Source: a virus. From it: a stretch of 52,058 nucleotides of DNA. Each line of letters opens with the position of its first letter. The first letter of the stretch is position 1. The stretch is from positions 1 to 52,058 of IMG/VR virus record IMGVR_UViG_3300042568_000965; one strand, given 5' to 3'. Made by a program: the position numbers and the translations under genes. Below the pieces are notes generated by a model. The model was not told the DNA's origin. It ran no database searches and saw nothing but the letters and a program-made list of their open reading frames with translations. Of this stretch, positions 1 through 52,058 are shown piece after piece.

Positions 1-80
1 TAAATTACCGTCAGATTCCATTAAAATAAAATATTTATATAATAAATACTTAAAAAGTTTAATTAATTAAATTTTATTTG

Positions 81-88
81 TATATTTG
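81..88 (+). promoter_or_regulatory. Host-like promoter for tmRNA
   Basis: TATATTTG matches the Bacteroidota -7 element TAnnTTTG and lies 27 bases before the mature tmRNA 5' end. The -33 region is only loosely TTTG-like. Confidence 0.6.
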
Positions 89-114
89 TATTGTAAAAGT
101 TCATTGAAAATATT

Positions 115-498
115 GGGGGTAAAAATGGTATTGACTGGCATTGTTAATTGTTCGGGGCACGCAGTGAGAAGATTCCTATCACTTAAATCTACGGATTCAA
201 ATTTTAGACGGCAACGTACTAGACAAAATGGCGACTATCGGTTTAATCCGTGAAAACGCTGAAGTTGTAGCTTAATAGTTAAGAAACAACAACGGGTCGG
301 TGAGTGTATAACCCAGGAACAGAAGCTCTTTAGGGGTTGAAAAATGACTGAACCCTAAATCGAGTCGTCCATTGGTTGTTAGTTTACGATGGTGAAGAAC
401 AAACTAAATATTTTGGAATGTTAGAAAACATTATCCTAAGCGTGTAGTCCTTAATAGTTAAGGTGAACAACACGGCGGTTCGACCCCGCCTACCTCCA
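115..498 (+). ncRNA. ssrA: tmRNA (transfer-messenger RNA)
   Basis: Rescues stalled ribosomes by acting first as tRNA-Ala and then as an mRNA for a degradation tag. The 5' GGGGGTA (115-121) pairs with 3' TACCTCC (491-497); the third pair is G-U, the alanine identity element. Discriminator is A498 and CCA is not encoded. GGTATTGAC near the 5' end resembles the conserved GGUUUCGAC of tmRNA, and a T arm GGCGG/TTCGACC/CCGCC is present. A reading frame from GGC at 210 to TAA-TAG at 273-278 gives a tag ending RENAEVVA; if the resume codon is 210 the tag is 21 residues. The resume codon is my inference from the preceding TTTTAGAC and could be later. The VVA ending differs from the LAA usual in bacterial tags. 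SmpB is the next gene, convergent. Carried by some large phages, but seldom together with SmpB. Confidence 0.95.
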
Positions 499-502
499 CT
501 TT

Positions 503-533
503 AAACCCTTACCTCCACAGGTAGGGGTTTTTT
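503..533 (+). terminator. tmRNA terminator
   Basis: A perfect 12-bp stem (503-514 with 519-530, one G-U pair) and a 4-base loop are followed by a T run. It starts five bases after the tmRNA discriminator. Confidence 0.9.
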
Positions 534-552
534 ATTTGACGTTATAATAAAT

Positions 553-574
553 AAAAAAACCACCCGAAGGTGGT
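553..574 (-). terminator. smpB terminator
   Basis: ACCACC (559-564), loop CGAA, GGTGGT (569-574), followed on the minus strand by seven T. It lies just after the smpB stop codon. Confidence 0.88.
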
Positions 575-588
575 CTGTTATCTGAACT

Positions 589-1023
589 TTAAATATTTCT
601 TTTCATATCCCGATCAATGTCTCGATTTTTAATTGATTCTCTTTTATCGTAAAGTTTCTTACCTCGACCTAAAACAATTTCTATTTTAATCAAACCTCTG
701 TCATTAATGAAAATTCTATACGGAATAATTGCTAATCCTTTTATTAATTGATTCTCTAATTTTCTTAATTCTTTTTTCTTGAGTAATAATTTTCTATCCC
801 TATTGGTTTCGTGGAAAGTTCCATACCCATAATCTGAAATATTCATTCCTTTAACAAATAATTCACCATTACTAAAATAACAATAACTCTCTGAAATTGA
901 GGCTTTATTTTCCCTAATAGATTTTACCTCAGACCCAATTAATTGAATTCCCGCAATTTCGGTTTGGATAAATTCGTATTCAAACTTTACTTTTTTATTA
1001 ACTATATTAACCGAATGTTTCAT
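589..1023 (-). CDS. smpB: SmpB, tmRNA-binding protein
   Basis: Binds the tRNA-like domain of tmRNA and delivers it to stalled ribosomes. The 144 residues cover the whole family: N-terminal beta-barrel start NKKVKFEYEF, the conserved GSEVKSIRENKASISESY block, RKLLLKKKELRKL, and the near C-terminal ARGKKLYDKRE-type motif, here GRGKKLYDKRESIKNRD. The C-terminal tail is basic (RDMKRNI) and shorter than in many bacteria. The start is fixed by the promoter, whose -7 element ends only four bases before the ATG, so the mRNA is leaderless or nearly so. It faces the tmRNA gene tail to tail, making a complete trans-translation module in about 0.9 kb. Assignment is secure; the phage origin is inferred from context. 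Confidence 0.97.
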   Translation of the reverse strand: MKHSVNIVNKKVKFEYEFIQTEIAGIQLIGSEVKSIRENKASISESYCYFSNGELFVKGMNISDYGYGTFHETNRDRKLLLKKKELRKLENQLIKGLAIIPYRIFINDRGLIKIEIVLGRGKKLYDKRESIKNRDIDRDMKRNI

Positions 1024-1027
1024 TAAA

Positions 1028-1035
1028 CAAAGATA
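1028..1035 (-). promoter_or_regulatory. Host-like promoter of smpB
   Basis: TATCTTTG (minus strand) fits TAnnTTTG and ends four bases before the smpB ATG. No clear -33 TTTG is visible. Confidence 0.7.
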
Positions 1036-1071
1036 AGAATTTTTTTATATATTATTTGATTTTTTTTTAAT

Positions 1072-1116
1072 AAAAAAAGAGGGAAGAATTGATGGCTACT
1101 CAAATTCTTCCCTCTT
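1072..1116 (-). terminator. Terminator of the tRNA/structured RNA unit
   Basis: A perfect 13-bp inverted repeat (1078-1090 and 1103-1115, AGAGGGAAGAATT type) with a 12-base loop, followed on the minus strand by seven T. It closes the minus-strand transcript that contains the tRNA. Confidence 0.92.
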
Positions 1117-2485
1117 AGCCGTGAACTCTGTCATTCAGTAAGTTCGACCTGATAATCCAATGAGTGAAATCGGATTGACACTTTGACGTTAGTGATGACC
1201 AGTATACATTAGAACGTTTGTGTTTTTATCGGATTTTTATCATCACTTGAAAAAACCCCTGTGGTTATCACAAAAAATCCACACCTTAAAAAAACATAGT
1301 TTTAGTCTTTTTCATCCATTCACCCATTGATTAGTCATACTAAGGACTTTTATTGGGGTTCGTTTGTTTTTTATGGTTTCAAATCTCAGTTAGAAACTTG
1401 GTGAACAAATACGAATCTAAATCATACACACATTAAAGAACTGAACCTATTTTTTTGATGTCATAACTTTAAACTCATTCACATCGAGTGTATTGGTTAA
1501 ACACTACTTAACTGGAGTCACTTGGTAGCGAGCGATGGAATCGAACCATCCGTCTTTAGGTTATGAGCCTAACGAGTTACCATTTCTCCGGCTCGCACTA
1601 TAATTTAGGCTGAGATTACACCTATTTGTGAGAACCTTTACAAGTATTATTGTTTCCCTTGTTATCCACTCCCTTTTGAAGAGTATTTCTCAATGACGGT
1701 CTTTTAAGTTTACCACTCTTTGAGGTATCAATTACTCTCTCATTACTCAACTCTCTTCGAGGACGCCTCCCCAACACATTCTTGCGGAATTAGAGGTTTT
1801 TGGTAAGAATACACTCAGACTTGGGGTCTTTGTGTGCAATGAACGGCTCATTACTATGTAGTCACCTTTCATCGATACCTGATAGACACTTTTCCTTTGA
1901 ACAAATTTTTAGTTTATTTAAGTACGTGTCGTGGATGTGTCGAAGTAGTGGTCTATCGTAAGCTCAGTCATCTTTTGAACAACCGAATACTTGACTACTC
2001 CGTGAGATGTCCCCATCTCCATTTTTTAAGTTTACTTCATACCACAACCTTGGTGGGTTGTTAGTAAGGATATTAGCGACACCACTCGTTCTCCATCTTA
2101 CCTTTCGGTTTTAAGTCCACTCTTAAATTGGAACCCGTAATCATATGATTAGATAATCACACTTTTTACTTGATTCCTATGGGTTATTCTTATTGTTCTT
2201 CCGAACTCAACCAAACAATCCACATTGCTTGGTCATTAAACCACTTTCCCTAAAGCGTTGCCCTCAGTACTAAAGGTCTAATGATATCCCACTTGTATAC
2301 TCGAGCTCAGTTTCCCAAACCGCAGAACCACTAACACAAGTGACCCCACTTTATCCTACTTTCGTAGTTTATTTAACGACCATATACGGCCGATTATCGT
2401 TTCTCGAGTTATCATCACTCCGAAGAGTTACTTTCACCCGATGGATAATTCACTATTTCAAAGAACCTATCGGACATTCCCGATT
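1117..2485 (-). ncRNA. Long structured non-coding RNA transcript, candidate ornate phage RNA
   Basis: About 1.37 kb between four tandem promoters and a terminator with no convincing gene except a tRNA. On the minus strand it holds many hairpins: ACCAAGCAAT/ATTGTTTGGT with loop GTGG (2210-2233, 10 bp), GTTC-GGAA-GAAC (2195-2206), ACC-GAAA-GGT (2100-2109), GAGATG-GGGA-CATCTC (2004-2019), ACAACC/GGTTGT (2044-2061), a 14-base palindrome at 2138-2151, CGGTTT-GGG-AAACTG (2308-2322) nested inside CACTTGT/ACAAGTG (2290-2296 with 2336-2342), and AGTGATGA/TCATCACT (1191-1198 with 1240-1247). Three loops are GNRA. Base composition is less AT-rich than nearby genes. Large ornate RNAs of the GOLLD and ROOL classes are known from phages and lie next to tRNAs, so that is the leading guess; the class is not proven. 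Short ORFs exist here but look accidental. Confidence 0.6.
1523..1597 (-). tRNA. tRNA, anticodon CAT (Met or Ile2)
   Basis: Reverse strand folds as a cloverleaf: acceptor strand GCGAGC with GCTCGC, D stem GAG/CTC with GG in the loop, anticodon stem TTAGG/CCTAA around CTCATAA, five-base variable loop, T stem GATGG/CCATC with TTCGATT. The CCA end is encoded (1523-1525). The first acceptor pair is a T-T mismatch, but the anticodon stem lacks the three G-C pairs of initiators, so an elongator Met or lysidine-type Ile tRNA is more likely. It lies inside the long structured transcript. Confidence 0.93.
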
Positions 2486-2492
2486 TGTTTCA

Positions 2493-2775
2493 CAAAGTTA
2501 AGAAGAATTTTTTAATTTGTCAAATTTTTCTTAAACTTTTTTTGAGAGTTGTATCTTAATCGTTCTCATTCTCATTTCCTTTACAAAGATAAGAAGAATT
2601 TTTCAGTTTTCCAAATTTTTCTCAAACTTTTTTCAAAGAACCCATCAGATATTTCTGATTTCTTTTACAAAGATAGGTATTTTTTTTCAAACCACCAAAT
2701 CTTTTTTTCACTTTTTTAAAGAACCATTTGGGAAAATATAAATATATGTCTTTTCTCAAATGTTTTACAAAGATA
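2493..2775 (-). promoter_or_regulatory. Four tandem host-like promoters (P1-P4) with boxA-like elements
   Basis: Minus-strand -7 elements lie at 2768-2775, 2668-2675, 2584-2591 (all TATCTTTG) and 2493-2500 (TAACTTTG), each with TTG or TTTG 19-20 bp upstream and long A/T tracts. They are 84-100 bp apart. GGTTCTTT(G/A)AA follows P1, P2 and P4 and resembles boxA antitermination sites of rRNA leaders; a further GTTCTTTAA lies near 1432. The arrangement imitates a host rRNA/tRNA operon promoter and drives the tRNA and structured RNA. Confidence 0.8.
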
Positions 2776-2884
2776 CAAAAAATATTTAATTAAACAACAT
2801 TTTCATAAAAAAATATATATTTTGTTGACTTCTTTGGGTTTTATAACTATTTATTTGACATATAATAAACAAATAAAAAAAACT

Positions 2885-3070
2885 ATGAAAAAATTAATTT
2901 TATCTTTATCGATTTTAACGTTAACATTAACATCTTGTGGTGGTGGAAAAACTGAAGAAGTTCCTGCGGTTGATTCAACTATTGTTGTAGCTGTTGATAC
3001 TACTAAAGTTTCTGTTGATACTGCAGTTGTTGAAACGTCAACCGTTGTTGCTACTGAAGTTACAAAATAA
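2885..3070 (+). CDS. Small lipoprotein
   Basis: 61 residues starting MKKLILSLSILTLTLTSC, a lipoprotein signal peptide with lipobox LTSC; the cysteine is followed by GGGKTEE. The mature part is a low-complexity chain of V-D-T/S-T repeats (VDSTIVV, VDTTKV, VDTAVV). Similar small Val/Asp/Thr-rich lipoproteins are common in Flavobacteriia, so it may be host derived. The first possible ATG upstream (2822) would place residues before the signal peptide and is unlikely. Probably exported and anchored in a host membrane; the function is unknown. Confidence 0.8.
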   Translation: MKKLILSLSILTLTLTSCGGGKTEEVPAVDSTIVVAVDTTKVSVDTAVVETSTVVATEVTK

Positions 3071-3097
3071 TGGAATATATTTTCTATTAGAAACTGA

Positions 3098-3120
3098 AAA
3101 TCCCTCGTTTGGAGGGATTT
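3098..3120 (+). terminator. Terminator of the lipoprotein gene
   Basis: AAATCCCTC, loop GTTTG, GAGGGATTT, then more T. It can also work in the other direction for the convergent gene. Confidence 0.85.
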
Positions 3121-3122
3121 TT

Positions 3123-3764
3123 TTATTTTAACAACATTTTAATTCTATCGATTTCTTCTTTTAATTTCACATTTTCAGAAGTCTCTTCTTTTTCTTTTTT
3201 ATCGGGATTCCCCTTAAACGCCATTGTACCCAACTTAAATAATTCGGAAGGTACACCCACTAACCAATCTTTAGCGATACTATCAGTATTAGATGAACGG
3301 CTATTTGTATTATTTTCAACATTACCTTTATCTTCCTTATCTTTCTTATTTTCTTTTTTATCCACCCCCTTGTCTTTATCATCAGATAACGATAAAAAAG
3401 AATCTACCATAACTTCATTTGAATTATCGTCCAATATTGTATAATAAGCGCTCTTATCATCTGAGACATCACCAATAACATCTCCTTTCGATATATTTAT
3501 TTGTGAGTTAGCTGATATGTAAAACGGATCTTTATTAACATTACAAATAACCGAATAAAAATATTTACCACCTACCCTATGTCTTATTATAAATCTATTA
3601 TCCTTTTCACTACCACAAATTGAAATTTTGTCATCATCGATGATTGTACCGTTATATGGTGAAACAACTTTATTAGAATCTGTTGGAGTTAATTTAACGG
3701 TTTTTGTTGACGTTTCTTTAACTTTTGATTTTGGTATGGGGTTTATGAAATTGTCTTTTGACAT
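3123..3764 (-). CDS. Virion-type protein with M23/lipoyl-like beta domain
   Basis: 213 residues. Residues about 34-120 (VVSPYNGTIIDDD...RHRVGGKYFYSVICNVNKDPFYI...KGDVIGDV) follow the pattern of the lipoyl/M23 beta-barrel fold, but the zinc-binding His/Asp set of M23 peptidases is not evident, so enzymatic activity is doubtful. A charged Lys/Asp/Glu linker follows. The C-terminus EEIDRIKMLLK resembles that of the upstream protein (EEIKRIKNLL). Its ATG overlaps the stop of that gene (TAATG), so the two are translationally coupled. The role is unknown; a structural part is likely from the company it keeps. Confidence 0.75.
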   Translation of the reverse strand: MSKDNFINPIPKSKVKETSTKTVKLTPTDSNKVVSPYNGTIIDDDKISICGSEKDNRFIIRHRVGGKYFYSVICNVNKDPFYISANSQINISKGDVIGDVSDDKSAYYTILDDNSNEVMVDSFLSLSDDKDKGVDKKENKKDKEDKGNVENNTNSRSSNTDSIAKDWLVGVPSELFKLGTMAFKGNPDKKEKEETSENVKLKEEIDRIKMLLK

Positions 3765-4171
3765 TATAATAAATTTTTAATTCTTTTTATTTCTTCATCA
3801 ACTGAACCATAAACAACGCCTTTTAAAAGGTCCGCAGCAAAGTTACTACCTGAAGTAGATGTTCCCGTGGTATTTGTACCTGATAGCCCGGATAAACTAA
3901 TAGTATTTTGTTTATTTTGTTGAGGAAATTCTTTATTAAAATTTACCCAGAATTTATACATTACAGAATTTGTGTTATTAGTCCAGTTATCAAAATCTGA
4001 TTTAACCTCTAACAAGTTTGGTTCATCTTTAACTAAAGTTAATCCTGAGGCAAGACTCTTTATCCGGTCTCTTTTATCACCTAAATTAGTAATTGTCGCA
4101 CCACTAGTTGATGATGAGAATATCGGATTAGAAATTTCTTCATTTAGATTAAAGAAATTATTTAATTTCAT
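3764..4171 (-). CDS. Hypothetical virion-type protein with C-terminal EEIKRIKNLL tail
   Basis: 135 residues, no recognised domain. It opens MKLNNFFNLNEEIS, containing an L-N-E triplet like the terminal I/L-x-E elements found elsewhere in the window. The middle is rich in Ser, Thr and Asn, with a TGTSTSGSN stretch. It ends VDEEIKRIKNLL, shared with its downstream neighbour. It overlaps both neighbours by a base or more in one operon (4503 to 3123). A packaged or structural protein is a guess. Confidence 0.7.
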   Translation of the reverse strand: MKLNNFFNLNEEISNPIFSSSTSGATITNLGDKRDRIKSLASGLTLVKDEPNLLEVKSDFDNWTNNTNSVMYKFWVNFNKEFPQQNKQNTISLSGLSGTNTTGTSTSGSNFAADLLKGVVYGSVDEEIKRIKNLL

Positions 4172-4503
4172 TATTTAGCCATTCGTAAAAATTTATTCTC
4201 TTCTTTAAGTTTTTCATTGTCTTTTCTTAAAAAATCTACTTCAACCTCTAGTTTTGATACTTGTGCGGTAAGGGCTAAAATACTTTCTCTCATTGTGTCT
4301 TTCTCTCTCGATGATTCTAATAATAATGTTTCTAATTTTAATACTCTATCCTTTAAATCATCTCTGAACATTCTTCCGTCTTTCGAATCATCTTCCTCTT
4401 TTTTCGCTTTTAATAACATTCTTTTTTCATAGAATTTCCAAGCCGCGGTTGATGTTAGTACGGTTATTAATGTAATAAATATTGTATAAATTTGTTGTTC
4501 CAT
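4171..4503 (-). CDS. Membrane-anchored coiled-coil protein
   Basis: 110 residues. A single N-terminal membrane segment (about residues 4-22, IYTIFITLITVLTSTAAW) is followed by a charged heptad-rich coiled coil to the end. This is the layout of inner-membrane spanins, but also of other small phage membrane proteins, and no lysis gene is adjacent. First gene of a three-gene minus-strand operon with overlapping stops and starts; an ATATTTATA box lies 33 bases upstream. Confidence 0.7.
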   Translation of the reverse strand: MEQQIYTIFITLITVLTSTAAWKFYEKRMLLKAKKEEDDSKDGRMFRDDLKDRVLKLETLLLESSREKDTMRESILALTAQVSKLEVEVDFLRKDNEKLKEENKFLRMAK

Positions 4504-4535
4504 TAATATGTTTTTTAATATGAATTTATGTATTA

Positions 4536-4544
4536 TATAAATAT
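4536..4544 (-). promoter_or_regulatory. ATATTTATA box (candidate late promoter)
   Basis: ATATTTATA on the minus strand, upstream of the 4503-3123 operon. One of a recurring set before virion-like genes. Confidence 0.45.
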
Positions 4545-4582
4545 TTACTTTTAGATAAAAAACCTTATATAAAAAATATTAA

Positions 4583-7075
4583 TTAAGGTCCAATTTTCGC
4601 CCAATCTGTTGAAGTATTTCCTGTATAACCCCACCAACCTTTTGATGTTATGTAAGCGCCAGTACCACCTGTAATATAAACTATTAAACCCTCAACCGCT
4701 GTTATAGATTCCGCGTCAGTCGCACTCATTCTTGGTGGTAAAAACCCTTGAGTTGTTGAGTCTATTTGAAGAGCGGACGATGCGTTTATAGATGATGTTC
4801 CGATTCCCAACTGACCTGTTATTGTGACTTCTGAATTTTTTGCAACTAATAAATTACTCCTATTAGTGCCATTTGTTCCGTTACCAATAATGAAAGTTCC
4901 TTCATCTGTTTCACCTGTTAAATTGAATTTACCTATTACGTGTTGGTAATCTCCGTTAGATATTGTTCCATAACCTTCTGTATGGGAGTATTCTCCATTA
5001 GATATCGTTTCTCTTCCTTCGGCGTGGGAACCATCACTTACCGATGTAGTTAAATAACCCTCCGAATGAGAGTGATTACCATACGAGATGGTACTATCCC
5101 CCTCCGAATGAGAATAATCCCCAGCCGATTTAGTATTATACCCTTCAGCGTGAGAGGAATAACCAATAGATTTATTTTCTTCACCTTCAGAATGAGAATA
5201 TTCACCGAATACATAAGTAGCGTAAATACTATTTAAATTATCTAATGGTGCAACATAATTACCTGTTGTAAGTCCGGTATTATATAATGTTATTATAAAA
5301 TCAGGTGAAGAAAAACTAGTTCCACTAATTTCATAAATTTGATTTACAGAACCATCACGTAAAATAACTTCATTACCACCACCACCAAATTCTGAAGTTA
5401 AATCAATGTCTAAATTAATCGTAATTACACCATTAGTAATTGTTTTTATTTCGAAAGCTTTCCATCCTGAATATGTTATTCTTCCTTCTGAATGTGACCC
5501 ATCACTTACCGCTATTGTTAGTTTACCCTCGGAATGTGAGTAGTCACTAATAGATTGGGTTTCAGTTCCTTCAGAGTGGGATGCCACACCAAAAGATTTG
5601 GTTCTTTGACCTTCAGAATGTGAAAATCTTCCGAGTGACATAACTGCATTAGTTATGTTTTCCGCACCGCCTTCGGAATGAGAACCAAATCCCACCGCAA
5701 TTGTATTATGTCCTTCAGAATGTGTATATGTGCCGTTAGTAATATTAGCAAATTCACTAAAAAGATTCTCTATATCGGAAACCGAGCTTGATGAAGTAAC
5801 ATTATCGTAAAGTTGTATTAAAGTTTGTCCTAGTCCCGAATCATATGTTACACCTGAAACGGTATATATATTACCATTACCAAATATCACTTGAGAACCT
5901 AAACCACCAAATTCTGAAGTCGCGTCACCGTATTCGGATGATAAACTTATTAGTCCGTTAGTACAAGTCATAGTAAAACCTTTCCATCCTGACCTGGTGT
6001 TATAACCTTCCGAATGTGAATTTTGACCTATAGATATCGTTTCACTACCTTCAGAATGAGAATATGAACCTATTGATTGAGTACCCTTTCCTTCAGAATG
6101 TGAATACGAACCGGTTGATGTTGTTAGTCTACCCTCAGAATGCGAACCTTCACCAACTGAAATTGTTCCTATTCCTTCAGAATGAGAAACCTGCCCAATC
6201 GAGATGTTGTCAGATCCTTCAGAATGTGAGCCTTCGCCTAAAGATAGGTTGCCGCCAGATTTTCTATTACCGCCTTCAGAATGTGTGAATTCACCAAAAT
6301 ATGTTGTTGCTGAAACACTATTTAAATTATTTATATCAACAACATAATAAGCCTCGCCATTTATTGAGGTATTTGTTAAATTAATTTGAAAATTCGGTGA
6401 AGAATAGGATATTGAATTATAACTCTCGATATGAAGATAATTAAATTGGTCAACATACACTACCTTATCTGAAGATGTAAATTCCGATGTATAATCGGTT
6501 CCACCTGTCAATATAATAACCCCATCAACAATTGTATTTGCCGAAATCCCTGAAAAAGCTTTAAACCCTGAGATATTATCATAACCTTCAGAATGTGAAT
6601 AATATCCTATTGAGGTTGTTCCGCTACCTTCAGAATGTGAACCATAACCAATAGATAAAGTGTTACCACCCTCAGCATGAGAATAATCACCGGAAGATGT
6701 AACACCATCCCCGAACGCCAAACTTAAAGTTCCCGAAGAGGATGACCCATTTGATTGAACTTCATCCCATATTGTTATTGGACTACATCCGTGAACATTA
6801 GTCACATAAAAATCAGTAACGCAACCTATAGTTGTTGCCGAAATTGTGTTTGCAGTTAAACCTCCAGTAAAATTGGTTGCGCCTGAAACGGTTCCACCTG
6901 TGAAAGAAAATGATAAACCACTTAAAATATAATCTCTAACCTCAGTTAAATGAGTGTTTTTTGTTACACCTGTAAAAGGTGAATCATAATAATTAACTAT
7001 AACTAAAAGATCATCATTCGTATATCCCGTTGGTCCTACAGACGGTAAAGTACTAATTGGTATAGGTATTGGCAT
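4583..7075 (-). CDS. Trimeric tail-fibre/adhesin with SHSEG head repeats
   Basis: 830 residues. After an N-terminal attachment region (about 1-120) the protein has 22 copies of H-[S/A/T]-E-G, spaced about 14 residues (G-x-x-SHSEG-x-x-T), as in YadA-like trimeric head domains. Three inserted beta-rich blocks of about 80-100 residues, each opening with G-F/W-K-A/G-F, interrupt the repeats (near 175-265, 365-455 and 545-640). The C-terminus (SSALQIDSTTQGFLPPRM...EGLIVYITGG) is typical of phage fibre ends. No signal peptide or membrane anchor, so it is a virion receptor-binding fibre rather than an autotransporter. The ATG touches one ATATTTATA box and a second box lies at 7090-7097. Confidence 0.88.
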   Translation of the reverse strand: MPIPIPISTLPSVGPTGYTNDDLLVIVNYYDSPFTGVTKNTHLTEVRDYILSGLSFSFTGGTVSGATNFTGGLTANTISATTIGCVTDFYVTNVHGCSPITIWDEVQSNGSSSSGTLSLAFGDGVTSSGDYSHAEGGNTLSIGYGSHSEGSGTTSIGYYSHSEGYDNISGFKAFSGISANTIVDGVIILTGGTDYTSEFTSSDKVVYVDQFNYLHIESYNSISYSSPNFQINLTNTSINGEAYYVVDINNLNSVSATTYFGEFTHSEGGNRKSGGNLSLGEGSHSEGSDNISIGQVSHSEGIGTISVGEGSHSEGRLTTSTGSYSHSEGKGTQSIGSYSHSEGSETISIGQNSHSEGYNTRSGWKGFTMTCTNGLISLSSEYGDATSEFGGLGSQVIFGNGNIYTVSGVTYDSGLGQTLIQLYDNVTSSSSVSDIENLFSEFANITNGTYTHSEGHNTIAVGFGSHSEGGAENITNAVMSLGRFSHSEGQRTKSFGVASHSEGTETQSISDYSHSEGKLTIAVSDGSHSEGRITYSGWKAFEIKTITNGVITINLDIDLTSEFGGGGNEVILRDGSVNQIYEISGTSFSSPDFIITLYNTGLTTGNYVAPLDNLNSIYATYVFGEYSHSEGEENKSIGYSSHAEGYNTKSAGDYSHSEGDSTISYGNHSHSEGYLTTSVSDGSHAEGRETISNGEYSHTEGYGTISNGDYQHVIGKFNLTGETDEGTFIIGNGTNGTNRSNLLVAKNSEVTITGQLGIGTSSINASSALQIDSTTQGFLPPRMSATDAESITAVEGLIVYITGGTGAYITSKGWWGYTGNTSTDWAKIGP

Positions 7076-7089
7076 ATAAATATTTTACC

Positions 7090-7097
7090 ATAAATAT
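7090..7097 (-). promoter_or_regulatory. ATATTTAT box upstream of the fibre gene
   Basis: ATATTTAT on the minus strand 14 bases before a second copy (7075-7083) that overlaps the fibre start codon. Confidence 0.4.
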
Positions 7098-7125
7098 ATG
7101 GTTAGTTACTTATATGTGAATAAAA

Positions 7126-8175
7126 TTATAGTTTTTTGAATTCAGGTTTTATTAATTTCCATATGTAAGACGAATATTCTTTATTGTCGTAAAGTTTAAA
7201 AAGGATAGGTCTTAAATGTTCGTCTTGTTTCATAACCCATAGAGCAAAATGTTTCTTTGAAATTTCTTGGTGATTGAATTCACTATAAAATCCGTTATAT
7301 AGTTTTTTGGATTCTTCTAATACATATGTGTAGTTAGACTCTAATTCAAAAACATAATATTTTATCTTTTTATAAAATTCATCAGGAACATCTTTAAGTA
7401 GTTCATCAAAATTACCACCATTACTTAATATTTCCCATATACCAGTAGTTGATACATTGGTCATTATTTTATGTAAACGAAGATACTCCTGTCCTTTTAT
7501 CTTAACTCTATCACCATTAGAAAATTTAACAACAAACCCTTCCTCATCATCTTTTATCATTGAACTTAAAGTGGTATAATCAGATATTCCATCATATTTT
7601 TCAACAACCCTAAATCCAAGGTTATTTATCATATTTCTTAATCGTATATCTTCATCACCATCGTATAAATCAACCTCTCTACCAGTTTTGGTTTCTATTA
7701 TTCCCAATAAAACAACATCTTCAAATGGGTATTGAACAACTATACGATTATCAGAATATATTATTTCAAACAAATAGGTATATTCAGTTTTTAAGTTTTT
7801 GTAACCATATCTTTGTAACATTTCAAACCCTTTAACTGATTGGTCAGAAGTAAATGAACCTCTGGTTGACATTATCCATTCACCATTATAGTTAAATAAG
7901 ATACCTAAACTACCATCCATTTTTGAATAAACTTCAAAGTCAGTAGTTGCGGTATGTTTTTTTTCCTCTAAATTGAAAAACTTTTTGAAAGGTCTTGCAA
8001 CTATATTCCCTTTATCATCAGTTACAAGACCTCGACTCATAATGGTTATTTCATCCCACTTTTCATTGTATTGTACGGTTTCAGAATAATTCCATATAGT
8101 TAATGTTAGAGTTGGGTGAACTTGTTTGTGAAGTAAACCTTCTTCATAATATTTATTTAAGGTGTTTAACATCAT
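7126..8175 (-). CDS. RNA ligase (T4 Rnl1-like nucleotidyltransferase)
   Basis: 349 residues. Joins RNA 5'-phosphate and 3'-OH ends with ATP through a lysine-AMP intermediate; in T4 it repairs tRNAs cut by host defences. The nucleotidyl lysine motif is SKMDGS (Lys85); downstream are EYTYLFEIIY (motif III-like), EEGFVVKF (motif IV) and DRVKIKG (motif V, K-x-K). The N-terminal MSRGLV and ARPFKKFFN blocks also fit the family. An upstream ATG at 8220 would overlap the promoter and the divergent gene; the -7 element at 8178-8185 sets the start at 8175 or 8172, making the mRNA nearly leaderless. Confidence 0.93.
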   Translation of the reverse strand: MMLNTLNKYYEEGLLHKQVHPTLTLTIWNYSETVQYNEKWDEITIMSRGLVTDDKGNIVARPFKKFFNLEEKKHTATTDFEVYSKMDGSLGILFNYNGEWIMSTRGSFTSDQSVKGFEMLQRYGYKNLKTEYTYLFEIIYSDNRIVVQYPFEDVVLLGIIETKTGREVDLYDGDEDIRLRNMINNLGFRVVEKYDGISDYTTLSSMIKDDEEGFVVKFSNGDRVKIKGQEYLRLHKIMTNVSTTGIWEILSNGGNFDELLKDVPDEFYKKIKYYVFELESNYTYVLEESKKLYNGFYSEFNHQEISKKHFALWVMKQDEHLRPILFKLYDNKEYSSYIWKLIKPEFKKL

Positions 8176-8177
8176 TA

Positions 8178-8185
8178 CAAAGATA
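8178..8185 (-). promoter_or_regulatory. Host-like promoter of the RNA ligase
   Basis: TATCTTTG with TTTTG 19 bp upstream, ending two bases before the first of two adjacent ATG codons. Confidence 0.8.
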
Positions 8186-8211
8186 ATAAATTTTTTTAAA
8201 ATTTCAAAATT

Positions 8212-8757
8212 ATGAAACAATATTCTATTGAAGAACTAAAGGGAGAATTTAACAGATTGGGTTATAAATGGTTTGATTTTCAAATTGTTGGTATTAGATC
8301 TAAATCGAATAAACCTAATGTATTTGACGATTTAATTGCAGTAATTAATAAAGATAAAATTCAATGGTTTACTTGTACAACAAATCCAGGAACTCATTGG
8401 TTAAAAAATTTACTTAATCCAAAAGGTACTGCTTTACTTAAACCAGGTCAATACGTTGATACTTGGGGTGTTGGTTTACATCAGGGTAAATACGAAGCGT
8501 TAACACAACAAAAACCTGTTACCGTTTTTAGAGATAAAGATTTAGATGATTTAGCTGAAGAAACTGCGGTTACTGACACAGGACTTTTCGGTATTAATAT
8601 TCACAGAGCGAATGATAAAATGGTGTCAAAATTCATAGATAAGTGGAGTGCGGGTTGTATGGTTCTAAATGATCCTAACCAATTTAAAGAATTACTTCAC
8701 GAATGTAAATTATCAGGTAAAAAATTGTTTACCTACTCGTTACTAAAGGAATTTTAA
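8212..8757 (+). CDS. L,D-transpeptidase-like (YkuD-fold) protein
   Basis: 181 residues. The catalytic signature of L,D-transpeptidases, H-x(14-17)-[ST]-H-G-C, appears as His131 ... SAGC with Cys149, exactly 14 residues between His and Ser; the second His is Ala. GLFGINIHRAN and the C-terminal FTYSLL also fit this phage family. No signal peptide is present, so it would act in lysis or as a virion part. The family in bacteria makes or cuts peptidoglycan cross-links; in a phage, cell-wall cleavage is a reasonable inference. It is divergent from the RNA ligase, with only 36 bases between the two start codons. Confidence 0.75.
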   Translation: MKQYSIEELKGEFNRLGYKWFDFQIVGIRSKSNKPNVFDDLIAVINKDKIQWFTCTTNPGTHWLKNLLNPKGTALLKPGQYVDTWGVGLHQGKYEALTQQKPVTVFRDKDLDDLAEETAVTDTGLFGINIHRANDKMVSKFIDKWSAGCMVLNDPNQFKELLHECKLSGKKLFTYSLLKEF

Positions 8758-8925
8758 TTCGTTTTCACTAATTATATCTTTATTATTCAATCTGTATTGA
8801 TAATTACCTTTTGAATATAATACTTCCTCAACAATGCCGCTTGAGTAGATATTCCCATCTATTTTAACGACTTTGACTTTATCCCCAATTTTAAATTTTG
8901 GGTTATTTTTTCTAGGTCTTACCAA
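8743..8925 (-). CDS. Small basic KOW/SH3-like protein
   Basis: 60 residues starting from TTG at 8925. FKIGDKVKVV...GIVEEVLYSKGNYQYRL is the pattern of small SH3/KOW-type barrels that bind nucleic acid or protein. No ATG start is available without an immediate stop. An ATATTTAT box lies at 8937-8944. Its 3' end overlaps the convergent L,D-transpeptidase-like gene by 15 bases. Confidence 0.6.
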   Translation of the reverse strand: MVRPRKNNPKFKIGDKVKVVKIDGNIYSSGIVEEVLYSKGNYQYRLNNKDIISENELKFL

Positions 8926-8936
8926 CTCTTTATTTC

Positions 8937-8944
8937 ATAAATAT
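8937..8944 (-). promoter_or_regulatory. ATATTTAT box
   Basis: Minus-strand ATATTTAT 12 bases before the TTG start of the small SH3-like gene. It sits just beyond the stop of the upstream phosphoesterase gene. Confidence 0.4.
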
Positions 8945-8945
8945 T

Positions 8946-9602
8946 TCAAAATGATGTTTGTGTGTGATGGTCGTAACCCATCTCACTAACTATAGGTCTT
9001 GACTCTAACAATGGTAATACTTCTCTCAATACGTGATAAGGACGGAATTCGGGGTGACCATCCATGCCGACATCCATACGTCTCCCCAAACCAAATCGGA
9101 GTTTGGTGGGTAAATGACAATGACCGTGAAGGTGTATCACTCCCTTATTTAAACCATCCCAAGAACTAATCGGGTAGTGCATCAAACGAAACTTACGTTT
9201 TCCGATTACTAAAGTTTCGTAATGACTTACAGACAGAAATAGTTCTTGAATATTATCTCTATTCTTTTCTATGTGTTCATCGTGATTTCCAAGTATTAAA
9301 TGTATGTTTTTACAAACAATTCTATTGTGAAATTCTCTTATTGAATCAAATCCACCAAAAGACCAATCACCCAAATGAATCAGAATATCATCTTGTTTAA
9401 CCACACTATTAATGTTATCAACAATTGAACTATTCATCCTCTCAAGTGAGGTGAAATCCCTTGTATAATCAACTGGGACTTCACCATTTTTATCTCTCCA
9501 TTCGCTAGTGCCTCGACAAATATTCTTGTGGTTGTAATGTGTGTCCGATGTTATCCAAACATCAGGAAACCTACCCCTACTATCACCTTCAATTTTAATC
9601 AT
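8946..9602 (-). CDS. Calcineurin-like metallophosphoesterase
   Basis: 218 residues. The metal-binding motifs appear in order: SDTHYNH (D-x-H), HLGDWSFGG (GD), LGNHDE (GNHD), MHYP and HLHGHCH (GHxH). The family hydrolyses phosphomonoesters or diesters with two metal ions. It is co-transcribed with the CYTH protein upstream, whose stop overlaps this ATG. Neighbouring RNA ligase and CYTH genes raise a role in RNA end or nucleotide processing, but that is inference. An N-terminal segment MIKIEGDSRGRFPDV precedes the fold. Confidence 0.9.
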   Translation of the reverse strand: MIKIEGDSRGRFPDVWITSDTHYNHKNICRGTSEWRDKNGEVPVDYTRDFTSLERMNSSIVDNINSVVKQDDILIHLGDWSFGGFDSIREFHNRIVCKNIHLILGNHDEHIEKNRDNIQELFLSVSHYETLVIGKRKFRLMHYPISSWDGLNKGVIHLHGHCHLPTKLRFGLGRRMDVGMDGHPEFRPYHVLREVLPLLESRPIVSEMGYDHHTQTSF

Positions 9603-10084
9603 TACTCAGCTAATTTCTTATTTGTAAATTCTTTAATTCCTGTCACTTCAAATAAAATCTCTCTTTCAATTGATTCGGGAAACACTATATCCTGTTCAAT
9701 ATCATCAAGTTCAACTTCTAATGTAATCAAACTCGTATTTTCGTAGGAGTCAATCTCAAATTTTAAATCATTTTCTTTAACGACCGTTCTAACCTTTTTA
9801 ATTTTAGAATAACTACTCAAATCCAATTTTTCAAATTCTTCGTTAGTTATTATCGTTGTTTCTTCGTGATTAACCCCTCTTGATAATGTTACTTTTCTTT
9901 CCTTAAAAATGGTAACCTGATTATTTTTTTGATTTACTTGATATCTATATCTATAACCATCAGGAGAATACCACTGCTCAATATCATAAACAATATCTAT
10001 CTTATCTAATTTTGGAAATCTTTTCAACAAAAATTTTCTCTCAATTTCTTTGTGCCCACCCGTCATATCTATCTTATTTTTCAT
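9602..10084 (-). CDS. CYTH-domain protein (triphosphate tunnel type)
   Basis: 160 residues. HKEIERKFLL contains the EIERKFL signature that names the CYTH fold, followed by RYRYQ and IFKERK basic strands and the acidic LEVELDDIE strand. Members hydrolyse triphosphates (including RNA 5' triphosphate and inorganic triphosphate) or act as class IV adenylate cyclases. Next to a phosphoesterase and near an RNA ligase, a triphosphatase role is a reasonable guess. The start is fixed by the promoter at 10089-10096, four bases before ATG. Confidence 0.88.
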   Translation of the reverse strand: MKNKIDMTGGHKEIERKFLLKRFPKLDKIDIVYDIEQWYSPDGYRYRYQVNQKNNQVTIFKERKVTLSRGVNHEETTIITNEEFEKLDLSSYSKIKKVRTVVKENDLKFEIDSYENTSLITLEVELDDIEQDIVFPESIEREILFEVTGIKEFTNKKLAE

Positions 10085-10088
10085 AATA

Positions 10089-10096
10089 CAAAGATA
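10089..10096 (-). promoter_or_regulatory. Host-like promoter of CYTH-phosphoesterase operon
   Basis: TATCTTTG with ATTTGG 19-20 bp upstream, four bases before ATG. Confidence 0.82.
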
Positions 10097-10129
10097 ATAA
10101 TTTTTTGTGAATCTACCAAATAAAAAAAG

Positions 10130-10369
10130 TTAATTATTGAAGTATTTTTTATAAATTTTAAACATTAAAAATAAAGGGATTAAACAGATCACCCCCACAA
10201 TTACTGAAACCGCTGCGGTTCGTATTAAGAAAAAATAGAATGTATAGATATGTTCATATAAACTCATCCCTTGTATTGGAAGTAAGAAAAAGAATGTTAA
10301 ACATATAATTAATGAAAGCATTAAACCTGCGGTTAAGATAAATAATCCTTTTAAGATGTTTTTTTTCAT
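10130..10369 (-). CDS. Small two-helix membrane protein
   Basis: 79 residues with two long hydrophobic segments (about 7-31 and 50-72) separated by a short polar loop, and a basic C-terminus KIYKKYFNN. The topology would suit a holin, but endolysin genes are far away and there is no direct evidence. It follows another tiny membrane protein gene by five bases, so they are probably one transcript. Confidence 0.65.
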   Translation of the reverse strand: MKKNILKGLFILTAGLMLSLIICLTFFFLLPIQGMSLYEHIYTFYFFLIRTAAVSVIVGVICLIPLFLMFKIYKKYFNN

Positions 10370-10373
10370 AGTT

Positions 10374-10496
10374 TTAAATTATTAGTATTAAAGTTATTAT
10401 TAGTAATATTATGTTTAGGTAAATCATAGTGTAAGAAAACTCGATTTGTTGTTCACTTTTACCTTGCCAATCATCATCCCATTCTATTTTTTCCAT
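10374..10496 (-). CDS. Tiny membrane protein, DWQGKS family copy 1
   Basis: 40 residues. A polar N-terminus (MEKIEWDDDWQGKSEQQ) is followed by one hydrophobic helix that runs to the end. The segment DDWQGKSEQQIEFS is closely similar to DWQGKSKEQVDYS of the small protein at 10742-10888, so the two are paralogues. It lies between other small minus-strand genes with short gaps. The function is unknown. Confidence 0.65.
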   Translation of the reverse strand: MEKIEWDDDWQGKSEQQIEFSYTMIYLNIILLIITLILII

Positions 10497-10502
10497 ACGT
10501 TT

Positions 10503-10712
10503 TTAAAGAGTCTCCAATTCATTAAGATCGATTAAAATATTACCTTGTCTATCAATTACTTCATTCTCGATTAGGTTCATAGCGGTTCTACCATAATGAC
10601 CCTGTAATGTCCAAGCATTACCTGTTTTAACAAGTTCACTAAAAAATTCAACCATATCTTTGTCACTCATTTCACCACCTTCGTAAGCAATAATTTTTTC
10701 AACTGAAATCAT
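10503..10712 (-). CDS. Small conserved phage protein (EGGE...LQGHYGRTA)
   Basis: 69 residues. IAYEGGEMSDKDMVEFFSEL and WTLQGHYGRTAMNLIE match a short protein found in many unrelated phages; the function is not known to me. A host-like promoter (10733-10740) lies upstream with a 20-base leader. It may head a transcript with the tiny membrane proteins that follow. Confidence 0.75.
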   Translation of the reverse strand: MISVEKIIAYEGGEMSDKDMVEFFSELVKTGNAWTLQGHYGRTAMNLIENEVIDRQGNILIDLNELETL

Positions 10713-10732
10713 AATTTATTAATTTTATAATA

Positions 10733-10740
10733 CAAAGATA
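10733..10740 (-). promoter_or_regulatory. Host-like promoter
   Basis: TATCTTTG with ATTTGG about 20 bp upstream; ATG follows after a 20-base leader. Confidence 0.75.
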
Positions 10741-10741
10741 C

Positions 10742-10888
10742 TCAAATAATTTTATTTACCAAATAAAAAACTCCTAAAACTATTAACAAGATACTAACAA
10801 CTATTAAACATAGTGACGCGACCTTTGTTGAGTAATCTACCTGTTCTTTACTTTTACCTTGCCAATCCTCTAAATTCCAATCACTCAT
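10742..10888 (-). CDS. Tiny membrane protein, DWQGKS family copy 2
   Basis: 48 residues. MSDWNLEDWQGKSKEQVDYS is followed by a single membrane helix (about 24-44). It is a paralogue of the protein at 10374-10496. The ATG overlaps the stop of the HExxH gene upstream (ATATGAG), and GGAGGA lies eight bases before it, a rare Shine-Dalgarno-like match in this window that also codes for the end of the upstream protein. Confidence 0.68.
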   Translation of the reverse strand: MSDWNLEDWQGKSKEQVDYSTKVASLCLIVVSILLIVLGVFYLVNKII

Positions 10889-11487
10889 ATGTTTTCCTCC
10901 TTAAACACTTTAAAAACTTTTTTAGACATTTTATTATAATTCATATTGAATTTTGTACTCATCACTCCCAAAACTTTTTCGTTTTTATATGGCGAATTTT
11001 TAGGGGTACTCCATCTTCTTGTGTAATACATCCAATTATAAAACATTACATAAGCATTTGCCTTTTTGATGTAATCAGTTATATCAATACTTAAACCCCA
11101 CTCTTTTATCAGTTTAACTGACCTTTTTTCATTATCCAATTCAAGGTCTCGACAATTTGATAAATGTTTTTGAATGTTCCTAACTTCTTTACCCGACAAC
11201 CACTCGTCTAATTTAACCAATGAATTTAACGTTGTATTCCATAGTGGTATACCATCCTGCCATTGAGTTAGATGAGCATATTCGTGAACCAAAACACCAA
11301 ACCCATCGGGACTTTTTATGGCGACTACAAGTTTTTTATTTTCAGAATCAAACCAACCAGAACACTTGGCATTACTACTATACTTAACATAAGAAACATT
11401 TCTTATATCACATTTAACCCCCAATTCTTTACAATGGGATTTAACGTGTTTAATAAATTCCTTATCTTTTTCTGTCAATCCCCTCAT
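10885..11487 (-). CDS. HExxH zinc metallopeptidase-like protein
   Basis: 200 residues. VLVHEYAHLTQW holds the zinc motif HExxH near residue 89; ELDNEKRSV about 50 residues later is a candidate third ligand region. No signal peptide, so it is likely cytoplasmic or virion-borne. Short HExxH proteins of this sort are common in large phages and mostly uncharacterised. Its 3' end overlaps the DWQGKS membrane gene. Confidence 0.75.
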   Translation of the reverse strand: MRGLTEKDKEFIKHVKSHCKELGVKCDIRNVSYVKYSSNAKCSGWFDSENKKLVVAIKSPDGFGVLVHEYAHLTQWQDGIPLWNTTLNSLVKLDEWLSGKEVRNIQKHLSNCRDLELDNEKRSVKLIKEWGLSIDITDYIKKANAYVMFYNWMYYTRRWSTPKNSPYKNEKVLGVMSTKFNMNYNKMSKKVFKVFKEENI

Positions 11488-11507
11488 ATTAATAAACTTT
11501 TATAATA

Positions 11508-11515
11508 CAAAGGTA
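11508..11515 (-). promoter_or_regulatory. Host-like promoter of the HExxH gene
   Basis: TACCTTTG with TTTG 20 bp upstream, followed by a 20-base leader. Confidence 0.78.
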
Positions 11516-11549
11516 CGATTTTTTTTTGAAATTACCAAATTTTTTTAAC

Positions 11550-11574
11550 AAAAAAACCACCTGAAAATGGTGGT
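11550..11574 (-). terminator. Terminator
   Basis: ACCACC, seven-base loop, GGTGGT; six or more T on the minus strand. It ends transcription from the gene at 11716-11985 and the structured element in between. Confidence 0.85.
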
Positions 11575-11577
11575 GTT

Positions 11578-11697
11578 GGGGGGGGGGTTAGGTTTGTATT
11601 GTTAGTAATCCCAGTTCTATATTTACCTTTTATTGGGAGATTCCTTAAACCTGAGTCGGAATCACAATTTAATAATAATTATCCTAACCCTCAACAA
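11578..11697 (-). other. Structured intergenic element with a run of ten G
   Basis: On the minus strand, GGGTTAGG near 11690 can pair with CCTAACCC near 11590, closing a loop of about 95 bases that holds GATTCC/GGAATC. The pairing 3' side runs into ten consecutive C (G on plus, 11578-11587), followed by a terminator. No reading frame is present. It may be a small RNA or a 3' UTR element of the gene at 11716. Confidence 0.4.
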
Positions 11698-11715
11698 AAT
11701 AATGTTAAGAAATTG

Positions 11716-11985
11716 TTAATTAAAACCCAAAGGGTTTAATTCACTACCAATAGGTAAGTTTTGTAGTTCTAACATTTCCTCGGTTATTTCTTCGGGAGTT
11801 AAGTGACCTTTAATATCAGAATCACAACTTCTCCAAATTTCAAAAGTATTGATACCATCACCATATAAACCAACGCCTCCACCAACAACCGAAATTTTGT
11901 GACCATTATCAAACTCCATTATGGCTTGTTTTCCACCTGTCAAACTTTGTTTTGGTTTGAACTCTAAATCTTTAAATGTTTTCAT
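11716..11985 (-). CDS. Conserved small phage protein
   Basis: 89 residues starting MKTFKDLEFKP, a start shared by a small protein of many phages and mobile elements. It contains a GHKISVVGGGVGLYG strand-rich core and an acidic LTPEEITEEML helix. The function is unknown to me. The host-like promoter ends four bases before ATG, so the message is nearly leaderless. Confidence 0.72.
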   Translation of the reverse strand: MKTFKDLEFKPKQSLTGGKQAIMEFDNGHKISVVGGGVGLYGDGINTFEIWRSCDSDIKGHLTPEEITEEMLELQNLPIGSELNPLGFN

Positions 11986-11989
11986 ACCA

Positions 11990-11997
11990 CAAATGTA
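11990..11997 (-). promoter_or_regulatory. Host-like promoter
   Basis: TACATTTG with TTTTG 19 bp upstream, four bases before ATG. Confidence 0.8.
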
Positions 11998-12031
11998 GTA
12001 ATATTTTTTGAATCCACAAAATTTTTTAAAA

Positions 12032-12060
12032 TAAAAAACCCACTTTATTAGAGTGAGTTT
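12032..12060 (-). terminator. Terminator downstream of the large adhesin gene
   Basis: AAACTCACT/AGTGGGTTT stem with one G-T pair and a seven-base loop, followed on the minus strand by T's. The flanking A/T runs allow bidirectional use. Confidence 0.8.
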
Positions 12061-12146
12061 TTCTTATAATTTACCAAATATATTTCTCAAATCACATTTT
12101 TCTTTATGTGTTTGAATCTTCCTTAAAAAATTTAAAATCTTCCTTA

Positions 12147-15100
12147 TCATTCAATTATAAATAATTCTTTAATTAATGTGTTGTTTTTGTTATTTCTAAC
12201 CATTATAAAATATATTCCTGTATTAAGGTTGGTTAGATTTAATTGGTCTTCGGATTTATTATAACCCGAATAAACAACTTGTCCTAAACTATTTTTAACC
12301 TCAACAAAATAAATATCACTTTCACCTCTAAAAACTCTAAATTCCATAATTCCTTTACCGGGATTTGGGTAGACAATAAAATCTAAGTCTTTATTATCAT
12401 TCTCATCTAAACCAACCATTCTTACATCACAAACTTTATTGACCCCAAAATAACCCATAGGACTTGACCCACAAGTATTCACACCCATAACACTAAAAGT
12501 TCCCCCAAAGAAAGATGACGATGTTTTAGCATATACCACATTACCCGTGGTTGAACCAATGAAAGAGGTTCCGTTAGGGCTACTCCAAATATAACTTGTA
12601 TTTCTTGGTGATATCGATGCGGTTAACATTATGGTGTCAGGAAAACAAGCTTGATTTATACCTGTAATTGTCGGTCTTTGTGTTAGTAACCCAATTCTTC
12701 TAGTACTCTTTACGGTACCACAAGAAAATTGTGTTGTTAGTTTTATACTATCACAAGAGTTATTAATACAAGTTGACTCAAAATTACTTGGGAAAAATAC
12801 ACTTATTGAATTAGTTCCCTGACCACTAACTATCTGAGCATTATTTGGTACCGACCAAGTAAATGATAATGCTCCTGTTGTAGAAACACTATAAGTATTT
12901 GTATAACCATTGTTAACACAACTTGAACCATTTATAGTTACTGTTGGAAGTCCTACACTTACAACTCTAGTTAATGTTACAGGATTTCCACATCCTCCTG
13001 TTATGACTAACTGAATATTACCTCCAGTAAATCCATTTTGAAATGTTACTTGAATCGAATTTGTTCCTTGACCACTAACTATTGTTGAATTAACGGGAAC
13101 TGACCAATTGTAATTAACCCCACTTATTGGTGTAACACTAAAAGTTGTTGATGTATTTGTTCCAATTATACTACAAACACTTCTTACCCCCGATATTGAA
13201 GATGATGAAATTGTTGATTGAGTTGTTGATAAAGTTTTAGTTGATAATACACTACCACCACAACCATTATTTAGATTAACACTAATTGTTCCCGAAACAA
13301 ATGAGTTAGACACTAATACATTTATGACATTAGTTCCTTGACCTGATTGTATTGTCATATTTGTTGGAACTGACCAAGTAAATGTTCCACTTTGGTTTGT
13401 TACACTATAAGTTACCGATTGACCTAAGTATGGACATAAATCACCAGGTCCTGATATTGTACCAATATTACTATAAAGATTGTTATTTGATACTGAACCA
13501 TAAGTCATAGGTGAACTACCACATTGGTTAACCGACATTACACTAAACTGACCTGAAGTAAACGTAGTACTAAATTTAACTTTAATTGTATCATTGTTAT
13601 TATTACCAACTAAAGAAACACCATTAGGTAATCCCCATATATAATTAAATGAAGTTGGGACTGAATCTACACGATAGGTATAAATTGTATTACCATCAGC
13701 ACAAACCGTGGAAGGTCCTAAAATTGAAGTTGGTCTTGTAACATATTTGTCAATGGTAAATGTTTTAGTTGTGGTACTACAAGCGTTTGTTGCGGTAACC
13801 GAACCGCCTGAACCTGTAACTAAGTACATACTAAATTTAAGTTGAGTAGTATCATTACCTTGTCCTGAAAATACGTTAACCCCATACGGAGGAACCCAAG
13901 TATAAGTTGTATTTGGTTGTGAATTTGTAATTACATATTGTTTAACACTACCAATAGGGTCACCACAAAAGTTACCTGAGATTGTAGGTTTGTTAGGTAA
14001 TTTAGAAACCCAAATACTTCTATGATAAGTAATACCATTTGAAACAACATCAACTTCAATACTATCTTGAATAAACCCACTTGAAAAAGTTACATTAACA
14101 TTTTGACTACTTAAACCATTAGAAGATGTAACACCATTAGGTAATATCCAAGTAATACTATTAGGACTTGTGTTAGAATAATTTATGGTGTAAGTTGTTG
14201 AATTAACACCACATATTGGGGTGATACCATCTATTTGTCCGACATTTATTAATACCGAAGTACAACCTAAATTAATTATATTTTGTGTTGTACAATTTTT
14301 AGAATCTGTTACCGTTAAAGTATAATCACCCGAAGGAATGTTTGTTAAATTTTGTGATGTCGAACCATTTGACCATAAGTAAAAGTATGGAGGAGTTCCA
14401 CCAACAATTGAACTAGTTATACTACCATTACTTGAACCACAATTAGGATAATTTACAATATTTAACCCTAAACTAAGTTGAGATGGTTGAGCTACATTTA
14501 AAGTTGTGATTTTATTACAACCTTTGTTATCGGTTATAGTTACGTTGTAGTTACCCGCGGTTAAATTACTAATTGTATTTTGATTACTTCCATTACCCCA
14601 TAAAATAATATAAGGGGAAGTCCCACCTGAGATGTTTGTTACCGAAAGACTACCATTACTTTCACCAAAACAATTTACATTTGTAACTGAAGTGGTAAGT
14701 GTAATTGTTGATGGTTGTGTTATTGTAACTGAGTTTGTTGTTGTACAACCTTTACTATCCGTGATGGTTACTGAATAAGTGTTTGCTGGTACGTTATTCA
14801 AATCCTGATTAGTAGAACCATTAGACCAACTATATGTATAAGGTGAAGTTCCACCACTTGGGGTTAAGTTAATACTACCATTGACACCATTAAAACAACT
14901 AACATTTACGGAAGTTAATGATGATGTAAGTAACGTAGGTTGTGTGATTGTAACCGAGTTAGTTGAACTACATAGGTTGTTATCAGTAATTGTAACTGAG
15001 TAATTACCCGATGTTAGATTAGATATATCTTCAATTGTTCCACCATTTGACCAACTAAAAGTAAAAGGACTATTTCCTGTTGGTGTTAAATCTATCGAAC

Positions 15101-17687
15101 CATCACTACCACCATTACAAGAAACATTAATTGAAGTTAGTGTTGAAGTTGGCGGATAAGCTATAGTCCAACTAGATAAAATATCATAAGCATTGTTCGT
15201 ACAACCAATTCCTGTTGTACAATTTCCTCTTCTACCTCTAATTTGAACCGTAATCCCATCACTTAAAGATGATGTTGATATTGTTGTACCAAGAATATAA
15301 TTTGACCAAGAAGTTCCGTTAATTGTATATTGAAATATGTCAGAACAACCAACCCCACTTGAACCTGAATTGAATGTTGCGGATAAATCAGTTCCGACAC
15401 AAACATTATTAGTATTCGGTGTTTTAGTATTTAATGTTGGGTTAATTGGGTCAGGAATGACCGTAACCGTATGAATGTTTGATGTATCTTTACAACCATT
15501 ACCATCTGTAACGATAACTCTATAATCTCTCGTTACACTTGGAGTCGCGTTTATTGTTGAGGTTGTTACCGTATTTGACCAGCCACTATTATTGAATTGC
15601 CATTGGTAAGTGTATGTCGGTATTCCCAATGTAACTGATGAAGTTATGTTGTTTGTTCCTGAACCACCCGCACAAATCTGTGATGAACTTGGTATTGTAA
15701 CAATCGGACTTGTCGCTAAAGATAATGTAACCGTATTTGAGTTTGTCGATTGATTACAACTATTTGTAACTTGAACGTAGTAGTTTCCAAGGGTTGATGT
15801 TGAGTATGTGCCACTATTAGCTCCCGATATACTAACTCCGTTACGATACCATTGATATGTAAATGGTGTTCTAACCCCTGACGCAACAACTGAAAATGTT
15901 TGTGGTGTTGTACAAGTTTGTAAATTAATTGGTTGGGTTGTAATAGTTGGTGGTGATGAAGTATAAGTAACACCTAACTGAAAGTTTCCTTTAGCACTTC
16001 CATAACCTGTGACTAAAACATAATAGTCAGTATTGTTTGTTGAAGTGAAGGTAACTCTTGATTGTGTCGAACAATCGTCATCATTATAAGTTAAACAAGT
16101 TAGAGAACCACAAACTCCCGTATATACAAATAATTTAGTATCGAATGAAGTTCCTGTACATAAACTTAAAGTAATGTTTTGTCCGTTACCAACGACTTTA
16201 TACCAAACACCAGGTGCTGTCCAAGTTTCAAAAACGTCTGTGAAACAACTCGGAGAATCCCCTGTTTGAGTCGCGTAATTAGTACTTCCATTCCAAGTTA
16301 CATCACAAGTCGTAGAAATTGCTCCTGAACATAAATCGTTTGATGGGGGTGGAATACTACATTTTACTTGTCTTGTTCTGCTAACAGACTGAGTTCCACA
16401 ATTACTATTAGTATGAGTATAAAATCGAACAACTTCATCTGAAGTTGGTGTGTATGTTATCGGTGTTGTCCCGTAAATATATTTTGTTGTTCCACCACTA
16501 TTTGTTATGGTAATAAAATCTGTGGAAACTGAACTATTAAATGTATATTGAACGTTTGAAATTAAACTAACGTTTGAGTATTCACCCGCATATCCTAATG
16601 TTGTAATGTTTTCAAAAGAACCTGAACAAGATGGTGAGTATGTTGTAGAAGGATATAAAGTTCCGTTCGTACATCCAGGTGTTGATGTTGTAAATGACCA
16701 AGTTGAACAACTTAAAGCCGTACCTGCCGAATTTTTAGGAATAACCTTCCAATAATAAGTGGTCGAATTTGACAACGTTGGTGTATATGAAGTACCTGAT
16801 TGATTAACTACAAATGGGGGTGAACTATTTGTTCCAAAGTAAACGTCATAACTTGTTGCGTTACTAACCACACCCCAATTTAAAGTTTGTGATAATAAAA
16901 TGTCTGTTGAATTGTTTGTCGGTGATGTTAGTGTGGCACAAACGGGTATTGCGGTATAGGTTAATATTACACGACCCGCAGCTCCCGCTCCACCATTTCT
17001 TGATGTGGTGTTGTTTTTAAATGCTCCTCCACCCCCACCACCAGGTGTTGAACCTGCCGTACCATTACCACCCGAAGCGTGTCCACTACCACCATTACCA
17101 CCACCTGAAGGGGCTGTTGCTCCTGCAGTTCCTGTAGCATCAGTACCATTAGCAGAAGTCCCCGCACCTGAACCACCACCTCCAGAAGTTACTCCACCAA
17201 CCCTACCTGAACCACCTCTATATATTGTTTGTCCAACCGAATTAGTCGTTGTCCCAACACCCGCAGTAGTTCCTACCGCACTTTGACCACCTTTCGCTAA
17301 GACACCATCATTGGATGATGTGGGTGCTGAGTTAGTTAATTCATTAACCCAAGTGTCATTTCCATTTGCAGCGTTACCTGATGTTCCTGTTCTTGACGCT
17401 CCAACCACCCAATAAATAATTTGACCAGGAGTTACGGATATTGTTGATATAGAATGAGAACCTCCCGCACCACCCGCTAAACCACCTGTTCCTGTGGTTG
17501 ATTGTCCTGTTCCCGCACCTCCACCACCCCAAGCATCAATCTTAATTGAATACACGTTTGAAGGTACAATCCAAGAACCCGAACCAGAACCTACTAAAGC
17601 TCCTGATGCAGGCATTGCAGTTTGTGAAAATGATTTAATACATAATAGTGTGAATAGAGTTAAAAATATGTATGTTATTTTTTTCAT
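12147..17687 (-). CDS. Giant secreted adhesin-like protein with type IX sorting domain
   Basis: 1,846 residues. Order: signal peptide (1-21, ending SFSQ); glycine-rich domain (about 30-245); fibronectin III-like domain (about 250-335); a PPC-like domain (about 455-580); Ig/PKD-like domains; four SprB-type repeats of about 70 residues, each with CxGxxxGS...Y.(Y/W)SNG...G.Y.VT.TD..GC; about seven PKD-like repeats with SGQGTN-type loops; and a C-terminal type IX sorting domain (VYPNPGKGIMEF...LNTGIYFIMVRNN). In the Bacteroidota such proteins are exported through the T9SS to the cell surface, as for gliding adhesins. On a phage genome it may alter the surface of the infected cell or be host-derived cargo. 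An ATATTTATA box lies about 80 bases upstream and the leader holds a CCCAA/TTGGG hairpin. Confidence 0.85.
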   Translation of the reverse strand: MKKITYIFLTLFTLLCIKSFSQTAMPASGALVGSGSGSWIVPSNVYSIKIDAWGGGGAGTGQSTTGTGGLAGGAGGSHSISTISVTPGQIIYWVVGASRTGTSGNAANGNDTWVNELTNSAPTSSNDGVLAKGGQSAVGTTAGVGTTTNSVGQTIYRGGSGRVGGVTSGGGGSGAGTSANGTDATGTAGATAPSGGGNGGSGHASGGNGTAGSTPGGGGGGAFKNNTTSRNGGAGAAGRVILTYTAIPVCATLTSPTNNSTDILLSQTLNWGVVSNATSYDVYFGTNSSPPFVVNQSGTSYTPTLSNSTTYYWKVIPKNSAGTALSCSTWSFTTSTPGCTNGTLYPSTTYSPSCSGSFENITTLGYAGEYSNVSLISNVQYTFNSSVSTDFITITNSGGTTKYIYGTTPITYTPTSDEVVRFYTHTNSNCGTQSVSRTRQVKCSIPPPSNDLCSGAISTTCDVTWNGSTNYATQTGDSPSCFTDVFETWTAPGVWYKVVGNGQNITLSLCTGTSFDTKLFVYTGVCGSLTCLTYNDDDCSTQSRVTFTSTNNTDYYVLVTGYGSAKGNFQLGVTYTSSPPTITTQPINLQTCTTPQTFSVVASGVRTPFTYQWYRNGVSISGANSGTYSTSTLGNYYVQVTNSCNQSTNSNTVTLSLATSPIVTIPSSSQICAGGSGTNNITSSVTLGIPTYTYQWQFNNSGWSNTVTTSTINATPSVTRDYRVIVTDGNGCKDTSNIHTVTVIPDPINPTLNTKTPNTNNVCVGTDLSATFNSGSSGVGCSDIFQYTINGTSWSNYILGTTISTSSLSDGITVQIRGRRGNCTTGIGCTNNAYDILSSWTIAYPPTSTLTSINVSCNGGSDGSIDLTPTGNSPFTFSWSNGGTIEDISNLTSGNYSVTITDNNLCSSTNSVTITQPTLLTSSLTSVNVSCFNGVNGSINLTPSGGTSPYTYSWSNGSTNQDLNNVPANTYSVTITDSKGCTTTNSVTITQPSTITLTTSVTNVNCFGESNGSLSVTNISGGTSPYIILWGNGSNQNTISNLTAGNYNVTITDNKGCNKITTLNVAQPSQLSLGLNIVNYPNCGSSNGSITSSIVGGTPPYFYLWSNGSTSQNLTNIPSGDYTLTVTDSKNCTTQNIINLGCTSVLINVGQIDGITPICGVNSTTYTINYSNTSPNSITWILPNGVTSSNGLSSQNVNVTFSSGFIQDSIEVDVVSNGITYHRSIWVSKLPNKPTISGNFCGDPIGSVKQYVITNSQPNTTYTWVPPYGVNVFSGQGNDTTQLKFSMYLVTGSGGSVTATNACSTTTKTFTIDKYVTRPTSILGPSTVCADGNTIYTYRVDSVPTSFNYIWGLPNGVSLVGNNNNDTIKVKFSTTFTSGQFSVMSVNQCGSSPMTYGSVSNNNLYSNIGTISGPGDLCPYLGQSVTYSVTNQSGTFTWSVPTNMTIQSGQGTNVINVLVSNSFVSGTISVNLNNGCGGSVLSTKTLSTTQSTISSSSISGVRSVCSIIGTNTSTTFSVTPISGVNYNWSVPVNSTIVSGQGTNSIQVTFQNGFTGGNIQLVITGGCGNPVTLTRVVSVGLPTVTINGSSCVNNGYTNTYSVSTTGALSFTWSVPNNAQIVSGQGTNSISVFFPSNFESTCINNSCDSIKLTTQFSCGTVKSTRRIGLLTQRPTITGINQACFPDTIMLTASISPRNTSYIWSSPNGTSFIGSTTGNVVYAKTSSSFFGGTFSVMGVNTCGSSPMGYFGVNKVCDVRMVGLDENDNKDLDFIVYPNPGKGIMEFRVFRGESDIYFVEVKNSLGQVVYSGYNKSEDQLNLTNLNTGIYFIMVRNNKNNTLIKELFIIE

Positions 17688-17767
17688 TGTTACACATAAT
17701 TTCTACTCTCTTAAAAGAACTTCTTAATAGAAGACCCCCAATTTCCTTGGGTAGGTTGAGTTATTTA

Positions 17768-17776
17768 TATAAATAT
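17768..17776 (-). promoter_or_regulatory. ATATTTATA box upstream of the giant adhesin
   Basis: Minus-strand ATATTTATA followed by an 80-base leader that can fold (about 17735-17753). Confidence 0.4.
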
Positions 17777-17800
17777 AAAAAAAGAAATAAAAAAATCAAA

Positions 17801-18280
17801 TTAGTTATAAATAAACCAATCAGGGATATTCCTATTTTTCCAATTCGCAAAATCTTTTTTTTCTTTTCTGTAATATTCTCTATAAGAGTCAATAGCACTT
17901 CCTATTTTACACTCAATAGGCATTGCTAAAGCAAAAGGAGTTAATTCTCCAATACTTTTTATCTTAGGTTTATTAATTATGCACCACTCAATAACATCTT
18001 GAGATTTATGTCTTTTTCCGTACCTATAAGTATATTCGGAACATAATTCCATACCCAAATCACATAACCAAACGTAATTCTCATAACACTCTCTTACCCA
18101 AATAGAACAAGGGTGATTTTTGTGAGACAATTTGTATGGTACTTCATTAGTTACTTGGTCGGTCATATGATGAACACCACATAAAAGTTGGGAACTTTCA
18201 AGTATCATTTTAACAACGTGTTTATCACAATGATATTCCGCACACTTTTTTGGATTATAATCTAAAACAAAAATATTCAT
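17801..18280 (-). CDS. Conserved phage protein (HCDKHVVKMILE family)
   Basis: 159 residues. MNIFVLDYNP..CAEYHCDKHVVKMILESSQLL, SHKNHPCSIWVRE..ENY.WL, EYTYRYGK.HK and the end AMP.E.K...SYREYYR.EKKDFANWKNR..P.WF are invariant blocks of a family found in many phages. It has several conserved His, Cys, Asp and Lys residues, suggesting an enzyme, but I cannot name the reaction. It overlaps the stop of the gene upstream by one base. Confidence 0.8.
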   Translation of the reverse strand: MNIFVLDYNPKKCAEYHCDKHVVKMILESSQLLCGVHHMTDQVTNEVPYKLSHKNHPCSIWVRECYENYVWLCDLGMELCSEYTYRYGKRHKSQDVIEWCIINKPKIKSIGELTPFALAMPIECKIGSAIDSYREYYRKEKKDFANWKNRNIPDWFIYN

Positions 18281-18543
18281 TAGTATTTTTTAAGAATGTT
18301 TTCAATTACTTCTATATCTTTCATAGACATTTGAAGTCTAATTTCAGATAATTTTTGACAATTTTGATTCCAATTTTTATCTGAGATTAATTGCTCATTT
18401 TCAGGGATTGGAGTCGTTACATTTGTAAGATGTCCTTCCTCATTTAACCATTCAATAACTTGTTTAATTTCTTTAGAACGGCAAGATGATAAGAATTCAT
18501 CTACTTCAACTTCCACTTCGGCATAAGTTTCAAAATAAGGCAT
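18280..18543 (-). CDS. Small acidic phage protein
   Basis: 87 residues. The start MPYFETYAEVEVEVDEFLSSCRSKEIKQVIEWL is acidic then helical, and resembles a small protein of several phages with the VDEFL..CS..EI..VI.WL pattern. No catalytic motif is seen. Co-transcribed with the following gene by overlapping stop and start. Confidence 0.7.
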   Translation of the reverse strand: MPYFETYAEVEVEVDEFLSSCRSKEIKQVIEWLNEEGHLTNVTTPIPENEQLISDKNWNQNCQKLSEIRLQMSMKDIEVIENILKKY

Positions 18544-18555
18544 AGTTTTTAAATT

Positions 18556-19194
18556 TTAATTATTATTGATTATATTTTTACATTTAGAACAGAAATCACC
18601 ACTATCATACTCGTCATTAGCGATGGCCATAATACAAGTTAAATCAGAACAATGGTCTAAACCAAGAGTGTGACCGATTTCGTGGATAGTCGTTTCTTTA
18701 ATAAACTCAGGTTTACCTCTCATAATAATAGTATTACCGTAGATTGTTGTATAACCTCTTAATCTCATACCATCTTTTGTGTATAAATTATTGTTGGTAA
18801 TATAGATAGTTTTAACATCTTTTCTCAAAGATGTGACACACTTGTAGGCATCTAATGTATCACCATTAATAAACAAATCTGATGTAACTTGTTCAGGATT
18901 ACCAATACTTGTAGAATAACCATAAAAATCTTTAATTACATTAGATGTCTCTTCAAGTATAGAGTAATCAATGTTACCTAAAGGAACTATGTTTATATGT
19001 TGATTATTTTTTCTAACGGACTGATAATCAACGATCTCTGTTCGAACTTCTTCATAAATTACAGGGGTTTCCGTAACTACCTGATTTTCAATACGTTTAA
19101 CATTTTTATTAATTTCTCCTTTGTTGTTTTTAACATATTCAGCAATTGTGAATACTACAACTACAAATAAAATGGTGGTGATTATATTTTTCAT
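18556..19194 (-). CDS. Archaemetzincin-like metalloprotease with N-terminal membrane anchor
   Basis: 212 residues. The zinc motif HEIGHTLGLDHC, then CIM and a final CSKC, gives HExxHxxGxxHCx4CxM...CxxC, the archaemetzincin signature; the last spacing is 12 residues instead of the classical 17 or so. Residues 1-18 form a signal anchor (MKNIITTILFVVVVFTIAEY). The middle part (NIVPLGNIDYSILE...FYGYST) agrees with the AmzA N-terminal region. It is probably a membrane-tethered peptidase facing the periplasm. The host-like promoter at 19199-19206 lies four bases before ATG. Confidence 0.82.
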   Translation of the reverse strand: MKNIITTILFVVVVFTIAEYVKNNKGEINKNVKRIENQVVTETPVIYEEVRTEIVDYQSVRKNNQHINIVPLGNIDYSILEETSNVIKDFYGYSTSIGNPEQVTSDLFINGDTLDAYKCVTSLRKDVKTIYITNNNLYTKDGMRLRGYTTIYGNTIIMRGKPEFIKETTIHEIGHTLGLDHCSDLTCIMAIANDEYDSGDFCSKCKNIINNN

Positions 19195-19198
19195 ACCA

Positions 19199-19206
19199 CA
19201 AATATA
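19199..19206 (-). promoter_or_regulatory. Host-like promoter of the archaemetzincin-like gene
   Basis: TATATTTG with TTTTGCC 19 bp upstream, four bases before ATG. Confidence 0.8.
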
Positions 19207-19274
19207 TAAACTTTTTCCTAATTGGCAAAATTTAATTTAAAATTCTTTTTATTTAGATTTAGTCTAAATAAAAA

Positions 19275-21695
19275 TTATAAATTTTTCTTACCACTAAAAA
19301 TATTTGGTAAATTGTTTCTTCTATTTGGTCTAGAAGGTATTACTTTTTCGATGGTTTTCCGTATAGAATCTTTCTTAATTTCTATGAGTTTTTCTCTATC
19401 AATAGGTTTTTTTTCTGAAACTATTCTAACATCTTGCTTTACAGGTTCAGTATTTATTATAGAATTTACTTTATTGTAATTTATTTCTTTTCTCTTATTT
19501 AAAGATTCTTTTATCGATTTTTTAATTAAGTCCGATTTTGAATGAATAATTTCAATATCTTTAGATATTTTGTCATTAACAATTATTTCAACTTTAATTT
19601 CTGTAAAAATTTCAGTAACTAAACTAGGTAACTTTAATTCTCCGTTATTTTTGAAACTTAAAATTCTGTAATCCTTTCTTATTTTTGAATCATATCCTGT
19701 TTCAGGACTTTGGGTTAAACTATTTGAATGTAATCTTCTAAAAAAACAATTATTTTTTGTAAATCCTAAAGATAGTCCGTTTTTATAAACTCTATTTGAA
19801 AAGTTTGAATCCGCCTCACATCTCCAAGGTTCAAATCCGTTCATAGACATAAAAACTTCTTTTTTAATTGAAAAGACACCTTCTCCGTAATATGTTATTT
19901 TTTTATGGTTGTTAACATTGTCTATAAAATCATAATATCTAGGTTTAATAATGTCTTTTGTTTTATGTAATTCCAACATATCCGCAACCATATTTTCACT
20001 CATTATATCGTCCGAATCAAAGAATAAAATTATCTCTGAGTTAGCTATATTAGATAAGGAATTTTTAATAATATATGGACCAATATTTTTTTCAAAAAAA
20101 TAAAACTTAATTCTACTATCAAAATTTTTTGTTTTTATGTAGTTTAAAGTTTCTTTACATCCGTCAATTCCTACAAGAATTTCACAATCTAAATTTTTAA
20201 CTGATAATAAAACAGAATCTAAACATTCTTGTAAATAGGATGTGTTTTTATAGGTGGGAATTATTACAGATAATCTTTTTTTAACTTCAAATTCTTCACT
20301 TACTAGTGGGTGTATTTTTCTAAATTCTGGGTGCATTTTTGAATCTTCATTACCATCGTGTTCAAATAAAGACTTATAAAAGTCCACCTTAAAATTAAAC
20401 TTATTTAATTTTTCAGTTAATTGTTTTCCCACTCCAGAAGATTTACTTTTACTTTTTTTTAAAAAAATTGGGTCTATTTGGTAGTTTATTAGTTCTAAAA
20501 ATTTTTTAGGTGAGCAAAAAATACCATCAATCCAATTTGGATAATCCCAATTTTTAAGATTAATTAAATTATTAGGGGTAAATAATCTTAATATATTTTC
20601 ATTATTAATAAAAATATTTAATTTAGTTTCAAAATTAAAATCTGGAATTAAATCATCATTTAACATTATGAAATGTGAAAACTCTCTTTTAGATAATTCG
20701 TAAAATAATTTGTTAACCGTAATCCAGTAACCCTCCTTACCAAGATTTTTTCCATTTTCTAAATACGTTAATCTTTTGTCGTAAAATTTTAATAATTTGT
20801 ATCTTTCATCATCTGAACCATCATTCAGTATTATTATCTCATTTTTATAGTTAAAATTGAATATTATCTCGATTAATTCTATTAATTTGTCAAACCGATT
20901 ATACGATGGTATTATATATACGTAACCATTACCAATAATTTTTAAATCTTCGTTTAAAAATTCTAAAATATCTTTTTTCCACTTGTTTTTTTTAGAATAA
21001 AAAGTTTTTTTCCCTGGATTTATGTTTTTAACAAACGGAGTATCTTTCCACAAAATTAAAATTTCTTTATTCATTGCGGACGCACAATGGGATAAACCCG
21101 TATCGTTACTTATTATTTTTTTAGCATCCCTAATTAAAGCTAATGATAATCTAATATCATCAATAAAAATTTTATCACAATTAGACAATATCCAAGGGTT
21201 ATTATGAATATCACTTTTAGAACCTGTAAAGTATATTGGTAATTTAGTATTATTTTTAATGATTTTAAAAGTTTCTAAATCAATTTCTTTTTTTCCAAAC
21301 CAATTGGGTTTTTTGTCGTTTTCATTTATAGAAAGTCCTCCAAGACCATTTAAAAATAAAATATACTCTTCATTAATTATTTCTATTTCCGATGGAAGGT
21401 CTACATATGTATGATATTTAGGATCCCATTTATCATTTATCTTTTTTATAAAAATATTTTTATAATCTGGTAAATTTTTATTTATTTCTGAAGACAATAA
21501 ATCCGGTTTTTTATACTCATAATCAACAATATTTATAAAATCACAATTAATAAAACAATCTTTTACAAATTTATCCTCAAAAAAAACATCAATTTTTTTA
21601 TTTAATTTTTCGGATAATCTTTTTATTGTCGGGGTTAACATAATAAAATTACCTAACGCATAACTTTTTACTTGCTTAACTAAAAAACTATTCAT
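19275..21695 (-). CDS. Three-domain glycosyltransferase (GT9-like plus two GT2-like)
   Basis: 806 residues. The N-terminal third resembles heptosyltransferase-type GT9 enzymes (start of an ADP-heptose-like fold, with ISNDTGLSHCASAM as sugar-nucleotide site). The middle (about 255-400) is GT-A/GT2-like: YIIPSYNR, ILNDGSDDE, FIMLNDDL. The third (about 475-690) is a clear GT2: SVIIPTYKN, GIDGCKET, LFFDSDD, then a W-R-C-EAD acceptor region. A basic 110-residue tail follows. Probably modifies host surface glycans or virion glycoproteins. Its ATG lies inside the 3' end of the preceding methyltransferase stub. Strongly AT-rich and lysine-rich. Confidence 0.85.
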   Translation of the reverse strand: MNSFLVKQVKSYALGNFIMLTPTIKRLSEKLNKKIDVFFEDKFVKDCFINCDFINIVDYEYKKPDLLSSEINKNLPDYKNIFIKKINDKWDPKYHTYVDLPSEIEIINEEYILFLNGLGGLSINENDKKPNWFGKKEIDLETFKIIKNNTKLPIYFTGSKSDIHNNPWILSNCDKIFIDDIRLSLALIRDAKKIISNDTGLSHCASAMNKEILILWKDTPFVKNINPGKKTFYSKKNKWKKDILEFLNEDLKIIGNGYVYIIPSYNRFDKLIELIEIIFNFNYKNEIIILNDGSDDERYKLLKFYDKRLTYLENGKNLGKEGYWITVNKLFYELSKREFSHFIMLNDDLIPDFNFETKLNIFINNENILRLFTPNNLINLKNWDYPNWIDGIFCSPKKFLELINYQIDPIFLKKSKSKSSGVGKQLTEKLNKFNFKVDFYKSLFEHDGNEDSKMHPEFRKIHPLVSEEFEVKKRLSVIIPTYKNTSYLQECLDSVLLSVKNLDCEILVGIDGCKETLNYIKTKNFDSRIKFYFFEKNIGPYIIKNSLSNIANSEIILFFDSDDIMSENMVADMLELHKTKDIIKPRYYDFIDNVNNHKKITYYGEGVFSIKKEVFMSMNGFEPWRCEADSNFSNRVYKNGLSLGFTKNNCFFRRLHSNSLTQSPETGYDSKIRKDYRILSFKNNGELKLPSLVTEIFTEIKVEIIVNDKISKDIEIIHSKSDLIKKSIKESLNKRKEINYNKVNSIINTEPVKQDVRIVSEKKPIDREKLIEIKKDSIRKTIEKVIPSRPNRRNNLPNIFSGKKNL

Positions 21696-21897
21696 TATTT
21701 AATATAGAATTACATTTATTTATAAAAAAACTATCTTTTTTACCAAATCTAGATTCAAAAGAGTGATAAATTTCAATTTTTTTAATGAAGTATAAGGTTG
21801 GATCCCCTGAACCCCATTCTAACATAATTTTATCTTTATTATGGTATTTTTCAATCAATTCAACCTCTTTTTGATTCATCCAAGGGTAACTTTTCAT
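21688..21897 (-). CDS. N-terminal stub of a SAM methyltransferase-like protein
   Basis: 69 residues. SYPWMNQKEVELIEKY followed by MLEWGSGDPTLYF is the start of a class I methyltransferase, with the SAM-binding motif I (E-W-G-S-G) intact, but the protein stops about 30 residues later, long before the rest of the fold. It overlaps the glycosyltransferase start by eight bases. It may be a degraded gene left by insertion of the glycosyltransferase, or a small protein in its own right. An ATATTTATA box lies 12 bases upstream. Confidence 0.6.
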   Translation of the reverse strand: MKSYPWMNQKEVELIEKYHNKDKIMLEWGSGDPTLYFIKKIEIYHSFESRFGKKDSFFINKCNSILNNE

Positions 21898-21908
21898 AAA
21901 TCTTTATT

Positions 21909-21917
21909 TATAAATAT
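21909..21917 (-). promoter_or_regulatory. ATATTTATA box
   Basis: Minus-strand ATATTTATA 12 bases before the methyltransferase stub ATG. It would drive the stub and the glycosyltransferase together. Confidence 0.42.
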
Positions 21918-21960
21918 TATTAATTATTTTTTCATATAAATTTAATTATAAGATAACAAA

Positions 21961-22452
21961 ATGGATAAAGTTTTAGTTTTAAACTCAGATTATTCTCCCT
22001 TAAATGTTACCTCAATTTATAGAGGTTTTAATTTAGTTATTAGTGGTAAGGCCGAAATATTAAAGTCCTCAGACAAACCAATTCTTGCGGGCGAAAAAAC
22101 TTACATTAAACCGTTGATTATCCGTTTATTTTACTACATAAAATATCGTAGTAGGACATTAAAAATAAATAGAGAAAGAATCTTAAAAAGAGATAGTTAC
22201 GAGTGTGTTTATTGTGGTAAAAATGAAAATTTGACCATCGATCATATAATCCCAAAATCAAGAGGTGGAAAAAATACTTGGACAAATTTAGTGACTTGTT
22301 GTAGTAAATGTAACGCATTTAAAAATGATAGGACACCTGAAGAAGCTAATATGATTTTAAAATGTATCCCACACGAACCCTCAATACTTCACGACATTTT
22401 AAATCCAAACATTAGATCGGTTTGGGAAGAATTTAAAAACTCATTTATATAA
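21961..22452 (+). CDS. HNH endonuclease (McrA-like)
   Basis: 163 residues. The nuclease core has two zinc CxxC pairs (CVYCGKNENL and CSKCN) around IDHIIPKSRGGKNTWTNLVT, the HNH motif with His of DHI, Asn of TNL and following H/N position. The N-terminus VLVLNSDYSPLNV is typical of stand-alone HNH proteins in Bacteroidota and their phages. Such enzymes nick or cut DNA, as free-standing homing nucleases or packaging-associated nucleases. No intron is evident around it. Confidence 0.88.
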   Translation: MDKVLVLNSDYSPLNVTSIYRGFNLVISGKAEILKSSDKPILAGEKTYIKPLIIRLFYYIKYRSRTLKINRERILKRDSYECVYCGKNENLTIDHIIPKSRGGKNTWTNLVTCCSKCNAFKNDRTPEEANMILKCIPHEPSILHDILNPNIRSVWEEFKNSFI

Positions 22453-22455
22453 AAA

Positions 22456-22477
22456 CAAAAAGGTGTCTTTCGACACC
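22456..22477 (-). terminator. Terminator of the 24311-22533 operon
   Basis: On the minus strand GGTGTC, GAAA tetraloop, GACACC, then TTTTTGTTTTT. It lies 56 bases after the stop of the last gene. Confidence 0.85.
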
Positions 22478-22532
22478 CTCTTGTTAGATATGGAATACCC
22501 CCTTTCTGTTACTGGTTTATCCCATCCGGGTT

Positions 22533-23204
22533 TTACCCCGCTGGTTTCTCGCCGGAGCCAATTGATTTATTACCAAAAGACTCTGAAAATTTTCCACTAA
22601 ATTTTTGAACTACAGGACAAATAAACTCAGCAATTTTAGATTGCATCTTTTGTCCTATGTTTGATTCGCCAATTATTTCGGCTAAAGTATTTCTTAATGT
22701 ATTCGCAAATCCTGATTCCATTCCTCCGCCAACACTATGTTGTAATCTTAATGCCATCGTTTCCCCTAAATTTTGTGCAATTTCTCCTGACAAATACTTA
22801 CAATCTAATAATTTAGTAATTTCGTGTAATTTAATGTTACTAATTGAAACTGCGATTAAGTCAGTCATAAAACTATTTTTATCCATACCAAGAGATACTA
22901 ACAATTGTCTGACGATATTTTCTTGTATAGTCTCCCAAGTACCTCTACCTATATCTGATATTAAACTTCCCCATTGTTCATTAATTAAATTATGATTGAA
23001 ATTTTCTTTCATCATTTTCGCAACTTCATTAAGAGCTTTTAAAACAACTTCCTCTTTTTGGGATTCGGTTTTCACAATTTTGTTTTCGGTGATTAGACTA
23101 AACCTCTTTTCGATAATCCTTCTTTCTTTTACTAAAAGACTTTCTTTCATTTGTTTAGTTTTAATTAAGTTTTCTTTAACTAAATTATTTAATTTTTTTT
23201 CCAT
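22533..23204 (-). CDS. Hypothetical virion-type protein with I-T-E motif
   Basis: 223 residues. A basic helical N-terminus contains FSLITENKIVKTESQKEE near residues 36-50, which holds I-T-E and E-S-Q like the terminal elements of other proteins in the window. The rest is mostly helical with Gly-rich turns (SVGGGMESGF) and ends GSGEKPAG. No known domain. Last gene of a minus-strand operon of virion-like genes. Confidence 0.65.
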   Translation of the reverse strand: MEKKLNNLVKENLIKTKQMKESLLVKERRIIEKRFSLITENKIVKTESQKEEVVLKALNEVAKMMKENFNHNLINEQWGSLISDIGRGTWETIQENIVRQLLVSLGMDKNSFMTDLIAVSISNIKLHEITKLLDCKYLSGEIAQNLGETMALRLQHSVGGGMESGFANTLRNTLAEIIGESNIGQKMQSKIAEFICPVVQKFSGKFSESFGNKSIGSGEKPAG

Positions 23205-23213
23205 TTCTATTAA

Positions 23214-23462
23214 TTATAATAAGGTATTTGCCTTACCTCTGTTTATTTTAACTATATCTTTCCATTTAGTTAGACCTATTTGATTTGCTGGACCTCTTGT
23301 CGCTCCACTCTCCCATTTAGTTACCGTTGGATAAGGCGCTGTCGACCCTCCTCCCCCTGACGATGTTCCTCCTGCAGCGTCTTGTTCAGAAAATTCACCT
23401 TTATCCTCGATAGTGGTAAATCTCTTCATAAGATTTATTAAAGTATTTACATCTGTTTTCAT
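23214..23462 (-). CDS. Small structural-type protein with KWESG motif
   Basis: 82 residues. NTLINLMKRFTTIEDKGEFSEQ, a glycine linker (GGTSSGGGGS), then YPTVTKWESGATRGPANQI. The KWESG block appears in small virion-associated proteins of Bacteroidota phages. The ATG overlaps the stop of the preceding gene, indicating coupling. The L-M-K-R-F element resembles the end of the protein at 23766 (NMFKRFNKY). Confidence 0.65.
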   Translation of the reverse strand: MKTDVNTLINLMKRFTTIEDKGEFSEQDAAGGTSSGGGGSTAPYPTVTKWESGATRGPANQIGLTKWKDIVKINRGKANTLL

Positions 23463-23764
23463 TAAAACAATTCAGGTTTGGGTGTTCTTTTTGGATAAAC
23501 CATATAATATTCGTTTAAAAAAGTGACGATTTCATCATCATCAATATAATCTAAACCTTTATATAATTCATCAATATCTTCATAATCTTCATCAGATTCA
23601 TTTATAGTGTTATTTAAAAAATCATAACCAAATTCAGTAATTTCATCTAAACTAATAAAGTCCTGTCTATATTGTTCTTCACCATCGTCAATGGTTCTAA
23701 AGGACACCTCTAATAAGTTTGATACATCATCTATATAAAACGAAATTAAATCTTTAACCTCCAT
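23462..23764 (-). CDS. Acidic hypothetical protein
   Basis: 100 residues, very acidic (EDYEDIDELYKGLDYIDDDE). No domain is recognised. It sits between two virion-like genes with one- and two-base junctions, so it belongs to the same operon. It may be a chaperone-like or tail accessory protein; nothing firmer can be said. Confidence 0.65.
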   Translation of the reverse strand: MEVKDLISFYIDDVSNLLEVSFRTIDDGEEQYRQDFISLDEITEFGYDFLNNTINESDEDYEDIDELYKGLDYIDDDEIVTFLNEYYMVYPKRTPKPELF

Positions 23765-23765
23765 A

Positions 23766-24311
23766 TTAATATTTATTAAATCTTTTAAACATATTAAGTG
23801 TCTTTAAAACCTGTTCTTGTATAGGCTCAATCACATCTTCATCAATATCCTGTTCGTCAATATATTTAATAACCATTTCATCATTTGTTATGTCATCATC
23901 AACTCGTAAATCTAAAACATCGGTTTCTTCTTTATCATCGTGACCGAAAGTTCCGTGTTCTAAATCATCTTTTCTATCACCTATCATATCTAATGGTGCT
24001 CCAACGCTAAGGTATTTGCTCTCAAAAGTTTCTTCAGGATGAAATGCCGATCCTGATTGAGCGTCTTCATCAAACAATCCTGTCGATTTCCCATCGAATC
24101 TCATTTCATTAATTCCCACATTTTTATATTCGGAAACATCCCCTTTATTATTTACGGTTAAACCCATCTTATCATTTGCCAAATCCTGAACATATAATGG
24201 TTGAGTATTAGATTGAGAATAATTGGTTACATATCCATCATAGATAGTTCTATGTTTATTGAGAATACTTTCCTTTTCTTCTCTTGTCATCTTAAAAAGA
24301 TATTGATTCAT
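23766..24311 (-). CDS. Conserved virion-type protein (MTREEKESILNKH family)
   Basis: 181 residues. The N-terminus YLFKMTREEKESILNKHRTIYDGYV is a conserved opening in phages of this group. A middle region rich in Gly/Asp leads to an acidic C-terminal third and the end VLKTLNMFKRFNKY. No enzyme motif. First gene of the operon that runs to 22533; a GTATTTATA box lies 16 bases upstream. Confidence 0.7.
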   Translation of the reverse strand: MNQYLFKMTREEKESILNKHRTIYDGYVTNYSQSNTQPLYVQDLANDKMGLTVNNKGDVSEYKNVGINEMRFDGKSTGLFDEDAQSGSAFHPEETFESKYLSVGAPLDMIGDRKDDLEHGTFGHDDKEETDVLDLRVDDDITNDEMVIKYIDEQDIDEDVIEPIQEQVLKTLNMFKRFNKY

Positions 24312-24326
24312 AATTTTTATTTTTTA

Positions 24327-24335
24327 TATAAATAC
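24327..24335 (-). promoter_or_regulatory. GTATTTATA box
   Basis: Variant of the ATATTTATA box before the virion-like operon starting at 24311. The box is followed by a 15-base A/T-rich leader. Confidence 0.42.
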
Positions 24336-24343
24336 ATTTAAAC

Positions 24344-24685
24344 CTATAAAACTTTACTAACCAAATTAATTAGTTGTTTTTTAGTTATAAGATAAGATTC
24401 TTTTTTTATTCCTCTTTTTTTATCGGTATAATATGGGTCTTTTGTCCAAGTATCTTTTTTAATTGAGAGAGATAATGTACTTATTCTTTTACCAATATTG
24501 TCATAATCTCCATCATCCCAAGATACTTTATACATCCATTCACCGGCCGCGTCAAACAATTCTCCCGCAACTCCCCAACTTCCTGGTGATAAACTTTCAC
24601 CATCCATAAATAATAGACATACTCTATCACCAATTTCTAACTTTGGATTTATTCTTGAATCGGGATTTAAATCGTTAGGTCTCAT
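24344..24685 (-). CDS. SH3-like phage protein with terminal ITKKQ element
   Basis: 113 residues. LEIGDRVCLLFMDGE...GVAGELF...WMYKVSWDDGD is a small beta-barrel pattern like other phage proteins that describe a parameter-dependent RNA/DNA- or protein-binding SH3 fold. The C-terminus YLITKKQLINLVSKVL resembles the terminal elements of other proteins here (compare VISETQLQFIINNI at 37378-37647). An ATATTTAT box lies 24 bases upstream. Confidence 0.68.
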   Translation of the reverse strand: MRPNDLNPDSRINPKLEIGDRVCLLFMDGESLSPGSWGVAGELFDAAGEWMYKVSWDDGDYDNIGKRISTLSLSIKKDTWTKDPYYTDKKRGIKKESYLITKKQLINLVSKVL

Positions 24686-24709
24686 ATATTTTTACGTATT
24701 TTATTAATA

Positions 24710-24732
24710 ATAAATATTATCAAAGTATTTAT
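24710..24732. promoter_or_regulatory. Divergent pair of ATATTTAT-type boxes
   Basis: Minus-strand ATATTTAT at 24710-24717 serves the gene at 24685; plus-strand GTATTTAT at 24725-24732 lies six bases before the ATG at 24739. Confidence 0.45.
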
Positions 24733-24738
24733 TGTCGT

Positions 24739-25371
24739 ATGGGTATTACAATTTTAATTAATGAAAATCAAAAAAGAAGACTAATCCTTGAAGGTAGTGG
24801 TGATTTTATTGTTGAGATATTATCAAAAAATTATGAATTTGTTAAAAAAGTTATTAAGGATTCATCAAGTCAGATAGGTCTTAATTTAGAGTTTTTGGTT
24901 AGTTGGGGAGCGACTATTGGCGGATTTGTAGGTCCTTTAGAAGAATTTTTAAGAGGTGTTGAACCTAGTTTATCTGATTTGGAAATTAGTTTAATCTTAA
25001 CAGGGGTTATTTCGTCTTATTATCTCGATAATAAAGAATACGTCAAAAAAATTATCGATACTATAAAAGAAAAAGGTTTATATAAACCATTTAAAAAAGT
25101 CTTAACTAAGAGTAAAGAATTTAAATCTGTTTTTTCTGATTTTATTGGTAGTTTAGGTATTACATTACATAAAGTAACTAACATATTAAGTTATACTTTT
25201 ATATTACCATTATTACCCATACTATATAATATGGTTACCGAGAATAATATTAGTTCATCTGAAATTAGTGACCTATCTAAAAGACTAATAGGGTTTGGTC
25301 TTTTAACCGTATCTGGTTTGGTATTAAAACAATTAATATCAAAAATCGCAAAAAGATTTAAGGGTAAATAA
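24739..25371 (+). CDS. Hypothetical membrane-associated protein with N-terminal ILINENQ tag
   Basis: 210 residues. It opens MGITILINENQKRRLILEG, an I-N-E element of the kind shared by several proteins in the window. Hydrophobic helices occur near 50-70, 82-96, 145-165 and 183-200, so it is probably membrane-active or packed as helical bundle. The C-terminus is basic (KRFKGK). No family recognised. An internal virion protein that enters the host membrane would fit, but this is speculation. Confidence 0.7.
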   Translation: MGITILINENQKRRLILEGSGDFIVEILSKNYEFVKKVIKDSSSQIGLNLEFLVSWGATIGGFVGPLEEFLRGVEPSLSDLEISLILTGVISSYYLDNKEYVKKIIDTIKEKGLYKPFKKVLTKSKEFKSVFSDFIGSLGITLHKVTNILSYTFILPLLPILYNMVTENNISSSEISDLSKRLIGFGLLTVSGLVLKQLISKIAKRFKGK

Positions 25372-25431
25372 TAATTTGTCTATTTGTTTTTATTTTACTA
25401 TATTTTATTAGAAATATTAGTTTTTTAAAAA

Positions 25432-26463
25432 ATGGATAAAAAATTCGACTTTAAGGATATCACATTAGTTCCTGAAACAATCAGTTCAATTTCATCAAGA
25501 AAAGAGGTAAATCCCTTTTATGAAAATGGTAAATTACCAATATTTGTATCACCAATGGATACCGTTGTTGATGGGGATAATTGTGAGTTATTTCACGAAA
25601 ACAAATTAGAGGTATGTTTACCAAGAGGAGTTTTTTCAGGTGAAGATGATTCATTTAGTTCAATATCGTTAACGGATTTTGAGAAAATAATTAATTGGTT
25701 TAGTGATGGTTCATTAGAAACTAAAGAGACTCGATTTTTAGTCGATATCGCTAATGGTCATATGGAAAAATTACACGAATTATGTAAAAAATTCATAGAG
25801 ACAAGAGAATCTGAAAAATATGAAATTATGGTTGGTAATGTCGCCAACCCAAAAACATTTGAGAAATTTTGTGAAATAGGTGTTGATTATGTTAGAGTCG
25901 GTATTGGTGGTGGTAGCGGTTGTTTAACATCTGCGAATACCGGAGTTCACTATCCTATGGCGTCTTTAATTTCTGAATGTTATATGATTAAAAAAAATAA
26001 CGGGTTTAAAACAAAAATAATAGCGGATGGTGGATTTAGAAATTATGATGATATTATCAAAGCCATTGCTTTAGGCGCTGATTATGTTATGTTAGGAGGT
26101 ATTTTAAATAAAACTTTAGAATCTTGTTCACCAACAAAATTATTTGATTTAATACCGATTAGTGAGAAAACTACAAAATTAATATGGGAAAATTTTCCAA
26201 TATTAAAAAAACGTCTATATAAAGATTTTAGAGGTATGAGTACTAAAGAAGTTCAAGTAAAATGGGGTAAAAATAAACCAACAACATCTGAAGGTATTTC
26301 AAAAACAAATAGAATTGAGTACACTTTAAATGGATGGGTTAGTAACTTTGAGGATTATCTTAGATCGGCTATGTCGTATACAAATTCAAAAGATTTAGAA
26401 CAATTTAAAGATAGTGATTATATTTTTATCACCGAAAACGCTCTTAATCGTTATAATAAATGA
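25432..26463 (+). CDS. IMP dehydrogenase / GMP reductase family enzyme
   Basis: 343 residues, a TIM-barrel without CBS domains. The start DFKDITLVPE, SPMDTVV, the catalytic loop GIGGGSGCLTSANTGVHYP with the cysteine near residue 164, the phosphate site IADGGFRNYDDIIKAIALGADYVMLGG and YKDFRGMSTKE all match. IMPDH makes XMP from IMP; GMP reductase makes IMP from GMP. The length and lack of CBS domains fit GMP reductase slightly better, but the flap region is divergent. It would shift guanine nucleotide pools during replication. No clear promoter is visible. Confidence 0.9.
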   Translation: MDKKFDFKDITLVPETISSISSRKEVNPFYENGKLPIFVSPMDTVVDGDNCELFHENKLEVCLPRGVFSGEDDSFSSISLTDFEKIINWFSDGSLETKETRFLVDIANGHMEKLHELCKKFIETRESEKYEIMVGNVANPKTFEKFCEIGVDYVRVGIGGGSGCLTSANTGVHYPMASLISECYMIKKNNGFKTKIIADGGFRNYDDIIKAIALGADYVMLGGILNKTLESCSPTKLFDLIPISEKTTKLIWENFPILKKRLYKDFRGMSTKEVQVKWGKNKPTTSEGISKTNRIEYTLNGWVSNFEDYLRSAMSYTNSKDLEQFKDSDYIFITENALNRYNK

Positions 26464-26469
26464 TGTTTG

Positions 26470-27069
26470 TTATTTAAGATATATTTTAACTTTTAAATCT
26501 CCATCACCTTTAATTAACCTGTGATACATACCTTTTGGTATAAAATATTCTTTACCTTCAGTTAATTTAATTGGTAGTTCATTATCCATTTGAAAATACC
26601 AATTATTTTTATGTTGAGGTATTACCACTCTATCTTGTTCATCAAAATGCCATTTTAATTCTTCGGTTTTAACATTCTCAGAAAATGTTCTTATTTTAAG
26701 TTTTTTGGAGATATTTTCATCTAAAAAAGGAAATGTTTCTAAATCTTTTTGAGAACCGATCGGTAATGAATTTAAGAACATTCTAATATCATATCTGTAT
26801 ATATCAATATTAAGTAATTTTAAAATCTGTTCTAATTCTTCAAAAACCGCGTACCAAATATTTGTAGGTTCTCCATATTCATCTTCTATAGTGTGTTCTA
26901 ATTCTTGGGGTTCTGTATCGACAAAGATATATATTTTACCTTGATTAGACATTATTTTTTTAACTCTAACTTGTAAATCGTGGTCAATAAAATATTCATC
27001 AATAATATTTTTATTACCATACTCATCAAAATATCGATTAATTATATTAATTAATTTTTCAATTTTCAT
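26470..27069 (-). CDS. Cupin-like phage structural-type protein
   Basis: 199 residues. The last third, LKWHFDEQDRVVIPQHKNNWYFQMDNELPIKLTEGKEYFIPKGMYHRLIKGDGDLKVKI, has the repeating beta pattern and F-I-P-KG-x-x-HR motif of cupin barrels and matches a protein of T4-like phages. The N-terminus MKIEKLINIINRYFDEYG parallels that of its upstream neighbour (MKIDNLIGKVLSEIK). Two bases separate the genes, so they form one operon. Confidence 0.72.
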   Translation of the reverse strand: MKIEKLINIINRYFDEYGNKNIIDEYFIDHDLQVRVKKIMSNQGKIYIFVDTEPQELEHTIEDEYGEPTNIWYAVFEELEQILKLLNIDIYRYDIRMFLNSLPIGSQKDLETFPFLDENISKKLKIRTFSENVKTEELKWHFDEQDRVVIPQHKNNWYFQMDNELPIKLTEGKEYFIPKGMYHRLIKGDGDLKVKIYLK

Positions 27070-27070
27070 A

Positions 27071-27691
27071 TTACCAACTTCTACTACTCTTTAAACCCAA
27101 TTTTTTTCTATGTCTTGACACATTACAACTCCAATATCCTGCGGTAGTTCTATCTTTCTTTTGGTCACACTTATGACGAGCTCTGAATGATTTTGCTCTA
27201 CCTTTATTAGCATTTTTTATCCTTAAATTAGGGTCACCAAATGTAACTTTTTTAACGGTTCCTTTTGGTGTTTTAACATATACCGCAAATTTCTTAGGAC
27301 CCCCAGGTGTTCTGAATGGACTATTGAGTTTTACATTTTTTCCGCCCTTTTTAGCTTCAGTTAATATGTCTTCTAAATCAGTTTCATAAATAGGTGCGTC
27401 CAACCAAACCTCATCACCATTCTCCAATAACACTTTTTTACCTAAATCGGACTCAACAATCCATATATCATTTTCATTTAAACTGATTAAGTTTTTATCA
27501 TATAAAGACCTAACTTCATTAATTAAATTAAAGAATTTATCTGAATATACTCTGAAAATATTCTCATTTAAAGGTATTTTATTTTCAATATGGTAACTCA
27601 GTTCTTCAGATATTTGAACATCTTTTATCAATTTCATAGGTGGATTTTTAATCTCACTTAAAACTTTACCTATTAGATTATCTATTTTCAT
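27071..27691 (-). CDS. Phage protein with conserved GGPKKFAVYVK / FRARHKCD domain
   Basis: 206 residues. The C-terminal 85 residues (SPFRTPGGPKKFAVYVKTPKG...VTFGDPNLRIK...SFRARHKCDQKKDRTTAGYWSC) form a Cys/His-containing domain that recurs at the C-terminus of proteins in many marine and freshwater phages; its function is unknown to me. The N-terminus MKIDNLIGKVLSEIKNP contains L-S-E, like the terminal tags of other proteins. KKGGKN and the basic end suggest nucleic-acid or capsid contact. An ATATTTAT box lies 20 bases upstream. Confidence 0.75.
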   Translation of the reverse strand: MKIDNLIGKVLSEIKNPPMKLIKDVQISEELSYHIENKIPLNENIFRVYSDKFFNLINEVRSLYDKNLISLNENDIWIVESDLGKKVLLENGDEVWLDAPIYETDLEDILTEAKKGGKNVKLNSPFRTPGGPKKFAVYVKTPKGTVKKVTFGDPNLRIKNANKGRAKSFRARHKCDQKKDRTTAGYWSCNVSRHRKKLGLKSSRSW

Positions 27692-27710
27692 AAACCTCTT
27701 TTTTATATTA

Positions 27711-27718
27711 ATAAATAT
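27711..27718 (-). promoter_or_regulatory. ATATTTAT box
   Basis: Minus-strand box before the 27691-26470 operon; AAAAAAGAGG follows six bases before ATG and could serve as a weak ribosome-binding site. Confidence 0.45.
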
Positions 27719-27781
27719 GTCTATATTTGATATATGAATGAGAAAATAAAATCGGTAAACACTTTTTATCGTAAAATTAAA

Positions 27782-28657
27782 CTATATTCTATTCTTCCAT
27801 TTATTTGTCAATACAACATCCCCATAGGATATTAATCTCATTAATTCGGGTTTTTTAATCTTAATAATATCTTTAATTTTAAAAATCAAATTATTTTTAT
27901 TACAGAATTCTTCGGCGAATTTAAACTTTATTTCATTAATTTTTGTTCTCCATAAATTTTTTGGTTTACACTCAATTACATATTTTTCATTTATTACAAA
28001 ATCAGGAAAGTAGTTTTTATTAATACCATCAATTTCGTATGGGATTTTATATTTATCAGATTCACCATTTTCCCAAGGTAAATTAAAACGTTCAATCACA
28101 TATATCATATAACTCAACTCTAGTAAACTTCTAAAAAACCAATCCTTGTACCATCCAGAAATCCCATTTCCAGAATTTTTTGGGGCTGGCTTACCGAACA
28201 TACGATTTTTATTACCTCTATTTAATAAAGATTGTTTATTTTTTAGTTCGATTAACTTTTTATCGGCAATTTCTTTTCCATATTTTTTAACCCAAATAGT
28301 ATAAACTGATTTACCATACATTGGATTATTCTCTCCTTTAGTTAAATTTGAAATTTTTTTCCTAAATTCTTCAGTTTTATAAACTTCATAATCCCTCGAT
28401 TCGACCATTTTATTTTTTGATTCTTCAGTATGTTTTTTACCAAAAAATGGGTTCAGTTCACCAAACTTACCATACATTGGATTATTTTTTCCTTTAACTC
28501 TTTCTGACATTCTTTTTTTGGTCTCATCGTTCATTATTTCTTTTAAACCGCAACTTTTACATTTAGAATATTTTTTTTCCGCATTTAACATATTATACTT
28601 ATTTTTATATGTTATTTCACATTCACATTTCGGACAATTTCTTTTAAAACTTGTCAT
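27782..28657 (-). CDS. Homing endonuclease-like protein: NUMOD3 repeats plus PD-(D/E)xK nuclease
   Basis: 291 residues. N-terminal CPKCECE and CKSC form a zinc finger; three NUMOD3-type motifs follow (MSERVKGKNNPMYGK, NPFFGKKHTEESKNKM, LTKGENNPMYGKS), the DNA-binding modules of phage homing endonucleases. The C-terminal third has YFPDFVINEKYVIECKPK, a PD...ExK-type nuclease core. It cuts and copies itself into related genomes. It is transcribed away from a P-loop kinase gene 59 bases off that carries an insertion in its Walker A motif; that gene is a natural candidate target. Confidence 0.8.
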   Translation of the reverse strand: MTSFKRNCPKCECEITYKNKYNMLNAEKKYSKCKSCGLKEIMNDETKKRMSERVKGKNNPMYGKFGELNPFFGKKHTEESKNKMVESRDYEVYKTEEFRKKISNLTKGENNPMYGKSVYTIWVKKYGKEIADKKLIELKNKQSLLNRGNKNRMFGKPAPKNSGNGISGWYKDWFFRSLLELSYMIYVIERFNLPWENGESDKYKIPYEIDGINKNYFPDFVINEKYVIECKPKNLWRTKINEIKFKFAEEFCNKNNLIFKIKDIIKIKKPELMRLISYGDVVLTNKWKNRI

Positions 28658-28708
28658 ATTGTTTTTTTTTATCTATAATTATATTCGGTATCTAACATAC
28701 CTCTAATA

Positions 28709-28716
28709 ATAAATAT
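28709..28716 (-). promoter_or_regulatory. ATATTTAT box
   Basis: Minus-strand ATATTTAT 51 bases before the homing endonuclease start. It directly abuts the ATG of the divergent kinase gene. Confidence 0.35.
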
Positions 28717-29166
28717 ATGAATAATTTAAAAAAAAATGTACTCCCCGAAAAGATTCTATATCTTATTAGGGGAGTACCTTAATCAGGGTCAGGTAAAACA
28801 ACATTCGCTCAAAAATTGGTTGGTCACGATTTTTTGGTCTGTGAAGCCGACAAGTATTTCATAGATGTTGATGGTAACTATAATTTTGACTTTAATAAAA
28901 TCAAAGATGCACATAAATGGTGTCAAGAATTGGTTGAAACTTATATGAAAGATAGTTTAGTTAATGACCAATTTTATCGTGAGATTGCGGTATCAAATAC
29001 ATTTACCCAAGAGTGGGAAATGAAACCTTACTTTGAATTATCCGAAAAATACGGATACAAACTTTTCACCGTTGTAGTTGAGAACAGACACGGGGGTAAA
29101 AATATTCACGGAGTTCCTGATGACAAATTAGAAATAATGAGAAATAGATTTGAATTTAAGTTATGA
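28717..29166 (+). pseudogene. P-loop kinase broken by a 6-base insertion with in-frame stop
   Basis: Reads MNNLKKNVLPEKILYLIRGVP, stop (TAA at 28780-28782), SGSGKTTFAQKLVGHDFLVCEADKYF and so on to 29166 in one frame. Removing TAATCA (28780-28785) restores GVPGSGKTT, a perfect Walker A. The remainder (SNTFTQEWEMKPYFELSEKYGYKLFTVVVENRHGGKNIHGVP) is intact and belongs to a phage family of small AAA/polynucleotide-kinase-like ATPases. A restart at the ATG at 28816 would give 116 residues without a P-loop. Either a recent mutation, a sequencing artefact, readthrough, or a scar of the neighbouring homing endonuclease. All other genes use TAA as stop, so recoding is unlikely. Confidence 0.82.
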
Positions 29167-29360
29167 GAAGTTTTTTTTATGTTATATCGATAATAATAAG
29201 ACTTTTAATTATCTATAAAGTATTTGTACTATTATTTACAACGGCAACATCAGTAGACGAAGAATCTTTTAAAAAATTAATATGGTGGGGAGTTTTTCTA
29301 ATATTTGACATATGGTTACAACAATCTTTTCCTTTCGATAATAATGATAAAGAAGACTAA
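29163..29360 (+). CDS. Small membrane protein
   Basis: 65 residues with two hydrophobic helices (about 3-27 and 40-54) and an acidic tail DNNDKED. The ATG overlaps the stop of the kinase gene (TTATGAG), so its translation would be coupled to a gene that is now interrupted; a restart inside the kinase would keep it expressed. The function is unknown. Confidence 0.65.
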   Translation: MRSFFYVISIIIRLLIIYKVFVLLFTTATSVDEESFKKLIWWGVFLIFDIWLQQSFPFDNNDKED

Positions 29361-29378
29361 ATATTTATCATTATCACA

Positions 29379-29387
29379 ATATTTATA
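29379..29387 (+). promoter_or_regulatory. ATATTTATA box
   Basis: Plus-strand ATATTTATA 16 bases before the ATG at 29404; a second ATATTTAT lies at 29361-29368. Confidence 0.45.
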
Positions 29388-29403
29388 AAAAAAAGATTTT
29401 AAT

Positions 29404-29913
29404 ATGAAAAGAGTTATATTAGACGAAAAAAAAATTCGTAAAATAATCAGACAACAATTACTTGAGGATGTCTCATTAGAAAAAGAAAAAACAGATTCTA
29501 AACCAAGATGTTTAACAACTAACACCATTCCATTAGACGACATCGTTGGCACATCAAAAGATTTTAACTTATACATCTCAAATTTGAATAAAAGAGATGG
29601 GGGTATTAATGGTATGGTCGATGCTCTTGATATTTTAAGAACTTTAAGACTACATCCTCATATTAATGATGGTGGTGAACATTTATCATATGATTTAATG
29701 AATCACCTTAATATGTTCAGAAATAAACATTATTATGACGAAACAAATGGAGATTGTCTTAGCGCGATGGATAAAGTAATTGAACTTTATAAAGAAAATG
29801 AGCACGGCGAAGAATTGGTTAAGGACATTGAAAAAGTTTTAAATCATAAAGACCCGACTCCTAGAGCGAAGGAGTATTTAAAACGTTGTTTGAATTTAAT
29901 AAAAGAAAAATAA
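29404..29913 (+). CDS. Hypothetical protein with N-terminal VILDEKK tag
   Basis: 169 residues. The first 21 residues (MKRVILDEKKIRKIIRQQLL and so on) form a basic amphipathic helix containing L-D-E, of the type shared by several proteins here. The rest is helical with an HPHINDGGEHLSYDLMNHLNMF segment; no family is recognised. Two tandem ATATTTAT boxes precede it and a strong terminator follows, so it is probably a single late gene. Confidence 0.7.
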   Translation: MKRVILDEKKIRKIIRQQLLEDVSLEKEKTDSKPRCLTTNTIPLDDIVGTSKDFNLYISNLNKRDGGINGMVDALDILRTLRLHPHINDGGEHLSYDLMNHLNMFRNKHYYDETNGDCLSAMDKVIELYKENEHGEELVKDIEKVLNHKDPTPRAKEYLKRCLNLIKEK

Positions 29914-29962
29914 TCCCCATATAGTTGGGGACTTTTAGGATCGTTATCGTTACGGTAACATT

Positions 29963-29994
29963 AAAAGGGGAGGTTCGCTACCATCCCCTTTTTT
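29963..29994 (+). terminator. Terminator
   Basis: AAAAGGGGA-GGT, loop TCGCT, ACC-(A)-TCCCCTTTT followed by T. A smaller CCCCA/TGGGG hairpin lies just upstream. Confidence 0.88.
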
Positions 29995-30008
29995 AAAAAT
30001 AAAAAATT

Positions 30009-31256
30009 ATGGAAAGAAAAATATTATCAGAAGAATTAGGGAGAATGTCTTACCTTTTTGCATATAAAAGAGGTGTTGTTGTAAGTGAACAAAATTTGGT
30101 TGGCGTATCAAATAACCCTGAAAAGTCAGGTGTCGATATTAGAACAAACGCCCCTAATTGGAATGGAGGTTCTTCAGGAAACTTATCATTTACAAATTTT
30201 TCAACGGATAATAGAGGAATAATTGTTAACGCATCCAATGTTGGCTACAAAGAAAATTTATATGTATTGTCAGTTTCGTCAGGAATTGGGAAAAATTTAC
30301 CATATAGTATTACAAAAAAAGACCCTATATCAGATACTCCAGAATTAACAAGATTTGAGTTTGTTGGGGAATCATTTCCTTATGCCGATAATATGATAAC
30401 GCCGGAAGTAAATAAAAATGTTAAAGCGGAATCTCTTCTCTACTTAATTAGAGATACTATCATTAAAAATATTAATGAGGGGGGTATAGATTCTATTAAG
30501 AATATTAAATTAAAGGGGTTTGCGGATTCTGCCAGACCTACATTAGATGTTCCTAGAGGTTATAAAGGATTAGATCACTCAAAAGTAGGGTGTGATAAAC
30601 CTTATTGCGGTGAAAGAGACGATTCAAAACGTAATTTATTTTTGGCAGAACAAAGAGCTAAAAGAATGTCAACGTTTTTAAAGAATTTGGTGAAACAAAA
30701 AATAAATGTGGATATTCCCGATGATAAATTTATATTCGATGAACCTGAAAGCGCTTTTGACCCTAATAAAACAGATAAAAACATTAGAGAAGGTAAAAAA
30801 AGTGTTTACGTTGAGGTTATTCCTTCTGAACCAAAATTAGGTTCAGGTGTAAGTGGTGAAGAAACTAAAGTGATTACCGTTGTACCAAAACCAAAACAAG
30901 GAGTAATAAATTATAAAGGTTATGAACTTAACGTACTTGAAAATATAAAATCTAATACCGGTTATTCCGTTATAACGGTCGAAGATAATGATATCGTTAG
31001 AAAATTAATATCTAATGGGGATATTCCTGATTTAAGTGTTACGGGTAAAATTAATGGTAAAACATTGGTAAAAGGAGAAATCACCGGAAATGAAGTAAAA
31101 ATTGATGGATTATCTTGGGGTAATTTAACCGATTACGAGGAAGGTTCATATGCAAATATGAGATATATAACGGATCCAGGTGTTTTATGTGTAAAACGTT
31201 TCATTGATGGTTCGGTTGAATTAGGTGTTTACAAAGTTGTATTGTCGGAAAGTTAA
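30009..31256 (+). CDS. OmpA-like domain protein with N-terminal ILSEE tag
   Basis: 415 residues. The start MERKILSEELGRMSYLFAYK and the following VVVSEQNL carry L-S-E and V-S-E elements, a start common in large phages of this group. A central OmpA-like peptidoglycan-binding domain (about 130-275) is suggested by IKLKGFADSA, NLFLAEQRAKRMSTFLK and the final VYVEVIP strand. The C-terminal part (290-415) is beta-rich and unassigned. No signal peptide, so it is more likely a virion protein that contacts the cell wall during entry than a host envelope protein. Confidence 0.72.
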   Translation: MERKILSEELGRMSYLFAYKRGVVVSEQNLVGVSNNPEKSGVDIRTNAPNWNGGSSGNLSFTNFSTDNRGIIVNASNVGYKENLYVLSVSSGIGKNLPYSITKKDPISDTPELTRFEFVGESFPYADNMITPEVNKNVKAESLLYLIRDTIIKNINEGGIDSIKNIKLKGFADSARPTLDVPRGYKGLDHSKVGCDKPYCGERDDSKRNLFLAEQRAKRMSTFLKNLVKQKINVDIPDDKFIFDEPESAFDPNKTDKNIREGKKSVYVEVIPSEPKLGSGVSGEETKVITVVPKPKQGVINYKGYELNVLENIKSNTGYSVITVEDNDIVRKLISNGDIPDLSVTGKINGKTLVKGEITGNEVKIDGLSWGNLTDYEEGSYANMRYITDPGVLCVKRFIDGSVELGVYKVVLSES

Positions 31257-31261
31257 TTTTT

Positions 31262-31885
31262 TTAAAAATTATCAAAAGATATAACATCTTTACCTGAGTA
31301 ACCTTTATATTCTAAAACAAAAAATCCTGTAACTGATAAACAATCTGTATTAGGATTATAGTGTGTTTTATATTCTCCACACATATTTCCATAATTAATC
31401 ATATCATAAAGTAGTGCAATTTTATGAAATTTTGATGACATAAAATTCTTTATAATATCTTCAGCGTAATTTTGGTAAGTTTTTTTATCGATACCCATAT
31501 AGTTTATGGTGGTCACATTTTTATATTGAAATAAAATCTCCATTTTATTTTTATATTCTTTTTTAATTTTTTTATTTTTCAAAAAATAATTAAATCTATC
31601 ACTATGTTTTTCTAATAATACATTACGAAAAATTTTATGGTTTTCGTGACTAAATACTGAGTAGTGCGACATATACTCAGATTGATATTTCGCAGATTCA
31701 CCACAAACTTCATCGTGTTTCATTCTACTAACATTCGCCTTTTTTCTTTCTTTCATCGCCTCTTCAAATACTAAAGAATCTAATAATTTTAAATTTATTT
31801 TTTTGAAGTCAATAACATCATCTTTTGTTTGTGATAAAAGTAGTGTTGAAAACAACAATGTAATAGATATTAATATTTTATTCAT
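31262..31885 (-). CDS. Secreted CAP/SCP-like protein
   Basis: 207 residues from the ATG at 31885. Signal peptide MNKILISITLLFSTLLLSQ. SAKYQSEYMSHYSVFSHENH, YAEDIIKNFMSSKFHKIALLYD and the Cys-containing end follow the CAP (SCP/PR-1) fold, which in bacteria is a secreted domain of unclear activity. An upstream ATG (31912) lies inside the promoter. The promoter is nearly identical to that of its neighbour at 31950, so the pair looks like a tandem duplication of a unit. Confidence 0.7.
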   Translation of the reverse strand: MNKILISITLLFSTLLLSQTKDDVIDFKKINLKLLDSLVFEEAMKERKKANVSRMKHDEVCGESAKYQSEYMSHYSVFSHENHKIFRNVLLEKHSDRFNYFLKNKKIKKEYKNKMEILFQYKNVTTINYMGIDKKTYQNYAEDIIKNFMSSKFHKIALLYDMINYGNMCGEYKTHYNPNTDCLSVTGFFVLEYKGYSGKDVISFDNF

Positions 31886-31889
31886 ACTA

Positions 31890-31897
31890 CAAATATA
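31890..31897 (-). promoter_or_regulatory. Host-like promoter of the CAP-like gene
   Basis: TATATTTG with TTTTG 19 bp upstream, four bases before ATG. About 30 bases are shared with the region before 32594. Confidence 0.8.
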
Positions 31898-31949
31898 CAA
31901 ATTAAATTTCATTCCGCAAAATTTTTATATTATAAATAATCGGTAATAC

Positions 31950-32594
31950 TCACTCTATAAAATTTAAACAAATTCTTGTTATTTTAGTTTCTTTACTATA
32001 AAGAACGCAACACGCGAACATAGTTCTTATTTTTAATTTATATTTTTCATAAGCAACCACATCGTGAGAAAGTCCTCTTATAGCACAACTATGTCTAATT
32101 GACCCATCCCAATTTTTAATAGTCCTTTCCGCCAATTCTTGATATGTCTCCAATTTACAATTATAAAATGTGTAAACATTTTCCACGTAATCTATAAATG
32201 AACTTTCATAAAGTATTTTTGGTATATCTTTATAACTTTTATAGAACTCTTTTCTTATAAGTTTACTATTATCCTCATACCATTTACTTCTGTCTATATG
32301 ATATGATATAGTTGTTGGGTTGGATACCATATCTCTACAATTTGGTAGTGAAATTGTTTTGTAGACCCATTCAGACCATCTAGGTTTGGTTAGTTCAGGG
32401 TATAATAAAATCTCAGGATGATTTTCTGACCATTTTTGACCGGATCGATAACAATCAATAGTGTCTCTAAAATTTAAAAACGTTTCCGCCAATACTTTTG
32501 TCGCAATTTCAGAATTGAAATTATTAAAATCTATTTTTTGCGATTTAACATACAAACTAACAGAAATTAGTATTATAATTAATATTTTTTTCAT
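31950..32594 (-). CDS. Secreted protein, diverged relative of the CAP-like neighbour
   Basis: 214 residues from the ATG at 32594. Signal peptide MKKILIIILISVSLYVKSQ. The mature part has six or more cysteines and a TYQELAERTIKNWDGSIRHSC segment placed like the CAP-type helix of the neighbour (TYQNYAEDIIKNFMSS). The sequence is otherwise very different. The promoter block matches the neighbour except that the -7 element is TATATTAG (32599-32606). Likely exported to the host periplasm or surface. Confidence 0.68.
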   Translation of the reverse strand: MKKILIIILISVSLYVKSQKIDFNNFNSEIATKVLAETFLNFRDTIDCYRSGQKWSENHPEILLYPELTKPRWSEWVYKTISLPNCRDMVSNPTTISYHIDRSKWYEDNSKLIRKEFYKSYKDIPKILYESSFIDYVENVYTFYNCKLETYQELAERTIKNWDGSIRHSCAIRGLSHDVVAYEKYKLKIRTMFACCVLYSKETKITRICLNFIE

Positions 32595-32629
32595 ATTACT
32601 AATATACAAATTAAATTTCATCTGGCAAA

Positions 32630-32638
32630 ATATTTATA
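32630..32638 (+). promoter_or_regulatory. ATATTTATA box
   Basis: Followed by TATAAATA-like bases and an A-rich leader before the ATG at 32658. It lies upstream of the small basic protein gene. Confidence 0.45.
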
Positions 32639-32657
32639 TAAATAAATAATTAAAAAT

Positions 32658-32786
32658 ATGGCAAAATTAACTAAAACAACATCATCATCTAAAGTAACTT
32701 TCGGGATTAAAAGAAAGGGAAAAATAAAGAAAAAATACGGACCTAAAGCCCAAAAACCTAAGAAGTATAGAGGTCAAGGTCGTTAA
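32658..32786 (+). CDS. Small basic phage protein (VTFGxKRKGKxKKKYGPK)
   Basis: 42 residues, below the usual length cut-off. MAKLTKTTSSSKVTFGIKRKG then KIKKKYGPKAQKPKKYRGQGR: about 40% Lys/Arg with the YGPK..KPKKY.GQGR end seen in small proteins of large Bacteroidota phages. Probably a nucleic-acid-binding or packaged protein. An ATATTTATA box at 32630-32638 precedes it. Confidence 0.75.
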   Translation: MAKLTKTTSSSKVTFGIKRKGKIKKKYGPKAQKPKKYRGQGR

Positions 32787-32811
32787 TATAATAATTATTC
32801 TGAAAATGTAA

Positions 32812-32820
32812 ATATTTATA
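32812..32820 (+). promoter_or_regulatory. ATATTTATA box
   Basis: Plus strand, 15 bases before the ATG at 32836. It lies between the small basic protein gene and the membrane-associated protein gene. Confidence 0.45.
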
Positions 32821-32835
32821 GTATAAAACAATACT

Positions 32836-33135
32836 ATGAATAAGAAAAAATACTTTTTTGGGTGGAATAATATTAAATGGGTAATTAAAGAAGCCGTTAA
32901 TATTTACTCAAGTAAAAAATCATTTTTCTCAAAGAAAAGAATTGAGTCTGGAATAGCATTTGTTATTGCACAATGGGGAATGATATTTTTCCTATTGGAA
33001 AATATAAATAAAATGAGTGCTTCAGACCTTTTTATTTGGTCAGGTATAGAATTTGCGGTTTCAGGTTATATTATTAACCAAATTCAAAAAGAAAAAAAAC
33101 AGGAAGAATCTGAAAAAGAAAATCCCGAACTTTAA
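32836..33135 (+). CDS. Small membrane-associated protein
   Basis: 99 residues. A basic N-terminus (SSKKSFFSKKRIESG) precedes two moderately hydrophobic helices (about 36-55 and 62-80), and the end is a charged KKKQEESEKEN stretch. No family is recognised. It converges with and overlaps the 3' end of the next gene by four bases. Confidence 0.62.
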   Translation: MNKKKYFFGWNNIKWVIKEAVNIYSSKKSFFSKKRIESGIAFVIAQWGMIFFLLENINKMSASDLFIWSGIEFAVSGYIINQIQKEKKQEESEKENPEL

Positions 33136-33470
33136 TCGGGATTTTTTAATTTACCTAAATCTTCTTTTAATCTTTCTAAAAAAGATTCTTCCCCATCATC
33201 ACCTGATATTAACCAATCTATTCTTTGAGCGTAAATTTCGGCTTTACGAAGAATTTCCAAACCTTCTTTGAATTTTTCAATCACTTCATCAGGATACTTG
33301 TAATGAAATTTATCTTCAGGATATTTTTCATACCAATCAGGGTCTCTCCAACCCTCATCTTTCATCTCTTCTTTGGTTTTTTCTTTACCATTTTTTCTGA
33401 TTAGTTGTTCAACCTCATCTGCAATGTAACCAATTTTATATTGGTTATATTCAAAAGCTCCTCCTGACAT
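33132..33470 (-). CDS. Conserved MSGGAFEYxQYKIGYIADE protein
   Basis: 112 residues. Start MSGGAFEYNQYKIGYIADEVEQLI, middle RDPDWYEKYPEDKFHYKYPDEV and end AEIYAQRIDWLISGDDGEESFLERLKEDL form a family found in bacteria and phages, of unknown function. It is acidic and helical. The host-like promoter lies 20 bases upstream. Confidence 0.78.
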   Translation of the reverse strand: MSGGAFEYNQYKIGYIADEVEQLIRKNGKEKTKEEMKDEGWRDPDWYEKYPEDKFHYKYPDEVIEKFKEGLEILRKAEIYAQRIDWLISGDDGEESFLERLKEDLGKLKNPD

Positions 33471-33490
33471 AGTTTATTAATTTTAGAATA

Positions 33491-33498
33491 CAAAGATA
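33491..33498 (-). promoter_or_regulatory. Host-like promoter
   Basis: TATCTTTG; the matching TTGG sits inside the preceding terminator stem, 19 bp upstream. Confidence 0.7.
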
Positions 33499-33500
33499 TA

Positions 33501-33529
33501 AAAAATCCTTGGGATTTCCAAGGATTTTT
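33501..33529 (-). terminator. dnaK terminator
   Basis: A 12-bp stem (33501-33512 with 33518-33529) with a five-base loop, then T's on the minus strand. It overlaps the -33 region of the next promoter. Confidence 0.85.
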
Positions 33530-33536
33530 ATTTTTT

Positions 33537-35399
33537 TTACTTAACTTCCTCAAACTCAACATCATTTGGGTCTATTGTGGTTGATTGGTCTCCATCGCCA
33601 CTACTTTGATACATTTCTTGTGAAATTTTGTGGAAATGTTCATTTAATTCATCCATATGTTTTGTAACAGACTCAACATCTTTTTTACTATGAGATTCTT
33701 TTAATAAATCTAACTTAGAATTAATTTCGGTTTTTTGTTCTTCTGTTAATTTATCTGATAAATCATTCATTGATTTGGTAATATTGAATATTGTACTATC
33801 CGCCATATTTAAAACCTCAGCATCTTCTTTGGATTTCTTATCTGATTCGGCATTTAATTCCGCATCTCTTTTCATTCTTTCAATATCTTCTTGCGATAAA
33901 CTTGATGAAGATTCAATTCTAATTGATTGTGTTTTGTTTGTGGCTTTATCAACCGCAGAAACATTAATTATACCGTCTGCATTCACATCAAACACGACTT
34001 CTATTTGAGGTGTTCCTCTCATAGCGGGTGGAATACCATCTAAATGAAATCTACCAATAGTTTTATTATCTTTTGCCATAGCTCTCTCACCTTGTAATAC
34101 GTGAATTTCCACACTTGGTTGATTATCTGATGCGGTAGAAAAAACTTGTGATTTTTTGGTTGGAATTGTTGTATTTGACTCGATTAATTTTGTAAACACA
34201 CCACCCATAGTTTCAATACCTAAAGATAATGGTGTAACATCTAACAATAAAACATCCTTAACATCGCCCGCTAAAACACCTCCTTGAATTGCCGCTCCTA
34301 AAGCTACAACTTCATCAGGATTTACCCCTTTTGATGGGTCTTTTCCGAAGAATTTCTTAACTGCGTCTTGGATTGCAGGAATTCTTGTTGTACCACCAAC
34401 TAAGATAATTTCATCAATATCACTCGGATTTAATTTCGCGTTTCTTAATGCTGACTTACAAGGGTCAATAGTTCTCTGAACCAAAGAATCTACCAATTGT
34501 TCAAATTTAGACCTTGTAAGTGTCTTAACTAAGTGTTTTGGAATACCATCTACCGGCATAATATAAGGTAAGTTAATCTCTGTTGAAACGCTTGAGGATA
34601 GTTCTATTTTAGCCTTTTCAGCGGCCTCCTTTAATCTTTGCAATGCCATAGGGTCTTTAGAAATATCGATACCATTCTCATCTTTAAACTCCTTAACTAA
34701 CCAATCTATGATTGTATTGTCAAAATCATCACCACCTAAATGAGTATCACCATCTGTTGACAATACTTCAAAAACGCCATCACCTAATTCTAAAACTGAT
34801 ACATCGTGAGTTCCACCACCACAATCAAATACCACGACCAAAATATCCTTATCTTTCTTATCAAGACCATAAGCTAGAGCGGCCGATGTGGGCTCGTTTA
34901 TGATACGTCTTACATTTAACCCCGCAATCTCACCGGCCTCTTTAGTTGCCTGTCTTTGAGCATCGTTAAAGTAAGCGGGTACGGTAATAACCGCGTCAGT
35001 CACAGAAGTTCCTAAATAATCTTCAGCGGTCTGTTTCATTTTTTGTAAGATGATTGCCGAAACCTCTTGTGGGGAGTATTTTCTATCATCAATCTCAACT
35101 CTTGGAGAATTATTATCACCTTTCACTACTTTATAAGGAACTCTTGTTAATTCCTTTTTGGATTCTTCAAAAGAAGTCCCCATAAATCTTTTAATTGAAT
35201 GGATTGTTTTATCGGGGTTTGTAACCGATTGTCTTTTAGCAGGGTCTCCTATTTTTCTTTCCCCACTTGTTGTAAAACCAACGATTGATGGTGTTGTTCT
35301 CTTACCTTCACTATTAGGTATCACCACAGGTTCATTACCTTCCATTACCGCAACACACGAATTCGTGGTCCCTAAATCAATTCCTATTATTTTTCCCAT
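33537..35399 (-). CDS. dnaK: DnaK (Hsp70) chaperone
   Basis: 620 residues, full length. The ATPase domain opens [20 protein letters not shown] and holds [47 protein letters not shown] and [11 protein letters not shown]; the linker [19 protein letters not shown] leads to the substrate domain and a helical lid. The end is [11 protein letters not shown]. In this copy the second phosphate loop reads DCGGGTHD where bacterial DnaK usually has DLGGGTFD. It folds proteins with DnaJ and GrpE; neither full partner is present, but a DnaJ-like zinc protein is 1.1 kb upstream. Phages with a complete DnaK are rare. An ATP-dependent role in assembly of the virion is inferred. Confidence 0.97.
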
Positions 35400-35436
35400 A
35401 CTTTTTTTTTGTTTAATTATATTAATATTTTATTAT

Positions 35437-35448
35437 GGAGTCAACTCC
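35437..35448. promoter_or_regulatory. Palindrome upstream of dnaK
   Basis: GGAGT-CA-ACTCC, a perfect 5-bp inverted repeat 38 bases before the dnaK ATG and overlapping a TTTTGGAG -33-like site. It may be an operator. Confidence 0.4.
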
Positions 35449-35554
35449 AAAATTCGCTTATTAAAAACTATACCAAACAAAGGGGTATGACAAAATGTCA
35501 TAAAAATTTTAAAAAATATGACAAAATTTATTTGGTGGATTAAAAAAAAGTTCA

Positions 35555-35562
35555 TACCTTTG
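35555..35562 (+). promoter_or_regulatory. Host-like promoter
   Basis: TACCTTTG with TTTGG 19-20 bp upstream, four bases before ATG. Confidence 0.78.
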
Positions 35563-35566
35563 TCTT

Positions 35567-35788
35567 ATGAGAAAGAAAAAAACAACCACAACAGAAACAA
35601 CAACACAAAAAGTTACTACCACTAAAAGTACTAAATGGCAAAGAACATATGAAGATGAATTTAGAATCTCAATTTGGAAATTTGATAGTAAAATAAGTAT
35701 GGTAAATCCTTACGAAGTGGAAGTTAAATTCAAAAAGGAAATTACTATGGATATGCCTAAGTTAAAGGTTAAAAGAAAAAAATCATAG
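35567..35788 (+). CDS. Thr-rich small protein
   Basis: 73 residues. The N-terminus is a Lys/Thr tract (KKKTTTTETTTQKVTTTKSTK); the rest is beta-like (FRISIWKFDSKISMVNPYEVEVKF) and ends basic. No family is recognised. A host-like promoter places the ATG four bases after the -7 element, grouping it with apparent early genes. Confidence 0.62.
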   Translation: MRKKKTTTTETTTQKVTTTKSTKWQRTYEDEFRISIWKFDSKISMVNPYEVEVKFKKEITMDMPKLKVKRKKS

Positions 35789-35795
35789 TCTTTAC

Positions 35796-35803
35796 ATATT
35801 TAT
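35796..35803 (+). promoter_or_regulatory. ATATTTAT box
   Basis: 22 bases before the ATG at 35826. It lies eight bases after the stop of the Thr-rich protein gene. Confidence 0.42.
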
Positions 35804-35825
35804 CATCTAATATTATTATTAAATT

Positions 35826-36008
35826 ATGACAGAAGAAATGAAAGCCAACCTTTATGGTCAATTATTAAACGAACATACTCGTATTGGAAATAAAATATCC
35901 GAAATTAAAGGTCAAAATATCGAACCTAATCAAAAACAAAAAGAAGAAATTAGAAAGTTGGAATTACAACAAATTAAAATTATGAATGATATTAGAAAGT
36001 TATTTTAA
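35826..36008 (+). CDS. Small helical phage protein
   Basis: 60 residues, entirely helical and charged (LLNEHTRIGNKISEIKGQN...KQKEEIRKLELQQIKIMNDIRKLF). Short coiled-coil proteins with the E-H-x-R-I-x-N-K-I-x-E-I-K pattern are widespread in T4-like phages. The function is unknown. Confidence 0.65.
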   Translation: MTEEMKANLYGQLLNEHTRIGNKISEIKGQNIEPNQKQKEEIRKLELQQIKIMNDIRKLF

Positions 36009-36009
36009 T

Positions 36010-36018
36010 ATATTTATA
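36010..36018 (+). promoter_or_regulatory. ATATTTATA box
   Basis: 11 bases before the GTG at 36030. It directly follows the stop of the preceding helical protein gene. Confidence 0.42.
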
Positions 36019-36029
36019 TAAAAAAAATT

Positions 36030-36512
36030 GTGCCTAATACTGAAAATTTAAGTAAGAAAGAAATCAAAGGGATTGATCTGGTTGTAAAAGCATTAAAGAA
36101 AAAATATCCTTTTATTAGCGGTTTTAATATTTTCCCTGATTATGAAAATAAATACAGATATACGCTATTTGTTGATTTAAAAATTAATTTTGAAGAGTTA
36201 TCAAAATATTCTGGATTTGAATTATCTGATTCTTATTTTAAAGATAAAGATTCACTAATAAGTAAAACTTTTTTAGCTCTTTATTTTAATTCGGAATCAA
36301 TAGGTAATCAAGACTCTGTTGATGTGTTGGTTGATTATTTTATTGAATTAAAAAGTTCAATAGATAAAGATATGGGGGATTTTTATGGAAATAGCATTCC
36401 AGATGAATTTAAAATTAAAATTAAAGATTCTGATGCTAGTTACTTAGGAGAATATTTTTCAGGTCTTAGTTTAGACGGATTTACTGACGATTCTATATCA
36501 GAGAATAGTTGA
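36030..36512 (+). CDS. Hypothetical protein, GTG start
   Basis: 160 residues starting at GTG (36030); no ATG lies near the beginning of the reading frame. The core FISGFNIFPDYENKYRYTLFVDLKINFEEL is beta-rich and the end is acidic. No family is recognised. It converges with the DnaJ-like zinc protein and overlaps its 3' end by 15 bases. Confidence 0.62.
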   Translation: MPNTENLSKKEIKGIDLVVKALKKKYPFISGFNIFPDYENKYRYTLFVDLKINFEELSKYSGFELSDSYFKDKDSLISKTFLALYFNSESIGNQDSVDVLVDYFIELKSSIDKDMGDFYGNSIPDEFKIKIKDSDASYLGEYFSGLSLDGFTDDSISENS

Positions 36513-37340
36513 ATTAATATCTATTATTCCCCTATTACCACCTTTATTTTTTAATAAAGGGTTTGTTGTAAAATCAATTAAAAAAATATCACCTTTAGTA
36601 AAATCATCTTTATCTAACATATCTGTTTTTATATTATCACCCCAAATTAAAATATTTTTAGGGTTATTAACGATTTTTAAATAACTTTCATTTTCAAATT
36701 TATCCAAATCAGATTTTGTTTCTAAATTAGAAAATTGGTTATCTTTATCCCAACTTAAATAAATCATTTGTTCTACTTCTAAATAATCATCCATTTCCAT
36801 CTCACCTGAACCTTCACAATATTCACAATCTTCTCTACCATCATAACAATCTGGGCAGTTTACGTATCCGGTACCTTCGCAAGTTGAACAAGTATCTTTT
36901 CCTTCTCCACCACAATTATCACAAGAATTATCTTCATCATCTTCACCACTACCACCACACTCATCGCAATCAATTTCTCCATCACCACCACATTCGTGAC
37001 AAGTTATATCGGAATCACCACCACAACTTGAACATTTTTGAGTGCCGTACCCACTACAAAACTCACATTCATCCATTACATCTTCTTCAGTTATTTCACC
37101 AATACAAAAAGAATATAAGTTATTTTTTATTTGGTCGTAGGTGTTTTCCAAATCGGTGTTGCCTCTATTTATTTCGGACACCAAAAAACATAAAATCACG
37201 GTATCGATAGGGTTATAACTATCAAAAATATTATGATAATCAGACATTCTCTTTAATTCTCTATAAAAATCAGATGGAATTTCATCAGAATATGTTCCAG
37301 AAAATTTATTCGCTAATTTTATTAATTTATTTTTATCCAT
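36498..37340 (-). CDS. DnaJ-like zinc-cluster protein without J domain
   Basis: 280 residues. Residues about 92-178 contain eight C-x-x-C units, most in the DnaJ form CxxCxGxG (CEFCSGYG, CSSCGGDS, CHECGGDG, CDECGGSG, CDNCGGEG, CSTCEGTG, CPDCYDGR, CEYCEGSG). DnaJ has four, so this is a doubled cluster. There is no HPD-bearing J domain; the N-terminal 85 residues are helical and the C-terminal 100 unassigned and acidic. In DnaJ the zinc cluster binds unfolded substrate. With a phage DnaK nearby, a substrate-capturing partner is possible, but without HPD it could not stimulate DnaK in the usual way. Confidence 0.8.
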   Translation of the reverse strand: MDKNKLIKLANKFSGTYSDEIPSDFYRELKRMSDYHNIFDSYNPIDTVILCFLVSEINRGNTDLENTYDQIKNNLYSFCIGEITEEDVMDECEFCSGYGTQKCSSCGGDSDITCHECGGDGEIDCDECGGSGEDDEDNSCDNCGGEGKDTCSTCEGTGYVNCPDCYDGREDCEYCEGSGEMEMDDYLEVEQMIYLSWDKDNQFSNLETKSDLDKFENESYLKIVNNPKNILIWGDNIKTDMLDKDDFTKGDIFLIDFTTNPLLKNKGGNRGIIDINSTIL

Positions 37341-37354
37341 TTTGATTATATTAA

Positions 37355-37374
37355 ATAAATATTATATATTTATA
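37355..37374. promoter_or_regulatory. Divergent ATATTTAT boxes
   Basis: Minus-strand ATATTTAT at 37355-37362 precedes the zinc-cluster gene; plus-strand ATATTTATA at 37366-37374 precedes the ATG at 37378 by three bases. Confidence 0.45.
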
Positions 37375-37377
37375 TAT

Positions 37378-37647
37378 ATGACAAAAAAAGAAAAATTATC
37401 TTCATTATTCGATAGACTTCGTAAAGTCGAATCTTATTCCGATATTGAATCTGTTTCAAAAGAAATTGGAGAGTTTTTCAATGAAAACCAAATTAAAGAC
37501 CCTGAATTAAAAAAAACTCTTGATAGTTTAATATCTTTATTAAAGTTAAAATTTAAAAAGCGTAAGAAACAAAACGAAAGTTTAAAAACATCAAATTACG
37601 TTATTAGCGAAACTCAGTTACAATTTATAATTAATAATATAAAATGA
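37378..37647 (+). CDS. Small helical protein with C-terminal VISETQ element
   Basis: 89 residues from the ATG at 37378 (an upstream ATG at 37342 would overlap the boxes). Helical and basic (LKLKFKKRKKQNE), ending TSNYVISETQLQFIINNIK. The I-S-E-T-Q-L element at the end matches N-terminal elements of other proteins such as IITESQ. The next gene overlaps its stop (AAATGA). Confidence 0.68.
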   Translation: MTKKEKLSSLFDRLRKVESYSDIESVSKEIGEFFNENQIKDPELKKTLDSLISLLKLKFKKRKKQNESLKTSNYVISETQLQFIINNIK

Positions 37648-37871
37648 AAAATTTAATAATACTTGTCTTAGTATTTTTAATTTCCTGTTGTCAAAACCCC
37701 CAAGAAAAAGTTAAATTTAAAAAATGTGTAATTACAAGTATTAGTGTAATTAGAAATAAATCATCCATAGAATTCGGATTAAAATATTTTTACCATACCG
37801 ATTGTGATGTCACATTTACAAATAGAAAAAACATTTATCAGATTGGTGACACAATTAATATAATCGATTAA
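37644..37871 (+). CDS. Small lipoprotein
   Basis: 75 residues. Signal peptide MKNLIILVLVFLISC with lipobox LISC and a second Cys at +2. The mature part (VKFKKCVITSISV...DTINIID) is a short beta-rich domain with two further cysteines. Coupled to the previous gene by ATGA overlap. The role is unknown; it may sit in the inner or outer membrane of the infected host. Confidence 0.72.
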   Translation: MKNLIILVLVFLISCCQNPQEKVKFKKCVITSISVIRNKSSIEFGLKYFYHTDCDVTFTNRKNIYQIGDTINIID

Positions 37872-37872
37872 T

Positions 37873-39036
37873 TTACTTTCTACGTCTATACTTCAACTCA
37901 GTTTCAAATTGTTCACCTGTTTTATTTATTTTGTGATGTAATTCCCAATTCTTAATTGATGAATTTTTTTCTTTGGCAAGAGACCAAAGTTTTGATAATC
38001 TTTTCATAATTTTTGATGATACAATTTTCATTTTCTTTTCTTCATTTAAATAAAATCCTAAGATATTATTATCAAATTTATTAAAATAATCAATCATATC
38101 ATAAAATATTTTTTGTTTTTTACCTATAAAACCAATAATTTCTTCAAAATCACTTGTTGTCATCATTTCTTTAACTTTGGTGATTGTATTATTGGTTAAA
38201 TTAATATAAACAATTCTTAGCAATTCGTCAACTAATTCATCATCGGTTTTAAATGATTCAACATTTTCTACACCAACTCTCTTTAAGAAAATTTTAACGG
38301 CTTTTGAATCCTGTTTTAATTCTTCTCTCATTTTTTCATAAGAAAAATTATTAATCTTCTTTAACATTTTATAAGTTTCATTGTTTGTTAGAAAATCATA
38401 AAAACCTTCTTTATCTATTTCATTAGACCTCATAAGCGAAGAAACCTCAATTGGTCTAACCAAATTTTCAACCGCATGAGTAAAATAAACGTAATGTAAA
38501 AATTTCTGTATTGGGTAGAACGGAAAAGATGTTGAGGCAATTCCGGCATAACTCGGAACTTCTTTTATTGATTTGTATTTTTTCTTATAATTGTTATATG
38601 AGTGACCTAATTCGTGAGACAAAGAACTAGTAATCTCCTTAGATTTTTTTTCAAAAAATTCTATAATTTCTTTTTTTGTTGTTCCTTCAGGTCCTGCCAA
38701 ATTAATAATCATATTAATTTGACCTTTATCTATTTTAGCTTTTAATTTTAAAATTTTATTATTAAAAATCGTTCTTTGAGCAACCGCCATAGAATAAAAC
38801 TCAACATCTGATAATTTATCATATTCTTCAAACGTTATTGTTAAAAAAACATCAGTAATATATAAGTCGGATATAGATAATCCAGTTTCAATATCAAATT
38901 CCATTTCATTGTCTAATTCATTAGGAATGGTTTGTAATTCATTATATATTTCATTATATAATATTTCGGACGATTCTAAAACACCTTCAGGAACACCAAC
39001 GGCTTCTTTTAATATTCTTCTAATTAAATCTCTCAT
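37873..39036 (-). CDS. Zinc metalloprotease-like protein with N-terminal RILKEA tag
   Basis: 387 residues. The start MRDLIRRILKEAVGVPEG contains L-K-E in a basic helix, closely like a T4 capsid-targeting sequence. The catalytic motif SSLSHELGHSYNNYKKKY (HExxH) lies near residue 141. The C-terminal half is helical and lysine-rich. No signal peptide. A protease delivered with the virion into the host would fit the tag, but only the motif is directly visible. A CTATTTAT box lies five bases upstream. Confidence 0.75.
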   Translation of the reverse strand: MRDLIRRILKEAVGVPEGVLESSEILYNEIYNELQTIPNELDNEMEFDIETGLSISDLYITDVFLTITFEEYDKLSDVEFYSMAVAQRTIFNNKILKLKAKIDKGQINMIINLAGPEGTTKKEIIEFFEKKSKEITSSLSHELGHSYNNYKKKYKSIKEVPSYAGIASTSFPFYPIQKFLHYVYFTHAVENLVRPIEVSSLMRSNEIDKEGFYDFLTNNETYKMLKKINNFSYEKMREELKQDSKAVKIFLKRVGVENVESFKTDDELVDELLRIVYINLTNNTITKVKEMMTTSDFEEIIGFIGKKQKIFYDMIDYFNKFDNNILGFYLNEEKKMKIVSSKIMKRLSKLWSLAKEKNSSIKNWELHHKINKTGEQFETELKYRRRK

Positions 39037-39041
39037 AATAG

Positions 39042-39049
39042 ATAAATAG
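39042..39049 (-). promoter_or_regulatory. CTATTTAT box
   Basis: Variant of the ATATTTAT box, five bases before the protease ATG. It occupies part of the 75-base gap between the divergent protease and thymidylate synthase genes. Confidence 0.38.
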
Positions 39050-39086
39050 TTTCAAAATTTAATTTGATTTTACTTTTTTTTATAAC

Positions 39087-39094
39087 TATCTTTG
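39087..39094 (+). promoter_or_regulatory. Host-like promoter of thyA
   Basis: TATCTTTG with TTTG 20 bp upstream; the ATG at 39112 is 17 bases downstream. Confidence 0.8.
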
Positions 39095-39111
39095 TTATGG
39101 TATTAAAACTT

Positions 39112-40188
39112 ATGAACAAACTAGATAAACAATACGCAGACCTACTCCAAGACATTTTGGATAATGGAGTAACAAAAGGTGACCGAACAGGAACTGGAAC
39201 TATCTCAGTATTTGGAAGACAAATACGTCATAAAATGAGTGATGGGTTTCCTTTACTTACAACTAAAAAGATGGCTTGGAAAACTATGGTAACTGAATTG
39301 TTATGGTTTTTAAGAGGTGATACCAATATTAAGTTTTTAGTTGACAATGGTTGTCATATTTGGGATGGGGATGCTTATAAGAACTATGAAAAATGGTGGA
39401 AATCTTACTCTCCAGGCGGTGCGCCAATACCACTATCAAGAGAAATGTTTATTGATAGAATCAAAACAGATGATGAGTTTGCTAATAAGTGGGGTGAATT
39501 AGGACCCGTGTATGGGCATCAGTGGCGTAATTGGGGAGAATGGTCTACGATTGGTGTACCTAAAAAAGTTCTTAAACCAGGTATCGACCAAATCGCAAAC
39601 CTCATCAACGACCTCAAAACAAATCCCGACTCAAGACGCCTACTTGTCTCAGCGTGGAACCCAGCCGAGCTCGATCAAATGGTACTTCCACCTTGTCATT
39701 ATGGATTTCAAGTTTATACAAGAGAGTTAAGTGAACAAGAACGGATGGATTCATATAACAAATCAAATTGGAACAAAGATATATTCCCAAGTGACGTGAG
39801 TGGATGGAATAGACTATTTGATACTTATAACATTCCAACCAGAGCAATCTCTTTAATGTACAACGCCAGAAGTCAAGACGTTCCGTTGGGGACCCCATTC
39901 AATATATCATCCTACGCATTACTATTAGAGATAATTGCGAAAATGGTTAATATGGTTCCTGATGAATTGATTAGTAATATGGGTGATTGTCACATCTATC
40001 TAAACCAAATCGATGGAATTAAAGAACAATTAACAAGAGAACCTTTTGAGTTACCAAAATTAGTTATTTCTAATCAAGTTAATTTTAACGAAGGTATTGA
40101 CGAATTTTTGAATAGTTGTTTAATAACCGATTTTCAAATCGAGGGTTATCAAAGTCATCCAACAATAAAATTACCACTTTCTAATTAA
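39112..40188 (+). CDS. thyA: Thymidylate synthase
   Basis: 358 residues. Converts dUMP to dTMP with methylene-tetrahydrofolate. RTGTGTISVFGRQ is the phosphate-binding arm, PCHYGFQ holds the catalytic cysteine, and FNISSYALLLEIIAKM and GDCHIYLNQIDGIKEQL match. The protein has the longer mid-insert common in phage enzymes (YKNYEKWWKSYSPGGAPIPLSREMF). Ends GYQSHPTIKLPLSN. I chose ATG 39112 because earlier ATGs (39064, 39097) overlap or touch the promoter. The downstream GIY-YIG gene ends with a similar 13-codon tail, marking an endonuclease insertion. Confidence 0.97.
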   Translation: MNKLDKQYADLLQDILDNGVTKGDRTGTGTISVFGRQIRHKMSDGFPLLTTKKMAWKTMVTELLWFLRGDTNIKFLVDNGCHIWDGDAYKNYEKWWKSYSPGGAPIPLSREMFIDRIKTDDEFANKWGELGPVYGHQWRNWGEWSTIGVPKKVLKPGIDQIANLINDLKTNPDSRRLLVSAWNPAELDQMVLPPCHYGFQVYTRELSEQERMDSYNKSNWNKDIFPSDVSGWNRLFDTYNIPTRAISLMYNARSQDVPLGTPFNISSYALLLEIIAKMVNMVPDELISNMGDCHIYLNQIDGIKEQLTREPFELPKLVISNQVNFNEGIDEFLNSCLITDFQIEGYQSHPTIKLPLSN

Positions 40189-40249
40189 TTCTTAGGGTTA
40201 CCATTTAACTTTATACATTTTGTAGATATTTATGTTAAATGGTAGTCGT

Positions 40250-41014
40250 ATGATTGGAATATATAGAATTAAAAATTTGGTTAATGGTAAATGTTATTAT
40301 GGTTCATCAAAACAAATTGAAAAGAGATTAAGTAGACATAAAAGAGAATTAAAAAATAATATCCATATAAATTGTATATTACAAAGAGCTTGGGATAAGT
40401 ATGGTGAGAAAAATTTTTTATTTGAGGTTGTTGAGGAATGTGATGAAATGGTTTTACTTGAAAAAGAACAATATTATTTAGATTTAAATCCAGAATATAA
40501 TATTGGTTTAAAATCAAGTGGTGGGGATAACTTAACAAAAAACCCTAATAAAGATAAGATTGTTGAAAAAATGACCGAATCGGTTAAAAGAAGATATAAC
40601 ACAATGACCGATGAGGAGAAAAAAGAAAAACACTCCCAACCGATGGAGACTAACCCAAATTGGAAGGGCGGTATATCGATTTCTAATTGTGAAGTTTGTG
40701 GTAAAAAAATTAGTCAGGGAGCAAAAAGATGTATGGAACATATTAAGTATGAAAGAAATGGACCTGATAACCCATTTTTCGGTAAACAACACTCTGAAGA
40801 GACTAAAAAGAAATTGAGTGAAAAAAGAAAAGGTAAAAAACCAACTAATATGACACAAGTTGAAATTGATAATATTTTTTATGAGAGTTTGACGGAAGCG
40901 TCGAGAAAGACAGGTATTCCATCACCAACTATTTTATGGAGAATAAAATCTAAAAATAAAAAATACGAAAACTATCAATCACACCCTAAAATATCAGCAC
41001 CTTTATCAAATTAA
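40250..41014 (+). CDS. GIY-YIG homing endonuclease with a thyA-like C-terminal tail
   Basis: 254 residues from the ATG at 40250 (MIGIYRIKN). Residues 1-90 are the GIY-YIG nuclease (IGIYRIKNLVNGKCYYGSS, R of KRLSRHKREL, E of LEKEQYYLD). Then a zinc finger (CEVCGKKISQGAKRCMEH), a NUMOD3 motif (NPFFGKQHSEETKKKLSEKRKGKKP) and an IENR-type helix-turn-helix (SLTEASRKTGIPSPTILWRIKSKNKKY). The end YQSHPKISAPLSN matches YQSHPTIKLPLSN of ThyA, nine of 13 residues, then TAATTC in both. The DNA of the two tails has diverged at synonymous sites, so the duplication is not recent. An ATATTTAT box (40226-40233) precedes it. Confidence 0.88.
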   Translation: MIGIYRIKNLVNGKCYYGSSKQIEKRLSRHKRELKNNIHINCILQRAWDKYGEKNFLFEVVEECDEMVLLEKEQYYLDLNPEYNIGLKSSGGDNLTKNPNKDKIVEKMTESVKRRYNTMTDEEKKEKHSQPMETNPNWKGGISISNCEVCGKKISQGAKRCMEHIKYERNGPDNPFFGKQHSEETKKKLSEKRKGKKPTNMTQVEIDNIFYESLTEASRKTGIPSPTILWRIKSKNKKYENYQSHPKISAPLSN

Positions 41015-41040
41015 TTCATATTTACAATAAAGGGAAAACC

Positions 41041-42666
41041 GTGAAAAAAATAATTTTCATATTATCATTCTTAATAAGTTGTGCCATTAATTCACAAGTT
41101 TCTTCCGTTTATACTTTTAGTGAAACTACAGGTACATATACACCAATAACAGGTGGGGTTCAGTTGGTAACAACTACTGGTGGTGTCACATCATACGATA
41201 CTGATGGTAGTAGTGTTACATTATCAAGTGGCTCACAATTTGTATTTAATGGTTCAACCATAACATCCGTTAATATGACCGCGGATGGTTCATTGTGGTT
41301 AAATCCAACAACTACAACAACAGGAAATGGGGTTACTGGCCCAATCTCTTCAAATAGTGGTGCGGCGGGTGTAATTTCCGCTTTGGGTATGGATTTAAGA
41401 AGTACCGCAATAAGTTCACAACTCTATGAAAGAAGGTGGGAAGATTTAGGTTCAGAGGTAGTATTTCAATGGCAAAATTGTGCAAGGTATCTTCAAAGTA
41501 GTACGGAACGTTTTTCATTTCAAATTAGAATTGAAAAATCAACTGGTAATATTAGAGTAGTTTATGGTAATATGACAACTATCGCCAATAGTACAACATA
41601 TCAACCACAAGTTGGTTTAAGGGGTACAACCAACGCGGACTACAACACAAGGAGATTGACAAACTCAGTTCCAGATGCTTCTCCAAATTGGGGAGCGCCT
41701 AATGGAACCACAGCCGGAACATCAAATGCACATACTTGTAGATTCACCAGTAATGGTACTTGTTATCCGACATCAGGATTAATTTTTATTTGGACATATA
41801 CTGGCGCTCCTAACAATAATGATTTTTGTTCAAATGCAACAACAATAACTACACCATATTCGAGTGGTCTTGTTTCCACCATAGGTTCAACTTCTGATGT
41901 GCCTACTAGTACGTCAAGTTGTGCTACTCAATCGAATAATGTTTGGTACAAAATAACAGGGACAGATAAGAATTTAATTGCTTCTACTTGTAATAATTCA
42001 ACCAATTTTGATACAGAAATAAGGGTTTATACAGGTAGTTGTGGGTCTTTGAATACTATGGTTGAGGTTGATTGTAATGATGATGAAGCGACTTGTGCTT
42101 ATAGTACCGTTCAATCCGTTGTAACTTGGTGCGCAACTAGTGGTGTTGATTATTACATTTCAGTTGGTTACTTCTCATCTACAGGTGGTACTGGTAATTT
42201 TATATTGTCAGTCACCGAAAATGGTGTTTGTGGTGCCGCATTACCAATTGAGTTATTAGATTTTAGTGGTAAGTTTGTTGAAAATTATAACTTACTTAAT
42301 TGGGTAACAACATTAGAAATTAATAACGATTTTTTCACAATTGAAAGAAGTATTAATGGTTCTGATTGGGAATTTACCGATAATATTGATGGATCCGGTA
42401 ATAGTTCTATAAAAAAAGAATATGATTATAAAGACTATAAATTTGTGGATAAACAAATAAATTACTACAGATTAAAACAAACCGATTATAATGGAAATTT
42501 TAAATACTTTAATGTCATCAGTATCGATAATACTAATTTAAAAAAACGTCAATTAATTAAAATGACTGATATTTTAGGTAGACCTGTTTCATCTGAATAT
42601 GTGGGAATTATTTTCCTAATATATGACGATGGTAGTTATGAAAAAATAATTAAATCCACTAACTAA
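41041..42666 (+). CDS. Secreted protein with type IX-like C-terminus
   Basis: 541 residues from GTG. Signal peptide MKKIIFILSFLISCAINSQ. The first 250 residues are a beta-rich domain of a kind seen in Bacteroidota surface proteins (GTYTPITGG, SSNSGAAGVISALG). Residues about 255-395 are PPC-like (NDFCSNATTI...VWYKITG...DTEIRVYTGSCGSL). The C-terminus starts LPIELLDFSGKF.ENYNLLNWVTTLEINNDFFTIERS, the standard introduction to a type IX sorting region, and ends with RPVSSEYVGIIFLIYDDGSYEK. Probably exported to the host surface like the giant protein at 12147. Four bases separate it from the next gene. Confidence 0.8.
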   Translation: MKKIIFILSFLISCAINSQVSSVYTFSETTGTYTPITGGVQLVTTTGGVTSYDTDGSSVTLSSGSQFVFNGSTITSVNMTADGSLWLNPTTTTTGNGVTGPISSNSGAAGVISALGMDLRSTAISSQLYERRWEDLGSEVVFQWQNCARYLQSSTERFSFQIRIEKSTGNIRVVYGNMTTIANSTTYQPQVGLRGTTNADYNTRRLTNSVPDASPNWGAPNGTTAGTSNAHTCRFTSNGTCYPTSGLIFIWTYTGAPNNNDFCSNATTITTPYSSGLVSTIGSTSDVPTSTSSCATQSNNVWYKITGTDKNLIASTCNNSTNFDTEIRVYTGSCGSLNTMVEVDCNDDEATCAYSTVQSVVTWCATSGVDYYISVGYFSSTGGTGNFILSVTENGVCGAALPIELLDFSGKFVENYNLLNWVTTLEINNDFFTIERSINGSDWEFTDNIDGSGNSSIKKEYDYKDYKFVDKQINYYRLKQTDYNGNFKYFNVISIDNTNLKKRQLIKMTDILGRPVSSEYVGIIFLIYDDGSYEKIIKSTN

Positions 42667-42669
42667 TAT

Positions 42670-42993
42670 ATGTCAAAAAAAATTACAAAATATCAAAAAA
42701 TAATTAAGGAATGGAAAGACGCAACACCAAAAGAAATATGGGAAGGTATTAGAGATAATTTTATATTTGGTTTTATTGGAGCAACTCTAGTTGTTTTTAT
42801 TTCAACAAAATCTGATTTAGCGGTCTTAATTGGGTATTTGACTTATTATTCATTTATGGGTAAAATAGTTAACCGACCTAAATATGTTACAGATTTAGGT
42901 AAATTAATAGTATTTCCATTACCATCGGCTTTAGGGGCTTTCACAGGATATAAAGTTTCCTATATGTTAATAAAATACATTATGTATTTATAA
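42670..42993 (+). CDS. Membrane protein
   Basis: 107 residues with hydrophobic segments near 28-45, 50-62 and 78-105, and a basic N-terminus (MSKKITKYQKIIKEWK). The size and topology would suit a holin, but the endolysin gene is 6 kb away. It follows the secreted protein directly, so it may be part of that transcript. Confidence 0.6.
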   Translation: MSKKITKYQKIIKEWKDATPKEIWEGIRDNFIFGFIGATLVVFISTKSDLAVLIGYLTYYSFMGKIVNRPKYVTDLGKLIVFPLPSALGAFTGYKVSYMLIKYIMYL

Positions 42994-43000
42994 TTTTTAA

Positions 43001-43603
43001 ATGAAATTAAACACAAATATACCTTATTTTAAATGTTTAGTTAAACAATCTTATTTTACTAAAAATAAAGAACACGAAAACATATATAATAATTGTTACG
43101 CTTTCGGAATTCAATCAGTACCTTCTAAAATTTTAACATTTCACGTTATTACTGATTATGGTATGGTAAGATCAAGAGTCCCAATATCTGAAATATATCT
43201 AAAAGAACCTAAAAATGACGTTCCTTTTTATTTTAAACAACTTTGGGATTGTTTTGGTTATGATGTATCAATAACAACTTATGATTTTTTAAAGGAGAAT
43301 AGATGTGAAGTTTTATTAAGGGATAAAACAAAGGTTTGGGCGACGTATATATTCACCGTTGATTGGTATGATAATCCTTTTAGTGATGAACCGTCAGATT
43401 ATAAATGCGGTCATATTTTAGTGTCTGACGATGGTTATTTATTATGTATGCCAAATAACAGAATTTATTGGAGAGACTCTAATTGGGTAACTAAAGAATT
43501 TCCCGTATTACCGCAAGAAATAAAAGTAGATACTGATTTACCTAGTGTTGAAAGTATTTCAGATAGATGGGTTTCAGACGACACAGATTCATTTTACTAT
43601 TAA
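43001..43603 (+). CDS. Conserved hypothetical phage protein
   Basis: 200 residues. The block IFTVDWYDNPFSDEPSDYKCGHILVSDDGYLLCMPNNRIYW is conserved in a family of Bacteroidota phage proteins. It is mainly beta and acidic, without an enzyme motif I can name. It follows the membrane protein by seven bases. Confidence 0.7.
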   Translation: MKLNTNIPYFKCLVKQSYFTKNKEHENIYNNCYAFGIQSVPSKILTFHVITDYGMVRSRVPISEIYLKEPKNDVPFYFKQLWDCFGYDVSITTYDFLKENRCEVLLRDKTKVWATYIFTVDWYDNPFSDEPSDYKCGHILVSDDGYLLCMPNNRIYWRDSNWVTKEFPVLPQEIKVDTDLPSVESISDRWVSDDTDSFYY

Positions 43604-43633
43604 AAAATTATTTATTATCTTTATAAAAAAACT

Positions 43634-43819
43634 ATGGAAAATTTGTATAACTACGTATTTTGGTACAATTCTTATCAAGAATTATGGTACGCAATCGAAA
43701 CAACTAAGTACACCGAATTTATGTCGGGACATCTTAGAGATGAAAACACTCTAACTTCAAATAAAATTGAGACTTTAATTGAGTTAATTAATAACCCGGC
43801 TCGTATACCTGAAGAATGA
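43634..43819 (+). CDS. Small hypothetical phage protein
   Basis: 61 residues (MENLYNYVFWYNSYQELWYAIE...KIETLIELINNP). The aromatic N-terminus and the WYAI..T.Y..F pattern recur in small phage proteins. The next small gene overlaps its stop (AATGA), so the two are coupled. Confidence 0.65.
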   Translation: MENLYNYVFWYNSYQELWYAIETTKYTEFMSGHLRDENTLTSNKIETLIELINNPARIPEE

Positions 43820-43977
43820 TTTGGGATATAACAATTTTAAAAAAAGTGGATGACCATTTCATTGTTATGAATGTTAATGGTGATACTCATCTAATAAACC
43901 GAGACTCTTTGGATATCTTTTTAAGAAATGGAAGAGTCTCTAATGCAAAAGAATTTGGTTTCGATGATAAAAAATAG
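43816..43977 (+). CDS. Small hypothetical protein, overlapping both neighbours
   Basis: 53 residues (MIWDITILKKVDDHFIVMNVNGDTHLINRDSL...). It begins in an ATGA overlap with the previous gene and ends 14 bases inside the next one. The beta-rich start with a helical end looks like a real small fold. It was too short for usual thresholds, but overlaps on both sides argue for a gene. Confidence 0.62.
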   Translation: MIWDITILKKVDDHFIVMNVNGDTHLINRDSLDIFLRNGRVSNAKEFGFDDKK

Positions 43978-44623
43978 AACCCCTTATGTTGGTAAAATAA
44001 AACTACTATTCGAAAAATATCCTCATTATACTTCATCGGATAGTTTATTAAATAAAGTTCATTTTGATATTGGTTTTATAAAATTAGTTAGTCGTATGTT
44101 TCCCAATAAAACTAAAGAGTCAGGTTGGGAAATAGATAAAAATAAAATAAACTTAATTAATAAAAACACCGGAGGATATATACGAAATTATATTCATAAT
44201 GATTTTGTTTTAGAGAACTCTTTTTTGAGTGATGGGGGGATTTATGTTGGTGATATCGAAACAGGGTGGTGGTATTATAATAACAACTTCAAAGTTTGTG
44301 ATGATTATCCAAAAGGAGTGGCTGAAGTTTTGAGGTTTGGTAAATTGGAAGGTTATTACGGATATACCCATAGGGGAGGTCAGACCTTTACTATTGGGGA
44401 TAAATTATTTGACGAGAATTGGATACCTACTTTCGATGAGTTAGATGAATATTGGATTGAATCATATGAACAATCGACAGGGATTGAAGTTAGGAATATT
44501 AACGATGAATTTTTAATTGAGATAGTTTCTTATATACCATTTAAGAAAAGAGGTTCTGTCACAATATCCAATTTTGAGGAATGTAAGCAATCCGCAATAA
44601 ATATGTCAAAATATCTTTCTTAG
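43964..44623 (+). CDS. Conserved hypothetical phage protein (GYTHRGGQTF)
   Basis: 219 residues from the ATG at 43964 (an earlier in-frame ATG at 43928 lies deeper inside the previous gene). GDIETGWWYYNNNF, GVAEVLR and YYGYTHRGGQTFTIGDKLFDENW are conserved in phage proteins of unknown role. No catalytic motif. It ends 13 bases before the next start and its last codons hold the ATATTTAT box of that gene. Confidence 0.68.
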   Translation: MIKNRTPYVGKIKLLFEKYPHYTSSDSLLNKVHFDIGFIKLVSRMFPNKTKESGWEIDKNKINLINKNTGGYIRNYIHNDFVLENSFLSDGGIYVGDIETGWWYYNNNFKVCDDYPKGVAEVLRFGKLEGYYGYTHRGGQTFTIGDKLFDENWIPTFDELDEYWIESYEQSTGIEVRNINDEFLIEIVSYIPFKKRGSVTISNFEECKQSAINMSKYLS

Positions 44624-44631
44624 ATATTTAT
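44624..44631 (+). promoter_or_regulatory. ATATTTAT box
   Basis: Five bases before the ATG at 44637. It directly follows the stop of the preceding gene. Confidence 0.42.
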
Positions 44632-44636
44632 TATTT

Positions 44637-45026
44637 ATGAAGGTAACCATAATTCATAAACAATCCGGAATTCCTGAAAAACAATATAAATTTTACGATA
44701 AGTTTATTGAGTTTTTACAGGAAGAAATTCCATTACGAGAAGATTTAACAATTTTATTTATCTCTGAAAGATTTGGTAGTATGACAACAGGAAGTAGAGA
44801 TGAAAAGGGTAGATTACGTATTCTAACTAAAAATAGAATAAATAGAGATATATTTAGAACTATCGCTCACGAATGGGTTCACGAAAATCAAATGAAGGTT
44901 TTAAAAAGAAAAAAAGGACCTGATATTGGTGGTCAAAATGAAGATGAGGCGAATGCCAAAGCCGGAAGTTTAATCAAGAAATTTGAAAAAAGACACCCAA
45001 ATTTAGAAAAATTAATGTACGCCTAA
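44637..45026 (+). CDS. Short zinc metallopeptidase-like protein (HEWVH)
   Basis: 129 residues. TIAHEWVHENQM contains HExxH, followed by GGQNEDEANAKAG, where the second Glu is a plausible third zinc ligand, as in minimal M48-like or gluzincin folds. Short proteins of this kind are common in large phages. No signal peptide. Fourth HExxH protein in the window. The stop is followed by a TGTACG/CGTACA inverted repeat shared with the convergent FKBP gene. Confidence 0.78.
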   Translation: MKVTIIHKQSGIPEKQYKFYDKFIEFLQEEIPLREDLTILFISERFGSMTTGSRDEKGRLRILTKNRINRDIFRTIAHEWVHENQMKVLKRKKGPDIGGQNEDEANAKAGSLIKKFEKRHPNLEKLMYA

Positions 45027-45048
45027 ATCAATAGACGTACAATTTAAT

Positions 45049-45480
45049 TTAAGCAATTCCGACCACTTCTAAATCAAAGATTAGTTTTTTACCCGCCAAA
45101 GGATGGTTAGCATCTACGATAACACTTTCATCTTTTACCTCAATTATTTTAACCATAATCGGTCCTTGAGGACCATTACCTTGTAAGGTATCACCAACTT
45201 TTGGATTTTCAGGTATTTGATTCTTAGGGACTTCGGCAGTCATCTCAATCAAATACTCTCCATAAGCGTCAGAAGGATTAATTTCGATGGTCTTCTTCTC
45301 ACCTTCAGTCATTTCCAAAAGACCATTTTCAAAACCAGGAATTAATTGCCCTTCACCGATTTTTGATTCCAAAGGATCTCTACCTTCAATCATAGAAGTA
45401 TCGAAAATTGTTCCGTCTTCTAATCTACCTGTGTAATTCACCTTTACGGTGTCTCCATTTTTTATTTTTTTCATTTCCAT
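45049..45480 (-). CDS. SlyD-like FKBP peptidyl-prolyl isomerase
   Basis: 143 residues. FKBP core VKVNYTGRLEDGTIFDTS and GFENGLLEMTEGEKK with an inserted flap domain (SDAYGEYLIEMTAEVPKNQIPENPKVGDTLQG), the SlyD layout, then VDANHPLAGKKLIFDLEVVG. The His-rich metal tail of E. coli SlyD is missing. Speeds proline isomerisation and has chaperone activity. Adds to the proteostasis genes in this window. Start is MEMKK; the second Met is equally possible. Confidence 0.93.
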   Translation of the reverse strand: MEMKKIKNGDTVKVNYTGRLEDGTIFDTSMIEGRDPLESKIGEGQLIPGFENGLLEMTEGEKKTIEINPSDAYGEYLIEMTAEVPKNQIPENPKVGDTLQGNGPQGPIMVKIIEVKDESVIVDANHPLAGKKLIFDLEVVGIA

Positions 45481-45569
45481 CTTTTTAGATAATTATAATA
45501 ATAAAAAAAAGATAAATCAAATTATTTTTTTAAAATAAAATTTTTATTTTTGTAACAAATATTAAAGAT

Positions 45570-45740
45570 ATGTCTAACGAAAAACATTTAGAAGAAATTT
45601 TACACGAATTACACATTAGAGGTTTAATAAACATTTTTAATGAAAAGATAAAAGATTTAAATTTTAAAGATGGTAGAGATAGATACTATACTGAGGTATT
45701 TAAAATTTATGAAGAAATCATATTAATTCAAAAGAATTAA
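45570..45740 (+). CDS. Small helical hypothetical protein
   Basis: 56 residues (MSNEKHLEEILHELHIRGL...KIYEEIILIQKN). Helical and charged, with a TATTTTTG host-like -7 element at about 45546-45553 and a 16-base leader. Too short for common thresholds, but the promoter and codon use support it. Its 3' end overlaps the convergent gene by 23 bases. Confidence 0.6.
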   Translation: MSNEKHLEEILHELHIRGLINIFNEKIKDLNFKDGRDRYYTEVFKIYEEIILIQKN

Positions 45741-45990
45741 CTAACATAAATTTTTCCCCATAAAGACCTGTATATTTCCAAGATTCTTCCATAATATAAT
45801 TAATACCATCATTCTGTATTAAATTAAAAGAATCTACGTCCTTAACGTGTAATGTACAATCTATGGAGTAATAATGCCCGTTTGTTGAGTATCTAACTTC
45901 ATTTATGGTGACATACGAACCAGGTCCATATAATAGTTCAATATCTTCTTTATGAATATTATTTACCATTATCATCAAACACTTCTTCAT
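45718..45990 (-). CDS. Hypothetical protein
   Basis: 90 residues. Mainly beta (YGPGSYVTINEVRYSTNGHYYSIDCTLHVKDV), with no recognised family. The true start may be one of the inner Met codons (MIMVNNIH or MVNNIH). It overlaps the 3' end of the small helical gene on the other strand. Confidence 0.58.
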   Translation of the reverse strand: MKKCLMIMVNNIHKEDIELLYGPGSYVTINEVRYSTNGHYYSIDCTLHVKDVDSFNLIQNDGINYIMEESWKYTGLYGEKFMLVNSFELI

Positions 45991-46033
45991 ATCTATAATT
46001 ATAATGAAAAATGTTTATTATTTAAATGAATAG

Positions 46034-46042
46034 ATATTTATA
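46034..46042 (+). promoter_or_regulatory. ATATTTATA box
   Basis: Four bases before the ATG at 46047. The gene behind it begins with the IITESQ tag. Confidence 0.45.
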
Positions 46043-46046
46043 AATT

Positions 46047-46376
46047 ATGAGATTTATTATAACAGAATCCCAAAATAATTTTCTATGGTTACTTAGAAGA
46101 TTACACGACCCTGAAATTAAAGACCATTTAACTGAAATAGTTGTTGAGGGTCTTGATATCTATAACCCTTGTGATTATACTCTTGATGAGTATGTAAATA
46201 TAATTGTAGAAGGTTCGGCAGAAACATTCATTCTATCTTATGAAGATAAATTTACAGGTAAAGAAAATATAGATTCATTACGTCAATTTATAAAAGAATT
46301 CATAATTGATAATTATGACACTATCATATCTAAACATTACGATTTTATAATAAACGAATTCGATGATTGCGTTTAA
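46047..46376 (+). CDS. Hypothetical protein with N-terminal IITESQ tag
   Basis: 109 residues. MRFIITESQNNFLWLLRRL is the clearest example of the I/L-x-E element (I-T-E). The remainder is acidic and helical (HDPEIKDHLTEIVVEGLD, SLRQFIKEFIIDNYDTI) with no known domain. Preceded by an ATATTTATA box. Packaging into the head is an inference from the tag. Confidence 0.7.
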   Translation: MRFIITESQNNFLWLLRRLHDPEIKDHLTEIVVEGLDIYNPCDYTLDEYVNIIVEGSAETFILSYEDKFTGKENIDSLRQFIKEFIIDNYDTIISKHYDFIINEFDDCV

Positions 46377-46489
46377 TTTACCATTATCCCCATATTTATA
46401 GATGGTAATATTAATATGATTTGATTTTTTTTAAAAATTAAATTAATATTTGTTTATAATAAACCTACGATATATATATATAAAAACAT

Positions 46490-47203
46490 ATGGGAAAGGA
46501 TATGAGAGACCTACTTGATGGGTATGGTAAAATATTAAACGAGTCCGACTACACTAGTCTTAAACGTAGATTATCGGGGGAATTATTTGCGGAAATTAAA
46601 TCTCATCAAAAATCACAAATACAAGAAAGTTCACTTAATAGAATTTTACATCACGTTAGTGAACACGATTGTGCGGTCATCACCGCTTTTAGAAAAAAAT
46701 TAATTAATTGTGTGAATGGTGAAGAAAGTGAAAATGTTTTAAACATTAAAACAAATAAAGGAAGAAATATCACTCTAAAATCCACATTATTGTATTTGGG
46801 TTATCAAGTTACTGAAGTTAAAGGTACTTATATCGAAAATTATATGCAAGAAAATGAAGTTGAGGTTAAAGAAGATAGTTTTTTTGTGGTTAACTCTGAT
46901 GACAATCCTAAATTTTCTCAAGATATGTTTGATTTAGGTGAGTTATTTTGTCAAGATAGTGTGTTAATGTTCACAAATGGGGGTGGTAATAATTACTTGA
47001 TAGGTACTAACAATTCCGATTTTCCTGGTTACGAACAAAAATCTCAATTAGGTAAGATTAAACCGGGAATGGAGGGTGAATTTATGACTAAAGTTGGTGG
47101 AAGACCTTTTATGACTGAAGATTTTAAAACTCTACAAATCAACACAAAAAAATTAGTTACCGAAATCGGTAGACCAATTGCTCAACACATAAGAAAAAAA
47201 TAA
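46490..47203 (+). CDS. Conserved phage protein (TAFRxKLxxxxNxxxN...SFFVVN)
   Basis: 237 residues. Near the start is DGYGKILNESDY, again an L-N-E element. The body (CAVITAFRKKLINCVNGEESENVLNIKTNKGRNITLKSTLLYLGYQVTEVKGTYIE...VKEDSFFVVNSDDNPKFSQDMFDLGELFCQDSVLMF) matches a family of phage proteins with the pattern xSFxV and GxxFxQDS, possibly a small alpha/beta fold. The function is unknown to me. No late box or host-like promoter is clear. Confidence 0.7.
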   Translation: MGKDMRDLLDGYGKILNESDYTSLKRRLSGELFAEIKSHQKSQIQESSLNRILHHVSEHDCAVITAFRKKLINCVNGEESENVLNIKTNKGRNITLKSTLLYLGYQVTEVKGTYIENYMQENEVEVKEDSFFVVNSDDNPKFSQDMFDLGELFCQDSVLMFTNGGGNNYLIGTNNSDFPGYEQKSQLGKIKPGMEGEFMTKVGGRPFMTEDFKTLQINTKKLVTEIGRPIAQHIRKK

Positions 47204-47245
47204 TTTTTTTATCATTTAAAATTTTGATTTTTCTAATTTATTTAC

Positions 47246-47253
47246 TAAATTTG
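47246..47253 (+). promoter_or_regulatory. Host-like promoter
   Basis: TAAATTTG with TTTTG 19 bp upstream, four bases before ATG. Confidence 0.75.
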
Positions 47254-47257
47254 TTTT

Positions 47258-47476
47258 ATGGAATTTATAGAAATCAAAAACGAATTTAATTGGGTTATTA
47301 AAATCTTAAACTCAAGTAAGACTAAAGAACATATTTCGGCATCCGAAAAATTATTTGAAAATTTTATAAAAAAATGGGATTTTGAAATATCGGACATTAT
47401 GAAATTAAAATATCAAAACGAGTTTAATTTACTAAAAAACGATAAAATTTCAGATTTATTTTTACAAAAAGTTTAA
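47258..47476 (+). CDS. Small hypothetical protein
   Basis: 72 residues, helical and lysine/glutamate-rich (IKNEFNWVIKILNSSKTKEHISASEKLFENFIKKW). No family is known to me. The first of four plus-strand genes each with its own host-like promoter and nearly no leader, likely early genes. Confidence 0.65.
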   Translation: MEFIEIKNEFNWVIKILNSSKTKEHISASEKLFENFIKKWDFEISDIMKLKYQNEFNLLKNDKISDLFLQKV

Positions 47477-47500
47477 TTTTTTTATTTCAGAAATAATTTG

Positions 47501-47508
47501 TATCTTTG
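47501..47508 (+). promoter_or_regulatory. Host-like promoter
   Basis: TATCTTTG, four bases before the ATG at 47513. It lies 25 bases after the stop of the preceding gene, so the two genes are transcribed separately. Confidence 0.8.
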
Positions 47509-47512
47509 TATT

Positions 47513-48064
47513 ATGAAAAAAGTAATTGAAAACATTGGACTTTGGTGGAAATTTGAGGGTAGATATTACCACAAAGATTTTGTCAATGGTATTAAAAATC
47601 TAATCAGATGGTTTCCAACTATTTGGAAAGATAGAGATTGGGACGACCATTTCATTTGGGAAATAATGATGAAGAAAATTACCTTTCAAGCCGATTACAT
47701 TGGTAAAAGAGATTTTCATACTCGAGCTAAACGTGATGCTGAAATAATGATGACCTGTGTTAGGTTGATGGGTAAAGTTCGTGAAGAACATTACCATATG
47801 GAATATATGGATTATCACGAGTCTGCATATGATTTTGTTGATTGTGATACACCAGGGTATAAGGAATTGAAAATCACTGAAGTATCTGAAAACTTTGATG
47901 ACTACTTCAAAAAATATCCAAGAACTTATAAAAAGATTTTGAGTGAAAATCCCAATGAGTCAAAAAGCAGAATTGCTTTTCTAATGTCTATGGAAAATCA
48001 TAGAAAAGCCAGAAGAATCTTATTTAAACTAATGGAGAATAATTTGGAGGCTTGGTGGGATTAA
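47513..48064 (+). CDS. Conserved phage protein (RWFPxIWKDRDWD family)
   Basis: 183 residues from the ATG at 47513; an upstream ATG (47498) lies in the promoter. IRWFPTIWKDRDWDDHFIWEIMMKKITFQADYIGKRDFHTRAKRDAEIMMTCVRLM is a well conserved block in phages. Many Trp, His and Asp residues suggest an enzyme or metal binder, but I know no activity. It ends EAWWD. Confidence 0.78.
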   Translation: MKKVIENIGLWWKFEGRYYHKDFVNGIKNLIRWFPTIWKDRDWDDHFIWEIMMKKITFQADYIGKRDFHTRAKRDAEIMMTCVRLMGKVREEHYHMEYMDYHESAYDFVDCDTPGYKELKITEVSENFDDYFKKYPRTYKKILSENPNESKSRIAFLMSMENHRKARRILFKLMENNLEAWWD

Positions 48065-48088
48065 TTTGGTGAATTAAAATAAATTTTG

Positions 48089-48096
48089 TATCTTCG
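48089..48096 (+). promoter_or_regulatory. Host-like promoter
   Basis: TATCTTCG, one base off TAnnTTTG, with TTTGG 20 bp upstream and the ATG four bases downstream. Confidence 0.65.
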
Positions 48097-48100
48097 TACT

Positions 48101-48307
48101 ATGATAATAAACATAACAACCTTGGATTTTTTTACAATTAAACGTACTGTAGAATTTATTAAATCTCAACCTGATTATGATAATCAAGGGGTTAGAAAAT
48201 ACGTTTTCGATAGAGCCAAAGAATTAGGTATTTCTATTAGGGAGTGTATTGATGACTTACAAATATCTGCAATTGATTTATATGTTGACAAAAATTTTGT
48301 AAATTAA
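48101..48307 (+). CDS. Small hypothetical protein
   Basis: 68 residues from the ATG at 48101. LDFFTIKRTVEFIKSQPDYDNQGVRKYVFDRAKELGISIRECIDDL is a compact helical protein, perhaps a small regulator or enzyme partner. No family is recognised. Belongs to the leaderless host-promoter group. Confidence 0.65.
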   Translation: MIINITTLDFFTIKRTVEFIKSQPDYDNQGVRKYVFDRAKELGISIRECIDDLQISAIDLYVDKNFVN

Positions 48308-48318
48308 AATAAATTACG

Positions 48319-48326
48319 TATCTTTG
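48319..48326 (+). promoter_or_regulatory. Host-like promoter
   Basis: TATCTTTG with TTTTG 19 bp upstream, four bases before ATG. Confidence 0.8.
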
Positions 48327-48330
48327 TATT

Positions 48331-49020
48331 ATGAAAATCACATTTATATCCGACACTCACAATAAACACAATCAGATAACCAAAGATTTACCAGGTGGTG
48401 ATTTGTTGATTCATGCTGGTGATATATCTTCGATGGGATATAAACACGAAATTCAACAATTTTGTAAGTGGTTTAATGGTTTAGATAATTACACTAATAA
48501 AATCTTTATCGCTGGTAATCACGATTGGGGATTTCAAGACAACCCAGAACAAACCAAAGAAATTTTAGATTTCTATAAGAATATTACTTACCTACAAGAC
48601 CAAATCGATATGATTGGTGAAAATACTGAAGATATGATTAAGGTATGGGGTAGTCCTTGGCAACCTGAATTTTATAATTGGGCTTTCAATCTACCTCGTA
48701 ATGGTGAGGAACTAAAAGGTAAATGGGATTTGATTCCTAATGATATTGATATTCTAATAACACACGGACCTGCTTGGGGTTATGTTGATAAAATTTTTGG
48801 TAGTCAAACTCCGTTAGGTTGTGAACTACTGACCACAAAAATAAAGGAAATAAAACCAAAAATTCACGTTTGCGGACATATCCATAGCGCTCGTGGTTAT
48901 GTATTTGATGGAAACACTCATTTTATTAACGCATCTGTATTAAATGAGAGTTATTTTTACGATTACAAACCATTCACGGTAGAGTGGAATCCAAAAACAA
49001 ACGAAATGGAGTTCCTGTAA
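48331..49020 (+). CDS. Calcineurin-like metallophosphoesterase (MPPED-like)
   Basis: 229 residues. Motifs: FISDTHNKH, HAGDISSMG, IAGNHDWG, LITHGPAWGYVD and CGHIHSARG, in the right order and spacing for the two-metal phosphoesterases related to the metazoan MPPED group. THGPxxGxxD and the late WGSPWQPEF insert support that subgroup. Substrate unknown; cyclic nucleotides or other phosphodiesters are possible. A second, unrelated phosphoesterase lies at 8946-9602. A perfect terminator follows. Confidence 0.92.
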   Translation: MKITFISDTHNKHNQITKDLPGGDLLIHAGDISSMGYKHEIQQFCKWFNGLDNYTNKIFIAGNHDWGFQDNPEQTKEILDFYKNITYLQDQIDMIGENTEDMIKVWGSPWQPEFYNWAFNLPRNGEELKGKWDLIPNDIDILITHGPAWGYVDKIFGSQTPLGCELLTTKIKEIKPKIHVCGHIHSARGYVFDGNTHFINASVLNESYFYDYKPFTVEWNPKTNEMEFL

Positions 49021-49022
49021 AG

Positions 49023-49050
49023 AAAAAACCCCTCAATAGAGGGGTTTTTT
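49023..49050. terminator. Bidirectional terminator
   Basis: AAAAAACCCCTC, loop AATA, GAGGGGTTTTTT: a perfect 12-bp stem with T runs on both strands between convergent genes. Confidence 0.93.
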
Positions 49051-49051
49051 A

Positions 49052-49648
49052 TTAAGACAATAATTTATAATACTCTTTAAAGTGTTTTATCCTGTCGGCA
49101 AGACCTATATTACCACCATTAACTCTTTTTGTTACTTGAGTTACCACATCATCAGTTGCTCCTTTATCGCAAATCGTCCATAACTTATTACTATCAAAGA
49201 AAAAGGCTGCGGATGATAACGGATATTTGGTTGCAACTAAATCAGGATTAGATGTACAATCTTCACCAATAAATTTTGTAAATTTTTCATAATTCACCTT
49301 TCCGGTTAATTGTATAAAACCTCTACCTCTAAATTTAAAGCCTTCCTTAGTTGTTTCATCACCATTACCCATTCTACTACCATACACTCTTGATGCAATT
49401 TTTTCGGGGTTTCTTGCGTAAGATTCCGCTAAATTACCAGGAAAGTATTTTGGAAAAATTTTCATAAGACCATCTTTAGAGTAATTTAGATTCTCAGACA
49501 CCGCCTTAAAATTTCCTGATTCGTGAGCACATTGCGATAAGAAGTGCGCTAATCTAAGATTAGAGTTTATATTAAATTTACTAATTGCATCGGGTAATTC
49601 CTTCATAACTGATTCAGGAATGTGACCTCTTAATTTTTCAATATTCAT
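49052..49648 (-). CDS. GH19-type endolysin (lysozyme/chitinase fold)
   Basis: 198 residues. LAHFLSQCAHESGNFKAVSENLNYS contains the catalytic Glu, and FKFRGRGFIQLTGKVNYEKF is the family's second signature; AAFFFDSNKLW and KRVNGG also match. Cuts peptidoglycan for release, or during entry. No signal peptide, so it needs a holin. The upstream gene (49650) is one base away and may be its partner. Confidence 0.93.
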   Translation of the reverse strand: MNIEKLRGHIPESVMKELPDAISKFNINSNLRLAHFLSQCAHESGNFKAVSENLNYSKDGLMKIFPKYFPGNLAESYARNPEKIASRVYGSRMGNGDETTKEGFKFRGRGFIQLTGKVNYEKFTKFIGEDCTSNPDLVATKYPLSSAAFFFDSNKLWTICDKGATDDVVTQVTKRVNGGNIGLADRIKHFKEYYKLLS

Positions 49649-49649
49649 T

Positions 49650-50024
49650 TTATAAATTTTTTAAATATTCACTTAATAAATTAATATCCCAAGATATTTC
49701 GTTTAATATTTCTACCACATTACTATCATCTCTATTGTAATAAAATTTTTCAGGGTCTTTAATTTCTTTAATTAAATTAAAGAAATAATCCTGTTGTTTA
49801 ACAGGTATATAATTTTTTAAAGTGTTATATAGATTCTCGGTTAATATTATTAATAAAGTACCAATACTATAGGGGTATTCATTTTTTTGGATTTTCTCCG
49901 TAACCTCAATATACAATAGAGAAATTATTCTAAACAAATTAGATATTCTCTCCTTTAATTCAGTATTTTGACTTAAAAGACCTGTAAATAATTCTTTTAT
50001 AAAATTTATAATATCGGTCCACAT
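49650..50024 (-). CDS. Helical protein upstream of the endolysin
   Basis: 124 residues. Mostly helical; one fairly hydrophobic segment (YSIGTLLIILTENLYNTL) is too short and polar for a confident membrane helix. Its position one base before the endolysin suggests a lysis-related or co-packaged protein, but no motif supports that. Confidence 0.58.
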   Translation of the reverse strand: MWTDIINFIKELFTGLLSQNTELKERISNLFRIISLLYIEVTEKIQKNEYPYSIGTLLIILTENLYNTLKNYIPVKQQDYFFNLIKEIKDPEKFYYNRDDSNVVEILNEISWDINLLSEYLKNL

Positions 50025-50993
50025 TTATTCTTCGTTTAATATATCAATAATAAAACCATCCTCATATGGTCTTTTTTGGTTATCTCCCTCATCCTTTGTA
50101 TATTGAAATATGTCATCTAACATTTTTTGAATATTGTTTCTACCTATTTGAGATGTTAGAGCACTATCAAAGAAAATATCCTTATCAACATCAAAAGACC
50201 TTCTTCTTCTTTCATCTCCATACTTATCAAGAACAAATTCTGCCAAATATTTAATTTTTTCTTCTTTACTTAAATTTTTATCAAATACAATTACACCATA
50301 TTTAGTTATCGCACAACTTAAATCTGAAGATTGTATTAATTGTCTCCACATATTTTGAGCGGATTCAGATGCGTCAGATCCGGATTGTATAAATCCTTTA
50401 TCATCCAACATTTTTCTATATACTTTAACACCTAAATTAAGACCTAAAAACGAGTAGGGTAACCCTCCAGGAAAATGGGTTCTATTTAATGTACCACTAT
50501 CTAAATATAACTCAATGCCTGATACTCCTTTAGGTAAATTCGAATAGTCTGACATATATCCATTTATGGCGACGTACATACTTTCAAGTTCATTACTAAA
50601 TCTAAATGTTTTTAAAAAATGACCTTTATAGTGATAAATGTCTTGTATTTTATCATATAATTTATTAAATGCGGTACACATTGACATTATTTTTCTTGGA
50701 AAAATTACATAATAATGTCTATTGTACTGGTATAATTTTAACTCCCTCCAATCAAGGTTTTTTATTGATTCTCTTATGTTATTGTACATTTCAGATAAAG
50801 ATTCGACTAAACTATCAAACTTCATCTGTTTTAGTTGAATCTTTTCACTTTCTTTTTTATTCTTCTCTTTAGCCTTCATTGATTTGACTAAATAATTTCC
50901 GGGTTGTCTGGACACTAGTTTGTTAATCTTAATACCCATCTCCTTAACTTCGGATTCCTCTCTTAATATATTTTTAATAATATTATCAATCAT
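50025..50993 (-). CDS. Phage protein with N-terminal NILREE tag and LGLNLGVKVYRKML domain
   Basis: 322 residues. The start MIDNIIKNILREESEVKEMG contains L-R-E. The middle INGYMSDYSNLPKGVSGIEL...YSFLGLNLGVKVYRKMLDDKGFIQSGSDASESAQNMWRQLIQ matches a domain in many large-phage proteins that looks like a GNAT-type or related alpha/beta fold (GLG-x-K-x-Y motif), but I cannot name an activity. An ATATTTATA box lies five bases upstream, and the ATG overlaps the preceding stop. Confidence 0.7.
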   Translation of the reverse strand: MIDNIIKNILREESEVKEMGIKINKLVSRQPGNYLVKSMKAKEKNKKESEKIQLKQMKFDSLVESLSEMYNNIRESIKNLDWRELKLYQYNRHYYVIFPRKIMSMCTAFNKLYDKIQDIYHYKGHFLKTFRFSNELESMYVAINGYMSDYSNLPKGVSGIELYLDSGTLNRTHFPGGLPYSFLGLNLGVKVYRKMLDDKGFIQSGSDASESAQNMWRQLIQSSDLSCAITKYGVIVFDKNLSKEEKIKYLAEFVLDKYGDERRRRSFDVDKDIFFDSALTSQIGRNNIQKMLDDIFQYTKDEGDNQKRPYEDGFIIDILNEE

Positions 50994-51397
50994 AACTTAT
51001 AAATATCTGTCTTATAGACATTCTTCACCATTTTATATAAGTTATTTTGAGTATGTTGGGAATATTCCCTAACATATATCTCAAGCTTATCTACTATTAT
51101 CGGTATAAAGTAATCAAAATACTGATATAAACTATCCATATTTGAGGTATCAAAACAAGTATTAAATTTACCGTAAGAATCGATATCACCGAAAAAAGCG
51201 GTCGAATTTCCTGATGGATAATGAAATATCATCGCGGGTTCTTTAAAAAAAATCTCATAGTTATTGTTAACTACTAAAGTATAATTTAATGGATGGTAGT
51301 GGAGTTCTAAAATTTGTTTAACTGACTTTAATAATTTCTCATTATAAAAGTTATTATTTTGTGGTAAAACTTTTATATTGTTTGTCAGTTCAAACAT
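50990..51397 (-). CDS. Hypothetical protein
   Basis: 135 residues. Beta-rich with aromatic residues (YTLVVNNNYEIFFKEPAMIFHYPSGNSTAFFGDIDSYG). No family recognised. Lies between two tagged genes in the same operon; its stop overlaps the next start. Confidence 0.6.
   Translation of the reverse strand: MFELTNNIKVLPQNNNFYNEKLLKSVKQILELHYHPLNYTLVVNNNYEIFFKEPAMIFHYPSGNSTAFFGDIDSYGKFNTCFDTSNMDSLYQYFDYFIPIIVDKLEIYVREYSQHTQNNLYKMVKNVYKTDIYKL
50998..51006 (-). promoter_or_regulatory. ATATTTATA box
   Basis: Minus strand, five bases before the ATG at 50993 and inside the end of the upstream gene. Confidence 0.42.
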
Positions 51398-51403
51398 ATT
51401 TTT

Positions 51404-51739
51404 TTAAATTTTAATTAAAGTAACTCCATAAACTTCTAATTCCCACTCCGACCCATATTCTGTAAGACCTAAACCAAACATACTATCAAGAGAATTAAAT
51501 AAATTCCTTCTAATATCATAAGAAAATCTATTGTGTAAATCTTCTAAGTTACCATTGGATCTATTAAATGGGTCGACTACCACACAAATAACATTTCTCG
51601 TAATTGACTTGTCGTCTGACGCTAAATATACACCTTGTTCTTTAAACGACACACTAATAACATTTAAGTCTGAAAATTCATTTAATATAAAATTTTCAAT
51701 AATTTTCTCTAATTTAGATTCAGTTAAAAGGTATTTCAT
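51404..51739 (-). CDS. Hypothetical protein with N-terminal LLTESK tag
   Basis: 111 residues. MKYLLTESKLEKIIENFIL contains L-T-E, close to IITESQ of the gene at 46047. The body alternates beta strands and acidic loops (SFKEQGVYLASDDKSITRNVICVVVDPFN). No known domain. Its ATATTTAT box (51745-51752) lies inside the 3' end of the DNA methyltransferase gene. Confidence 0.7.
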   Translation of the reverse strand: MKYLLTESKLEKIIENFILNEFSDLNVISVSFKEQGVYLASDDKSITRNVICVVVDPFNRSNGNLEDLHNRFSYDIRRNLFNSLDSMFGLGLTEYGSEWELEVYGVTLIKI

Positions 51740-52058
51740 TTAAGATAAATATTGTAAAATTCTGTTTTGAGCGAATTCCACATAACTTTCCTGTATTTCA
51801 AAACCTATAAAATTTCTCTTTATCTCTTTACAAGCAACTCCTGTTGTTCCAGCCCCCATAAAAGGGTCTAAAACCAAATCACCTTCCTTTGTAGAACCTT
51901 TGATGAAATATTTTACAAATTCTACAGGATATACCGCAACGTGATTATCTACAATTTTTTTTGATTCTGAAGATATGTTAACAAGTGTTGTTGGTAATGC
52001 CCCTAACGGATTTGGTGCCCAATCTTTATATTCTTTTAAATCATCATCACCTTCATTT
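51740..52058 (-). CDS. DNA methyltransferase, C-terminal part (runs off the window)
   Basis: About 105 residues of the C-terminus. NHVAVYPVEFVKYFIKGS, then VLDPFMGAGTTGVACKEIKRNFIGFEIQ: the SAM-binding D-P-F-M-G-A-G-T-T motif of beta-class N4/N6 DNA methyltransferases, whose catalytic motif (DPPY or SPPY) lies upstream beyond the window. Either self-protection against restriction or gene regulation. It directly abuts the start of the LLTESK gene, whose box lies within it. Confidence 0.88.
   Translation of the reverse strand, partial: NEGDDDLKEYKDWAPNPLGALPTTLVNISSESKKIVDNHVAVYPVEFVKYFIKGSTKEGDLVLDPFMGAGTTGVACKEIKRNFIGFEIQESYVEFAQNRILQYLS
51745..51752 (-). promoter_or_regulatory. ATATTTAT box
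   Basis: Minus strand, five bases before the ATG at 51739 and inside the methyltransferase coding end. Confidence 0.42.

Follow-up and report, generated by a model that had tools for sequence, protein, structure and literature searches.

The thymidylate synthase gene thyA of the analyzed phage DNA (the window, all 52,058 nucleotides of the IMG/VR virus record IMGVR_UViG_3300042568_000965) is followed by a GIY-YIG endonuclease gene, and comparison with related viral contigs indicates that this arrangement probably represents a free-standing homing element with the 3' end of phage thyA as its target, a reading to which we assign a probability of roughly 0.83. The alignments indicate that the endonuclease tail is the original thyA 3' end of the recipient phage, and that the current thyA tail came with the endonuclease. 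The locus comprises the following features.

39112..40188, + strand: thyA, thymidylate synthase (open reading frame; Pfam Thymidylat_synt, E 7.6e-97), the putatively cleavage-resistant allele travelling with the endonuclease
40144..40188, + strand: thyA tail GYQSHPTIKLPLSN (stop), imported and recoded, with TTA replacing the native GCA codon; it differs from the native tail at those codons by which endonuclease-linked and unlinked thyA can be told apart
40232..41014, + strand: GIY-YIG homing endonuclease gene, 260 codons (Pfam; dN/dS 0.15-0.28 against relatives)
40253..40489, + strand: GIY-YIG catalytic domain, residues 8-86 (Pfam PF01541, E 2.2e-9, above cut-off; invariant Tyr, Glu, and Asn columns)
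40760..40819, + strand: NUMOD3 DNA-binding motif, residues 177-196 (Pfam PF07460, 6.7e-10, above cut-off)
40820..40954, + strand: I-TevI-type DNA-binding domain, 'type 1' KPTNMTQV...TILWRIKSKNKKYENY, residues 197-241 (Pfam PF20987, I-TevI_DNA-bd, 1.1e-6, above cut-off; alignment)
40970..41014, + strand: leftover, the recipient's original thyA 3' end (NYQSHPKISAPLSN, stop), read in frame as the endonuclease C-terminus (42/45 nt match to the native thyA end of L217-L220; structure as in L013/L077)
40998..41014, + strand: portion of the old thyA end also kept in L215 (from 40998) and, shorter, in L214 (from 41002) (blastn breakpoints and junction sequences)

The thyA-endonuclease locus and the origin of its two tails

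The window thyA and endonuclease terminate in ...IEGYQSHPTIKLPLSN and ...KKYENYQSHPKISAPLSN, respectively. As the original prediction had noted, these C-termini are nearly identical: the last 13 residues (YQSHPTIKLPLSN and YQSHPKISAPLSN), aligned to the stop codon, agree at 10 positions, a match with a chance probability roughly estimated at ~1e-9 to 1e-10. The synonymous divergence it had described was likewise confirmed, with 6 of the 10 shared residues encoded by different codons (AGT/TCA, CAT/CAC, CCA/CCT, CCA/CCT, CTT/TTA, and TCT/TCA). The TAATTC that follows both tails is present but was given no weight, since TAA is the stop codon and just three extra matching bases are left. The endonuclease combines the GIY-YIG catalytic domain with NUMOD3 and the I-TevI-type DNA-binding domain (Pfam), the domain make-up of an I-TevI-like GIY-YIG homing endonuclease. 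Its open reading frame is intact across lineages and under purifying selection (dN/dS 0.15-0.28), and a nine-member alignment shows no variation in the Tyr, Glu, and Asn columns of its catalytic domain. By alignment, the same thyA site was found to be occupied by two endonuclease subfamilies that differ in their DNA-binding ends; the pairing of the two DNA-binding-end versions with different catalytic subfamilies suggests module exchange among these endonucleases. No conserved CNNNG motif of the I-TevI type was detected near the tail at a frequency of at least 40%, a result that counts against the homing reading.

The native tail was recognized by comparing relatives with and without the element. 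Contigs L013 (with the element) and L077 (without it) are identical at 2980 of 3053 nucleotides (98% over 3 kb), and their match starts at the thyA-tail codons AAY-TAC-CAA-TCA-CAC-GGA, which form the end of thyA in L077 and the end of the endonuclease gene in L013. The GGA codon, private to the recipient thyA of L013, is present in the endonuclease tail DNA of that contig. This junction establishes that the endonuclease tail is the recipient's old thyA end, and the different origin of the two tails in this pair rules out a duplication by slippage. For the window itself, contigs L217-L220 were found via the downstream gene at 42670-42993 (79% identical protein). They have no endonuclease, and the end of their thyA (NYQSHPKISAPLSN) is identical to the window leftover at 42 of 45 nucleotides, the first 36 without a difference, so that the unusual KISAPLSN tail is common to the window leftover and these element-less contigs at the DNA level. 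The whole thyA of L217-L220 is just 53% identical to that of the window, as expected if the window thyA was imported.

Two other close relatives of the window (97-99% identical flanks), L214 and L215, carry different occupants and shorter leftovers. L214 matches the window over 36668-39166 at 99.4% and over 41002-47994 at 97.9% identity; between these flanks lies a divergent thymidylate synthase (Pfam E 3.7e-61) around which ~55 nt of the thyA start and ~13 nt of the thyA end are kept, and the match of the window thyA to L214 is limited to the first ~55 nt. In L215, the same site holds a different GIY-YIG gene (53% identical) and a ~17-nt leftover. Judged from these alignments, one thyA site has been hit repeatedly.

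The original prediction had proposed that an endonuclease invaded thyA near its 3' end, kept a version of its last exon, and that thyA later regained its end. The invasion and the two versions of the terminus hold, but the order of events is reversed: the comparison with thyA of insert-free relatives that it had called for identified the thyA end of L217-L220 and L077 as the native source of the leftover, and both L013/L077 and window/L217 establish that the present thyA end was imported with the element. The wording 'last exon' is inapplicable here.

The only other endonuclease match in the window's own record is a NUMOD3 stretch at 28391-28570; the gene at 27782-28657 (- strand) joins three NUMOD3 motifs to a TnsA-like endonuclease domain and is likely a second mobile nuclease. 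Elsewhere, the window encodes both components of trans-translation, a tmRNA match at 115-501 (+ strand; Rfam 65.3 bits; uncalled by ARAGORN) and SmpB at 589-1023 (- strand; Pfam E 2.6e-46), and a full-length GOLLD RNA at 1607-2002 (- strand; 306.5 bits) beside tRNA-Met at 1523-1597 (- strand). GOLLD also lies upstream of thyA in L014 and L068. Host-like chaperones, a full-length Hsp70 and an FKBP-type isomerase, are encoded at 33537-35399 and 45049-45480 (both - strand).

Recurrence, tail recoding, and partner synthases in related phages

Relatives of the locus were gathered by scanning IMG/VR with the endonuclease and with thyA. The window-type arrangement of thyA and endonuclease is common to dozens of contigs, and in many of them a member of the endonuclease family starts ~40-70 nt past the thyA stop codon. 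A search for fused tails, suggested by the original prediction, used a DNA pattern in which a thyA-type tail is joined to K(Y/F)xNY and matched 21 stretches of public viral contigs, several of them near-duplicates; 18 are GIY-YIG endonucleases of the window's family, and the recurrence of the fusion in these stretches rules out an assembly artefact. In GTDB bacterial and archaeal genomes, the 58 pattern matches included no relative of the window endonuclease. Among 185 matched endonuclease stretches, a count that includes redundant loci and, in its 'other' class, split matches of the same genes, 111 lie behind thyA, nine behind a divergent thymidylate synthase, and two behind ThyX. Two rearranged-looking contigs, L025 (truncated thyA, endonuclease remnant) and L200 (scattered thyA pieces), were left out as evidence.

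The exchange of the whole synthase is best seen in contigs L015 and L038, which are 99.6% identical downstream and 97% upstream of the site; L038 has thyA, whereas L015 has ThyX (Pfam Thy1, E 7.5e-30) and a window-type endonuclease. The divergent synthase precedes the endonuclease in nine contigs. A full thyA leftover lies downstream in L197, where it is in frame, and in L128; L192 has a short leftover and L179 a longer, decayed thyA fragment. A remnant of the thyA start (MNKLDK...) was found upstream in L197 and L015. In the remaining divergent-synthase contigs the divergent synthase itself could be the target. The original prediction had stated that it would be refuted by the same tail in GIY-YIG enzymes away from thyA; in the intended sense none was found, the upstream gene in L197 and L128 being another thymidylate synthase that replaces thyA. 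The T5-like phages Gostya9, SP01, and SelmaRatti carry a divergent td and an endonuclease relative where related phages have the usual td; the T5-like td region is matched by 221 records, only 10 of them across td. A chimeric td, suggested by blastn extension, was rejected, as the full alignment gives ~60% identity throughout and the whole td differs. Among cultured T5-like coliphages, Gostya9 (L113) and DT571/2 (L213) differ by such a whole-td swap, with the endonuclease relative only in the Gostya9 version, and this pair is a ready laboratory test case. In L031 (3306-4967), a long in-frame insert, apparently an HNH/NUMOD-type nuclease, breaks up the frame of a divergent thymidylate synthase.

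The tails of endonuclease-linked thyA genes are recoded relative to the native consensus, TAT CAA TCA CAC CCA ACA ATT AAA GCA CCT TTA TCA AAT. At the GCA (Ala) position linked tails have Met, Phe, Leu, Ile, or Tyr codons, and neighboring codons differ too; mean identity to the consensus is 0.88 for native tails, 0.83 for leftovers, and 0.71 for linked tails. Met at this position is normal in other thymidylate synthases, so replacement of the Ala should be tolerated. With thyA clustered at 90% identity, Ala was kept in none of 39 linked versus 28 of 43 unlinked clusters (Fisher p 2e-11, relatedness ignored). About 15 unlinked clusters likewise lack the Ala codon, which counts against the homing reading. 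Recoded tails without an adjoining endonuclease occur in L048, L093, L100, L109, and others, and some of these may be elements that lost the endonuclease. On a thyA tree built with the tail excluded, tail class changes just ~4 times and endonuclease presence ~12 times; the cluster statistic is therefore phylogenetically non-independent, and independent contrasts of endonuclease against tail class left 4 usable pairs on supported branches, with no significance possible. The argument is carried by the direct pairs. Between L064 (linked) and L107 (native) the thyA body is 81% but the tail 44% identical; between L138 (linked) and L109 (unlinked, also recoded) the values are 95% and 63%.

These data also bear on the best-surviving alternative, which we consider unlikely: ordinary phage recombination would swap thyA ends together with their neighbors, and the endonuclease would be a passenger that cuts elsewhere or nowhere. 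The clustering of tail class on the thyA tree, the recoded tail of some unlinked thyA genes, and the putative status of cleavage agree with such passive exchange. However, it would not lead one to expect an endonuclease found mostly right after thyA or some other thymidylate synthase, breakpoints within the last thyA codons in different lineages, or two endonuclease subfamilies with different DNA-binding ends at the same site.

The homing reading is further informed by the three forms in which the element occurs. The endonuclease reads in frame into the tail in the window, L005, L014, L019, L023, L024, and L078; it has its own end (NYKYKD or similar, then stop), with the leftover separate or absent, in L016-L018, L039, L058, and L066; and L046 has a recoded thyA and a leftover without an endonuclease, and looks like an element that lost it. 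In L016 and L018, a small gene between endonuclease and leftover ends by reading the leftover in another frame. A small gene of the type MENYK..YYNPETFE..., possibly a passenger gene, lies near the element in L016 (3734-3958), L018, L046, L050, L100, and L197 (6429-6689); in L016 and L046 the thyA leftover, read in a different frame, forms the end of this gene. In L016, L018, L053, and L081 the leftover has decayed or lies out of frame, and in some contigs it is absent, which indicates that the tail is no needed part of the endonuclease. It is thus quite improbable that selection keeps the tail as a functional part of the enzyme, with a role in folding, regulation, or mimicry of the target: many members of the window's subfamily do have the tail in frame, but members at 62-80% identity end in NYKYKD without it, and the tail DNA follows the recipient's thyA down to the private GGA codon of L013. 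A group I intron or other spliced element, with the upstream thyA as exon 1 and the leftover as exon 2, can be dismissed almost entirely: T4 td has a related enzyme in an intron and thyA of Bacillus phage Bobb is split around a relative, but Rfam detected no intron near the locus at E values up to 5, in eight related loci, or in the window at the gathering threshold, thyA is complete by itself with its own end and stop codon, as the original prediction had it in seeing no intron, and the open reading frame running straight into the leftover leaves no room for an intron core.

Proposed homing cycle and its implications

Under the homing reading, a cell would be co-infected by an element-carrying and an element-free phage, and the endonuclease would cut the element-free thyA near its last ~14 codons. 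Repair of the break off the element-carrying genome would copy in a cleavage-resistant thyA end, anything between the last ~10 codons and the complete gene, along with the endonuclease gene, and the recipient's old thyA end would be displaced downstream as the leftover. In the window, the leftover lies in frame and supplies the last 14 residues of the endonuclease. The recoded thyA tail would prevent recutting; the leftover, native in sequence, would presumably escape it as the endonuclease coding sequence on its left removes the other half-site, and may serve as the right-hand homology arm when the element is next transferred, a role also proposed for the yeast WHO elements. In some lineages a divergent thymidylate synthase or ThyX would take the place of a recoded thyA as the resistant partner. 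The distance from the leftover start to the GCA codon is 27 nt, and I-TevI makes its cut 23-25 nt away from the insertion site (PMC2988022); by analogy, binding at GCA and cutting near the NYQSHP codons are plausible. We infer cleavage, its exact site, resistance, and biased inheritance from the compared sequences, and the recurrence of the element in dozens of phages with empty sites makes cleavage, immunity by recoding, and biased inheritance directly testable.

A further reading, tentative and in our view slightly short of even odds, is that of a natural phage cleave-and-rescue gene drive, in which the endonuclease would destroy the thyA of competitors and carry a rescue module that can be exchanged, be it a recoded thyA end, an entire resistant thyA gene, a divergent synthase, or ThyX, which is non-homologous. 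A putative rescue copy linked to the nuclease is present as complete thyA in the window, ThyX in L015, and the divergent synthase in L197. If this were true, an arms race would push phages to exchange one thymidylate synthase type for another, and would preserve the old gene end as an arm already in place for recombination. The versions with ThyX or the divergent synthase point to a cause of the patchy distribution of thymidylate synthase types across phages. For annotation, the last residues of an open reading frame beside such an element can be its neighbor's leftover.

Comparison with known homing systems

Phage homing endonucleases are usually regarded either as components of introns or inteins, which are removed by splicing, or as free-standing genes that lie between others. 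The present element, if correctly interpreted, would be a third kind, one that replaces the end of its host gene. As far as we found, the described homes of gene-end-replacing endonucleases have so far been yeast nuclei and fungal mitochondria (PMC7282813, PMC3630166); no phage report was found in the open-access literature, most subscription papers lying outside that search.

The intron-encoded I-TevI of T4 td (PMC2988022) shares with the phage element the GIY-YIG domain, NUMOD3, the I-TevI DNA-binding domain, and a thymidylate synthase target; I-TevI is spliced out with its intron, whereas the phage element has no intron and replaces the gene end. The T4 seg genes likewise encode free-standing GIY-YIG enzymes, and their spread is accompanied by co-conversion of the adjoining sequence; co-conversion and marker exclusion are described for T4 free-standing endonucleases, but seg genes are presented as intergenic, and no coding-end replacement with a leftover is described in that source (PMC2988022). 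Engineered home-and-rescue drives (HomeR, PMC7968924) resemble the phage layout, a natural parallel, in targeting the 3' coding end of an essential gene; HomeR is synthetic, Cas9-based, and works in flies, whereas the phage element is natural and its drive presumed.

Closer counterparts are the mORFs of fungal mitochondria, known from atp6, atp9, cox2, and nad3 of Glomus and atp6 of Allomyces (PMC3630166). There, too, a mobile endonuclease ORF supplies the host gene with a foreign C-terminus, leaving the native one downstream, and the mORF at atp9 is also of the GIY-YIG type. In contrast to the phage locus, where the thyA stop codon precedes the endonuclease, whose frame continues into the leftover, mORFs reside in mitochondrial genes and some are fused in frame to the upstream host gene.

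The WHO elements of Torulaspora and Lachancea yeasts, at the aldolase gene FBA1 (Coughlan et al. 2020, PMC7282813), agree with the phage element in several respects: the endonuclease gene lies directly downstream of an essential metabolic gene with no splicing, homing swaps the 3' end of that gene for a resistant one (in the phage, a putatively resistant one), the old 3' end remains downstream as a fragment, and other endonucleases reuse the site. WHO endonucleases are intein-derived LAGLIDADG-type enzymes with zinc fingers in yeast nuclei, whereas the phage enzyme is I-TevI-like GIY-YIG, Pfam giving GIY-YIG, NUMOD3, and I-TevI_DNA-bd only and thus not the intein-like domain fused to a zinc finger of WHO proper. 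WHO fragments measure ~400 bp, compared with phage leftovers of usually 13-45 nt that sometimes form the endonuclease's own C-terminus, and replacement of the whole enzyme (ThyX, divergent synthase) occurs in the phage element, unlike WHO. The layout of an imported 3' end with the native end downstream of the endonuclease was found in L013/L077, window/L217, L214, and L215, and on these grounds the phage element appears WHO-like or mORF-like by function, not by homology. By analogy, we conclude that it probably works like the WHO elements while being built from I-TevI-like parts.
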